Shown: positions 1 through 64,000 of the stretch, piece by piece
How the letters are laid out: every line of letters begins with the position of its first letter
Position numbering within the stretch: position 1 is the first letter of the stretch
Assembly (NCBI GenBank): GCA_963576785.1
Contig: OY756145.1
Coordinates: forward strand, 1,364,001 to 1,428,000
Origin: Chlorophyllum brunneum
Lineage: Eukaryota; Basidiomycota; Agaricomycetes; Agaricales; Agaricaceae
DNA: 64,000 nucleotides
Direction: 5' to 3'
Notes under the pieces: model-generated
The model's database searches: none
What the model was told of the DNA's origin: nothing
The model's input: the letters and a program-made list of their open reading frames with translations, nothing else
Program-made: the position numbers and the translations under genes

Positions 1-41
1 ACCTCCCTTTTTACTTTCATGACCCCATGAAATACTGTAGT

Positions 42-920
42 CTACTTGTTGTCTTGTTCTTTGTGTAAGGCATTGATAAGTTGACATTTGGTAGGACCAA
101 TCATTGGGGTTCCTGATTTGTGTCGACATCCAATCCAAAAGGGGGTATGGTCTTGGCCTCCTCTGAAGAGAGCTATGGTGCGTCCTTTGAATGTAGCAGT
201 ATCGTTTGTTTCGGCTGTGATGAGGTTATGTATTACCTCTTCCCAGTAGTTTTCTTCGAACTGTCCTCCATCTTTGAGTGTAAGATAAGATGGGGGTGGG
301 TTGAATATCATTGGTTTGGGTGGTGGGTCCATATCAGGCAGTTGTATAAGGAGGTGGTCTACTTCATCTTGCATGTCCAGTTCCATTAGATAGTCTGGGA
401 CTGATTTGTCGATTCCCTCCATTCCTTCATCTAACCAGTCCTGTTCATCATCTTTGTGGTAGGGTGGCTTGTCGGGTAAGGTAGTGGGGGTATATGAGTT
501 GAGATCCATTAGTTTCCGTGCAAGTCTATAGGTGGGATTGTCACTTGAGTCAGTAAGGTGATTGAGTCTTTCGCCTGTCATGATTAAGGCACTTTGGATG
601 CATTTCTTTGCATCAGAGTGCACTAATATGTTGAGGTCGGTGGCTGCTTTGTCTAATAACTCCTTCATGAGTTTATGTTTCCCAGTTGACATGGCGGTGG
701 GAAGGGCTCTGGTAGTAGTGATGAGTAGAATGTGGCTCAGGGCTTTGGCTTGGATTTGGAGATTATTGATGGCATGGGCAATGTATGTGAGTCCTTTGGT
801 TGTGGCAGTATAGTGTTCAATTTGATCTTTGGTGGACTGGGCATCGAGGAGATTGTTAAGTTCTTGTTCGAATTCTGTATTGTTGGCTGGGAAGGGGGTG
901 GGTTTGCGTTCAGTGTGCAT
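42..920 (-). CDS. gypsy-1 ORF3, accessory protein downstream of pol (292 aa)
   Basis: This ORF sits between the end of pol and the 3' LTR, the position of env in errantiviruses, but it has no signal peptide or membrane helix. I recognise no known family. It is uninterrupted for 292 codons although gag and pol of the same copy are broken. It aligns with ORF3 of gypsy-2 and gypsy-3 mainly in the last 90 residues, where a pattern H-x-P-x-W-I-G-x-R, then P-x-I-G, K and A-L is kept. The N-terminal two thirds are hardly alignable. The start is the first ATG after the short Cys/His ORF, the same place as in the other copies. The middle is acidic and proline-rich. Confidence 0.6.
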   Translation of the reverse strand: MHTERKPTPFPANNTEFEQELNNLLDAQSTKDQIEHYTATTKGLTYIAHAINNLQIQAKALSHILLITTTRALPTAMSTGKHKLMKELLDKAATDLNILVHSDAKKCIQSALIMTGERLNHLTDSSDNPTYRLARKLMDLNSYTPTTLPDKPPYHKDDEQDWLDEGMEGIDKSVPDYLMELDMQDEVDHLLIQLPDMDPPPKPMIFNPPPSYLTLKDGGQFEENYWEEVIHNLITAETNDTATFKGRTIALFRGGQDHTPFWIGCRHKSGTPMIGPTKCQLINALHKEQDNK

Positions 921-1026
921 GGTGTGTTGTGAAGGTAATCAGCAAAGTTTAGGGTGCAATGGATACAGCATGAGGTGCGTCGAGTGTAGTGATCTCTTGT
1001 AACACAAGGTTTGTTGTTCATAATTG

Positions 1027-4000
1027 TCACCTTTTACCCCCCTTTTTTATAGGTTTTGTCCTCGAAATTTTGTCTAAAAATTCTTGAACTGCCTCCTTAG
1101 CATTTCCTAACTCTGACTCATTTTCCCATGTGTCTTCTTCGGAGGTATACCCTTTCCAGTGTACTAGGAATTGATTTTGTCATCCTCTTTTGCAATGTCC
1201 TCGGATTTCGTCTACCTCATATTGCTCTTCATCGTTGATGATCTCGGGCATCAGTAGTAGTGGGGTGTGCTGGCTGTTGAACTCGGGTTTTTGATAGGGG
1301 GAGAGGAGTCTACTGTTAAACACATTGTGTATCGCCCATGTTTCAGGTAATTCCAATTGGTAGCTTGTTTCACCTATTTTTGTTTTTATCCTGAATGGTC
1401 CATATCGTTTGTGATCCAGCTTTTTGGTTGGTCTCGTTGTCCTGATATTACTTGCTTCAAGCCAAACTTGTTCCCCTGGGGTGTACTCATGTTCCGGCTT
1501 AATGTTGTTGCGTTTCTCCATTTGTTCCTGACTGTGTTGTAACATCTTTGTTGCTTCTTGTCGTATGTTTTGTAACTCCTGTATTCATTCCGTGATTGCA
1601 GGTGCTTTGGTGATGCTCGTTATATCTCCTTTCCAAGGGTATTGTCCATAAACTATTTCGAATGGTGAATATCTGGTGGCTGTGTGGGTTTTGTTGTTGT
1701 ATTGGAATTCTGCTGTGGCTAGCCATTTTTTCCAATTGTCTTGAGCATGGTTTATTATGTTTCTGAGGTATGTTTCAACCTCCTGGTTGATGCGCTCTGT
1801 TTGACTGTCGGTTTGTGGATGGTATGCCATGGATAAGTTTTGCTGGGTTCCTGTTGCTCGGCATAGTTCTGCCATGAATTTGGATGCGAATTGTGGGCCT
1901 CTGTTACTGATAATTCTTCAGGGTATTCCGTGTGTTCTCCATATGTCATCTTGATAGATATCTCCTAGCTCCTTGGATGTTAAGGTAGTGTTGACTGCAT
2001 GTAATCTGATCATTTTGCTAAAATGATTGACTATGACAAGTATTGCATCATATCCTTCTAACTCTAGTAGTAGTCCTATCATGTCGATTAATATCTCCTC
2101 CCAAGGTTCCGCTGGTGTCAGTAGTGGATGGAGATGTGTTGTCGGTCTTATTTGGAGTATTTTGTTTCATTGGCATGCTTCACATCCCCTGATGTATTGT
2201 TTGACGTTGTTGTGCATTTGGGGCCACCAATAACTCCATTTAAGGAGTTCAATCATTCAATGTTGTCCTGGATGTCCTACATCAGTTTCGTTGTGGTGTT
2301 GTCATAGTATTTCTTGTTGTATTTGATTGTTGGGTGGGACATATATTCTTCCTTCGAACATTGGTACTCTATCTGTTTCCCATACCTCCTTTGGTCGCTT
2401 CTCTTTTTCTTTTAGCCACTGTGTTTCCCTTCTTGTCTCCTTTCATAGTTGGTGTTTCAGATCTTCTTCTCCTGAGATTTCCCAGATTTGTTAGATTGTG
2501 GTGATTATACTGTCATTGAATAAGTAGTCAGGTAGTAAGGTGATGTTGGTATTGTCTCGAGTAGTGTCTGTTTTTGTTAGTCTTGATAAGACGTCAGCTT
2601 TTGTGTTGGTTGTTCTGGGGATATGTTTCAGCATGTAATGGTATTCTTGTAGCTCCATCTGCCACCTTGCTTGTCGTCCCATGAGTTGCTGTAGTTTTCG
2701 GAAGTATTCTAGGTTTTTGTGATCGGTCCATATTTCGAAGGGTTCATCTGCATCGAGTAAATATTGCCTCCAGGTCTTGATTGCTTCTCGAATGGCGAGT
2801 AACTCTTTATCATAGATTTGGTAGTTGTGTTCTGCAGGTGTTATTGTTCTTGAATGGAATGTGATCAGGTGCCAGTGTTTTTGCGATAATACTGCTCCTA
2901 CTCCATATCCTGATACGTCCACTTCTACTCTGTATTGACCCTTGTTCTGTGGCATTGCTAATACCGGTTCGCTTGTGATCTTTTCCTTGATCCTTTTGAA
3001 GGCTTGTTACTGTTGTTCCTTCCATACCCATTGCGTATCTTTTTTCTTCAACTCGTGTAATGGGGCTGCTATGTTGCTGAAGTCATGAATGAATCATTGG
3101 TAGAAGTTTGCGAATCCTAGGAATTTTTCGACATCTTTTAGGGATTTGGGTGTTGGCCATTCTTTCACCACTTTCACTTTCTCCTCCTCCATTTTAACGC
3201 TGCCTTGTCCAACCACAAATCCTAGTATAGGTATTTCTTTTGCATCAAATATGCATTTCGATCTTTTGAAATATAGTTGGTGTTTTGCCGCAATGTCAAG
3301 AAATCATTTTGTCCTGTCCTCAAGTTCCTGTTGTGTGGTCCCCAGTATAACAAAATCATCCATGTAGTTGACAACTGCTCCTTCATGTAGCATTTCCCGA
3401 AAGACAGTGTTCATTATCCTTTGGAACATTGCTGGCAAGTTACTCATTCCAAAAAACATGACTGTTGGTTCGAATAGTCCATTGTTCATTACAAATGCTG
3501 CTTTCCATTCATTGCCTTCCCTTATCCTAATGTTATTGTATTCCCAGATGATGTCGAGTTTGTTAAAGACTTTTGCATCTTTGAGTTTGTCGATGACTTT
3601 GCTTATGAGTGGAAGTGGCATTTTGTCCTTGATCATGTGTTCGTTTAGCTTCTTGTAGTTTTGTACCAGTCATTTGGCTCCGTCTTTCTTGGGTATAAAG
3701 AAGCATAGGGGGATTGTGATAGTTGAATTTGTCCTGAGGCAATATTTTCATTGAGGAATGTTTGCAGTTCTTGTTTCTCCATTAATGTCATTGGGTAGAC
3801 CTTGGACTGCAATACCAGTGGTGTGTCTTCTGTCAGGTTTATTTTGTGGTCCCATATCATATGTTCCGGTAGTTTGTTGAAGTTTTTCTTGTTGAATAGG
3901 TGCATATATGGCTGCAGGTATGCCGGTAGGTCCTCTGGGTTTGTTTGATCGGTTTTCTTTTCCTCTATGTGTTCTTTTACCATGCGTATTCTTTCATTGA

Positions 4001-4484
4001 ACTGTATATTGTTGTGGTGTGTGGCGCAGTCCTTCACACATCTATTGAAGCATACTATGTTATTTGTCCAGTCAATTTCTGGGTTGTGCTTGACTAGCCA
4101 GTCATGTCCAAGATATAGGTCCGCACTTTGTAGTTGTGTTACCATTGCTTCGATTTCTTCCGTGTGTTTGCCATTGCTTAATACCAGTTGTACCGTATCT
4201 ATTATTTCTCCCTTCTTGTTTTTGGTTCCGTTGGCATTGATTACTCGTATTGGGGTTTCAAGGGGTTTGGTCATGATCTGTTCTTCTTCTACTACCCTTT
4301 GTGCTATGCACATGTGTGTACATCTGGAATCCACCAGTGTGGTGATTTGCTTGGGTCCTTTTTTTTGTTTTGATCATTGAATCGAGGAGAAGTTTGCGTG
4401 TCAAGTTTCATTTTTGCAGGATCACATATCATCTATTGTGACATAAAACAGAAACTCTAGGTTTATTGGCTCGTGGGTTTGTAC
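1027..4484 (-). pseudogene. gypsy-1 pol (protease, RT, RNase H, integrase, chromodomain), broken
   Basis: Open pieces encode, in order: a protease region with a DSR-C-T-H motif near 4334 (DSG in the other copies); RT with the YMDD box around 3365; RNase H with a D-x-S-G-Y start near 2920; integrase with the second catalytic Asp (S-x-R/D-G-P-Q-F, degenerate) and a T-D-S-Q-T-E-R motif near 1800; and a chromodomain tail near 1100-1220. The frame runs unbroken through the protease-RT junction (residues L-P-A-Y-L-Q followed by P-Y-M-H), which shows the ancestral arrangement that gypsy-2 and gypsy-3 have lost. Several stops and frame changes make it non-functional. Confidence 0.88.
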
Positions 4485-5669
4485 CTACTTGGAGCCTTCG
4501 ACAAAATCCTCTTTTGTCTCTTCTTCTATCTCCTTGGTAATCTCTCTGATATGTGCTTTCTTTGGTGCTTTACAGTTCTTCGAGATGTGGCCTTGTTTGC
4601 CACAGTTATAGCACATTATTTTGGTGTATGCTATCTTTGTCTTCTTGTGGCAGTATTTGGCAATATGCCCATAGAGGTTACAGTTAAAACACCTCGGTTT
4701 GCCGTTCTGATCGGTGTCTGCCCTTTGTCTACCAATTTCCATTGGTTGTCCTCCTCCTCTATAGGTAACTCCTGTGCTTGTTCTGACATCTTCTCGTGTG
4801 ATGTCCATTGTTTCGTATCCCTGTCCTACTGCGAGGATGGTATTTCTCCATTTGCTGTATGTATCTGGGATTGAGGCTGCCAGGTAGCCTACAATAGTTC
4901 AGATAATGTCTGCTCTGGTATGTTGTTTGAGGAGGAATATGGCATGCATGTCATCTGTTCCTGCTTGGGTCTTCAATGCTTTGAACTCTATTAAGAAGTC
5001 CGTGGTGTTCCTCTTTCCCTGTTTGAACAACTTGATTTCTCCTTCTGCTATTGCTTTTCTATTCCCCAAGGAGAAGGTGGCTACCATCTCCTTTGCAAAG
5101 TCATCAAATGCTGGCATTTTCTTATCTTGAATCATTTGTAATTTGGCATTGGCATAGGGACCTGCGAGTCCCCCTTTCATTTGAGCTAATATTCCAATTA
5201 TCTTTTGCTCATTATCATTGATTTTGTTGAAGAGTGTCCATAAGGACATCACTCTCCACCAATCGTCAAACTTGGTTCTATCTCCATTGAAGTATCCTGG
5301 TTCTGGGGCTAGGTTCTTTGGGAAGTTGATTTCATCGGCCATTTCTGATTCTGTCTCTGGTTCGCTATGTTTGTTTTCGTAGGTCTTGGCAACTTCTATG
5401 TCGGATGTGGCTTCAGCGATTTCTGTATCGAATGGAGTCTCGGCAACTTCTATGTCGAATGTGGTCTTGGCAACTTCTGTGTTGAATAGGGTCTCGAAAA
5501 GAGCTGTGTCTTCTTCTATACTATGGTCGGATTTCTGCCGTTTAAGGCCTTCAGGGATTTTTGGTTCTGTTTATCGTTTGGATCCGGTGGTTACTGGTGA
5601 TCCCTGGATATCTGTTAGTCTTGGAGCTCTTGGTCTTCTTGGTGTTCTTGATGAGCTACTGCTGCTCAT
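4485..5669 (-). pseudogene. gypsy-1 gag with two CCHC knuckles, broken
   Basis: The region aligns with the intact 414-aa gag of gypsy-2 and gypsy-3. The start (MSSSSS) is at 5669. The central capsid-like part (5342-4899) and the nucleocapsid part (4808-4485) with two C-x2-C-x4-H-x4-C knuckles are each open, but they are separated by a stop and the N-terminal part is out of frame. Structural protein of the virus-like particle in the family; this copy is inactive. Confidence 0.85.
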
Positions 5670-5762
5670 ATACTGTCGTCCTGGTCGGAGACTATTATTC
5701 CAAGCCTAGCTATGAATAGTGGCACCTCTCTTGCAAGGTGAGTCAAATGACACTTTACCAAA

Positions 5763-6055
5763 TGTTACGACCTTAGTCTAAGACTCAGGTTGCAAGTCTT
5801 TGGATAAAGACAAGGAAATAGAGAGAAGAGTAAGGGATGATACGATTGGTAAAGTGTAAGGAATACATCAAGTATTACTACACTTTATATACTAGTGGTA
5901 TGAACTAAGAATAATGGAGCAGAGTAAAGGAGTCACAGGGGATGAGTAGAATGAGTCAGTAAGAGTACAGCCATAAGAGATGAAACAGATATGTAGGAAT
6001 GATAAATGTGATGGGCGCATGATAGGAATGTACTGTCTATCTATAGTTCATAACA
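5763..6055 (-). repeat. gypsy-1 5' LTR (293 bp)
   Basis: It begins and ends with the TGTTA...TAACA inverted ends seen in all copies here. It contains the TATA box and, at 5846-5857, the complement of the primer-binding site at 5750-5761. About 85-90 percent similar by eye to the LTRs of gypsy-2 and gypsy-3. Confidence 0.92.
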
Positions 6056-6240
6056 GTTGTAGAAGATGTAGAGGGAATGGTAGGCTTGTCAGAACATCTA
6101 GAGCATCACTTTTGTTGATTTCTGGTGTCCAGTTGGGCCTTGCTTTGAGCCTGAATGTAATAATGGCAGTTGAGCATATCATAGCCAATCTTGGTACAGA
6201 AATCACAAATAGCAGTCATTGGGCATTGCTGAGAGTATAG
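6056..6240 (-). other. Relic with a CCHC-like knuckle (older retroelement)
   Basis: One minus-strand frame reads C-D-F-C-T-K-I-G-Y-D-M-L-N-C, close to a gag zinc knuckle with the His replaced. This fits a decayed copia gag or the end of a LINE ORF1. It continues beyond LINE-1 at 11982, because the LINE-1 target duplication joins the two sides. Too short for a firm assignment. Confidence 0.35.
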
Positions 6241-6699
6241 TTTTTTTTTTTTTTTTAAATCAACAATTTATATAGTGGTGCTTGATTGCAGTCTGCATGT
6301 ACATACATACATAGATAGAATGTACAAAATGTTCAGAGCAAGGAAAGTAAACTAAAAGTACACTAACCCCATGAGACTCAACGCCATCTAGCACATACAC
6401 TAGAGAGATATTTGGTACCTAAGTTGAACAGTGGGAAAAGAGAAAGAAGGAATTTGGGAGAGAGAGAGAGTGAGAGAGAGAAATTGATAAAAAGGAAACT
6501 ATCTACTCGCAAACACAAGGAGGAACAACAAACGGTACTAGCATGTGGAGGGGCATTTACCCAGACACCATGGGAAAGATGGATTTTGAATGAAAACTAC
6601 ATTATAATAGTAGACAAGTGAGGGAAGGAAAAAATAGAGAAATGAAATTGAAGTCCATAACCAGGGAAGCACAAGAAAAATTTTAAAAGAAGAAAGGAC

Positions 6700-9600
6700 T
6701 CACATGGGTGTGGACCCAAACCTCTGATGGGCTTGACAACGATGTAAGGGGGTATTGAACCAGTGCGGATACGAGGGCAATCAGGTTCTGGAGGAAAACT
6801 GAAAGCAGCAGGGTTGTGACGTAGGAAGTTGACAAACTTCTTGATACTGTCAATGCCATAGTGGTGATCGAAATGCTGATACTGATAGAGGATGTGCGAC
6901 CTGGTCTAAACTAGTTGATTGTCACAGTGGTGACAAGATAAATCCTCATTAGGGAAGAACCTGAGACAGTACTCTCCAATCAGGGTGTGACATAGGATAG
7001 CATGACAAGCTCTTGCAAAGAGCTGTGGTTGGTATCCGCATTCTTGTATCCAAGGGCTGGATTTGATGTGTGATAGTAAAGCAGAAGCCCTATTTGCTCG
7101 CACCGGAAGGTGGAGGAAGGAGCTACCACTGTATTTCTTGAACCCAAACATGGCCTGCCATGTTTGAATGGTGTGTTTGGCAGACTTTTTTCATAAATAG
7201 GCAATGGAGTTAGGAACATGGTGATTTTAACCTTGGTTGGACCAGGTGATTGTTTGGATCCAGTCATGTGTGGCCTGCTGGATCCTGTATTTATACTTGG
7301 ACAGAGTGTGATAGAATGAAAGTTGGTGTTAGTTGGACTTGTTGAACCAAGCCAGAAGTACTTTCGAAGTAAGGATGGACTGTCATTGGCAGGAGTGCAG
7401 TGAGCAGTTGAGTAATAGTCTAGAGGCTGTGAGGGAGTTGGTGAACACATGGATGTGCTCAACACATTCATAGTCAATGGTAGCAAGTACCTTGGTAATT
7501 CCCAGGTATTGCACCACTAGTTTGGTGTCAGTAGATGTTGTTTCTCCGAGTCTCTTCATGATAGAGTTTCCTCCATCTAAATATTGTATAGTAGCCGCCA
7601 CTGTGAATTGGCTGGCGAAAGGGTTGGGGTTAGGGTGGACTAAGCCGTCCATGCCTATGATAATGGATTTGAAGTCCGTTGTCACATTCATTATTACATC
7701 ATCCCAAAGTGTCTTCGAGAGGTGGGGGTTGTCCCAGCTGAATCCTATAAATGATACATTAGTATGGAAGCAGTCAAGTAGCCTATGTCCGGACCAGAGA
7801 GATTTGGAAACAGAGTTAAAAGATTCTACATAACAAGTCTCAGGGGTGGGACGTGAAACATCCATCATAGCTCCAAGTGTCTTCTTCTTCTGAATCTCCG
7901 TGAAATTCTTGATATGAAGTTGGTGTGGGGAAGAATGATATTCTTTCATCAATCTTGCCAATGCATGTTCATCATCCAATGTATGAAGCCTCAATGTTTG
8001 TTGTTTGGCCAACTTTCGGAGATGGAGTTTTATGGGCATGAGCCCTGTGAGGGACTCAACTCCGCCAGTGGGGGATGTCCGGAAAGCCCTGGTTATCCAG
8101 AGGGCTGCCTGTTGTTGCATTTTGTTGAGGATTTTGCAGGTCCCCTTTGTACGTGACCTATCGTGAAACTATAGTCGGTATCCATATGTCACCACCAGTA
8201 CAACACATGAATAGTACAACAGTCTTTTATTGCTGGGGGACAGACTGCGTACAGAATTTCCCAGCATCTTCATTGCCTTAATCGATGATATGGCTTTGGC
8301 AGAATAATAATGGACATGTTCCTTGAATAATAACATCTTGTCAAAATAGAAGCCAAGGTATTGCCAATGGGCTTTTGGTTTGAGAGGAGTATAGCTAGTG
8401 AATGAAGAGGATCCCAGATCAATGGAAGGATTGGAGTCCTGTCTCGCGCATGTAAAGTGGAAGACCTCGGACTTGTTGTGTTCAATCACCAGGCCAAATT
8501 TGTTCATGAGGTACTCTATTTCACAGTACATATGTTGTAGGATTTTGACATTCTTTTCGAGGGAGGGGTATTGAGCAATGAGGGTACTGTCATCCATGAA
8601 AGACAGGATGTCAAAGTCCCACTTGTTGTGATGCTCCTCCATACAGATGTCGAAGATTCAGAGGAGGGAGGCAAGGTAGAGGGCAGATAGAATAGGGCTA
8701 AGGGCCAAACCTTGGCCCACTCCAACTGCCGCATCGAATTCAGGGGAACTTTTGCTATTGTGGTGTGGCGTTCTTTGAGATAATTGTTGAAGAACTCTGC
8801 AATAAGGGGGGGAAAACCCTGTCATGTGAGAATGTTGGTAAGGAGATCGTGATTGAGGGAGGGAAAGAATTGGGCAACATCAAATGCTAGCACCGACATT
8901 TTCTTCTTCTTCATCCAAGCTCCCCAGATAATGTGGGTGAGAAAGAGGCCTGCATCTTCAGTGGACCTTTGTCAGATAGCTCCCAGTTGATGCGGGTGGA
9001 GTACCTTGAATTTCACCACCTCAAATTGGAGTCATTTGGCCAACATCTTTTCTATCAGTTTGCCAAGCATGTTGAGAAGGACAATGGGTTGAAACACCTT
9101 CAGGGAGGAGTAGTTGGGTTTGTTAGGTTTAGAGATGATTACCGACATTGATTTTTTGAAATGCAAAGGCCAGTGTCCAAGCAATAGGCATGCACAGCTA
9201 AGTCTGAGAAAGAGATCGGCACAGGTATCTATAGCGGCAATTTGTTTGAGATGGGACCAGGATATGTGGTCGGGGCCGGGGGCAGAAGAATTCAAGGTAT
9301 CCTCGAGTGATTCCATCATCTCAAGGAGAGAGAAATCAATCCAAGTCTTATTCTTCAACCTAATTGGTGGAGGAAGTTTTTCCAGGACGGCTGCATTGAC
9401 TGGTCTGTCTTGAGCCAAATTGTAGTGATGGTCAAGGGTAGTCCATAGATTGTCCATGGTGAGACAAGGTCAACCATTGTGTCGAATGGCTTTGGTAGCC
9501 AGGAGGGTGCGGCCCTTGATCCAAGGCATAAGGTCCCATGGGTGATGGTTATCGACCGAGATTTCTTGGATCTTCTTGTCAAAATAAACCCTCTTTGTGT

Positions 9601-10760
9601 TCCTCGTGGTTTTACAAAAGGCATTCCATTTTTGTTTGTTCCTTTGGTCTGCATGATGTACTGCGAGTGCCTTGGAGCAATCTTTGTTCCACCAGGTCTT
9701 GGACCTAGTGGTGATCTTGACCTTCTTCACATTGCAATTCCAGGACCTGTCAAACAAAACTCCTAATTCAGCAACAGCTCTCTCCAGCTTGTTCACATCA
9801 TTCATTGGCCAGTTTGTGTTATTTATTTCCTCTGTAATATTCGTCAGAAATTTGGTTTCCTCTTCCGATCCTTTAGGAACCATCATTCTTTCTATGATGA
9901 TGTCCATTTGTGGAATAGGAACTTTGATGAGAAGGGGGGCATGGTTAGAATTATATCGATTGCCATCTTGGATAATGTGAGTGGGGATGTGCAGTAGCAT
10001 TCCCAACAAGAATAAAAGGTCAATAACTGTGTCAGGAAGGTTGGGGTCTGATGCATAGCATGTGGGTTTGGCCTCAAATGGGATTGATCTCTCCAAATTG
10101 AGAGCTTTGGTGACCATAAGGAGATGGTCCGCACTCATAGGATATTGGTCCATTGAAGGGTCCCATCACTCAAATCGGATGTTGATATCTCCATCCATAA
10201 GGAGGAAGGGCAGGAGATTGAATAGGTGCTCCTCAAGGAAGTGGAGTGCAGTGTTGCGACTGTCATTGTATATATTAAGTAACAGTAGTTCTTCTCCTCT
10301 GGCAAAAAGAGATATACACAAGAGGTCTCGATGGTCAATGACGTCTCTTCTAATGGAGGGTTGGAGGTGTTTGAGTCTTTTGTGAGCGAAGGCAAGGACT
10401 CAGGGAATGGACCGATAGTTTTCATCAACCATCCTGTTAGAACTTTTAGGTTGAGTTCTTTGAGGAATACACTGGCATCCAACTTGAAGGACTTCATTGG
10501 TAATAATCGGATAGGAGAGGAGAGTCCAGTCTGGGTGAATAGGGCCTCCCACTAGAGGCAAACCATCATTAGATAGGAGAGGGAATGTTGCAGAGATATC
10601 TCTATGGGGGTTCTTGTATAAGGAGGAGGTCAACATCACCTCTGTATGCGAGGACTGTCTCCATCACTCCATACGATCTTCCAATGTTATGAGAGCAGAC
10701 CTTCAGTTCACTCAATATCAAGCAAGGGGGCCTGTCTTGATCATTGGGTGTATAATTCAT
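6700..10760 (-). pseudogene. LINE-1 ORF2 (endonuclease, RT, RNase H, zinc finger), broken
   Basis: ORF2 starts at 10760, where the ORF1 stop and ORF2 start overlap as ATGA. It shows an APE-type endonuclease (10,700-10,000), RT with the F-M-D-D-S catalytic box near 8595 (usually YADD), RNase H with an M-D-G motif near 7650, and a C-terminal C-H-H-C-D zinc finger near 6920. Several frameshifts and stops interrupt it, among them a TGA near 9030 that is shared with LINE-2. It would reverse-transcribe LINE RNA at a nicked target if intact. Confidence 0.88.
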
Positions 10761-11969
10761 TGAGGGGGGTTAGTCTGGCTTCGACCAGCCAGGGATGAGG
10801 AGGAGGGGGAAAGAGGCACTCTTTTGTTAGTTCTGAGTTCGAGTGCTTTGTTGGCATACCAGTTGTGGTCGAATTGATGTTTCCAGAACTGACACTTTTG
10901 GTCTGTGACAAGGTAGTCTTTACCACAGTTAGAGCACGTCACCTTGTAGTGGCATGGTTCTCCAGCAGGGGTGGCAGCAATGGGTGGGTTTACTTTGTTA
11001 TTGCCCTTGCAGCAATAGGCAAAGGTATGGTGATTGGCAGTGGAGTGGGGACCCTTGCAGTGAGTGCAAGTAAATAGTCTTGCATGGCATCAGATCAATG
11101 GGTGACCCCATCTGCAGCACTTGGCACAGAATGGGACCCCAGAGTTAGCATTAGCCCTTCTGATGTGGAAAAGGCTGTTGTATATGTTGAGGAACTTATC
11201 CTCGATTTTTGCAATATTGGAGCCTGCCTTGGAGTCCCAGATCTCAAACCACACCATGCAGGTGTTGGAGTGTTTGGAATTGTGCCACACTCTTGGTTGT
11301 GTAGCAAACTGGATGGTGTCCGAGTGAATGGAACTCTGGATACAAGAAACCACATTGGCCTCAGTGAGGACCAAGCCTCATAGGGTGACATAACTGATGT
11401 CCATGATTTTTATGAACGATTTGGATTTGGGAAGGGATGCTTCACCGGTGGTAATCCCTCTGAACTTCTCTTTGAGCCAAGCCTTGACGACATCAAGCTT
11501 AGTGGGGGTCAACACCTCCGAGGTGTGGACCATAAGGCCCAGCTTACCCTGCAAGGCAGTGATGACCCTCGTCTTGGACTTTTCTGCTATGAGGCAAGCA
11601 TTGAGGGAGTCAATGATAGACCCAAAATTGGTAATATTGGGTCTAGAGAGGAGAGGGATGATGATTTGTTTGTGGGAGGGACCATTGAGCATGGAGTGCA
11701 CTACACCAGCTTTCTTGGTAGGTTTCTTGTTCGCAAGGGGGAGGGTGGAGAAAGTGGCATTGTACATTGCTACTACTTTCTCATGTGATAGTTCTGGAAA
11801 TTTGCTCACAAACTCCAGAAGTTTGAGAGGATCACGCCTAGTAGGAGCAGGAGTAGGGGTGGAGGTCTTACCACCTTTGGCCGTGGCTGCAGTATAGGAG
11901 GTTTTGGTGCCTTCCTTGGAGTTTTTGGTATCCTTCAGGGTGGGTACCGGAGCTTTGGGGGCCTTGTCA
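10757..11969 (-). pseudogene. LINE-1 ORF1, 5'-truncated and broken
   Basis: It aligns with ORF1 of LINE-2: a block starting near 11809 (K-F-P-E-L-S-H-E-K-V-V), the W-F-E-I-W-D-S-K-A-G block near 11230, and cysteine-rich knuckles at 11,120-10,930. Frameshifts separate the open pieces. The N-terminal third is missing through 5' truncation. Confidence 0.82.
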
Positions 11970-11981
11970 CTGAGAGCATAG

Positions 11982-13136
11982 TGAAGAGATATTATCTCAT
12001 TATGTTTGCGAGCATATCAGCATCTGTCTGATATTGGGGCTTTAACCCAAGGGAAATAGAGGTAAAAGGGGATGTGTCTAGGAACACACAAAGGTAAAGG
12101 AAAGGGCGGTTTTGTTGAAGCAAGATATTTATGAGCCTCTGGGAGGCAGAGAAGAGAAAATAAGAATAAAACAGATACTTTTCACTAATTTTCATAGACA
12201 AAGTATATTTGTATTTATACAAAAATCAAAACCTATGCTATAGAAACCTTGTACATAGTCCATATGTACTGTAGAAATAATTTGAATAGAAAAGTAGAGT
12301 CCAAAACAGTCTGAATTAGGGATTATGGAAATATTGTATGGATTGAATGAAAGGGTACATAAGGGATTGAAAATTTTCATACATTTAGTAACAATCATTC
12401 CTATATATTCAGGGATTTGAATGAAATCATTTTATTAAGAGGGTACTGGCCAGTGTGGCAAATGGAGAGCAATGTTGGGGTAGAGAGTGAGGCAGTTAGG
12501 CCCAAAGACCTTTGCCCTTCTGAGTCTGCAAGAATTGATGCCCATTTTGCTGGCATTCAAAATGTATTGGCCATTGAGCCCTCAGCCTATCTTCCTTCAT
12601 CAGACAAGTGGAATATCATATACAAATAGGGTTAGTGGGAGGAGGGAGATGGATAGCCATTTGAAGGCCTAGCCATCATCTAATCTCCACAGTGAAGAGG
12701 TGGTATAGGATGTAGTAGACATAGTGGTGAAAGGATAGGGAGAGAATTTGAGGTATAGAGAGGATAATGAGTTGGTTAGGATAAATTATGGATAAATCTC
12801 GAATTTCTTGCTTCAAAAGCTTGGAGTCCATAACCTGATAAAGGTAGTATGCAGTGGGACCATTTAACGGTCCTAGAAAGCAAGAAATAAGTCTATTAAG
12901 TGACCAGATATCTCTGGAAACTGTAGACTAATGTTAGAGACTAGAAAATAACTATATATGACTCTACTCACCTGTGAACTAATGTTAGAGACTAGAGAAG
13001 CCTCTGAGATATCCACAGGTGTCTAAGTTCAACCTATTACATGACACAATCAATCTATCACCTCACAATCTATAACTTAGTGTAGATCACAACTTGCATA
13101 CTCTAACAATTACAGGCACCCTCATAAAACCAAAGA
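11982..13136. other. Unassigned AT-rich, CpG-poor relic sequence
   Basis: No coding region or named element can be supported. It continues the pre-insertion sequence left of LINE-1. A direct repeat of ctaatgttagagactaga occurs at about 12929 and 12979. The composition (almost no CpG) matches the old retroelements around it. Confidence 0.4.
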
Positions 13137-14014
13137 CAGAACCTGTATGTAGCAATAGGTACTATACATGAGCAATAGAGTGTCATCTTCCAGGAAGGAA
13201 GAAGGCCTCAAGGCAAGTTACCAAGCATGCCCATAGCCTTGACCATGGATAGAGACTTGGTAGCATAATGGCAAATATGCTTTTTCTTTTTTTTAAAAAA
13301 AGAAATCATCATGTTTAAGATGGTACACAAACACAGTCCACCCATATCTACTATGACAGGTATATACAAAAGAGGGTAGTCAAAGATGGGCTCTTCTCTG
13401 GCTAAACTAGACTGCTGGCAGGCAGTCTGGATGGATGGTTGCAGAGACATGCATGGATACATGAATCCTACACCAGAATGATGAGCAACCTCTAGCCTCC
13501 CCTCCCTAAGGAGAGTATGTGTCAATTTGCAAATATACATTGGAGACATGGGAAGCTAGCAGGGGCCACCACATATTATCCAACTCTCACAAGTGGTGTG
13601 CTGGGCTTGAATGCAAACACAGAAGGGTTACATGCAAGAAAATCTACCAGCTAGCTTAAGAAAACCAGCTGGCCATGTTTTCTCTTGTAAAGTTTACAAG
13701 TGCAAAGGATATGAATGTGGGACTCAAATTGAGCCCCATATATACAGCCATAAGGCTCATGAGGATGAAATCAGGAGCAGTACTCAATGGCAAACATGCT
13801 CTTTAAATGTAAGAGCCCAGTCAAAAAAAAACCCAAGTACCTCCAATGGGTCTTATAGTATAGTGGAGTATCGGTGGTATAGGGAGTATACCCCAAATCC
13901 AGTGGTAGATTGACATCTCCCCTCTTATAGGAGAAATGAAATACTTCAGACTTGTTGTGTTCAACAGCAAGCCCAAATAAAGTGGTTAGGCAATGTATAA
14001 TTTGGTATGCCTAC
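13137..14014 (-). mobile_element. LINE-5: fragment of a LINE RT/post-RT region
   Basis: After removal of the insert at 13282-13785 the sequence aligns with LINE-3 16260-15970 (ttaccaagcat...aagtacctccaat...gacttgttgtgttc). It is cut on the right by the poly-T end of LINE-3. Very few CpG remain and no frame is open for long. An old relic. Confidence 0.7.
13282..13785 (-). mobile_element. SINE-like 504-bp insertion with LINE-type 3' tail
   Basis: It splits LINE-5 and is flanked by aatggcaaatatgct (13267-13281) and aatggcaaacatgct (13786-13800), a 15-bp target duplication with one transition. The left end is a T-rich tract, that is, an A-rich 3' tail on the minus strand. The next 35-40 bp (aatcatcatgtttaagatgg, then acacaaacacagtcc) resemble the 3' end of LINE-2 (aatcatcaatttatatagcg, then gctcgaacgcagtcc). 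The rest matches no LINE here and has no long ORF. A tRNA-like head was not convincing. Confidence 0.6.
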
Positions 14015-16760
14015 TTTTTTTTTTTTTTTTATTCATGGCCTAAGACCTATTTATTATGTGGTGCTTGAACATAGCCTACAGCCAGAATACAAAGGAGTAA
14101 ACTAGCAGATATCTATGGAGAAATGGTGGACATGCCCTACTAAGCAGACAAACTATTGCCCAAAACCAATAGTAGAAGGAGTTGCATCCTACTCCCAAGC
14201 CTGAAGGACAAAGGGAGTAGATGCCAGAGGAGGCAAGTAGGTAGGGAGGTCCCCCAACCAGTGATCTAGTCCAAAGACCAGGTCCAGTCAGTAGGTGTTA
14301 ATTCACTGTAAATGCCTGGCAGTAGTGACATACCCAGTTACTAGCCTAACTAAGTACCCAACTCCCTTTTACTTGGACCCAATCCCCTGGCTATGGTCAC
14401 CCTTGCCTGAGTAATTGGCCACACTATTTGTGTGGCTATTGGTATCTTTACCACACCTAGTTACTATAGGGGTCAGGTCCATTTATTAGTTATCAAGTAT
14501 ATTTGCCAGGTCTTCACCAAGGGCCTCCAGTGTCAGACAATAACCCATCTACCCTAAGCCAGTTATCCAATTCCCTGAGGAATGGATGGGAAGGCAAACA
14601 CCTGAGGGTTTGTCTTCAAGAACTTGATGAGGGCACCTGGTATAGCTGGGTACCCCCTAGAGGAGTCAAACCTCAGACATAAGGTAAGAATATGCACATG
14701 AGACTTGAAGAGAGCCTCACATGGTCACCAAAAAGGTTCATCCTGGAAGAACTGGGACCTATAGGCCCCAATAGGCATATGGTTGAGTATAACCCTACAC
14801 ATGTGGGCTGACAGCAAGTTGAACTCTGCTGTGGTGGAAGACAGCCACAAACCTCCATAAAGGTAAGTAGGCTGGAGAGGCTTACCATTATACCTTTTGA
14901 GGGCCATGAACTGGCTACCCAAGTAAGTAGGATCCTGGAATTGAGTAATCCAGGTATTCTGGCAGAATTTGACAACCTTCTGACAAAAAGAGTCAAGAGA
15001 GGTTTGCAAATAGGAAGCTGCAGAGACCTGAAGTTTGGTACAGTACTGATGTATGATACCATGAATGGCCCACTTTTCTGAAGAGTAAGTGTGCCAGATG
15101 TGAAGAGAGCATTTGGGGTAACCTCCAAACCACTCCATAAGAGCATTACACATAGCAAGTGAATGAGCTTGGCCAGAGTGAATAGAGGGGTCCACTGCCC
15201 TCCTGGCAGTACCAGGGGAGTTGGTGAACAAGATGATAGAGTCACAGTTAGAGAGGCTGGTAGCCTTTCCAATTGCAATCCAGATAGTATACAGTTCTGT
15301 ATCAGGAGCTGTCACTTGACCAGCCATATGTCTTGTCTGGAAGATATGCTGGCCTAACTGGTAGACCTGGGCAGCAGAAATTGCCTGGAACTTTCCTCAT
15401 AGTAGCAGACTTGTGTTTGTCACTACAGTAAGGATCTGAGGGTCAGCATTAACACATTCCAAGGTACTGTTCAGATGCCATATATGTACAGCCCTCTTGT
15501 CACAAGAATGAGGAGAGTCATGGAAAGATACCTAGGCCACAAAGTGGACCAGGAGATGATGACCAGGTTGAGCCATTGTAGAGCAGGGATCAAACTGTTC
15601 AGTAAGAGATAGAAGCATGGAGACTACTTCTATAAGGGAGCCCTTAACCTGTCTACAAAGACACTCAGTCAAAAGGGAGATGGAAAGAGGGTAGGGGGGG
15701 TACCCTTGGTATTCAGACAATCAAGAAGCAATTGAAGAAGGTAAGTATTAGAGAGGGTGGTGAGATGGTAGTTTGTTCTTGAGGCTGGCTTCTTCAGATA
15801 GAGGTAGACCAGAACAAGGCCATTGAGGGTCTTGGTACCACCAGAGAGGGAGGTGTGAAATGCACTAGTAATTCACAATGCAGCCTTGCATTACATAGTA
15901 TTGAGGGACTTGAGAAGGCCTTTGCACTGAGCCTTATCAAAGTACCACAGACAAAAGCCATATGTCACAATAGGTATGACATATGATCTGTAAATGAGAT
16001 GCTTTTGCTTGGGGGTCAGACCATGTGAGGGATTACCAAGCATCCCCATTACCTTGATGGTGGAGAGTACCTTGGTAGAGTAGTGATGAATATATTCCTG
16101 AAAATTCAGGGCACAATCAAAATAAAAGCCCAAGTACCTCCAATAGGTCTTAGGGTGGAGAGGAGTGTCCCCAGTGAATGGACCAAAGCCCAAGTCAAGA
16201 GGGGAATTGACATCTCCAGGTTTCCTAGAGAAGTGGAAAATTTTGGACTTGTTATGCTCCATGACAAGTACAAATACTATGAAAAGATTAAAGAAAATAA
16301 TGTATGCTCCCTTGACAGTATCCAAGTTCTTGTCCCAGGTCTCAGCCTGGGTGACAATGGTGCTATTGTCAACATATGACAGCAGAGTATTACCAGGGGC
16401 AGTGATCCACAGATTAAAGATCTTCATAAGAGAGGTAATATAGAGGCCCAAGAGGATGGGGAACATAGTAGAGCCCTGTCCAACACCTATATCAGCACCT
16501 TATGGATTGGAAGCAAAGCTGTTCCATGTGTAAACAGTGGAATGCCCTACCAAATAAGAAGCAAAAAAGGTCCTCACATTAAGTGGGAACCCTTGCTTGG
16601 CAAGAATGGCCATAAGTATGTCATAGTTCAAGGAAGGGAAGAGCTGAGTAATATCAAAAGCAACCACACTTGTCTTGAGACCTTTGGCCTACCCAGCACA
16701 AACCAGGTAGATAAGGAGCAACCTGGCTTCCTTAGTGGAACATTGGCAAATACCTCCAAG
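14015..16760 (-). mobile_element. LINE-3, 3' part (RT to 3' end), interrupted by LINE-2
   Basis: The 3' poly-A end is the poly-T at 14015-14030. Open pieces include RT with Y-V-D-N-S near 16,370 (catalytic D changed to N) and an RNase H-like region near 15,300-15,240 followed by a C-terminal region. The sequence runs to 16760 and resumes at 29936 on the other side of LINE-2. It belongs to a second LINE family with a different 3' UTR (attcatggcctaag). CpG is nearly absent throughout and stops are frequent. Confidence 0.85.
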
Positions 16761-17216
16761 TTTTTTTTTTTTTTTTTTTTTTCTTTTTTTTTTAATCATC
16801 AATTTATATAGCGGTGCTCGAACGCAGTCCGTGTGTACATACATACAAATGCAGAACATACAGAATGTTCAGAGAAGGGAAGGTAAACTAGAAGGAAAAC
16901 GAACCCCACGAGACTCGACGACATCTAGCATGTACACTAGAGAGATGTTTGGTACCTACGGTGTTTGGCGAAAAGAAGAGAGAGAGAGTGAGAGAGAGGA
17001 ACTGATAGAAAAGAAACTACCAACTTGCAATCACAAGGGGAAACATCAAATGGTACATAGCGTGTGGGCGGGTATTTACCCAGGCACCACGGGAGAGGTG
17101 GAAGTTGAATGAAGACTATATATAATAGTAGACAAGCGAGGAAGGGGAGAATAGAGAAATGGAATAGAAGTCCATAACTGGGAGAGTGCAAGAAAAAGGG
17201 GAAAGAGAGAAAGGAA

Positions 17217-20200
17217 TCAAACCGGAGCTGACCTGAACCTCTGACAATCTTGGCGACAACGTAGCGGGGGAATTGACCTGACCCGGATATGAGGTCGTTC
17301 AGCTTCTGGGGGGAAGGCGAACGCAGAGGGATTGCGGCGCAAGAAGTTGGTGAACTCCTTGCTAGTGCCGATGCCGAAGTGGTGGTCAAAGTTCTGGCAC
17401 CGATATAGGATGTGCGACCTGGTCTGAACCATCTGACTGTCGCAATGGTGGCATGCCAGATCCTCATTGGGGAAGAACCTTAAGCGGTATTCGCCGATCG
17501 GAGCATGGCAAAGTATGGCACGGCAAGCTCTCACGAAGAGCTGTGGTTGGTAGCCGCATTCTCGTATCCAGGGACCGGACTTGATGTGTGATGGTAAGGC
17601 GGAGGCCCCGTTTGCTCGCACTGGTAAGTGGAGGAAGGAGCTACCACTGTAGCTTTTGAAACCGAACATAGCCTGCCATGTGTGGATGGTGCGTTTGGTG
17701 GATTTCTTTCGGAGGTAGTCGATCAAGTTGGGGACTCGGTGGTTTCAACTTCAGTTTGGCCAGGCGACTGTTTGGATCCAGTCATGAGTGGCTTTCTGCA
17801 ACCCGTATTTGCACTTGGACGGAGTGTGGTAGAAGGAAAGGCGGCGCTGGTTGGATTCGCTGAACCAGGCCAGGAGCGCCTTCGAAGTGAGGATAGACTG
17901 CTGCTGGCAGGAGTGCGGCGAGCAATTGAGTAGTAGTCGGGAGGCTACAAGGGAGTCGGTGAACACATGGATGTGTTCAACCTGGTCGTAATTGGCGGAG
18001 GCGAGAACCTTGGTGATGCCTAGGTACTGCGCGACCAGCTCTGTGTCAGTGGAGGTGGTCTCTCTGAGCCTCTTCATAATAGACGTACCTCCGTCCAGAT
18101 GTCGTATGGTAGCCGCTGCCATGTACTGGCTGGCGAGCGGGTTGGGGTTGGGGTGGACCGAGCCGTCTGTGCCAATAGTGATGGACTTGGGGTCCATCGT
18201 CGCATTTGTCGTCACGTCATCCCAAAGGGTCTTCGAGAGGTGGGGTTTGTCTTGGTTGAAACCTATGAAAGAAACATTAGTGGGGAACTGGTCAAGTAAC
18301 CTACGTCCAGGCCAGAGAGTCTTTGAAACAGAGTTGAAAGATTCTACATAACGAGTCTTGGGGGTGGGGCGGGAAGTGTCCATCACTGCTCCAAGCGTCT
18401 TCTTCTTCTGAATCTCGGTGAAATTTTTGATGTGAAGTCGATGTGGGGAAGAATGATATTCTTTTATCAATCTCGCCAGTGCGTGTCCGTCATCCAATGT
18501 GTGTAGCCTCGACGTTTGTTGTTTGGCAAGCTTTCGGAGGTGGAGTTTAATAGGTATGAGCCCCGCGAGGGACTCAACGCCACCAGAGGGGGATGTTCGG
18601 AAGGCCCCGGTGATCCAGAGGGCAGCGCAATGCTGCATTTTGTTGAGGATGTCGCAGGTCCCCTTCGTCCGGGACTTGTCATGGAACCAGAGCCGGTACC
18701 TGTAGGTCGCAACAGGTACGACGCACGAGCGGTACAGGAGTCTCTTGTTACTAGGGGACAACCCTCTAGCCGAGTTCCCTAGCATCTTCATTGCCTTGAC
18801 CATCGAGACGGCCTTGGCAGAGTAGTACCGGACATGCTCCTTGAACATGAGTGTATGGTCGAAGTAGAAACCGAGGTACCGCCAGTGCGCCTTCGGCCTA
18901 AGTGGGGTGTGACCCGTGAACAGAGGTGAGCCCAGGTCGATGGAAGGGTTGGTGTCCTGTCTTGCACGGGTGAAGTGGAAGACTTCGGACTTGCTGTGTT
19001 CGATCGCGAGACCAAACTGACCCATGAGCCGCTCCATTTTGCGGTACATGTGTTGGAGTATCTCGACGTTGCGTTCGAGGGAGGGAGACTGGGCGACCAG
19101 TATGCTGTCGTCGACGAAGGAGAGGACGTTGAAGTCCCAGCAGAGGCGGTGTTCTTCCATTCGTACGTCAAAGACATGGAGGAGGGGTGCGAGGTATAGT
19201 GCGGAGAGGATGGGGCTGAGAGCAGAGCCCTGTCCCACTCCCACCGCAGTGTCGAATTCCGGGGAGGTCTCGTTGTTCCACCGGTAGGAAGTGCGCCGTC
19301 CTTCGAGGTAGTTGCCGAAGAAAGCCGCGATTTGCCGAGGAAACCCCTGTCGTTCGAGTATGCTGGCGAGGAGATCATGGTTGAGGGAGGGGAAGAATTG
19401 GGCGACGTCGAATGCGAGCACTGACATTTTCTTCTTCTTCGTCCAGGCTCCCCAGATGATGTGGGTGAGAAAGAGGCCTGCGTCCTCGGTGGATCGCTGG
19501 CATATCGCTCCCAGTTGGTGGGGGTGAAGGACCTTGAACTTCACCGCTTCGTACTGTAGTCATCTGGCTAGTATCTTCTCGATGAGTTTGCCAAGTGTGT
19601 TGAGTAAGACGATCGGTCGGAACGCCTTGGGGGTGGAGTAGTCGGATTTGTTCGGCTTGGGAATTATGACCGACGTCGACTTTTTGAAGTGTGAGGGCCA
19701 GTGGCCAAGGGCCAGGCACGCACTACCGATTCGGAGGAAGAGCGCGGCGCAGGTGTCTGTGGCAGCGATCTGTTTGAGGTGGGACCAGGAGACGTGGTCG
19801 GGGCTGGGGGCAGAGGAGTTCGAGGTATCCTTGAGCGACACCATCATCTCTAAGAGAGAAGTTGACCCAAGTCCTACTCTCCTCCCCGGTTGGAGGGGGA
19901 AGTTCCTGTAGCACCGCCACATTGACCGGTCGATCGTGCACTGCGTTGAAGTGTTCGTCGAGGGCTCTCCACAGGCTGTCTGTGGTGAGACATGGTTGCC
20001 CGTTGTGGCGGATGGCTTCCGTGGCCAGGAGGGCCCGATCTTTAACCCATGGCATTAAGTCCCATGGCCGTCTGTTGTCGACCGAGATCTCCTGGATCTT
20101 CTTGTCGAAATATTCCCTCTTCACCTTCCTCATGGTCTTGCGAAAGGCGGCCCACTTGCGCCTGTTCTTCCAGTCCACACGGTGTGCCGCGAGCACCGTG

Positions 20201-21264
20201 GCGCACTCTTCGTTCCACCAGGTCTTGGATCTGGTGGTGATCTTGGTCCTCTTCATGTGACGGTCCCAGGATCTGTGAAACAAACCTCCGAGTTCTTTGA
20301 CGGTCCTCTCCAGCTCGTCCGCATCATTTGTCAGCCAGTCTCTATTAATGATACCTTCCGTAACATCTGTCAGGAACCTGTTTGCTTTGTCTGAGCCCTT
20401 GGACATCGTTAATCTTTCTATGATGATGTCCATACTTGGGATCGAGATGTTGATGAGCAGGGGGGCATAGTCTGAGTTGTACCAGTCGCCCGCCTGGATG
20501 GTGTGGGAAGGGATGTAGGGTAACATCGCCGAGACAAAGAGGAGGTCAATGACCGTATCTGGGAGGTTGGGGTCCATGGCGTAACGTGTTGGAATGGCCA
20601 CAGTAGGAGTCGTCCTCACAAGGTTGAGGGCTTCAGAGATCATGAGCAACCAGTCCGCACTTGGCGGGTGTTGCACCGTCGAAGGGTCCCATAGCTCTGA
20701 TCTTATGTTGATGTCGCCGCCCATCAGTGCAAATGGCGGTAGATCGAAAAGTCGCTCCTCGAGGAAGTGGAGCACAGTGTTGCGACTGTCATTGTAGACA
20801 TTGAGCAGAAGCAGTTCTTCTCCTCCCATGTGTAAAGATACACACAGGAGGTCTCGGTGTTCGATGATATCCCATCGAACAGATGGCTGGAGTTTGGCGA
20901 GTCTCTTGTGGGCAAAGGCTAAGACTTGTGGTATAGTGCGGTGATCGAGATCGACCGTGCGCTTGGGGAACCACCAGCGTCCAACTTGGAGGACTTCTTT
21001 GGCAGGGGGGGGATAGGAGAGGAGAGTCCAGTCGGGATGGACTGGGCCTCCTACGAGTGGGACCCCGTCACTGGAGACGGGGGAAGGGATGTTGTGGAGG
21101 TATCTCCACGGGGGTTCTTGTATGAGGAGGAGGTCGACGTCACCTCTATGTGTGAGGACTGTCTCCATCACTCCATAAGATCTTCCAACGTTGTGCGAGC
21201 AGACCTTCAACTCCCTCAGTAGTGAGTGAGGAGGCCCGTCTTGTATGTTGGGTGTGTGATTCAT
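17217..21264 (-). pseudogene. LINE-2 ORF2 (APE endonuclease, RT, RNase H, zinc finger)
   Basis: The first 513 codons hold the endonuclease (Q-E-P-P-W near the start, G-G-D-I-N-I in the middle). A 1-nt deletion near 19,855 shifts the frame. RT follows, with the F-V-D-D-S box near 19,100; RNase H has T-D-G-S near 18,160 and T-D-S near 17,970; the C-terminal finger C-H-H-C-D-S...H-I-L-Y-R-C is near 17,420. Stops are TGA at 19560 and TGAs at 17751 and 17745, most readable as CGA-to-TGA. ORF2 starts inside the ORF1 stop (ATGA). So only about four lesions separate it from an open frame; inactive as it stands. Confidence 0.92.
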
Positions 21265-23393
21265 TTGGGGGGGTTGGTCTGGCTTCGACCAGCCGGGGAA
21301 GAGGAGGGGGGGGCGAGCGGGACTCCCTTGTTGGCCCTAAGCTCGAGGGCCTTGTTGGCGTGCCAGTCATAGTCGAATCGCTTCCTCCAGAACAGGCATT
21401 TGCGGTCGGTAGCGAGATGCTCCTTGCCACAGTTGGGGCATGATGCCTTGTGAGGGCAAGGTTCCCTGGTGGGGGTGGCCGCGATAGGCGGCTCGGACTT
21501 GTCGTTGCCCTTGCAACAGCTGGCAAAGGAGTGGTGGTTGGCAGTGGAGTGGGGGCCCTTGCAGTGCGCGCACGTGAAGAGTCTAGCCCGGCATTGAATA
21601 AAGGGGTGGCCCCACCTGCAGCACTTGCCGCAGAACGGGACGCCTGGGTTGGCGGTGGCCTTCCTGATGCGGAAAAGTCCGCCGTAGATGTTGAGGAACT
21701 TGTCCTCGATTTTGTTGACATTGGACCCTGCCTTGGAGTCCCATATCTCGAACCACACTGTGCAGGTGTCCAAGTGCTTGGAGTTTCAATGCACCCTTGG
21801 GGGTGAGACGAGCTGGATGGCATCCGAGTGGATCGAGCTGCGGATGCTGGCAGTGACGTCGTCGGCCGTGAGGATCTGGCCGCGGGGGGTGACGTAAGAT
21901 ACATCTGTGACCTTCACGAATGACTTCGACTTTGGGAGGGAGACCTCGCCCGTGGTGGTCCCCTCAAACTTGTCTTTGAGCCAAGCCTTAATGGCATCCA
22001 GCTCAGTCGGGGTCAAGGCCTCCGAGGTGTGGACCATAAGGCCCAGCTTACCCTGCGAGGCGGCGATGACCCGGGCCTTTGACTTCCCTGCGATAAGGCA
22101 GGTGTTCAGGGAGTCGATGATGGTGCCAAAGTTGGGTGACGTCGGGCCAGTGAGGAGTGGGATGATCACTTGCTTGCGCGAGGGACTATTGAGAGTCGAG
22201 CGGAAGGTGGCTACCTTTCTGGTTGGCCTCTTGTCCGCGGGGGAAGAAGGGGAGAAGGCAGCGTCGTACATAGCTACCACTTTCTCGTGTGACAACTCCG
22301 GGAACTTGCTGGTGAATTCCAGGAGTTTGAGGGGGTCCCGCCCAGTGGAGAGGGGAGTCAGATTCTTTTTCCCCGCTGCGGCAGCAGCGTAGGAGGGCTT
22401 GGCTTTGGGGGCCGGTGTGTCGGGGGCGGCCCCCAAGGCCGGGGCCTTGGGGGAAGGGGCGGTCTTGGGGGGCTGGCTGACGGTGGGGGCCCCGCTAGGG
22501 GCACCGGTCCGGGGGGCCTTGACGTGCCGTGCCCTAGACGGCTTCTTGTGTGAGACGGTTCGGAACTCCGCCTCAGTGATCATCTGGATGTCTTTGTCCA
22601 GAACATCCGGTTTGGACTTGGCATCTTTGGCGATGCCCGGGGTGATGATTTGTTCGATAACGTCCATACAGACGTCATCAGGTTTGTGCGAGGGGGCGCT
22701 GGGACCCCACCGCAAGGGGGAGAGGTCAGGCTGGGGGGTTTCCTCAGCATGGACAATGATCTTACCAAAGTTGACGCCAAGCCAACCATGGAGATCGTTT
22801 TTCTCTTCATCAACGGCCACCTTGAGCCATCCCGCTTTCATCAAGGTACCCGTAAGCTCCACAAAGGCACGCCCGAAAGCGAGCCCATCGTTGCCGCTCA
22901 TGTTGAACGTGCTGCAGGCCTTGACCCACTCAGAGATCTTACCGACCTCCTGGACAGCATCATCGTAGAATTCCTCAGGGGAGCCATCCAGCTCCCCAAT
23001 GTCGTCATTGTTCTTCTTTGGGGCCAGCTCCTCTTCTACCTGCTCAGCCCAGTCTTTATCCTTTCCAGCCTCGCCAGAGTAGTAATGGTTGCCCTCCTTC
23101 CTGGGGTGCTTGGAGGACCGGTGGGGGGTCTTCGCCACGGTACCAGCAACGGGGACCGTGGGTGATGGTGGGGTGGACGGGGTAGCCACCGGGGTCCTAG
23201 AAGAGGCCGATCCCGCTAAAGGGGAGGGCCCAGCGGTAGTCGACATCCTGGTGAGCAGGATGCTGGGAGGGGGCGGAGCCATTGAGGCCGCAAAGAGGGA
23301 GGGAGCGGGGACACGAGGCGAGTATCCGAACACGTCTTCCTCACTGTCTGATGCAGGATCTCTGCGAGAGAGATCAGAACATAATGCAGGCAT
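21261..23393 (-). pseudogene. LINE-2 ORF1 (RNA-binding, three cysteine knuckles), one stop
   Basis: The natural start is the ATG at 23393 (M-P-A-L-C-S-D). It is open to a TGA at 21786, then open again to 21261. The N-terminal 350 residues are low-complexity and Pro/Ala-rich. A folded block and then cysteine knuckles (C-G-K-C-C-R-W-G-H, C-A-H-C-K-G, C-P-N-C-G-K) follow after 21,680, as in ORF1 proteins of APE-type LINEs. The gypsy-2 LTR was inserted exactly at the start codon and supplies an upstream in-frame ATG at 23426, which I regard as accidental. Confidence 0.9.
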
Positions 23394-23687
23394 TGTTATG
23401 ACCTTAGTCTCTGACTCAGGTTGCAAGCCTTTGGGTAAAGGAGAGGAAGTAGAGAAAGGAAGAAGGGATGATACGATTGGTAAAGTGTAAGGAATACATC
23501 AAGTATTACTACACTTTATATACTAGTGGTGGTGGCTAATAATAAGGGAGACAAGTAAACGAGTCAGATAGGAGGCATAGCCTTTAGGGATGAAACAGGG
23601 GATGGAACGAGAAGTGAAACAAGTATGAGGATACACGAGGTAACGGGCGCAAGATAGGAATGAACGGTCTATCTATAGTTCGTAACA
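23394..23687 (-). repeat. gypsy-2 3' LTR (294 bp)
   Basis: TG...CA ends, TATA box and the start-of-transcript signal are as in the 5' LTR. The polypurine tract lies just inside it at about 23690-23702 (acctccctttc on the plus strand). Confidence 0.96.
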
Positions 23688-23796
23688 ATACCTCCCTTTC
23701 AAGCTTCATGTCCTCATGATGCATATTACTGTAAAGGTCCTTTGTAAAATAAAGTATGCGGAATTTTCAGAGAAGGTAGGAAAACGTGCTGAGCAT

Positions 23797-24633
23797 TTAC
23801 TCGTTCATAGGTACGGCCGCTCCCAGAGCTCTGGCCAAGTCCTTCTTGTTTCCTCCGATGAGAGGTGCCTTGTCAACACGTCGTAAGCCGATCCAGAGGG
23901 GCACATGTGGTGGTCCTTCTTTGAATAGGAAGTGGGTGTGATTATTGTACGTGGTGTTGTCGTTGGTGTGGTTGCTTAAGAGTTTATGCACTATGCTCCT
24001 CCAGTATTCATTGTCCTTTTCGCCTTCCGATTTCAACGTGTTGTATCCCTGCGGTGGGTGGAAGGTCATGGGTGTGATGGGGGGTACTACCGTGGTGAGG
24101 ATGGTTTGGAGATGGGCTACTTCTTCTTCGATGTCGGGGTGAAGTAGTTGATCGGCGGCTGTTGCTTCTTGTGTCTTTTGTTCGCATTTATGACAGATGT
24201 GATGTTGGATGGGAAACGGGTCGTTACTAATGAGTAGTCAGTTAACGATATGGTGGGAGAGATTGTCTGTGCTCCTTGCTTCGTACGTATTGAGCTGTTC
24301 GGCTAGGGCTACGAGGATGCTATGCATCCGAGCTCGCATATTGGAGATGACGATAAGTTGCAGGTCGTTGTTGATCTCGTATAGGTGTCTCTCCAATTGG
24401 TCTCTCCTTCCTTCGTCGATGATAAATTGGTTGGGTCTTGGAGGGGCGTCGGATAGGGTATCCATTATTTTAGATGCGCCTTCTTGGGTTGCTTTCATTG
24501 CTGCACCCAGTAGTATCATGGTGTTGACTAGGGTCTCTCCTTCCATGAGTTCCTCATGGCTGGTTCTTTCTGGGACGAGTTCATCGAATTCTTTGAGGTA
24601 GGGGTATGGAGTAAGTTGGCGTTCGGCAGGCAT
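23797..24633 (-). pseudogene. gypsy-2 ORF3, accessory protein, one in-frame TGA
   Basis: About 95 percent identical to the intact 278-aa ORF3 of gypsy-3. The only break is a TGA at 24238, where gypsy-3 has CGA. An H-x-C-x2-C pattern and an acidic segment follow the break. Function unknown; no membrane helix or signal peptide. Confidence 0.8.
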
Positions 24634-24730
24634 GGTATGTTATGAAGATAGTTGGCAAAGTCAAGGGTGAAGTGGATACCACAAGTGATGCATTGAGTGT
24701 AGTGGTTACTTGGAATGCAGGGTCTGTTGT

Positions 24731-27700
24731 TCATAATTGCTGTTTTTTACCTCCCCTTTTTATAGGTTTCGTCCTCGAAATCTTGCTCATAAAATCTTGT
24801 ATTGCTTCCTTGGCATTTTCCAGATTTGCTTCATCTTCCCATGTATCTTCTTCGGACGTATATCCTTTCCAGTGTACTAGGTACTGTTTTCGTCTTCCCT
24901 TTGTGCAGTGTCCTCGGACTTCATCTACTTCGTAGTGTTCCTCATCGTTGATTATCTCGGGGATTGGTGGTGGTGGGGTGCGCTGACTGTCATACTCGGG
25001 TTTGTGATAGGGGGAGAGGAGTCTGCTGTTAAACACGTCATGTATCGCCCATGTTTCAGGTAGCTCCAGTCGGTAGCTTGTTTCACCTATTTTCTCTTTT
25101 ACCCAGAATGGTCCGTATCTCCTGTGATCAAGTTTTTTTGTTGGCCTTGTTGTCCTAATATTGTCGGCTTCAAGCCAAACTTGGTCTCCTGCCTCGTACT
25201 CGTGTTCTGGTTTTGTGCTATTCCGTTTCTCCATTTGCGCCTGGCTCTGTTGTAGCATCTCAATCGTTTTTTGGCGCATGTCTTGTAACTCTTGTATTCG
25301 TTCCGTGATTGCAGGTGCCTTGGATGTGTTTGAGATATCCCCTTTCCATGGATGTCGTCCATATACTATCTGGAACGGTGAATGTCCTGTGGCGCTATGT
25401 GTTTTGTCGTTATACTGGAATTCTGCTGTGCTGAGCCATTTTTTCCAGTTGTCCTGCGCATGGTTGATTACGTTTCTGAGGTATGCTTCGACCTCCTGGT
25501 TGATGCGCTCTGTCTGACTGTCTGTTTGTGGATGGTATGCTGTGGATAGGTTACATTGGGTGCCGGTTGCTCTGCAAAGTTCTGCCATGAATTTTGATGC
25601 AAATTGTGGACCTCTGTCACTGATGATCCTGCGGGGTATCCCATGTTGTCTCCATATATCATTCCGATAAATGTCCCCTAACTCCTCGGATGATAGGGTG
25701 GTGTTAACTGCACGTAGTCTGATCATTTTGCTGAAACAATCAACGATGACAAGTATCACATCATATCCCTCTGATTCTGGTAGTAGTCCTATCATGTCGA
25801 TTGATATTTCCTCCCATGGTCCGATGGGTGTCGGTAGTGGATGGAGATGTGTGGTAGGTCGTGTCTGGAGTATCTTGTTTCGCTGACATGTGTCGCATCC
25901 CTTGATGTATCGTTTAACATCGTTGTGCATCTGTGGCCACCAATATGTCCTTTTGAGGAGTTCGATCATTCTGTGCTGTCCCGGGTGTCCTACATCTGTT
26001 CTGTCGTGGTGTTGTTGGAGTATTTCTTGGCGTAACTCGGCGTTTGGTGGTACATATATTCTTCCTTCGAACATAGGCAATCCATCAGTTTCCCATATCT
26101 CCTCTGGTCGTTTCTCCTTTTGTTTTAGCCACTGTGTTTCTCTCCTTTGCTCCTTTCGTAATCGGTGTTTCAGGTCCTCTTCTCCCGATATTTCCCAAAT
26201 TTGTCTGATCTCGGTGATAGTGTTGTTGAATAAGTGGTCGGGTAATAGCGTGATATCTGTGTTATCTCTGGTGGTGTCCTTTTTTGCTAGTCTTGATAGC
26301 ACGTCTGCTTTTGTGTTTGTCTTTCCGGGTATGTGTTTTAGTGTGTAGTGATATTCTTGTAGTTCCAGTTGCCATCTTGCCTGTCGTCCTGTGAGTTGTT
26401 GTGGTTTCCTGAAGTATTCTAAGTTTTTGTGGTCCGTCCATATCTCGAATGGTTCATTGGCATCGAGTAGGTACTGTCTCCACGTTTTGACTGCTTCTTG
26501 GATTGCTAGTAGTTCTTTGTCGTAGATTTGGTAGTTTCGCTCTGCCGGTGTCATTGTTCTTGAGTGAAAGGCGATTGGGTGCCACTGATCATTCTGGTTT
26601 TGTGACAACACCGCTCCTACTCCATATCCCGACGCATCCACTTCTACCCTGTATTGTCCTTTGTCTTGAGGCATTGCTAGTACTGGTTCGCTCGTGATCT
26701 TTTCCTTGATCTTCTCAAACACCTGTTGTTGTCATTCTGACCATGACCATTGCGCATCTTTCTTCTTCAGCTCATGTAGGGGTGTTGCTATGTTACTGAA
26801 GTCTTGTATGAATCGTCGGTAGAAGTTTGTGAAACCCAGGAATTTTTCGACGTCTTTTACGGATTTGGGTGTCGGCCATTCTCTTACTGCTTTCACCTTC
26901 TCTTCCTCCATTTTGACGCTGCCTTGTCCTACTATAAAGCCCAATATGGGTATTTCCTTCGCATCAAACACACATTTTGATCGTTTGAAATAGAGTTGGT
27001 GCTTGGCTGCAATGTCTAGGAACCACGTTGTTCTTTTCTCGAGTTCTTCCTGTGTGGTTCCTGGAATGACAAAATTGTCCATGTAGTTGACAAGCGTTCC
27101 CTCATGTAACATTTCCCGAAATACTGTGTTCATCATCCTCTGAAAGGTTGCTGGTGAATTGCTCATCCCGAAGAACATGACCGTAGGTTCGAATAATCCG
27201 CTGTTTGTTACAAATGCTGCCTTCCATTCATCCCCTTCTCTGATCCTGACATTGTTATATCCCCAAATGATATCGAGCTTGTTGAATACCTTCGCATCCT
27301 TTAACCAGTCTAGGACTTTGCCTATGAGTGGCAGTGGCGTCTTGTCCTTGATGGTGTGTTCATTCAGCTTTTTGTAATCCTGTACTAGGCGTTTTGTTCC
27401 GTCCTTCTTTGGTATGAAGAAGCATGGGGTGGCGTAGGGGGATTGTGATGGTCTGATTCGTCCTGAGGCAAGGTTTTTGTCGAGGAATTTCTGTAGTTCC
27501 TGCTTCTCTGTTATTGTCATTGGGTAGACCTTGGACTGTAGTACTGGAGGTGCATCTTCGGACAGGTTTATCTCGTGGTCCCATACCATGTGCTCGGGTA
27601 GTTCTTCTTGTTGAATAGGTGGGTGTATCATTGGAGGTATGGTGGTAGATCTTCATCATTCGTCCGGTCTGCCTTTTTCTCTTCAATGTGTTCCTTGACT

Positions 27701-28202
27701 GTCCGTATTTTCTCGTTGAACTGTATGTCGCTATGTGATATTTTGCAATCATCTGGGCATCTGGTGAATCGTATGATGTGATTGTTCCAATCGATCTCCG
27801 GGTTATGCTTGACCAGCCAGTCGTGTCCGAGATATAAGTCTGCACTTTCCAATTGTGTTACTAGAGCGTCGATTTGTTCCGTATGGTTGCCGTTGTTTAA
27901 TACCAGTTGTGCTTTGTCTGTTATTTCTCCTTTTTTGTTTTCTGTTCCATCGGCATTGATTACTCTGATCGGGGTTTCCAGGGGTTTAGTCAAAATCTGT
28001 TCTTCGTCTACTGTTCATTGTGCTATGCACGTATGGGTGCATCCGGAGTCTACAAGGGTTGTAATTTGTCTGCGTCCTTTTCTTGTCTGGATTGTTGAGT
28101 CGAGGAGAAGTTTGCGCGTGGAGTTTCGTTTCTGGGGGATCATGTATCGTCTATTGTGGGCTAAAACAGAAACTCTAGATTTATTGGCTCGCGGGTTTGC
28201 GC
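24731..28202 (-). pseudogene. gypsy-2 pol (PR-RT-RNaseH-IN-chromodomain), few lesions
   Basis: The frame is -1 relative to gag and is open across the gag stop. Protease has D-S-G-C-T-H near 28,050, followed by a TGA. A TGA and a 10-nt deletion near 27,630 break the protease-RT link. RT (27,480-26,950) carries Y-M-D-N instead of YMDD near 27,080. A TGA lies near 26,730. The last 663 codons are open: RNase H; the integrase HHCC finger (C-D-T-C near 25,880); DDE residues (I-D-M-I, S-D-R-G-P-Q-F, E-R-I-N-Q-E); and a chromodomain (L-V-H-W-K-G-Y near 24,870). Confidence 0.93.
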
Positions 28203-29447
28203 CTACTCGGAGCCTTTGACAAAATCCTCTTTCTCCTCCATTTCTTGTTCATCTTCCTTGTTGATCTCTCTGATATGCACTTTCTTGGGTGCCCAGCAGT
28301 TCTTCGAGATGTGGCCCTGTTTGCCACAATTGTAACACGTTATCTTGGTGTATGTGACTTTCGTCTTCTTCCTGCAGTATTTGGTGATATGGCCGTAGAG
28401 GTTGCAGTTGTAGCACCTCGGTTTCCCATTCTGATCGGTGTCTGCTTTTTGTCTTCCTATCTCCATGGGTTGTCCTCTACCTCCATAAGTAACTCCGGTG
28501 GTGGTTCTGACATCTCCTCGGGTGATGTCCGTTGCTTCATACCCTTGTCCTACTGCGAGGATTGTAGTTTTCCATTTGGTGTATGTCGTTGGGACAGAGG
28601 TTGTTGGGTAGCCTACTATGGTTCGAATGATGTCTGCTCGGGTGTGGTGTTTGAGGAGGAATATTGCGTGGGTGTCATCTGTCCCCGCTTGGGCTTTCAA
28701 TGCCTCGAATTCTATTAAAAAATCTGCTGTGTTCCTCTTCCCTTGTTTGAACGTCTCAATTTCTCCTTCTACTATGGCTTTTCTATTTCCCAAGGAAAAT
28801 GTGGCTTCTATTTCCTTTGTAAAGTCATCCCAATCTGGTGTTTTCTTGTTCTGGATGGCTTGGAGCTGCGTGTTGGCATAAGGGCCTGCTAGCCTCCCTT
28901 TCATTCTTGCCAAAATTGCTACTATCTTCTGTTTTTCTTCGTCCATTTTGTTGAACATCAACCATAAGGATATGGCTCTCCACCAATCATCAAATCTGGT
29001 TCTATCTCCATTGAAATATCCTGGCTCCGGGGCTAGGTTCTTTGGGATATTGACTTCTTTGGTCATTTCTGGTTCTGTTTCTGGTTCGCTGTGTTTGTTT
29101 CCGTGGGTCTCGGCGATTTCTATATCGGCTGTGGGGTCGGCGACTTCTGTGTCGATTTCTTCTTCAGATGGGGCTGGTTCCTCGTCTGTGTTGTGTTCGG
29201 ATTCTTTCTCGTAGGTCTCAGCGATATCTATATCGGATGTGTTCTCAGCGACTTCTATGTCAAATTCGGTTTCAAATAGAGCTGTACTCTCGTCTACGCT
29301 GTGTTCAGATTTCTGCCGTTTAAGGCCTTCAGGGATTTCTGATTCTGTTGATCGTTTAGATCCTGTTGCCACGGGTGAACCCTGGATGTCTGTTGGTCTC
29401 GGAGCTCTGTGTCTTTTCGGTGTTCTCAATGAGCTACTGCTGCTCAT
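28203..29447 (-). CDS. gypsy-2 gag, 414 aa, intact
   Basis: The N-terminal 130 residues are Ser/Glu/Asp-rich with repeated I-A-E-T and E-V-A units. A capsid-like helical region (W-W-R-A-I-S-L-W, F-S-L-G-N-R-K-A-I) covers residues about 140-290. Two zinc knuckles C-Y-N-C-x4-H-x4-C lie at about residues 340-385. The stop (TAG) lies inside the open pol frame, 10 nt after that frame opens. Structural protein of the virus-like particle by family. Start: first ATG after the primer-binding site. Confidence 0.93.
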   Translation of the reverse strand: MSSSSSLRTPKRHRAPRPTDIQGSPVATGSKRSTESEIPEGLKRQKSEHSVDESTALFETEFDIEVAENTSDIDIAETYEKESEHNTDEEPAPSEEEIDTEVADPTADIEIAETHGNKHSEPETEPEMTKEVNIPKNLAPEPGYFNGDRTRFDDWWRAISLWLMFNKMDEEKQKIVAILARMKGRLAGPYANTQLQAIQNKKTPDWDDFTKEIEATFSLGNRKAIVEGEIETFKQGKRNTADFLIEFEALKAQAGTDDTHAIFLLKHHTRADIIRTIVGYPTTSVPTTYTKWKTTILAVGQGYEATDITRGDVRTTTGVTYGGRGQPMEIGRQKADTDQNGKPRCYNCNLYGHITKYCRKKTKVTYTKITCYNCGKQGHISKNCWAPKKVHIREINKEDEQEMEEKEDFVKGSE

Positions 29448-29540
29448 ATACTGTCGTCCTGGTCGGAGGCTATTATTCCAAGCCTAGCTATGAATAGTGG
29501 CACCTCTCTTGCAAGGTGAGTCGAATGACACTTTACCAAA

Positions 29541-29834
29541 TGTTACAACCTTAGTCTCTGACTCAGGTTGCAAGCCTTTGGATAAAGGAGAGGAAGTAGA
29601 GAAAGGAAGAAGGGATGATATGATTGGTAAAGTGTAAGGAATACATCAAGTATTACTACACTTTATATACTAGTGGTAGTGGCTAATAATAAGGGAGACA
29701 AGTAAACGAGTCAGATAGGAGGCATAGCCTTTAGGGATGAAACAGGGGATGGAACGAGAAGTGAAACAAGTATGAGGGTACACGAGGTAACGGGCGCAAG
29801 ATAGGAATGAACGGTCTATCTATAGTTCGTAACA
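29541..29834 (-). repeat. gypsy-2 5' LTR (294 bp)
   Basis: Pairs with 23394-23687; about 98 percent identical, differences all transitions. The primer-binding site acactttaccaa (plus-strand view) is at 29528-29539, one base inside the LTR. Confidence 0.96.
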
Positions 29835-29839
29835 GGCAT

Positions 29840-29923
29840 GTAGTATATCCTAGTACAATAACTCTCAACCATGTAATCGACTTTTTACAAATCGATGGTG
29901 GTGGTAAGAGTCAAAGAAGGGAT
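29840..29923 (-). mobile_element. 5' UTR of LINE-2, separated by gypsy-2
   Basis: It lies between the ggcat duplication of gypsy-2 and the LINE-2 target duplication (29924-29935). Joining 29839 to 23388 restores the ATG context of ORF1, so LINE-2 reaches its full 5' end here with a leader of about 85 nt. Confidence 0.8.
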
Positions 29924-29935
29924 AATGCCTCCAAG

Positions 29936-30888
29936 TTGATGGGAGTAAAAGATGTCATGTTTAATGGCATCAAACTAGATGTGGTTGGAAAGTATGTTCT
30001 CAACCAGTTTTCCAAGTGTGTTCAGGAGAACAATAGGCCTAAACACCTTGGGGGAAAAGTAGGAGGGCTTCCCTAATCTTAGAATAATAACCAAGAGCAA
30101 CTCCTTGAAGTTGCAGGGCTAGTGACCTACTATAAGGCAGGTATTGGCCAAGTACAGGAATACCACCAAACAATCTTCATCAATGACAATATGCTTGAGA
30201 TGAGACTATGTAATATGGTCCAGTCCTAGAGAGAACATGTTTGAGCAAGAGGACAAGGCCTCTGTGAGCTCTAATACTGAGAATGGGGTCCATTCCCTGG
30301 CTGGAAGGTCAGGGAAAGGGTCCAAAACAGATGTATTGCACTGTCTATCAGTAGTAGAGTTGTACAGCAAGTGGAGGGCATCCCAAAGGGAGCCCATACC
30401 ATAACAAGGCTATCTATTAAACTGGATAGCCTTGACCCACTCCATTAGGTCCTAAGGTCAGTTGTTAGTGGAGGTAATTTCTTCAATCTTGAAATCAAAG
30501 AACCAATGATTGGCTGCTGTATGAGCATGCCTGAAGTCCCCCCAGTCACTATGGCTCCAAGAGCCCTAGTATCTAAAGAAAGAGGTGGTGCACATCTCAT
30601 CCCACCAAGGACAAGTGTGGTAGGTAATCCAGATCTCCTTTGAGTAATAGGTCCACATATCAGAGAAGGCTTCAGCCACAGCCTAGGCCAGGACATCTAC
30701 CTATTCCAGAGAGTCTAGAGAGGGACAATTACAAAGATTGGTCACTTCATCAATGATATGTCCTAGGAAGGCCTCCTCTTCATTGAAGCCTCTTGAAAGA
30801 ACAAGTTTAGTGATCCTGATGTCAATGGTGTTATGGATTTGGCTACTAAGGGCAATTAAAGAGGATGCAACCTCTAGGGTATGGCCTT
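29936..30888 (-). mobile_element. LINE-3, continuation (RT N-terminal and pre-RT region), decayed
   Basis: It continues directly from 16760 (ttgatgggagtaaaa). The minus strand encodes recognisable pieces, such as the region before RT and a W-W-D-E-M-C motif near 30,595 that matches W-W-N-E-E-C in LINE-2. Many stops, few CpG. Confidence 0.75.
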
Positions 30889-31620
30889 AATACCTATCTC
30901 GGCCAAGTAACTAGATAAGCAAATATTATCAAACTGTCATTACTTGACTAGAAAATAGGAATCCCATTTATCTCGTAGCTCTAAGTAATGAGGGTGAGTA
31001 GAGAATAAGCAGTTAAGCAATCTTCTATTGATTGTCAGTAACTGTGAACAGAAACTCTTCTTGGGTAATTAAGAAGGCTATTCCTGTAAAAGATCAAAAC
31101 TTAAGCTTTGACTTCCTAATACAGTTGGCTATTTATACTAACTACATTCTTTTCTATAAATACTACAAAGTATGGATAACAAGACTGAAACATGTTTCAC
31201 AATATAAAACTGATAGATATGAAATACATGATAAAATACTACTAAAGATAGACATGAAACTGATAAAGGTGAAACAACTAAACATAGAGCAAAGTAAAAC
31301 TGATGAAGATAAAACAGATGAGTACTTACTCATCCTCAGAGATCTCGGATAATAACAATAGAGATTCGTTAGAACAGCTGCAGTCACAAGACATGCAGGA
31401 CAAAGTGGTAGATAGCAATGATAATGGTAGTAGTGATAAAAGGATTGCATTCATCAGCTAATCAGGGTCAGATGATAAGAATGATATTAATATGATTGGT
31501 TCTTTGGAGAGGTAAGACTTAGGCAACTTGACAAAGGCTCAAGTAGATTGCAATAGTGGATGAGGAAAGTCATTGCTGTCACTACCGGGTACAGCAGGTT
31601 CATCATCTGGTGATAGGTCC
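30889..31620. other. Unassigned insertion-like AT-rich stretch
   Basis: It interrupts LINE-type sequence, has no convincing coding frame on either strand, and differs in composition from its flanks. It may be a solo LTR or a decayed element. No target duplication was found by eye. Confidence 0.3.
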
Positions 31621-32846
31621 CTTGGTCATATCTTTATACAATAGGTTCTATTGGCAACTTATTGGTAAATGAGCACTTCAAGTGCTGGACCACAAGTGTA
31701 CATGTAAGGGTGGATGTACTGCATTGTTTCTTCAGTAGTAGGTCATGCTTTCCAACCATTATTCCAGGTGCTGTAGAAATCATTTTCGATGGTGCACAAG
31801 TAGAGTCCATCGGTATTGCATATATGTAAGTATGGTGCATATTTCTAGGTGAGTTGGAGTAGAGAGTCAATGACAACATCATTGGATTATGGTGGCAGGA
31901 TGAGTGGTATTGCTTCTGGAAACTTGTTGTAACCTCTGACATAGGTTCAAGGTTTGGACATAACAAATGGGAGTAATGGGAAGAGTGATAGTCAATGGAA
32001 TGTGATCTGACATACCCTGAAGGGACAGGTCCCAATAAGAAAAAGTCCTTGATGCATCAAGAAAAGAGATGAATACCAGATTAATCACCAATGGGTGAAG
32101 ATCTGGGTTATAGAAGATAAACATTGGACCTGGATTGATTGGCATGACCAAATTGAGACTGAGATCACAACTCATCTCCATGAGTTTATGTGCTGTCATT
32201 CAATAATGAAGAACCTCAGGGTTCCACTCCAAAGAATGACAGTTAAAGTTCCTACTCATGAAATTGAATGGGGGAAGAGCATCAATCATCCCATGAAGAA
32301 AGTTGATGGCATTATGTTGATCATCTAAATAGATGTTTAGGAAGTTGTACACCTTTACATCAGTAAAGAGCATCAGTGCAAGGATATCAGGGTGATCAAT
32401 GAGGTCCCTTCTCATCAATAGCCTTAGATATTGCAATCGAGTGTGTACATATGCCATTACTTGGGACTAGGACCTCTGGGCAGGGGGATGTACTACCATG
32501 AGCCAGTCAAGGTGCTTGGGTGTGCTAGTAACATCATTCCCTTCCACATTAGTGGTTGAGGGAGTTGAGTGAATGAACCTTCAAGGGGGTTTTTGGAAAA
32601 AGAGAAAATCAATGTCATCCTTTAATTTCTTGAGCAGTGTATCAATGTAGATATAAGATTTTGTGATGTTAAAACTAAAAACCCTAATGCCCTCCAGATA
32701 GTCCAGGTTGTTCCTAGATATAAGGAAGGTTATGAGAGGGAATGGAAAAGTGATGATGCCTGTCATGCACCTTTTGATAATAGGCTGTCAGCCAGGCCAA
32801 GTTATGTTTGTGATTCCAGAAGGCATACTTCATGGAATTGGCAGAA
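31621..32846 (-). mobile_element. LINE ORF2 endonuclease region and ORF1 end, decayed
   Basis: Minus-strand pieces match the LINE-2 endonuclease: a start block near 32,760-32,590 ending Q-K-P-P (Q-E-P-P in LINE-2), and a block near 32,450-32,200 with S-R-N-F-N matching G-G-D-I-N. A piece at 32,760-32,846 matches the ORF1 C-terminus. It may be the 5' half of LINE-3 or a separate copy. Confidence 0.6.
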
Positions 32847-33590
32847 TTTTTTTTTTTTTTTTTTAAATCGTGGCCTAAGGCCAATTTATTATGCAGTGCT
32901 CAAACACAGCCCATAGCCAGAATACAAGTGAGTAAACTAGTGGGTATCTATGGAAAAGTGGTGGACATACCCTACCAAGCAGAAGTACTAATGCCCTAAA
33001 CTATCAGTAGATAGAATCATGTCCTACTCCTGAGCCCAAAGAGCAAAGGGAGTAGATACCAGAGGAGGTGAGTGGGCAGGAGCATCTCCCAACCAGTAAT
33101 CCAGTCCAAAGACCAGGCTTGGTCAGTAGATGTTGATTCACTGTAAATACCTAGTAGTAGAAATGCACCCAGTCACTGGTCTAGCTACTAGCCTCTGGAA
33201 TTCTTCTTACTAAGAGCTATCCCCCCAGCCATGGTCACCCTTGCTAGAGCAATCAGCCACACCATTTGTGTGGCTATTAGTGTCTTCACCATGCCTAGTT
33301 GCCATAAGAGACAACTCTAGTCATAAAACTCTGAAAGTCTTCACTGGACTTTCACTGGGGTTCTTTAGTGCTGAACAATAACCTACCTACCCTAAGCCAG
33401 TTATCCAATTCCTTGAGGAACAGATGGGAAGGCAAATATCTGAGGGTTCATCTTCAAGAACTTAATAAGGGTATCCAGCATAGCCAGGTACCCCCTAGAG
33501 GAGTCAAACCTTGGACATGAGGTAAGAATATGCACATGAGACTCAAAAGGAGCCCCACATGAACACTAAAACAGTTCATCCTAGATAAAC
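32847..33590 (-). mobile_element. LINE-4: 3' fragment of the LINE-3 family
   Basis: The poly-T at 32847-32864 is followed by sequence close to the LINE-3 3' end (14031 onward), including the same order of 3' UTR blocks to about 14,760. It breaks off at 33590 where gypsy-4 sequence begins. Confidence 0.8.
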
Positions 33591-34127
33591 TAGATCTTCT
33601 TCTCCTGAAATATCCCAGATTCATTGGATTTCCATGGTTGTGTTATTGAATAGATGGTTAGGTAATAAGGTGATGTTGGTATTGTCTCAGGTGGTATTAG
33701 TTTTTGTCAATCTTGATAATACATGTGCTTTTGTGTTTGTCTTCCTAGGAATGTGTTTCAGCATGTAATAGTATTCTTATAGCTCTATCTGCCACCTTGC
33801 TTGTTGTTCTATGAGCTGTTGTGGTTTTTGGAAGTATTCCAGGTTCTTGTGGTTGGTCCAAATTTCAAAAGGTTTGTCAGTATCAAGTAGATATTGTCTC
33901 TATATTTTTTTAATTGCTTCTTAGATAGCTGGTAGTTCTTTGTTGTAGATTTGGTAATTGTGTTCTGTGGGTATCATTGTTCTTGAGTGGAAGGCAATTG
34001 GATGCCAGTGTTCCTTCTGTCTCTGTGATAATACTGCTCCTATTCCATAGCCTGATGTATCTATCTCTACCCTGTATTATCTCTTGTCCTATGATATTGC
34101 TAGTACTAGTTTGCTTGTAACCTTTTC
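33591..34127 (-). mobile_element. gypsy-4, left part (RNase H end of pol), split by gypsy-3
   Basis: It aligns with gypsy-1 2461-2990. The left end is abrupt inside pol, so integrase, ORF3 and the 3' LTR are missing. It ends at ttttc (34123-34127), the target duplication of gypsy-3. Confidence 0.85.
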
Positions 34128-34421
34128 TGTTATGAACTATAGATAGACCGTTCATTCCTATCTTGTGCCCATTACCTCGTGTATCCTCATACTTGTCTCA
34201 CTTCTCGTTTCACTCCCTGTTTCACCCCTAAAGGCTATACCTCTCATCTGACTCGTTTACTCATCTCCCTTATTATTAGCCACCACCACTAGTATATAAA
34301 GTGTAGTAATACTTGATGTATTCCTTACACTTTACCAATCGTATCATCCCTTCTTCCTTTCTCTGCTTCCTTTCCTTTACCCAAAGGCTTGCAACCTGAG
34401 TCAGAGACTAAGATCGTAACA
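34128..34421 (+). repeat. gypsy-3 5' LTR (294 bp)
   Basis: Begins tgttatgaac and ends gtaaca. It holds the promoter and the transcript start region described separately. Confidence 0.96.
34293..34338 (+). promoter_or_regulatory. LTR TATA box and predicted transcript start
   Basis: TATATAAA at 34293-34300 is followed 34 bp later by acactttaccaa (34327-34338). This 12-mer is the exact complement of the primer-binding site just after the LTR, so it is the expected 5' end of the genomic RNA if self-priming is used. The same arrangement is present in gypsy-1 and gypsy-2. Confidence 0.65.
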
Positions 34422-34422
34422 T

Positions 34423-34434
34423 TTGGTAAAGTGT
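34423..34434 (+). other. Self-priming primer-binding site
   Basis: ttggtaaagtgt begins two bases after the LTR end and pairs perfectly over 12 nt with the LTR sequence at 34327-34338. No match to a tRNA 3' end (a site starting TGG followed by tRNA acceptor complement) is needed. In Tf1 of fission yeast and related chromoviruses the first 11 nt of the RNA prime minus-strand synthesis in this way. Confidence 0.75.
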
Positions 34435-34514
34435 CATTCGACTCACCTTGCAAGAGAGGTACCACTATTCGTAGCTAGGCTTGGAATAATAGCCTCCAAC
34501 CAGGACGACAGTAT

Positions 34515-35759
34515 ATGAGCAGCAGTAGCTCATTGAGAACACCGAAAAGACACAGAGCTCCGAGACCAACAGACATCCAGGGTTCACCCATAGCAACAGG
34601 ATCTAAACAATCAACAGAATCAGAAATCCCTGAAGGCCTTAAACGGCAGAAATCCGAACACAGCATAGACCAGAATACAGCTCTATTTGAAACCAAATTC
34701 GACATAGAAGTCGCCGAGAACACATCCGATATAGATATCGCCGAGACCTACGAGGAAGAATCTGAACACAGCACAGACGAAGAACCAGCTCCATTTGAAG
34801 AAGAAATCGACACAGAAGTCGCCGACGCTACAGCCGATATAGAAATCACCGAGACCCACGGAAACAAACACAGCGAACCAGAGACAGAACCAGAGATGCC
34901 AGAAGAAATCAACATCTCAAAGAACCTAGCCCCAGAGCCAGGATATTTCAATGGAGATAGAACCAGATTTGACGATTGGTGGAGAGCAATATCCTTATGG
35001 TTAATGTTCAACAAGATAGATGAAGAAGAACAGAAGATAGTGGCAATTTTGGCGAGAATGAAAGGGGGGCTAGTAGGCCCTTATGCCAACACGCAGCTAC
35101 AAGCCATCCAGAACAAGAAAACACCAGATTGGGATGACTTTACGAAGGAAATAGAGGCCACATTTTCCTTGGGAAATAGGAAAGCCATAGCAGAAGGAGA
35201 AATCGAGACGTTCAAACAAGGGAAGAAGAACACGGCAGACTTCTTAATAGAATTCGAGGCATTGAAAGCCCAAGCGGGGACAGACGACACCCACGCAATA
35301 TTCCTCCTCAAACGCCACACCAGAGCAGACATCATTCGAACCATAGTAGGCTACCCAATAACCTCCATCCCAACAACATACACCAAGTGGAAAACTACAA
35401 TCCTCGCAGTAGGACAAGGGTATGAAGCAACGGACATCACCCGAGGAGATGTCAGAACCACCACCGGAGTTACTTATGGAGGTAGAGGACAACCCATGGA
35501 GATAGGAAGACAAAGGGCAGACACTGATCAAAACAGAAAACTGAGGTGCTACAACTGCAACCTCTATGGGCATATCGCCAAATACTGTAGGAAGAAGACG
35601 AAAGTCACATACACCAAGACAACATGTTACAATTGTGGCAAACAAGGCCACATCTCGAAGAACTGCCGGGCGCCCAAGAAAGTGCATATCAGAGAGATCA
35701 ACGAGGACGATGAACAAGAAATGGAGGAGAAAGAGGATTTTGTTGAAGGCTCCGAGTAG
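34515..35759 (+). CDS. gypsy-3 gag, 414 aa, intact
   Basis: Same length and layout as the gypsy-2 gag: acidic Ser/Glu-rich N-terminus, capsid-like helical block from about residue 140, and two CCHC knuckles (C-Y-N-C-N-L-Y-G-H and C-Y-N-C-G-K-Q-G-H) before an acidic tail. The TAG stop at 35757-35759 lies within the pol frame, which opens at 35747 after a TGA. The start is the first ATG after the primer-binding site. Confidence 0.94.
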   Translation: MSSSSSLRTPKRHRAPRPTDIQGSPIATGSKQSTESEIPEGLKRQKSEHSIDQNTALFETKFDIEVAENTSDIDIAETYEEESEHSTDEEPAPFEEEIDTEVADATADIEITETHGNKHSEPETEPEMPEEINISKNLAPEPGYFNGDRTRFDDWWRAISLWLMFNKIDEEEQKIVAILARMKGGLVGPYANTQLQAIQNKKTPDWDDFTKEIEATFSLGNRKAIAEGEIETFKQGKKNTADFLIEFEALKAQAGTDDTHAIFLLKRHTRADIIRTIVGYPITSIPTTYTKWKTTILAVGQGYEATDITRGDVRTTTGVTYGGRGQPMEIGRQRADTDQNRKLRCYNCNLYGHIAKYCRKKTKVTYTKTTCYNCGKQGHISKNCRAPKKVHIREINEDDEQEMEEKEDFVEGSE

Positions 35760-38700
35760 GCGCAAACCTGCGAGCCAATAAATCTAGAGTTTCTGTTTTA
35801 TCCCACAATAGACAATACATAATCCCCCAGAAACGAAACTCTACATGCGAACTTCTCCTCAACTCAACAATCCAGACAAGAAAAGGACGTAGATCAATTA
35901 CAACCCTTGTAGACTCCGGATGCACCCATACGTGCATAGCACAATGAACGGTAGACGAAGAACAGATTCTGACTAAACCCCTGGAAACCCCGATCAGAGT
36001 AATCAATGCCGATGGAACAGAAAACAAAAAAGGAGAAATAACAGACAAAGCACAACTGGTATTAAACAACGGCAACCATACGGAACAAATCGACGCTCTA
36101 GTAACACAATTGGAAAGTGCAGACTTATATCTCGGACACGACTGGCTGGTCAAGCATAACCCGGAGATCGATTGGAACAATCACATCATACGATTCACCA
36201 GATGCCCAGATGATTGCAAAATATCACATAGCGACATACAGTTCAACGAGAAAATATGGACAGTCAAGGAACACATTGAAGAGAAAAAGGCAGACCGGAC
36301 GAATGATGAAGATCTACCACCATACCTCCAATGATACACCCACCTATTCAACAAGAAGAACTACCCGAGCACATGGTATGGGACCACGAGATAAACCTGT
36401 CTGAAGATGCACCTCCAGTACTACAGTCCAAGGTCTACCCAATGACAATAGCGGAGAAACAGGAACTACAGAAGTTCCTTGACGAGAACCTCGCCTCAGG
36501 ACGAATCAGACCATCACAATCCCCCTACGCCACCCCATGTTTCTTTATACCAAAAAAGGACGGAACAAAACACCTGGTACAGGATTACAAAAAGCTGAAT
36601 GAACACACCATCAAGGATAAAACGCCACTGCCACTCATAGGCAAAGTTCTAGACCAATTAAAGGATGCGAAGGTGTTCAACAAGCTTGATATCATTTGGG
36701 GATATAACAACGTCAGGATCAGAGAAGGGGATGAATGAAGGCAGCGTTTGTAACAAACAGCAGATTATTCGAACCTACAGTCATGTTCTTCGGGATGAGC
36801 AATTCACCGGCAACCTTTCAGAGGATGATGAACACGGTATTTCGAGAAATGTTACATGAGGGAATGCTCGTCAACTACATGGACGATTTTGTCATTCCAG
36901 GAACCATACAGGAAGAACTTGAGGAAAGAACAACGCAGTTCTTAGACATTGCAGCCAAACACCAGCTTTACTTCAAGTGGTCAAAATGTGTGTTCGACGC
37001 AAAAGAAATACCCATACTGGGCTTTATAGTGGGACAAGGCAGCATTAAAATGGAGAAAGAGAAGGTGAAAGCAGTAAGAGAATGGCCAACACCCAAATCT
37101 GTGAAAGACGTCGAAAAATTCCTGGGTTTTGCAAACTTCTACCGACAATTCATACAAGACTTCAGTAACATAGCAACACCCCTACATGAGCTGAAGAAAA
37201 AAGATGCGCAATGGTCATGGTCAGAACAACAACAACAGGCATTTGAGAAAATCAAGGAAAAGGTCACGAGCAAACCAGTACTAGCAATGCCTCAGGACAA
37301 AGGACAATACAGGGTAGAAGTAGATGCATCAGGATACGGAGTAGGAGCGGTATTATCACAAAATCAGAATGACCAATGGCACCCAATCACCTTTCACTCG
37401 AGAACAATGACACCGGCAGAACGAAACTACCAAATCTACGACAAGGAACTACTAGCAATCCGGGAAGCAATCAAAACGTGGAGACAATACCTACTTGATG
37501 CCAACAAACCATTCGAGATATGGATGGACCACAAGAACTTAGAATAATTCAGGAAACCACAACAACTCACAGGACGACAGGCAAGATGGCAACTGGAATT
37601 ACAGGAATATCGCTACACACTAAAACATATACCCGGGAAGACGAACATGAAAGCAGATGTGCTATCAAGACTAGCAAAAATGGACACAACCAGAGACAAC
37701 ACAGATATCATGCTATTACCCGACTACCTATTTGATAACACTATCACCGAGATCAGACAAATTTGGGAAATATCGGGAGAAGAAGATCTGAAACACCGAT
37801 TACGAAAGGAGCAAAGAAGAGAAACACAGTGGCTAAGAGAAAAGGAGAAACGACCAGAGGAGACATGGGAAATAGATGGGTTGCCTATGTTCGAAGGAAG
37901 AATATATGCACCACCAAATGCCGAGTTACACCAAGAAATACTCCAACAACACCATGACAGAACAGACGTAGGACACCCAGGACAGCACAGAATGATCGAA
38001 CTCCTCAAAAGGACATATTGGTGGCCACAGATGTGCAATGATGTTAAATAATACATCAAGGGATGCAACACATGTCAGCAAAACAAAATACTCTGGACAC
38101 GACCTACCACACATCTCCATCCACTACCGATACCCACCGGACCATGGGAAGAGATATCAATTGATATGATAGAACCACTACCAGAATCAGAAGGATATGA
38201 TGCGATACTTGTCATTGTTGATCGTTTCAGCAAAATGATCAGACTACGCGCAGTTAACACCACCCTATCATCCGAGGAGTTAGGGGACATTTATCGGAAT
38301 GATATATGGAGACAACATGGGATACCCCGCAGGATCATCAGTGACAGAGGTCCACAATTTGCATCAAAATTCATGGCAGAACTTTGCAGAGCAACCGGCA
38401 CCCAATGTAACCTATCCACAGCATACCATCCACAAACAGACAGTCAGACAGAGCGCATCAACCAGGAGGTCGAAGCATACCTCAGAAACGTAATCAACCA
38501 TGCGCAGGACAACTGGAAAAAATGGCTCAGCACAGCAGAATTCCAGTATAACGACAAAACACATAGCGCCACAGGACATTCACCGTTCCAGATAGTATAT
38601 GGACAACATCCATGGAAAGGGGATATCTCAAACACATCCAAGGCACCTGCAATCACGGAACGAATACAAGAGTTACAAGACATGCGCCAAAAAACGATTG

Positions 38701-39230
38701 AGATACTACAACAGAGCCAGGCGCAAATGGAGAAACGGAATAGCACAAAACCAGAACACGAGTACGAGGCAGGAGACCAAGTTTGGCTTGAAGCCGACAA
38801 TATTAGGACAACAAGACCGACAAAAAAACTTGATCACAGGAGATACGGACCATTCCGAGTAAAAGAAAAAATAGGTGAAACAAGCTACTGACTGGAGCTA
38901 CCTGAAACATGGGCGATACACGATGTGTTCAACAGCAGACTCCTCTCCCCCTATCACAAACCTAAGTATGACAGTCAGCATACTCCGCCACCACCGATCC
39001 CCGAAATAGTCAATGATGAGGAACACTATGAGGTAGATGAAGTCCGAGGACACCGCACAAGGGGAAAACAAAAACAGTACCTAGTACACTGGAAAGGATA
39101 TACGTCCGAAGAAGATACATGGGAAGATGAAGCAAATCTGGAAAATGCCAAGGAAGCAATACAAGAGTTTATGAGCAAGATTTCGAGGACGAAACCTATA
39201 AAAAGGGGAGGTAAAAAGCAGCAATTATGA
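35747..39230 (+). pseudogene. gypsy-3 pol (PR-RT-RNaseH-IN-chromodomain), several lesions
   Basis: The frame is -1 to gag, and D-S-G-C-T-H of the protease lies near 35,915. It shares with gypsy-2 a TGA after the protease motif, a TGA near 36,333 and a 10-nt deletion shortly after. Its own lesions are a 1-nt deletion near 36,737 and stops at 37545, 38049 and 38889. RT has an intact Y-M-D-D near 36,883. RNase H starts near 37,317; the integrase finger C-D-T-C would be near 38,070; DDE motifs follow to 38,480; the chromodomain is at 39,030-39,190. The chromodomain in this family directs integration to marked chromatin. Confidence 0.93.
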
Positions 39231-39433
39231 ACAACAGACCTTGCATTCCAAGCAACCACTACACTCAACACATCACTCACTGTATCCACTTCACCCTTGA
39301 CTTTGCTAACTATTTTCATAACACACCATGCCTGCCGAATGCCAACTTACTCCATACCCCTACCTCAAAGAATTCGACAAACTCGTCCCGAAAAGAACTA
39401 GCCATGAAGAGCTCGTGGAAGGAGAAACCCTAG
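39227..39433 (+). CDS. Short Cys/His ORF overlapping the pol stop (68 codons)
   Basis: Its ATG overlaps the pol stop as ATGA (39227-39230). The first 32 codons are similar in gypsy-1 (from 1021), gypsy-2 (from 24734) and gypsy-3: M-N-N-x-P-C, H-Y-T, I-H-x-T-L-x-F-A, and H-N-x-P-C. Cys and His positions recur. The part beyond overlaps ORF3 in another frame. It may be a separate peptide, a leader that positions ribosomes for ORF3, or a 5' exon of ORF3. Confidence 0.45.
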   Translation: MNNRPCIPSNHYTQHITHCIHFTLDFANYFHNTPCLPNANLLHTPTSKNSTNSSRKELAMKSSWKEKP

Positions 39434-40164
39434 TCAACACCATGATACTATTAGGCACAGCAATGAAAGCAACCCAAGAAGGCGCATCTAAAATAATGGA
39501 CATCTTATCCGATGCCACCCTGAGACTCAACCAGTTCATCATCGATAAAGGAAGGAGAGACCAATTGGAGAGACACTTATACAAAATCAACGATGACCTG
39601 CAACTCATTGTCATCTCCAATATGCGAGCTCGGATGCACAGCATCCTCGTAGCCCTAGCCAAACAACTCAATACATACGAGTCAAGGAGTACAGACAATC
39701 TCTTCCACCATATCGTTAACCGACTACTCGTTAGTAACGACCCGTTTCCTATCCAACATCACATCTGTCATAAATGCAAACAAAAGACACAAGAAGCAAC
39801 AGCCGCCGATCAACTACTTCACCCCGACATCGAAGAAGAAGTAGCCCATCTCCAAACCATCCTCACCACGGTAGTACCCCCCATCACACCCATGACCTTC
39901 CACCCACCGCAGGGATACAACACGTTGAAATCGGAAGGCGAAAAGGACAATGAATACTGGAGGAGCATAGTGCATAAACTCTTAAGCAACCACACCAACG
40001 ACAACACCACGTACAATAATCACACCCACTTCCTATTCAAAGAAGGACCACCACATGTGCCCCTCTGGATCGGCTTACGACGTGTTGACAAGGCACCTCT
40101 CATCGGAGGAAACAAGAAGGACTTGGCCAGAGCTCTGGGAGTGGCCGTACCTATGAACGAGTAA
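39328..40164 (+). CDS. gypsy-3 ORF3, accessory protein downstream of pol (278 aa), intact
   Basis: It fills the space between pol and the 3' LTR. Predicted mostly helical in the first 150 residues (repeated L, E, R and K), with an H-x-C-x2-C motif near residue 147, an acidic segment, and a C-terminal block with P-L-W-I-G-L-R and P-L-I-G-G. No signal peptide, membrane helix, envelope or known enzyme motif is visible, so it is not an env gene. It is open although pol of the same copy has at least six lesions. I do not recognise the family. Confidence 0.7.
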   Translation: MPAECQLTPYPYLKEFDKLVPKRTSHEELVEGETLVNTMILLGTAMKATQEGASKIMDILSDATLRLNQFIIDKGRRDQLERHLYKINDDLQLIVISNMRARMHSILVALAKQLNTYESRSTDNLFHHIVNRLLVSNDPFPIQHHICHKCKQKTQEATAADQLLHPDIEEEVAHLQTILTTVVPPITPMTFHPPQGYNTLKSEGEKDNEYWRSIVHKLLSNHTNDNTTYNNHTHFLFKEGPPHVPLWIGLRRVDKAPLIGGNKKDLARALGVAVPMNE

Positions 40165-40253
40165 ATGCTCAGCACGTTTTCCTACCTTCTCCGAAAATTC
40201 CGCATGCTTTATTTTACAAAGGACCTTTACAGTAATATGCATCATGAGGACAT

Positions 40254-40273
40254 GAAGCTTGAAAGGGAGGTAT
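40254..40273 (+). other. gypsy-3 polypurine tract
   Basis: gcttgaaagggaggtat ends directly before the 3' LTR at 40274. The purine run gaaagggagg primes plus-strand synthesis in LTR elements. Confidence 0.75.
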
Positions 40274-40567
40274 TGTTACGAACTATAGATAGACCGTTCA
40301 TTCCTATCTTGCGCCCGTTACCTCGTGTACCCTCATACTTGTTTCACTTCTCGTTTCACTCCCTGTTTCACCCCTAAAGGCTATACCTCTCATCTGACTC
40401 GTTTACTCATCTCCCTTATTATTAGCCGCCACCACTAGTATATAAAGTGTAGTAATACTTGATGTATTCCTTACACTTTACCAATCGTATTATCCCTTCT
40501 TCCTTTCTCTGCTTCCTTTCCTTTACCCAAAGGCTTGCAACCTGAGTCAGAGACTAAGGTTGTAACA
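40274..40567 (+). repeat. gypsy-3 3' LTR (294 bp)
   Basis: Pairs with 34128-34421, about 97 percent identical by eye, differences all C/T or G/A. Confidence 0.96.
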
Positions 40568-43500
40568 TTTTCCTTAATTCTTTTGAAGGCTTGTTTTTGT
40601 CATTCTGTCCACATCCATTGAGTATCCTTCTTCTTCAGCTCATGTAAGAGGGCTGCTATATTACTGAAGTTGGTAGAAGTTTGCAAAGCTTAGGAATTTT
40701 TTGATGTCCTTCAGGGATTTAGGTGTTGGCTATTCCTTTACAACTTTTACTTTCTTCTCCTCTATTTTAATACTATCTTGTCCAACTACAAATCCTAGTA
40801 TTGGTATCTCTTTTGCATCAAATAAGTATTTTGAACTTTTGAAGTATAACTGGTATTTGGCTCCAATGTCAAGAAACTGCTTTGTTTTCTTCTCAAGTTC
40901 TTTTTGCATAGTTTTGGGGATAACAAAGTCATCCATATAGTTGACAACTGCTCCTTCATATAATATTTCTCTGTGTTCATCATCCTCTGGAACATTGTAG
41001 GCAAGTTGCTTATTCTGAAAAACATGACTATTGGTTTGAATAATCTGTTGTTCATTACAAATGCTGCTTTCCATTCATTGCCTTCTCTTATTTGGACATT
41101 GTTATATTCCCAAATAATATCAAGTTTGTTGAAGACCCTTACATCTTTGAGTCAATCAATGACTTTACTTATGAGTGGAAGTGGCATTTTGTCCTTGATT
41201 ATATGTTTATTCAGCTTTTTGTAGTCTTGTACCAGTTGCTTTGTTCCATCTTTCTTGGGTATAAAGAAGCATGGGGTGGCATAGGGGGATTGTAATGGTC
41301 AAATTCATCCTGAGGCAATATTTTTGTTAAGGAATTTCTGTAGTTCTTGTTTTTCCATTATCATCATGGAATAGACTTTGGACTGTAGTACTGGAGGTAC
41401 ATTTTCTGACAAGTTTATCTTGTGGTCCTATATCATGTGTTTGGGCAGTTTGTCAAAGGTTTTTTTGTTGAATAGGTGCATGTATTACTGTAGATATGTC
41501 AGTAGGTCTTCTGAGTTTGTCTGGTCTGCTTTTTTCTTCTCTATGTATTCCTTTACTGTGCATATTCTCTTATTAAACCATATGTCATTGTGCTATGTGG
41601 TACAATCCTTTGGACATCTTGTAAAACATATTATATTGTTTGTCCAATTGATTTTAGGATTGTGTTTGACAAGCCAGTCATATCTGAGGTATAAGTCTGT
41701 GCTTTCTAGTTGTATTACCATTGCTTTTATTTTTACCATGTGTTTTCCATTGTTTAATATCAGGTGTACCATATCTGTTATTTCTCCTTTCTTGTTTTCA
41801 GTTCCATTAGTGTTAATTACTCTTATTAGGATTTCAAAGGATCTGGTTGGGATTTGTTCTTCTTCTACTATCTTTTGGACTATGTATGTGTAGGTACATC
41901 TGGAGTCTACTAATGTGGTGATTTGTTTGGGTCCCTTTGTTGTTTTGATAGTTGAGTCTAGGAGAAGTTTGTGCATCAAGTTTTATTTCTATAGAATTAT
42001 GTATTATGTATTGTAAAGTAAAACAGGAACTCTAGGTTTATTAGCTTGCAGGTTTTTTTTTTTTTTTTTTTGTTCATTTTCCTCAGTAATCTTCCTGATG
42101 TGTACTTTCTTTGGTGCTTTGCAATTCTTCAAAATGTGGCCTTGTTTGCCATCATTATAGCATATTAATTTGGTATATGTAATCTTTGTTTCCTTACAGC
42201 AGTATTTTGCAATATACCTATATAGATTGTAGTTAAAACATCCTAGTTTGCTGTTTTTGTCAGTGTCTGCCTTGTGTCTTCCAATCTCCATTAATTATCC
42301 TCTACCTCCATATGTGACTCTGGTAGTAGTTCTAACATCTCCATAAGTGATGTCTGTAGTTTATATCCTTGTCCTACTATGAGGATTATGGTTTTCTATT
42401 TCTCATATATGGTTGGAATTGAGACTACTGGATAGCCCACAATGGTTCAAATGATGTCTGCTCTGGTATGTCATCTGAGAAGGAAAATAGCATATGTATT
42501 GTCTGTTTCTACTTGTACTTTTAATGCTTCAAATTCAATTATGAAATTAGTGGTATTTCTCTTTCCCTGTTTGAACAACTTGATTTTCCCTTCTACTATT
42601 GCCTTCCTATTCCCCAATGAGAATGTGGCTACTATTTTTTTAGCAAAGTTATCAAATGTTGGTGTTTTCTTGTTCTGAATAACTGACAATTTGGTATTTG
42701 CATAGGGTCCTATATTATTATCATGCTAGTTATAAATTTGAATCCAGTTGCACAAATATTCATGATTAGTCAGGTGCCCTTCTACCAGTCCTCCTCTCAT
42801 CCTTGCTAATACTCCAATTATCTTTTGTTCATTGTCATCAATCTTGTTGAAAAGTGTCTATAGGGATATTGCTCTCTACCAATTGTCAAACTTAGTTCTA
42901 TCTCCATTAAAGTATCCTGGTTCTGGGGCTAAATTCTTTGGAAAGTTAACTTCATCAGCTATTTCTGATTCTGTTTCAGATTCTCTGTGTTTATTCTTGT
43001 GTATCTCAGCAATTTCTACATTGGATTGGTTCTTGGCAACTTCTATATTGGATAGGGCTTTAGCAATTTCTATATCAGATATTTCAGATTCATAGGTCTC
43101 AGCAATTTCTATATCAGACAGGATTTCAGTGACTTCTATGTTGGATGTGGTCTTAGGAACTTCAGTGTTGAATAAGGTCTTGAAGAGTACTGTATCTTTG
43201 TCTATACTGTATTCAGATTTCTGCCATTTAAGGCCTTCAGGGATTTCTGGTTCTGTTCATTGTTTGGATCCAGTAGTTACAGATAATTCCTGGATGTCTG
43301 TTAATCTCAGAGCTCTGGGTCTTCTTGGTATTCTTGATAAGCTGTTGCTACTTATATACTGTCATTCTGGTTAGAGACTATTATTCTAAGCCTAGCTACA
43401 AATAGTGGCACCTCTCTTGCAAGATGAGTCAAATAACACTTTACCAAATGTTATGACCTTAGTTTATGACTCAGGTTGCAAGTCTTTGGATAAAAACAAG

Positions 43501-43753
43501 GAAGTAAAGAGAAAAGAAAGAAATGATATAATTAGTAAAGTATAAGAAATATATCAAGTATTACTACACTTTATATACTAGTGGTGGTTACTAATAATAG
43601 GGGAACAGAGTAACAGAGTTATAGGGGATGAGTAGAATGAGTCACAAAGAGTACAACTTTATAGAGTGAAATAGGAGGTGAAATAGCTATAGGGAAATAA
43701 TGAGTATGATAGGTACATAATAGAAATATACTGTCTATCTATAGTTTGTAATA
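40568..43753 (-). mobile_element. gypsy-4, right part (RT, protease, gag, 5' LTR), heavily decayed
   Basis: It continues from 34127 across gypsy-3. Minus-strand pieces match RT (Y-M-D-D near 40,935), the protease region (D-S-R-C-T-Y near 41,905), gag knuckles at 42,080-42,250 (one His lost) and gag N-terminal repeats to about 43,340. A degenerate LTR lies at 43449-43753. I see no CpG over long stretches. Frames are short. Confidence 0.88.
43449..43753 (-). repeat. gypsy-4 5' LTR, degenerate
   Basis: Recognisable from tgttatgacc to gtaata; the terminal CA has become TA, and the start-of-transcript signal has changed by transitions (aattagtaaagtat). About 305 bp. Confidence 0.85.
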
Positions 43754-45842
43754 GTTTGGGGGTAAACAGTTTGAAAGCAGATGATTTGGGTATGGTAAGA
43801 GGACAAGAATGAATTACATGGTAAACACCCATCCAAGTTTTTGCAGGAGCTTATATGCACAGACAGAGATCTATGATTTTGCAATTCTAATAGCCTATTA
43901 GCCTCATAAGTTCAGCTGTAAGGAAGGAATACTATTACAACCAGTCAATTGTATACCTGTTTTTGGACACAATTCTACCTTAGTTTAGGTTTTCAGCTTG
44001 TACAGAGGATCACTTACTAATTGTGCTTATCTTTGTTCCAGACCTATCAATCAACCTTTTTGTTTCTGTCCATTTTTGTCTATCTTGTTTCCTTTTACAT
44101 TTTGATTCCTTTTTAACTGAAAGAACTAATAGGGATTCTTCTATTAATGATAGAAGTCATTCAATACTAGCTGAAAATATTAAGAACCCTAAACTTTCAG
44201 CTAAGTTTTCGTCTCTTAATGCTTGTGCAAATGCTCTGAAAGCAATTACTCTGTACTTCAGTATCACCTGTTCTGCTTATTGTATTATGTTCCTATTACC
44301 AATGTTTATATGATGTTTTTCTTATCCCTTTCCTATCTAGTTACTCTGTTATCTTGTCAGTTGACCTTCTGATACTTTTCCACTACTAGTATATAAGTAG
44401 TCCTTCATACACTTGTACTCAGTAGTCTGATTATCAACTTAGTCTCTGGCTATCTTCTTCTACCATTCCTTACTATATAAGTAAATCCTTCCACTCATCT
44501 ACTACTTGTGTCCAACCTCCATTCTAGTGACAAAAGGTTATCTAAGTGAAGACCACTATAATATCTGGAGGAGTACAGCACACAAGCTAAAGCCAAGGTC
44601 CTTTGTTTATCCAGTCCACCATTCTATAAGGACTGTACTTCTGCCTATAGTATTGTACTTAACAGATAGCTTGCTTGAGTCCATAAAGCAATTTTCAAAG
44701 TTTGCAAACATTGTTGGGGCCAATGCTTCTTGATTTGGTACTTTCACCAGTAAACAAGTATAAACAAGTTGTCTTCATCATCTCTATTGTTGTTCTCACT
44801 TGTTCTGGTATCCTAGGTCTACTAGAAACACACCTGCAGCCTACTCCACATGTCATTGCAATTCTTTCCAGATAGGAGGACTGGGTGCCATGTCCCTGAG
44901 TCCCCTAACACTCTCAACACTATCTGGGCTACACAGCCTAGTAATTCAGTATACTAACATAGGTTCTGAACTCAGACATAACAGAGAATGTTAAGGAATT
45001 CAGTCTGGAGCCTCTTCCTACATAACAAGCAAATCTTCTACAGGTCTTGTGTTATTCCTGTGGCCACTTATAGTTACAGACTATGGTTTCAAGAATATGC
45101 TAGGGTAAAAGGTATATGAGCATTGCTTTCTGTAGTACAGCCACTTGGCTTCCACTTCAGGCAGCTAGGTTGTCCTACCTTTTACTCAGGCCCAAGTAGA
45201 TCCAAATTCCAGTCTCTCTGAGGAGACATTATCTATTCCTTTGCCCTCCACTTCCATTATTCCACAATGAGAACTTTCATGTCACTTCTCATCAGAAAGT
45301 ATTCCATACCTTCTTACTTGCAGAGTTACATGATTCTGCTCTTTGTTGAATTTAGGCTAAATCTCTGTCAGGCACTATTGGCAATACCAACTTCTAGTAA
45401 CTCTAAGTATCATTCTCTGACCCATTCTCTTCCTGACCTTCCACCTTTCCTAGATGATTAGTAAGTATAGTTTTCATTCTATTCTTCCAATTGAAGCCTT
45501 TTCGCCAGGTCCTATACAACCCCAGTAATCACCCACTTTTTCATACTCTAGATTGCTGGTTCTACTTCCTAACTCCAGCCCCCCTCCTTCCCAATCCTCC
45601 AGTATGTGTAGTTTAAACTTATCACACACTTCAAGTACACCCACTATTAAGAAGTATTTGACCATATATACTAACAGACCCCCAGGCAAGGCCCAATGAC
45701 TATCTATATGGGTTCTGCAGTAAAGGCATAATTAGCACTCTTGCCTACAATACTCTCAGTCAACTTGGCAACTGCACTTCGACCTTCGGCCTCAGCTTTC
45801 CCCTATAGCGGTGAGTGTTTGCAAGCCATCAATTCAAACGAT
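43754..45842. other. CpG-poor relic sequence between gypsy-4 and the gene block
   Basis: No gene can be supported. A plus-strand stretch near 44,380-44,500 has two TATA-like runs (ctagtatataagtag, actatataagtaa) and CT-rich flanks like a solo LTR. Only a handful of CpG are present up to about 45,770, where they become frequent again. Confidence 0.4.
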
Positions 45843-47035
45843 TCATCGACTCCCGCGAAGGTTTTCTCGTATGGTGCTTCGTTCCCCCAACAATGCCATG
45901 ACTTGCCACCGCTGATCACGCACTTCGCGGTCTTTTAGCACTACAAAATCATCTGCATCATCGTCCTAAATGAAAATCATGAACCACTTGGATTTCATCT
46001 AAATGACATCATACTCACATCAAAGGGAGTAACAGTGGCCAAACGCATAGCAGATGCACTCTTATTTGGAAGGTCAGCAGGCGAGATCGTGAATAGTGTT
46101 TGGAAAGACGCCGTAGTGAGGACAGGAGCACGTTGCGGGTGGTGATGATGTGTACGCGAACTGTGGGATGCAGGCGCAGACGAGGATGGCACAATAGAAG
46201 TGATTGCATGGGAGGTCGAAGTTAGCGTGAGGGCATGAGTGATGAGCTGTTTCAGTTTTGCCTGTGGAATTATCAGTTAAAAAGATGGAGAGAGCGGGGA
46301 AACCCACCTGGCAGGCCATATTCACTAGTTCAGACACTGATCTATTGGGTGTACTGAGATTGTTTTGGGCGCAAATGAGGTTGACGCGGTCTACTACATG
46401 TTGGAAAGTTGGAGCTCGAGATACCGAATGTAAGTTAACCGCAAGTCGACTTCCCGGGGGATCTATCAAAAGCTTTGTCAATCACCGGGCGTGATTCAGC
46501 GTCGATGCTTACCTCCTCGTTCAGGTACAAGCACAACGCCACGCTCCCTGACGACCTCGTCACAGTCCCTTCTTGGCCGCGCGAAATCTTGCGGTGGTGT
46601 CACCGTGGTTATGTTACGAAGTCTGTCCCTCTCTTTTCGTCCAACGGCGAGACTCCATCGTTTCATCCGAGAGGATTTAAAAGTGCGAGCATCATCAGGT
46701 GTTGCAGGACCTTGGTATGGAAGAAGAATACGACGGCGTTTCTGAGGAGGTGCTTTCGGGACAGGGGGAGGAGGAGGTGTTAGAGGCCGTTTCAATACTG
46801 CGGTGGCATCGAAAAGAGAGATAATGAGGGCGTTGTGAAGTTGGACTAGGGAAGGAATGTCGAGGAGGCCGCAAATTACATCTTCGAACTCCGCGCGTGA
46901 TATTTGGCCCTTAACAAAAGATTGGAGAGTAGAAAAATAAGTTGGAGATTTTGTCGGACCCAGAGCATTAGTTATTTGCTGTTTAATGGTGGATGTCGAG
47001 GACAAAGACATGGTTAAGGGCGATGACGGCAGCAT
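45843..47035 (-). CDS. HFI1: SAGA coactivator subunit Hfi1/Ada1 (TADA1-like)
   Basis: Four exons: 47035-46513, 46462-46308, 46261-46019, 45965-45843; introns of 46-53 bp; 347 aa with phase closing exactly. Nuclear structural subunit of the SAGA histone-acetylation complex by family. The N-terminus has the typical block I-K-Q-Q-I-T-N-A-L-G, then S-R-A-E-F-E and L-V-Q-L-H-N-A-L-I. A basic stretch follows (K-R-R-R near residue 100). Exon 3 holds the second conserved block (V-L-T-T-A-S-F-Q-T-L-F). An ATG eight codons downstream (47011) is an equally possible start. It is divergent from the makorin-like gene with only 95 bp between starts, and is the last gene before the transposon block. Confidence 0.85.
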
Positions 47036-47130
47036 GCCAAATGATCACCGCGCACGTGATTCAATTAGCAATGTTCCACCCAGGCCTATTCCCCATCTCC
47101 TGACTATCAACCATTCCAACCCATAATGCC
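47036..47130. promoter_or_regulatory. Divergent promoter between HFI1 and makorin-like gene (95 bp)
   Basis: The two start codons face away from each other across 95 bp, so both promoters must overlap or lie in the 5' parts of the genes. No TATA box is visible; cgcgcacgtgat near 47050 contains CACGTG, an E-box. Confidence 0.5.
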
Positions 47131-48902
47131 ATGATGTCTTCCGGTATACGTCCTAGAACAACAAAGCCCCGAGGTGTCTGCAAGTACTATACTACCGCTC
47201 GAGGCTGCTTCGCAGGTTCAAGGTGCAGGTTTCTTCACGGCGACCCAGAACAGCTTGATTCCTGCGACTCCCAACCTCTCCTCTCTCCCTACGACGAATC
47301 CAAGCGCTGTATATATTATGCAAAAGGTTAACAAAGACATGTATTCTTGCTTTACCCTCTGACTCGTGCCCCTAATTCAGGATTTTGTCGGCACGGTGAC
47401 CACTGCTGGTTCAAGCATATTGTAGATGATCCTCCCATCCCCCCTAATAACGCACGCAATCAAGATGAAGACCAACAGGATGAACCCTGTTCCATATGCT
47501 TTGAGACGCCTGTCACATACGGTTTGCTTTGTACGTTTTCCTCATCATGCAATTCTATACTCCCTCAACCGGAACGCCATAGCCGGCTGTAGCCATATCT
47601 TCTGCATTACAGTGAGAAGTGGAACAGATGGTTTGATTACTGCGTACTAAAATTATTTAGTGTATTCGACAATGGCGTGATCAGAAGGGCCAGATCGAGC
47701 ACGGTACCATCAAGCGATGTCCGATGTGTAGGGAGTCAAGCAAGTTTATAACACCATCCTCTCGTTTCTGGAAGCACGGGCATCCCGAGAAGGAACGTGT
47801 AACAGATGCTTATAAGCAAAGCATGGCAAGAGTTCCATGTCGGTTAGTGTGAAACGTATACTACTACCTTATCTCCACTTATGGCTCTGCTTAGGTATTT
47901 TCAACGTTCACGCCAAAAGGACAAGGCCCAGCCCCTCTGTCCGTTTGGAAAGGATTGCTTTTATCAGCATCTCGGGGATGATGGGGCCCCATTCATCTTC
48001 GAGAACGGCGTGGATGTCTGTATGCGCGTAAGCATTTCCATACCTTCCCATTCATCTACGGGCTTACACTCGAACAGCAATATTACAGTGCTATGCGACC
48101 AGCCACGCGATTGACGTTTGATGATTTTATGGATCTTACAACCGACTTCCTTCCATTGACAGTCAATGTGCTCCAAGAGGCGATGGACAGCCTAGAGTCC
48201 GCTGTATCTGCATCTAATGACACAGTGGCACGCACGTTGGACATATTCCGGTTGCTTGTACAGCGGAACACGCACGACGATGCAGAGCCAGAACATTCGG
48301 ATGAGGTATGTTGTGGACAGCTCTGTCCTTTGATCGATTTTTCAAGTCTTCCTAAGATAAATCGCGTTTCGACTGAACAAAGTCAAAACCGATCAGCTTC
48401 TCTACAAGAACACAGAAACCCCCAACCCTCGTTCCCGTTCAATGACCTTGCAGGGGACAGTGACGCTCTCTCCGACATGCCAGGATTACCAAGCATATCT
48501 GATTCCTCTTCAGGTGATGCGTACGCATCCGATTCTGAGAGCGACTCCGACGATGCCATCAGTCAACTCGGGAGGTACCTCCGGGATACAGCGACCGAGA
48601 GACCCGGAACAACGGTGGAACATTCAGCCGAGGAAGACGAAGACACACAAATTATGCAAGACGTAGTCGAACGAAACCCAGGCGCGGTTAGGAACTATGA
48701 TGGCCCGACGGTAGAAGATGAGATAGAACAGAGGGATGGTGGAAGAGTGGCAGACCCTCCGTTTCTGACTGATGGACGTGGAAGAGTCGTTTGGAGTGGC
48801 CACGGCGAAGCCAGCGAACTTATGGACACTGAAACCCGTCCGCCAGGGGAATCTGTGGGAGAACTCATAGGATTACCGGGGAGGAACAAAATCACTAGAT
48901 GA
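47131..48902 (+). CDS. Makorin-like RING and CCCH zinc-finger protein (probable E3 ubiquitin ligase)
   Basis: Six exons: 47131-47326, 47381-47530, 47583-47611, 47661-47842, 47895-48027, 48078-48902; 504 aa. Two CCCH fingers at the N-terminus (C-x8-C-x5-C-x3-H, then C-I-Y-Y...C-R-H-G-D-H-C-W-F-K-H) are followed by a RING (C-S-I-C, C-S-H-I-F-C-I-T-C, C-P-M-C) and a further C-P-F-G-K-D-C-F-Y-Q-H finger. This order is that of makorins, which bind RNA and ubiquitinate proteins. The last 200 residues are acidic and low in complexity. A possible optional in-frame intron of 51 nt lies at 48306-48356. The last acceptor was set at 48077 because the nearer AG gives a stop. Confidence 0.85.
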
Positions 48903-48945
48903 ATTTGCTTCAGTTCTGTTGTATAATAATTGAATATGGATGCAG

Positions 48946-48953
48946 TGACGTCA
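48946..48953. promoter_or_regulatory. CRE/ATF-type palindrome TGACGTCA upstream of GDB1
   Basis: The palindrome lies 72 bp before the GDB1 start codon. It is the classical binding site of CREB/ATF-type bZIP factors, which act under cAMP-PKA or stress signals in fungi. An ACGCGT (MluI cell-cycle box) follows at 48980-48985. Whether either is used is not shown by sequence. Confidence 0.45.
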
Positions 48954-49024
48954 TGTCAAGAAACCCGCGTAATATCTTTACGCGTCTCTCCCCCTTCCTC
49001 CCTTCCCCTTTCCTTACTCTCATC

Positions 49025-52000
49025 ATGTCCAGAGGTTACAAGGCTTTCGGTGACAAGGAAAAACCATCCATACTCATACCACAATCTCAGTCTCCTTCGA
49101 TCACCTCTAAACCAGACGACCTGACCCAAAGTCCCGTCACACCTATCACTCCTAAGACCCCTGCCGATGAAGCTCTTGAATTTTTTTCTTCTACTCTCAC
49201 TCAGGGGGCAACCCCGATCACTGTTTACGAACTGCGCCTCGATCCTGACGGCGGTCCGAACAAAGACCGCCAGGTAAGTCCTTCGATTCCGGACTTTCTT
49301 CCTTCGTTGATAACGATCCCTCTCAGTACATACGTTTACCCCCAGCATACACCCCCTATATCCTGAGAGTCTCGTTCGCTGCAGGAACACCTGCAGCTAA
49401 CAATGGTGTTTTTAAAACTAATTTCCCTTTGGATGGAGGATTCTTCGGCAGGGACCGCTATACCCAACGGACGTACGTAAGACCTGGAGCTCATACCTCG
49501 CTCGTATATTAATCACAGACCCAGACTCCCAACCGAATATTCCAAACCTATACAAGTGGATCTACCCATATCACATGCTGGTGCTTTCGTTTATTGGGTT
49601 GAATATGATGGTGAAGATGGCCAACGCGTGAAGAGTCGGCACGGGTATTTCAACGTCGATCCCAGTCTTAGAATCAAGAATCGTACCCCTATTCTCGACA
49701 ACAAACTCCAAGTTTTACCCCCAGGAAAAGGCGCTGTTCTCAAGGACGAATATGTGAACCTTCCACTCGACGGTTTATCCATCTTGACCGTAGTATCGAA
49801 ATGGATGGGACCGATGGACGGATGGCGAGGTCATTTCTCCGAAGCAAAAGAGAGGGGATACACCATGTTACACTATACACCCTTGCAAGAACGAGGAGAA
49901 AGTAATAGTCCTTACTCAATCCGCGATCAGATGCGATACGACCCGGGCTTGTTCGATGATTCCTTAGACGATAAAAGTGGGAGGAAGAAGGCGGAGGAGA
50001 TTCTCAAGATTGCGCGGGAAGAATATGGGCTACTCAGTCTGACGGACGTCGTCCTCAATCACACCGCAAACAACAGTCCTTGGTTGGTAGAACATCCTGA
50101 AGCTGGTATGTGCTATTATTTCACAGCCTTACTATTCATTCGAACTTCCCCCAATCCGTAGGCTATAGTCCAGCAAACACACCGCATCTTACTCCAGCCC
50201 TTGAGCTGGACTCGGCTTTGATTAACTTTTCTGCCAACCTTGGTTCTCGAGGACTACCATCAATCGTCAACTCCGAAGAAGACTTGAACCGCCTCGTCTC
50301 GGCATTTGAACAGGATCTCAAGAGTCTCAATCTCTGGCAATACTATGTACTCGAACCGTCACGCGAGAGGAGAGCTATTCTAGCTTCATTGGGGTCTGGA
50401 GAGATCACCCCTTGGGTAGGGCCAGATGTCAACCAGAAAACCGTCGCGGAGTTGGCGGAAATACTGCTTTCTGAGCAAAAGATCGTAGGGCTGGGATTAC
50501 TGGCGTCACGATTCGGAGTTCACGTCGAGAGCAGTGTTAGTGCGGGTCTCATCAAAATTGCTTTCGCAGATGTTCAAGACGTCAATGCCCTTGCCGAAGC
50601 ATGGGTCAGAGTAGTCGACGTCGTCAATGTCTCTTTGTACAAGGAGTGGGAAGACGACATGCGGGCCGCTCTGAATAATATCCGGAACAGATTAAAGTAT
50701 ACACGGCTGGACGCCCAAGGTCCGAAACTAGGAGAAGTATCCAAACAGTGCGTATACCCCGAGTGTCACACCACGTCAATAACGGTATATATTCCAGAAA
50801 CCCACTCGTGGAGGCGTATTTCACTCGTCTTCTCCCTTCATCCGAAGCAGATCCGCTAACATACTCTCTGGCGAACAACGGATGGATATGGAATGCGGAT
50901 CCCCTTCAAAACTTCGCCCTCCTCCCCTCTAAAGCTTATCTGCGCCGTGAGGTCATAGTATGGGGTGACTGCGTTAAACTGCGGTACGGGGATTCACCAA
51001 AGGCCAATCCCTGGTTATGGGATTACATGAGGAAATATGTGACGTCTCTCGCAGCAACATTTGATGGGTTCAGAATTGACAACTGTCACTCCACACCTCT
51101 TGAAGTAGGAACGCATATGCTTGATGCAGCAAGGGAGACCCGGCCAGATCTCTACATTTGCGCCGAATTATTTACCGGGAATGAGGAAACTGACTTGTTG
51201 TTTGTGAGAGAGCTCGGTGTTAATAGTTTGATACGGGAGAGCTATAACGGTTGGGATCCCAAAGAGTTTTCACGTCTACTGTATAGACACGGGGTTGGGA
51301 AGCCCATTGGTTCTATGGACGGTGTCTGTATGACGAGTATGGAGGAGATCGCAAGTCCGACCGGTAAAGGCCCTATTCGACAAGCGCTTGTTACACCTCT
51401 TAACGGCTCCACGCCTCACGCATTACTCTACGATCTCACACATGACAACGAATCTCCATTAGACAGGCGATCCGCCGAGGATTCTCTCTCGACAGGAGCA
51501 TTGGCGACATTCAGCTATAGTGCAATTGGAAGCGTGAAGGGATTCGATGACCTGTATCCCAAGCTCTTGAACTTGGTACACGAGAATAGGAAATACCGTA
51601 TCACTGGCACAGGAGAGGGCAGCGGTATCGCAAAAGCGAAACGTCTATTGAATGAGTTGCACCTGGAAATGGTATTAGGTTGTTACGAGGAGGGCCATGT
51701 CCATCAGGAGAACGACGTACGTGTGTTACTGTGTATTACTATAATGTGGTGAAGAATATTGTTACTGACCTGCCTTTATGCAGTATATTGTCCTACACCG
51801 TGTACAGCCATCTACCCAGAAAGGGTATATACTAGTCGCCCATACTGCCTTCTCAAAAGGTGCTAAGGATCGAGGATTCAGTAAGTCATTAAGCATCTTA
51901 CAATTACGCCTCACGCTCCTCTGTGACTAGTCAATCCGATCAAACTTCGCCGGACTCGAGCGAAATTTATCATGGGAGCTAGCCTCAATATCACGTCGTA

Positions 52001-54471
52001 CAACGGTAGAAAGGACAAAGACTACATTTGTGGCCTTCCCGCAACATTGAGCGAACTTCCGGAGGTCGTCGCGCCTCAAGGCCTGGATAACGATGGCCCA
52101 TTTACTGAAATCGTGGTTCCAGAAGATTTCCCTCCTGGAAGTATTATGGTTTTCGAAACTCAACTCCAAGATTATGACCCGTCGTTGGACATATTCTGCA
52201 CTTCCGGCGCAGATGAAGCATTCGCTGAATTGGACCTCGTTGACCTTAATGTTGTCCTTTACCGGGGGGAGGAAGAAGAACGCGATGCAACAGATGGGGT
52301 CTACGGTGTTTATGATGTACCTGGCCTCGGAAAGAACACTTATTGCGGCCTCGAAGGCTGGATGCATCCTTTGAGGCACATTATGCGCTATAATGATCTC
52401 GGGCACCCTCTATGTGGTCATTTGAGAGAAGGTAGTTGGGCCTTGCACTACGTCCATGAACGACTGAATCAGTATGTCTCTTGCTCGTTGAACGTAAAAG
52501 CCAGTTCGCTGATGGTTCGATGCTCAAGTCAACTTGCGGCTTTTCCTCGCCTCGCGGAGCCAGCGAAATGGTTCAGGGAACGGTTCGATCGCATCAAGGC
52601 CTCTGTCCCTAACTTCATGCGTCCCAAGTATTTCGCGCTCGTGATTTCGGAAGGTTACAAGGCCGCCCGCAGAGCTGCCGTTGAACAATGTTCTGAATTC
52701 GTAACCTCTGGACATGATTTCACCCAGGACCTTGCCCTGTGTGCAATCCAGATGCAGGGCCAGGTCAAATCTGCCTCCCTTCATCCTGGTCATCCTACCC
52801 CATCCCTCGCTGCTGGCCTGCCCCATTTTACCACTGGATGGGCTCGATGCTGGGGAAGAGATGTTTTCATATCCTTGCGGGGTTTGTTCTTAACAACGGG
52901 GAATTTCGATGGTGCCAGGAAGCATATTCTTGCATTCGCCTCAACTCTCAAACACGGATTAATACCCAACCTACTGGACTCCGTCAGGAACCCACGGTGA
53001 GTCAATCTCTCAACCCTACCCTCAGTTCTAAGAAGAGATCGCTCTTAGGTATAACTCAAGGGATTCGCCCTGGTGGATGTTACAAAATATTCAGGATTAC
53101 GCATCCTTTGCACCAGACGGGCTAACCATCTTGTCCGAACCAGTCAAGCGTCGCTTCCCTAAGGATGACACTTGGGTGCCATGGGACGACCCGCATGCCT
53201 ACGCGTACTCTACCACAATCGCGGGAATTATCCAAGAGATTCTACAACGTCATGTTGATGGGATTTCTTTTCGGGAGTACAATGCTGGCCCAAATCTGGA
53301 CATGCAAATGAATGACGAAGGTTTCAATATTGACGTCAACATTGACTGGGAGAACGGTCTCATTTTCGGGGGTAACAAATGGAATTGTGGAACCTGGATG
53401 GACAAAATGGGCGAGTCAGCTAAAGCTGGTACCAAGGGTGTCCCGGGGTCCCCGAGGGACGGCGCCCCGGTTGAAATAACTGGATTGCTCGCAAGCACCT
53501 TAAGATGGCTTGAACAACTTTCCACCAAAGGACTATTTCCGTTCAGAGGTGTTCAGGCAACGAGTATGTCACCCAAAGCTGTGCTCCTCCGTCCCTTACT
53601 CATGCACCCTTCGAGTCAACGGTAGGCGGACATTGATCACGTACGGAGAATGGGCGAGTTTGATCAAGCGCAATTTCGAAAGATGTTACTACGTGCCTTT
53701 GGGTAAGCTATACCACGTGATGACGATTGGGACTTGCTCACAGAGCCCCTATAGATCCCTCTGAGGACGTCAAGTACGATGTTCAGCCTACCATTGTCAA
53801 CAGACGCGGTATCTATAAGGATGTCTATGGCTCTGGTGCTGGTCGGGAGTGGTCTGACTACCAACTACGCTGCAACTTCCCGATAGCCATGGCTGTAGCA
53901 CCGGAGCTGTTCAACGAAGAGCACGCTTTAGGTGCTCTGAAACTGGCAGACGAAATCCTGCGCGGTCCTCTGGGTATGAAGACACTTGATCCAACCGATC
54001 TGCAGTATCGGTCGGTATATGACAATTCAAACGACTCAGCGGATCCTTCTATTGCTAAAGGGTTCAATTATCATAATGTATGTCTCGTTCCATTGTGACT
54101 GAAGTACTCATTCTCTTCTCACATTTACACACCTACTTCTCAGGGACCCGAGTGGGGCTGGCCATTAGGCTATTTCCTACGCGCCTATCTCTACTTCGAC
54201 ACTCGCGCAGGGAGCGGGAAGGAAGTGAGTCAGACCTAGATTTGACTATGGAACCTATTGACAAAATATTCCCTAGGACCACAAAAAGACTTTGTATCAT
54301 CTTCATAAGATACTGTTGGGCCCAAGATATCATATGCAGAACGACTCCTGGCGCGGTTTACCAGAGCTGACAAATGCTGGGGGACAGCACTGCCCAGATT
54401 CGTGCAATACGCAGGCATGGAGCGCAGGTACACTACTAGATTTCCTGGAAGAGGTGCACCGTTCGTGTTGA
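49025..54471 (+). CDS. GDB1: Glycogen debranching enzyme (4-alpha-glucanotransferase / amylo-1,6-glucosidase)
   Basis: Twelve exons: 49025-49273, 49327-49472, 49519-50105, 50162-50747, 50798-51716, 51784-51880, 51931-52996, 53049-53563, 53616-53702, 53755-54077, 54144-54224, 54277-54471; 1616 aa, close to the family's usual 1500-1600. It removes glycogen branches in the cytosol in two steps. The N-terminal GH13-like transferase shows D-V-V-L-N-H-T, then [10 protein letters not shown] (nucleophile Asp near 51,080), A-E-L-F (near 51,170) and H-D-N-E-S-P. The C-terminal GH133 glucosidase shows G-W-A-R-C-W-G-R-D and [10 protein letters not shown], ending C-N-T-Q-A-W-S-A. No lesion is seen. Confidence 0.95.
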
Positions 54472-54728
54472 AAGAAAATCTTGCACCAAACGACATAGAT
54501 CGCAGACATAGTGAACTACTAGACTTGAAATTTTGGAATTTAAAATAGACTCAATGTTGACCTAAATGGGGTGAAGGGTCCGAAAGTGGAAATCTGTCAA
54601 TCTCGATCAACCCCAAGGACGACACGTGCTGCGGGGTAAATGGGAATGGCCGAGAGGGAGAAGACGAGGAGCACCAACATCATCCTCAACAAACCAAGCT
54701 GGCTTTTCTTCAACTTTCTCCCTAGTCC
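54472..54728. other. Intergenic region, GDB1 to membrane protein gene
   Basis: 257 bp holding the GDB1 3' UTR and the promoter of the next gene. cgacacgtgctg near 54625 contains a CACGTG E-box. Nothing else was recognised. Confidence 0.4.
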
Positions 54729-56830
54729 ATGAGTAACGGATCTCCCTCCGCCTACCTTCTCTGGGCAATTCTTTCCTGCATCGTGCGTCGTTCAACCAGA
54801 CTACATCACAGCCAATGCTTATCCAACTACTCAAGTTCCTTACCTTCCTAATACTTCATTTATGGGCGTATGATAGATTTAACTGTCTTAAATGGGGTGC
54901 TGGGAGACAGCCGGGAGCTTTCAAACGAGTCATGACGTGGGTTTTTTATTTCTCCCTCCGTTCCCCTCGCCTACCTCTGTATACTCCAGCTATTCCTACC
55001 TTGGGACTGTACCATTACTTGTTGTATTCAGTGTTGCGATAACCGTCATCAAATTTTCTGAGGGTACGTGATTATACCTGACCTTGTTCTGTTCTGAGTT
55101 TTTTTCAGGCTATTCTGCCCTCCCGTCTGGCAAGAGTGCGTCCTGGGTCAACCGTGATCCCACTAATCTCAGTACCCTCTCTAGTTATACCGAAGCCTCT
55201 TATGTTATGGAGGCCAAAGAATCGTGATTGGTTGCTGCCATTATATTTCATGTTGAGCATTGCCTGGTCCCTTGAACTGTAAGCCATTCAAGCAAACAGC
55301 ATATTCAACTCCTCATCTCTCAGTTAGGGTGACCCACCTAGAAGGTTGTTCGGTTTCCATTGATAATGATCAGTTTGATGACCGAAGTCATTGCAGAATT
55401 GACTTTCTGGCTGTTCCTCCTCCACCAGGGCCCAGGGAAGCGAGAGTGGTTCCACAGTTGGGAATCTAGGGTCTGGTATATTGGTTCGTTGTCTTACTCA
55501 TCGGCATTCAACCCCTCACCGCTAGCTGTAAGGTAGGCAGTATCATCGCTGTGTTGGGTATGCCCTTAACTACCCTTATCACTCGAAGAGCGCTAGAAAC
55601 GGTACAGCTTCAGTTTGTCGAGTGTTGTCAACCTGAATATGTTTTCAGTGTCAGGCCTATATATTTCTTGTCGGTTCCTCAGCTGGAACAACCACTACTC
55701 TCTGTTTTTTATATGTTCTATTTCGCTTTCCTACTTTCATCAAACACGTCAAAGCTGGAGGTGCTGAACCAGATGTTGTCGTGCGACTGTCAACATTCTA
55801 CCAGTTGAACGTGTGTACCACCATTCACCCCACCTTCCTAACTGATAATTGAGGCACCTGTATATAGCGAATCCGAGTCATGTTTCGTTTCCTCTTCACA
55901 GTGCCCTTGCTCATCATTGCTGTTGATGCTCTTCACTCACCCATCTCTATCGTCACCAATCCGTGGGTTCCACCTCCTGCTACCAGACGTCTCGCTGCTG
56001 ATGCCCAGTCTCTCCAGTTTTGCACTAGATTTTCTTCTGATGGTGGGTGGAATTGGGTGCTTTGTATCGTCTGCGATCACGCTACTCGTGAGCTCTTTTT
56101 TTTTCACTTGACCTGACTGCCAGCTGAGAAAAGCCACGGAGATCTTCTTCCCTCGTTCATTTACCCACGAAGCCGGCTACAAGGCGAAGGTACACACGCC
56201 ACATACCTCTGGAAAAGTGGCCAGTATAGGCTCACCCACCCGGTACCATCGTGAGAGGAGTCCCCAAGCTCCAAAACTGTCCTTGAGCCTGGATTATCCT
56301 ATTCCACCGTCAGACTCTCGTCATACGTTCCAACTTCCTGACCACGCTCGACGTGAAACGACATTCAGTTCGAGTAGAGGATCCATGTCTCATTTCACAG
56401 CATCACGGGAGTCACTAGATAGCCGTAACTCGCCAGGCTACGAAACTGACGCAGAGAGCGAGGCAATAACTTCTCACACCATTCCTGCGACATCCCCGAG
56501 AACAACATGGGGATACCAACCCGGTACCTCGTCCTCAACAGAATCAAGGTGGGAGCGACGGGATGCTGCGGTGCTCGCGGGTCACAGATTTTCAAAAGCT
56601 CAAATGTTTCCTCCGGGACAAAGCATCCATGCAACTACTTCCCTACCTGCTCGACCGCGACCTGTCCTACGAAGTGTCCAGTCATCGCTTCAGCTTCATC
56701 CATATGTGAGTAATTCGGTTATATGTTCTTTTTATATCTGACTTATTCTCTGGAGGTTCTAAACTTTACCTCTCCAATTGATCTCTTCGATTTACCCGAG
56801 CCCGAGCCCAGGGCTGGCTACCCTGGATGA
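54729..56830 (+). CDS. Conserved fungal multi-pass membrane protein, function unknown
   Basis: Thirteen exons: 54729-54782, 54836-54936, 54990-55063, 55109-55135, 55173-55278, 55328-55344, 55397-55490, 55541-55601, 55649-55810, 55868-55962, 56018-56087, 56124-56705, 56756-56830; 505 aa. About seven to eight hydrophobic helices fill the first 300 residues (for example L-W-A-I-L-S, V-P-L-L-V-V-F-S-V-A, L-P-L-Y-F-M-L-S-I-A-W, F-L-F-T-V-P-L-L-I-I-A, G-G-I-G-C-F-V-S-S-A). A Ser/Pro-rich hydrophilic tail of about 200 residues follows, likely cytoplasmic. Exons are very small (17 and 27 nt) and one intron is only 37 nt. I recall similar proteins in basidiomycetes but no known function. Confidence 0.75.
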
Positions 56831-57560
56831 TAAAAACCACCCCTCCCGCTCGTCAACTCACTGTTGGTGGTTGTATCCTGGTCGGTTCGACATCTCTTCT
56901 GCATGATACCCTCACCCCAAAGACAATGGAATGTTTTACCCAATGTATGTATCCTATGAAACCCATCCCACCTGCTGTCTCCCGTGCTTGACATTCAGCA
57001 CTTTGTATACCACCCATCGTATTCACGTCTTATGTATCTACACCTGGAGGGACTCGTCGTAATCTAATTCAGTATTCTTTTACCCAAATTTTGTTTCCGA
57101 CCTCGAAACATATAGGTAGCCTTGTTTAACCCCATCACGGCGGTTCACCGTCTCTGATCCTGAAAATCAATCGGCATCAGGTACCATGGTTTCCCTGGAC
57201 CTGTCATCTGCCACCTTCCGTTCTTCCATCATTTCGATGTCAAGCTGTGGGCTTCAACAGTTATTCTATAAATAGCCGTGTGCCAAACAGAACATCTTGA
57301 CGATACCACATATTGGGATATCCGATATCCCCCGATTTTAAGTAGTTGATGGGAATCATAAAAATCGTTAAGAGTCAAATTCAAGGAATTGTAGAAGAGA
57401 AGCCGATGTCCATGCAACGGAGAATCATAGGGCATTGCACCAGAAGATGAAGCAGTATATATCAGTCACTCAGTCCATGGATCATATAACGTCCAAAACA
57501 AAGAAGCTTGTAGTCCAGCTGGGGAAAATCCAGATACAACTCCGAAGTCCTGTAATCCCG
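56831..57560. other. Intergenic region between convergent genes
   Basis: 730 bp holding the 3' ends of the membrane protein gene (plus) and the RhoGAP gene (minus). No coding frame, RNA gene or repeat was recognised. Confidence 0.5.
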
Positions 57561-60500
57561 CTATTTCTTATCCACAACATCATCTTCGGCATCACTCGCC
57601 ATCGTTCTCCTTGAAAATGCGGCTGCACTCCTTCCAACCACACTCGACGGTCTTCGCACAGGGCTCCCAGAAAGTCTGTTTGACTTGGGCGAATTGGGTG
57701 GCTGCGGAGATGCAGATCCAGACACGCTATTTCTATTGATGGACGAAACCAAACTGTGGACATTGCCTCTTGAGCCTCTCGCTAACCGAGGCCCTCGAAG
57801 ACCAGGACCAGTGTTCTGTCCAGATCCTGAGCGTGCGATTGTTGTCTTTCCGGTCCCCAAAACGATGTCTTCAGTAGGCGGAGTCGGGGTTTTGCTCGAA
57901 ACAGGGCTGTTACGTCCGCCCAGGCTCGCGCTCAAACGCTTCTGAGGTGTAGGAGGGGTGACTATGGCAGCTTGGGGAGGTGGCGGAGGTGGAACCTTGG
58001 GTGAAATTTTTGGCTGAGGTGGGGGCGGAATCTTCGCTTGTTCTTCTTCCTCATCGCTTTCCTCCTCCGACTCGTCTGATTCTTCCTCTGATTCTTCCTC
58101 TGATTCTTCCTCTGATTCTTTCTCTGGGGGGGGATCAACGAACTTGGGCCGCGCAGGAAGATCATTGACTTCGGGAGCAGGTTCCTTGAAGCTGGGACGA
58201 GGTGGGAGCTCGTCATTCTCAGGCGGAGGTTCTTTGAAATGTGGGCGAGGAAGTATATCAGAGACGGGGCTCTGGTGGAGAGGAGGTGGCGGAGATGGTA
58301 TCTTTGATTTCTGGGGAGCAGGGGGGGTTGGGAGAATTTGTGGTTTCTGGAGAGGTGGAGGCGGATGAGATACTTGGAATCTCTGTAATACCTCTGGGGG
58401 CGGTGGAGGGGGAGGAAGTGGTTGTGCAGCCCCTTGCAGGCTCTGAGGGGCAGGCAAAGGAGGAAGTGGAGGTGATTTGGTTCCCTTTGGCAATGAAGGG
58501 TTCTGGGCTGCGTGCTGAGCAGCGAGGAGCTGTTTGGCATCTGCGCCGATGGAGATACGACTCCTACTAAGACGCATATCGATTGGTGCAGTACGCTTGC
58601 GAATTGGGACTTTACGTTCAGATTCGCGCTTCTTCTTCGCGATAGTCGGTGGTAAAAGAACGGTGTAGTTCTTGAGGAGGTCAATGAAGAGGACTGTTTG
58701 GAAAAATGTTTGTAACTTTTTTCAAGGAGGCGTAGGGGGCAACTTACGCGTAGGATGCCTATCTTGAATTGAAAGTTCTGTTTCATGTTTGGGTCTTAGG
58801 ATGGCTATCGAAAATTTATCAATGTAAAAAACAACACATAAACAAAAAGCCGCTTGCTTACTCCTGCCAATCGAAAGAGCAAGTTTGGCGATGAAGACTT
58901 CGTCCGATTCCTTGTCCTCAGTGTCGTCGATCAACCTGTAGAATAGTTGAGCGTTCGCACGGTGCACCAAAACACATGTACCGACGTTATTAAATGCTTG
59001 ACGATCGCGTCCAAAACATATAAATGTACCCTTGGCAGCCTTTGCAGGACGGCAGCAACGTTCCGCAACCTTTGCTCTTCGGTCACGCCACCCTCGACAT
59101 TCGCGGAGGCTCCAACAGAAGGATAGAGTTTCCTGAAATCGTCCCAGCCTTCATAAAGGGCCAAGGGAGGGTCGAGTTCAAGCGCCCAGAGCTTGATAGT
59201 GCTCGCAAGAACGGGTGGGTCGTACTTTGTCAAGAGTTCTGTCGGGATAGGCTGATCTGGGGGTATGGCATTGAGAGCCTCACGAAGGTGGTGTACCGCA
59301 GGGAGAGGAACTTCATATATCCACGTCTTGCGTTTTTCTATCGTTTTTTTTTTGAGGGGAACAATCAGTGAAATGTAACCATCAACAAAACTGATGTGGC
59401 GTACGACTGTCATCTTCCAATTTGGCGTAAGCGTCATTGAGGCCGTTCAACAAAGCTGTGACAACAGGTGGTACAGTTTCCTTCTTTTCTTCGCCCGAGG
59501 TCAGAGCAAACCAACCACCTTCAGCCCACTTGCGGAGGTCTATGCCAAAAACGATATCCGACTCTTCATGGGCAACTGACTCGTAGACTTGAGGGTGAGG
59601 TCGGAATGGACCAGTGCGGTAACGCTCGATCAGGGCGTTGAGATCTGACTCGGGTTGATAAGCAGAAATGAGAGTAGCCTGGCGTTCAATGGAAGGATCA
59701 ATGGCCTTTGGAAGGTTGGCGAGGGTGCCCTGATACTGCAGAAGGACTGGGAGGTGCCGAATTTGTCTTTAGTTGAATGAAAGGCGGAGAGTAAGATACA
59801 TACCCGTCTTGACAGCCCTGAGTCGTTCAGATTCCCAGCGTTGCAAGAGTTTCAAAGTTTCTTCGATTCTCTCCTCGAGTCCAAGGCGTTGCCTATCGAG
59901 TTTGCGAACGGCGATGCGGTAGTTGCGGTCGGCCTCTTCGGCCTCCTGGCGAGCGCGGACATACGCAGGTTCGCCGTTGGCATTGGTGGCTAGAGCTTTG
60001 CTGACAAGGTTGACAAAAGCACCGGTGCGTTTGACGATGCCGGGATCGGTGGTTGCAGCATCGACCTTGCCATCCAGGTTGAAAGCCTAAATATTTGGTA
60101 AGGATGAGGGACAGATAATAAATCGGAGCAAGGAGACATACTCTCGGTCTGAACTGGTAAAATGCATCTTCAGAGAGCTCAAACTGGTTACCAAGTTCAC
60201 CAATGCGACGAAGAACGTTTTCACCCTCGGTCAAGTCTTTGGCGGCTTCTTCTGCGCGATCCAAGCTTCCACCAAAACCGTCGACGTTGTCTTTGAGCCA
60301 GGCGACAAACTCGTCTCCGTTGAATGCATCCTGGTATTCACCCAAGAGGGGAAACCTGACAGGTCTGAGTGGGAGATCAGCTGCGGCACGGGTAAGGAGT
60401 TGAGAAACTGCGGCTGGAGGAAAAGCAAGGCCGGCAAGGAGAATGGGAGGAGGAGACATGAGTGGCATAGGTGAGGTTGGAGGATCAATGTCATGCTTGG

Positions 60501-61540
60501 GAGGATCCAGAGGAGACATGGAAGGTGGGGAGGCAACCTGGGGGATGGGATCGTCGATTCGTTCCTTGCCCTTGCCCTTGTCGACCTTGGGTGTGGATTC
60601 CGGGGTGGATGGAGGGTCGGAGTCTTCGGGGGCGGTGGCTGCGGCAATGGCATCGACGCTCTTCTTCTGGAGTTCTTTGAAACGAGCAGCAATACGCTCC
60701 GAGACAGTGGCTGAGCGTTGAGGGGGGAGACGGCTGTCTGCGGGCCTGTGGCGGGGAGAGCCGGTGTATTTATCGGAAAGGTTGCTGGAGGGAGCAAATT
60801 TGGCACTAGTTGGGGATTAGGGTTTGTTCTAGGGGGGGGGGGATGAAGAGACGGACTCATCCTCGGCTTCGTCGGCGCGACGGGTTTTTGCCAGGTACTG
60901 ATGTTTCAATTTGGCAACGTCACCCTGTGCCTGTTCATACGTGCGCAGCCAGGTATCGATAACGGTGGCTTTGTTCTGGCGGAGGCGATCCTGTGGGGGG
61001 GATGTAAGACTAAGAGGTAGGAAAGTGTTTGAAAAGGCGCACTTTGTAGCCTTCTGCCCATTCCTCGAAAGGGTCTGCGACGAGAGTGGCGAGTTCGCCT
61101 GCAACGGTGCGATGAGCATTGCCCTGGGTAGCAGACTCTGCCTGGAGACCTCTGAAAGCGAGGAGGAGGGATGCACCGTCGTCTGCGCCAAAACCTGTGC
61201 CTGAAAAGAGATGAGGGGGGAGAGAGGCAGGAGAGAGAGAGAGGGGGACCTTTGGGAGTGGTGGTGGTGCTGATGAGGTTATTGGCGAGATAGGCCTCTG
61301 CAGCACTGCGGGCCTTGGGGAGGATGAGAGGTGGGATGGACTGTGGGTGAGAGAAACATACGCGGATAAAGTCGATGATCTGCTGGTTCTCGGCGACGCC
61401 CTGGGGAGGGGTTAGGGAGATAAGAAAAGGAGAGAACGACGGACCTGGTGGAGCTTGCGGTAGAGGGTGTCGAGGCCAGCCCTGTAGTCCTGGGACCAGA
61501 AGGAGTTTGGGAAAGAGAGGGGGAGGGACAGAATGGCCAT
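57561..61540 (-). CDS. F-BAR, DEP and RhoGAP domain protein (Rgd2-type)
   Basis: Twelve exons: 61540-61445, 61400-61362, 61313-61250, 61200-61043, 60990-60857, 60805-60142, 60086-59804, 59746-59408, 59337-58986, 58935-58862, 58804-58748, 58693-57561; 1130 aa. F-BAR begins with F-W-S-Q-D-Y-R-A-G (residue 13) and runs to about 160. A Pro/Ser-rich linker and a DEP domain (F-L-L-G-E-Y-Q-D-A-F-N-G-D-E-F type, about residues 270-380) follow, then the second half of F-BAR and a RhoGAP domain (about 550-750). The last 350 residues are Pro-rich with repeated E-E-S-E-E-E. Such proteins bind curved membrane and turn off Rho/Cdc42 at growth sites. The usual G-x-F/Y-R-x-S-G arginine-finger loop is not visible. 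Confidence 0.87.
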
Positions 61541-61628
61541 TGCGGAAGAGAGGCGAGGCAGTGGCGAGGATGTCCAGGTGTGCACGTGATCCCTGGTCCT
61601 CAAAAATGCAAATGCGGGAATATGCGCC
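61541..61628. promoter_or_regulatory. Divergent promoter between RhoGAP and mL44 genes (88 bp)
   Basis: The two start codons lie 88 bp apart. The space holds a CACGTG E-box at 61583-61588 and atgcaaat near 61610, but no TATA box. Both genes must share regulatory DNA. Confidence 0.5.
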
Positions 61629-62781
61629 ATGCCTCTCCACACGCGTCTTGTCGCGACGGCTGCCCGCCTGCCGTCCGTCGCCGCTTCGCACCTGCCCAGC
61701 TTCCCCCCGCAGCTGTCCCTGCACGAGAGCACCGAGAGCCCCCGGCCTGCGTTTGACCCGCACGCGTGGGCCGCAGCACAAGCCCCGCCGCCGTCCGCCC
61801 TCGTCGCCTTTGCACACCGACTCGGCCTTGCTGCGGTGCTCTCCTCGGCACGGGTTGTCGAGCAGGCGTGCACCCATCCGTCCTTCCTCGTTCTCCACCG
61901 CCAGTTCCACCCCGACGCCGCCAGCCCGGCCACAAATGCCCAGCTCGCCCCCCTCGGCAATTCCCTCATGGGCATCTTTGCCTCTGAATTCGTCCATGCC
62001 GCATACCCGTACCTGCCCACGAGAGTGTGGAAGGCGGCAGTGACGGCGTACGTCGGGCCGACGACATGCGCCTCTGTTGCGCACGAAATGGGGGCGTCTC
62101 CCCTGCTCCGGTGGCACAGAACCGTACGCCCTCAGTCAGGACCCGGGATACGGTCTCCGGTCATGCACTCGGACGCCATGGCCTCGATTCCCCGCGCCAT
62201 CACCGCGCTCATCTACCAGCACCGCTCCCTCCCGTCGGCGCGCCAGTTTGTCCACTCGTACTTTCTCAGCCGTCAAATCGACCTCCAGAGCATGATCAAA
62301 TTCGTCGACCCCAAAAAAGCCCTTCTCGAAATGGTCCACAAGTTTGGCCGTGAAAAACCCGTCTCCAGGTCCGTAAGCCTCCTTCCGCCCCATCTCTACA
62401 TCCTCACCCCCTCCCAGACTACTCAAAGAGACCGGCCGCTTCTCCAACTCCCCCGTATACGTCGTCGGCATCTTTTCGGGCTCTGACAAGCTCGGCGAGG
62501 GCCACGGCAGTTCTCTCAAAATGGCCGAGTTCCGCGTATGTGTTCTCTGCCCAATCTCTCTTCTCTCTCTCATGCCCCTCCAGGCTGCTGAAGACGCCCT
62601 TCACCGCGTATATCTCACTCGCACACCCGACCGTCTGATCCAGCTGCCCTCTTCCACTTTCCCCCCTGGCGATGTCTTCCGTCCAGGCCAGGAAGCAAAG
62701 TACAACGGTCCCGAGCTCTCCATGGCAGAAGTCTCGTATGCAAGCTCTGGCAGGAGCAGGCTGCCCCCGTATTCACCATAG
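61629..62781 (+). CDS. MRPL3: Mitochondrial large-subunit ribosomal protein mL44 (MrpL3), RNase III-like
   Basis: Three exons: 61629-62368, 62418-62535, 62584-62781; 351 aa. The N-terminus (R, A and S, hardly any acidic residue over the first 20) fits a mitochondrial import signal. The central part is an RNase III-like fold (T-H-P-S-F, then L-G-N-S-L-M-G) in which the acidic catalytic signature is not conserved. A double-stranded RNA-binding domain follows, split by introns (P-V-Y-V-V-G-I-F-S-G, A-A-E-D-A-L). It is a structural protein of the mitochondrial ribosome. Codon use is strongly C-ending, more than in its neighbours. Confidence 0.85.
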
Positions 62782-62854
62782 CTTTTATTAGACGGTTGTC
62801 ACCGATCAATTAATTCTTAATATTTCACGCCCACCTGTGTAACTGAGTTCTCTC

Positions 62855-64000
62855 ATGGATCCTCAACGGTACTCTCTCCGCCTTCTCTTTCGCTGCTTTC
62901 TCCTTCCGTCCTTTCTCTTGCTTCTCTATCTCGTCTCTTCCATTGTCTATCTCAAGCCTAGCCTCCAACACACCCCCGTCCCCTCGGCGTCACCCTTCTC
63001 CTTGACCGTCTATCTTGTACTCTCATCCTGCTCGCCACCAGACCTCCACGCTCTCCTCCAACCCTTCACAAGCGCACCCGCACCCCACATCCATCAAATT
63101 GTCTTTCTCTGTCCGGATGACCTTCTCCCCCGTCTCTCACAGCTCATGAAGAAGGACCACCCAGGCCTTCAAATCGAGCTTTTGCTGAAACCTATAGCAG
63201 TCACCGATGATCTCCGTACAGAGCTGCTCAGGGACGCTTCACAGGCCTCAACCGACTGGCTCCTCATCTTGGACGAACATGGCATCGACGACATCAGCGA
63301 ACCCGCTCTCCACGCTCTCTGGGACGACATGGTCTTTACTTCTACCTCTCCAGAACTTTATGACGTCCTCTTTCCTCTGTCATATCTTAATGAGACTTCC
63401 CGGCAACCTCCCCTTCGTTACTGGCAAGATCCTTACACCCTCAAGCCTCCTCTGCTCTTCCCAACCTCAGTGTTACGCACCAAACCACTCTCCTCCCAAA
63501 CCAACACACCCTCACAATCCAAACCGTCTATCGTCTTTCTCTTCCCGAGCTTCCAGGTTTTGCAGTCTGCCTCAAAGATGGTCTGCGAGCTACGAACTAG
63601 AGGCCACTCGCTTCAGGTCCTTATCTACGACAGACAACGTCTCTTGTCCTCAACATCATGGCAAACTTTGAATCTCGATCTATGCAACTCTCAGAAGAAG
63701 CTTATCATCTACAAATTCGTTGACACCCAAGAAGAGCATGGTCCAAGATCTCAACTCCCTCTCCTAGACTGGCTCCATCAATTTGCCACTGACTCTCAGG
63801 TTCTGTTTTCGGTTAGAGAAGATAAACCCATCCTTGAAGGTCTTCTTTCCATTCAAGCCATAGACGCGACGCGCATATACATACCCGAACACCAATACCC
63901 CTACACGGACTGGATCGGTTCTCTCTCCCTTCAAGAACTTCAACGTACGTTCTCCCAGCCTGCCTCACCTTCACCAACCAACCTCCCAAAACAGACTGGC
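62855..64000 (+). CDS. Type II membrane protein, possible glycosyltransferase (partial, runs off window)
   Basis: The frame is open from the ATG at 62855 to a probable donor at 63945 (gtacgt), with an acceptor at 63994 and a second exon beginning at 63995. Residues about 13-33 are one hydrophobic helix after a short basic N-terminus, the layout of Golgi type II enzymes. A region with D-W-L-L-I-L-D-E-H-G resembles the acidic motif of nucleotide-sugar enzymes, but that is only a resemblance. The first 363 codons are in the window. The start is 73 bp after the mL44 stop. Family not recognised. Confidence 0.65.
   Translation, partial: MDPQRYSLRLLFRCFLLPSFLLLLYLVSSIVYLKPSLQHTPVPSASPFSLTVYLVLSSCSPPDLHALLQPFTSAPAPHIHQIVFLCPDDLLPRLSQLMKKDHPGLQIELLLKPIAVTDDLRTELLRDASQASTDWLLILDEHGIDDISEPALHALWDDMVFTSTSPELYDVLFPLSYLNETSRQPPLRYWQDPYTLKPPLLFPTSVLRTKPLSSQTNTPSQSKPSIVFLFPSFQVLQSASKMVCELRTRGHSLQVLIYDRQRLLSSTSWQTLNLDLCNSQKKLIIYKFVDTQEEHGPRSQLPLLDWLHQFATDSQVLFSVREDKPILEGLLSIQAIDATRIYIPEHQYPYTDWIGSLSLQELQRTFSQPASPSPTNLPKQTG

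What the first reader, a model, noticed from the sequence alone, without database searches (positions are those of the whole stretch)
39328..40164. ORF3: an unrecognised, fast-diverging protein gene in the env position of a self-priming chromodomain gypsy element
All three copies that reach this far carry an ORF of 278-292 codons between pol and the 3' LTR (920-42, 24633-23797, 39328-40164). It is open in gypsy-1 and gypsy-3 although pol there is full of stops. It is not an envelope protein: no signal peptide or membrane helix. Between gypsy-1 and gypsy-3 gag is about 75 percent alike by eye, but ORF3 is alignable only in its last 90 residues. Tf1/sushi-type elements are normally gag-pol only. 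A rapidly changing accessory gene could antagonise host silencing or act in particle or integration control.
Basis: partly seen in the sequence, partly recalled or inferred. Interest (0 to 1): 0.75.

Follow-up and report, generated by a model that had tools for sequence, protein, structure and literature searches.

The report
Third gene of gypsy retrotransposon families
Two large families of gypsy jumping genes in this genome carry a real third protein gene after pol, of a kind with no recognised relatives; natural selection has kept it working, and it seems to have been exchanged as a block between element families rather than to have evolved unusually fast.

Summary
The ORF is real. It lies between pol and the 3' LTR of a self-priming chromodomain Ty3/gypsy element, at the stated coordinates, and recurs in well over 100 genomic copies each of family A (gypsy-2, gypsy-3) and family B (gypsy-1). 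Inherited (shared, non-CpG) variants show purifying selection: omega 0.12 [0.06-0.20] in A and 0.26 [0.18-0.37] in B, in the range of gag and pol. CpG C>T decay is about neutral, and shifted frames give omega above 1.

"Fast-diverging" is misleading. A and B ORF3 align end to end (27% identity, E 1e-28). DNA identity is 79% in pol and 73% in the spacer, 43-51% in ORF3, poor in the short 3' UTR, and 66-90% from the PPT on. Four-fold transversions are about twice as frequent in ORF3 as in gag and pol, while within A its synonymous diversity equals theirs. An ancient replacement of the ORF3 module by recombination fits best, though a burst of selection is not excluded.

No database, profile or fold match gives a function. 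It is not envelope-like. I favour an accessory nucleic-acid or particle factor; anti-silencing is possible but untested.

The parts
34128..34421 (+). 5' LTR of gypsy-3 (family A), TG...CA; 5-bp target duplication TTTTC at 34123-34127 and 40568-40572
34327..34338 (+). ACACTTTACCAA, presumed RNA 5' end below the TATA box, self-priming partner
   Evidence: 12-nt exact complement
34423..34434 (+). TTGGTAAAGTGT, self-priming PBS directly after the 5' LTR
34515..35759 (+). gag (414 aa; Retrotrans_gag, zinc knuckle)
35948..39230 (+). decayed pol: protease region (by match to gypsy-2, no Pfam hit), RT, RNase H, H2C2, integrase core, SH3_Tf2-1, chromodomain; several stops and frame changes in this copy
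39027..39176 (+). chromodomain (PF00385, E 4.5e-18)
39231..39327 (+). spacer pol-ORF3, 73% identical between families A and B
39328..40164 (+). ORF3 of gypsy-3, open, 278 aa
40261..40270 (+). polypurine tract before the 3' LTR
   Evidence: sequence; block with the LTR start 90% identical A-B
40274..40567 (+). 3' LTR of gypsy-3
23797..24633 (-). ORF3 of gypsy-2 (family A), with an internal stop at codon 132
23394..29834 (-). gypsy-2, complete family A element, 5-bp duplication GGCAT
42..920 (-). ORF3 of gypsy-1 (family B), open, 292 aa
1021..5615 (-). gag-pol of gypsy-1 (family B), decayed

Best explanation
ORF3 is a genuine third gene of two related chromodomain gypsy families. SHOWN: it is present in well over a hundred copies of each family, is under purifying selection in the range of gag and pol in each, and is mostly intact in a less decayed subfamily whose gag and pol are also open. 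INFERRED, about 0.7 likely: the A and B versions are homologous modules that split earlier than the gag-pol bodies they now sit in. One was replaced as a block, probably by template switching during reverse transcription, between the ORF3 start and the PPT. INFERRED, about 0.4 likely: the protein is an accessory factor of the element's own cycle. It would be a mostly helical, possibly self-associating N-terminal two thirds followed by a small conserved alpha/beta C-terminal domain, acting in trans on the element's RNA, DNA or gag particle (export, packaging or protection), as CERV does for Cer1. The confidence below is for gene plus module exchange, not for the biochemical role.
For: Genome-wide recurrence. 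Omega of shared non-CpG variants: A ORF3 0.12 [0.06-0.20], A RT-RH 0.13 [0.07-0.20], A gag 0.22 [0.15-0.31], A IN-CD 0.25 [0.17-0.35], B ORF3 0.26 [0.18-0.37]; shared CpG C>T 0.97-1.22 in these five sets; ORF3 in shifted frames 2.2-4.6. B pol end 0.34, on 8 copies. Similar synonymous diversity within A (shared non-CpG synonymous variants per codon): ORF3 56/278, gag 77/414, RT-RH 94/436, IN-CD 81/393, so no mutational hot spot. A-B DNA identity, 5 of 21 A by 5 of 30 B copies: pol 0.79, spacer 0.73, ORF3 codons 16-183 0.43, ORF3 184-278 0.51, PPT block 0.90, U3 0.66, R-U5 0.84. Four-fold transversions at identical residues (gypsy-2 against gypsy-1): ORF3 18/38, gag 21/105, RT 17/66, RH-IN-CD 42/177; Fisher p 0.0025, 0.032, 0.005. 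Less decayed subfamily: 19 of 19 gag rows with a 435-aa frame, 20 of 22 pol rows at 91% identity and 40 of 49 ORF3 rows with a 287-aa frame have no stop (hand counts, capped lists).
Against: No present-day A/B mosaic among 57 held stretches, 51 distinct copies, so any exchange is old and not caught in the act. Four-fold counts are small and inflated by chance-aligned residues: C-terminal part alone 8/16, p 0.023, 0.074, 0.034 against gag, RT, RH-IN-CD; counting all four-fold differences, ORF3 24/38 differs from gag (p 0.013) and RH-IN-CD (p 0.019) but not from RT (33/66, p 0.22). Four-fold identity of gag and pol ranges 45-63%, so ORF3's 43-51% is only partly below it. The borders are blurred: the first 15 codons are 66% identical and the 3' UTR before the PPT is poorly alignable (0.53, 58% gaps). 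Singleton non-CpG variants give omega 0.45 (A) and 0.55 (B), closer to neutral. The role has no direct support: no Pfam, NCBIfam, PHROG or PDB sequence match of weight; both models are poor (pLDDT 39 and 50); A is near neutral in charge and B acidic, neither with an NLS-like run, which does not favour nucleic-acid binding.
Confidence: 0.65

Rival explanations
1. Arms-race gene: ORF3 stayed in place in both families and diverged by bursts of positive selection, for instance as an anti-silencing protein against host methylation.
For: A-B protein identity is 27-29% against 67-83% for pieces of gag and pol. The elements suffer heavy C>T change, with neutral CpG C>T decay, as expected under a host defence (inferred). 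U3 carries GTTTCAC-type repeats, more in A than in B; VANC targets often form tandem repeats (abstract of PMC5735166). All-difference four-fold counts do not separate ORF3 from RT (p 0.22).
Against: Omega is 0.12-0.26 within both families, with point estimates below 0.4 in every third of the protein (highest 0.36 [0.19-0.65]). Four-fold transversions are also more frequent in ORF3, which positive selection on the protein would not do.
Confidence: 0.22
2. Envelope-like gene derived from an errantivirus-type ancestor, now used for cell-to-cell or particle functions.
For: Position between pol and the 3' LTR, sense strand.
Against: No signal peptide or membrane segment by hydropathy; no Pfam match.
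Confidence: 0.03
3. Captured host gene or non-coding relic, open by chance and not used.
For: No homologue of known function; ORF3 decays in old copies like the other genes.
Against: Frame-specific purifying selection in two families with neutral CpG decay as internal control; mostly intact in less decayed copies.
Confidence: 0.03

Closest known systems
Additional ORFs (aORF-3S) between pol and 3' LTR of plant LTR retrotransposons (PMC7264820, first of three parts read)
   Same: Position, sense strand, present in many copies, unknown role.
   Different: Some of those have membrane segments and are called env-like; ours has none, and it sits in a chromodomain gypsy element of a probable fungus.
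'add. ORF' of unknown function in fungal/spikemoss gypsy elements (PMC2864245, section 5 and passages read; figure not held)
   Same: Extra ORF in fungal gypsy elements of a chromodomain survey; the legend names it without function.
   Different: Which elements carry it and its sequence could not be seen, so identity with ORF3 is untested.
ORF3s of bdelloid rotifer LTR retrotransposons (PMC5408684, abstract, section 3.6 and discussion read)
   Same: Third gene after pol; ORF types shared between different elements, template switching proposed.
   Different: Those are env-like, GDSL or DEDDy types, and their intragenomic variation was reported as mostly neutral; ours matches no known domain and is under clear purifying selection.
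CERV of Cer1 in C. elegans (PMC10309623, abstract and passages read)
   Same: Retrotransposon-specific accessory protein without sequence similarity to known retroviral proteins; works-like model for ORF3.
   Different: CERV is 517 aa from a spliced five-exon mRNA whose exons 1-3 share the gag frame; ORF3 is one open frame after pol. Homology was not tested.
VANC anti-silencing proteins of Arabidopsis VANDAL elements (PMC5735166, abstract read)
   Same: Accessory TE protein with related versions of different target spectrum; short U3 repeats that differ between families here.
   Different: VANDALs are DNA transposons (recalled); no sequence relation was tested and there is no demethylation evidence here.

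Membership tests
Chromodomain Ty3/gypsy (chromovirus) | Order RT-RNase H-integrase | tested here: met
Chromodomain Ty3/gypsy (chromovirus) | Chromodomain at the integrase C-terminus | tested here: met
   PF00385, E 4.5e-18
Tf1/sushi self-priming group | PBS complementary to the RNA 5' end | tested here: met
   12 nt in gypsy-2 and gypsy-3, same strings in gypsy-1; 14 of 21 A elements keep the exact 13-nt string
Tf1/sushi self-priming group | Single gag-pol ORF (recalled for Tf1) | tested here: not met
   Where the junction can be read, gag and pol lie in different frames with about 45 nt overlap
Env-bearing (errantivirus/retrovirus-like) element | Signal peptide and transmembrane segment in ORF3 | tested here: not met
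   hydropathy scan only
Rotifer-type enzymatic ORF3 (GDSL, DEDDy) | Recognisable catalytic domain | tested here: not met
   no Pfam family for ORF3 at E up to 10
CERV-like export factor | Nuclear, needed for genomic RNA export | not testable with these tools
   needs experiment
VANC-like anti-silencing factor | Sequence-specific binding and loss of methylation on own family | not testable with these tools
   needs experiment
Any family with a solved fold | Structural match of ORF3 | tested here: inconclusive

The most novel reading that the evidence does not exclude
ORF3 is an exchangeable host-interaction cassette of non-envelope type: elements trade whole ORF3 modules, with their matching non-coding targets in the 3' UTR/U3, by template switching. 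The protein would act sequence-specifically on its own family (anti-silencing or RNA export), giving each family a private system, an LTR-element counterpart of VANC or CERV.
Probability: 0.2. Interest if true: 0.8.

Novelty: new variant of a known kind. Interest (0 to 1): 0.5.

Why it matters
Extra genes of LTR retrotransposons are often of unknown use or called env-like. Here the element's own copies provide a test: neutral CpG decay as a control, and clear purifying selection on inherited variants. If the module-exchange reading holds, retrotransposons swap accessory genes as retroviruses swap env (recalled), which would explain why such genes look orphan and 'fast-evolving'. Two diverged versions in one genome, each in many copies, make target specificity directly testable.

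Tried and rejected
Relatives: three searches of 5.8 billion proteins gave only one further ORF3, 90% identical to P0001, on an unnamed 2,975-bp contig. Pfam gave nothing; NCBIfam and PHROGs only chance-level rows (best E 0.099 and 0.047); PDB sequences best E 0.16, a designed protein. Origin from gag: hhalign probability 0.5%, rejected. Structure: two AlphaFold2 jobs on three sequences, too poor to interpret; Foldseek and VIA rows are not used as evidence, and the C-terminal domain was barely tested.

Current A/B mosaics: one call in 57 stretches (L019), explained by an A copy lying beside a B copy. A third ORF3 lineage: ten elements with a family-C-like gag were probed near the expected ORF3 place; three have a B-like ORF3 (L062, L068 and, after extension, L060/L069) and seven show none there, without telling truncation or insertion from absence. 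What fraction of family A or B copies lacks ORF3 was not measured. An overlapping ORF from the ATG that overlaps the pol stop has no codon-position support (7, 4, 9 changes; p 0.39). The less decayed subfamily (gag 90-91%, pol 91%, ORF3 mostly 87-90% identical to the window proteins) was set aside as a rate test because post-insertion decay of the window copies contributes to those differences. Papers seen as passages only and not used: PMC3248453, PMC5006619.

Dropped rows: a PR-RT piece was read in the wrong frame and is not used. Omega used 18 of 19 gag, 18 of 20 RT-RH, 19 of 21 IN-CD and 21 of 21 ORF3 copies of A, and 30 of 30 B ORF3; B pol end 8 of 10 kept of 30. In one search one of six random ORF3 pairs gave no alignment. 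B ORF3 loci are the 30 best of 40 listed matches to gypsy-1, and A copies 21 of the 40 best listed, so openness rates are not a random sample. Failed scripts: strand error, redone; tblastn option, redone.

Full report
What is there. The window lies on contig 7 of a 38.9-Mb, 14-contig genome. gypsy-3 is a complete element: LTRs 34128-34421 and 40274-40567, 5-bp duplication TTTTC, gag with a zinc knuckle, RT, RNase H, integrase, an SH3_Tf2-1 domain and a chromodomain. The sequence after the 5' LTR is complementary over 12 nt to the presumed RNA start, the self-priming anatomy. gypsy-2 belongs to the same family (A); gypsy-1 belongs to a second family (B). Where the junction can be read, gag and pol lie in different frames with about 45 nt overlap. 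ORF3 follows the chromodomain after a 97-nt spacer.

Is ORF3 a gene? The genome holds at least 139 scored family A matches, 90 of 139 without an in-frame stop (hand count), and 135 family B match rows; both lists are capped. Because old copies decay, openness of single copies says little: 8 of 21 A and 12 of 30 B ORF3s are open, like gag (8 of 19). The informative test separates changes inherited through active elements from decay after insertion. I counted variants shared by at least two copies and split CpG C>T (decay) from the rest, with opportunities matched by mutation class. Shared CpG C>T changes give omega 0.97-1.22 in the five sets (0.81 for the B pol end), as neutral decay should. 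Non-CpG shared variants give 0.12 [0.06-0.20] for A ORF3, 0.13 for RT-RNase H, 0.22 for gag, 0.25 for integrase-chromodomain, and 0.26 [0.18-0.37] for B ORF3; 0.34 for the B pol end on 8 copies. Intervals of ORF3 and gag overlap. Read in either shifted frame, ORF3 gives 2.2-4.6. Singletons, which mix inherited and post-insertion changes, give 0.45 (A) and 0.55 (B) outside CpG. So ORF3 is a protein gene whose sequence mattered while both families spread. A less decayed subfamily of A has gag, pol and ORF3 mostly open: 19 of 19 gag rows with a 435-aa frame, 20 of 22 pol rows at 91% and 40 of 49 ORF3 rows with a 287-aa frame show no stop, 15 of these ORF3 rows with one and the same score. Six copies can be followed through all three lists; ORF3 and gag are open in six of six, the pol piece in five.

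Is it fast-evolving? Between A and B, gag is 72-76%, the RT-to-chromodomain part 78-80% (shorter RT pieces 67-83%, depending on the copy) and ORF3 27-29% identical. Along the DNA, identity is 0.79 in pol and 0.73 in the spacer, 0.66 in the first 15 ORF3 codons (a quarter gaps), then 0.43 (codons 16-183) and 0.51 (184-278). The short 3' UTR is poorly alignable (0.53, 58% gaps); identity recovers to 0.90 at the PPT, 0.66 in U3 and 0.84 in R-U5 (5 of 21 A by 5 of 30 B copies). ORF3 is thus less similar than U3, and its larger part lies at or below the four-fold identity of gag and pol (45-63%), so relaxed constraint alone hardly explains it. At codons for identical residues, four-fold transversions are 18 of 38 in ORF3 against 21/105, 17/66 and 42/177 in gag, RT and RH-IN-CD (p 0.0025, 0.032, 0.005). 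Counting all four-fold differences, ORF3 (24/38) differs from gag (p 0.013) and RH-IN-CD (p 0.019) but not from RT (p 0.22). Within family A, synonymous diversity of ORF3 is like that of the other genes (0.20 per codon against 0.19-0.22), so there is no mutational hot spot. The simplest reading is that the two ORF3 versions split before the gag-pol bodies did and one was swapped in as a module. The four-fold counts are small and partly inflated by chance alignment (C-terminal part alone 8 of 16, p 0.02-0.07), and no mosaic element survives among 57 held stretches, 51 distinct copies. A burst of positive selection remains a rival at about 0.22.

What does it do? No library recognises it. It has no signal peptide or membrane segment by hydropathy. 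Both predicted models are poor; both draw a helical N-terminal two thirds at low confidence, and the B model gives 43-78 per block to most of an alpha/beta C-terminal domain, the part best conserved between A and B. I favour an accessory factor acting on the element's RNA, DNA or particle, like CERV of Cer1 in working though not shown related (PMC10309623, abstract and passages). Anti-silencing is attractive because these elements suffer heavy C>T change and because VANC proteins of Arabidopsis elements show how such factors evolve (PMC5735166, abstract), but it is untested.

Novelty. Extra ORFs after pol are known in plants (PMC7264820, part 1 of 3 read), rotifers (PMC5408684) and, as an unexplained 'add. 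ORF', in a survey of mostly fungal elements (PMC2864245, legend read, figure not seen). Nine answered paper searches of open-licence papers (eight on LTR elements; one on VANC) brought up, in titles and abstract starts, no description of this protein family. The new points are the demonstrated selection, unlike the mostly neutral pattern reported for rotifer ORF3s, and the evidence for block exchange. I therefore call it a new variant of a known kind.

Noticed in passing
window about 43755-40573 and 34122-33591, minus strand: A third, AT-enriched and decayed relative (family C; GC 0.34-0.41 in these 2-kb bins) was split by the insertion of gypsy-3; its LTR keeps the TATATAAAG box and its leader the GGTAAAGTG string, and its 3' half with any ORF3 is missing.
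   Followed up: partly
window 39227-39433 (family A) and the same place in family B: The pol stop overlaps a start codon (ATGA), opening an overlapping frame of typically 68 codons in A and 94 in B; ATGA is kept in 20 of 21 A and 24 of 28 B copies (2 of 30 B not placed), but codon-position counts give no support for coding. The spacer itself is more similar between A and B (73%) than U3 (66%).
   Followed up: partly
window 34207-34229 and 40341-40371: GTTTCAC-type 12-bp repeats in U3: two or three per U3 in 21 of 21 A copies, one or two in the 27 of 30 B copies where a TATA box was found.
   Followed up: partly
window 34651-34860: A 108-bp tandem repeat inside gag; copies L051 and L047 carry 27 and 54 extra bases in gag.
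   Followed up: no
L069/L060 (contig C10) against window about 31.9-30.9 kb, minus strand: A family B copy has about 1.1 kb of unrelated sequence inside its chromodomain that resembles, by eye, an unclassified stretch in this window.
   Followed up: no
window 17751-21336, minus strand: LINE-like element: a reverse transcriptase domain and a weak endonuclease match (below Pfam's cut-off).
   Followed up: no
window 50679-53000, plus strand: Host gene for glycogen debranching enzyme, split into several frames as if by introns.
   Followed up: no
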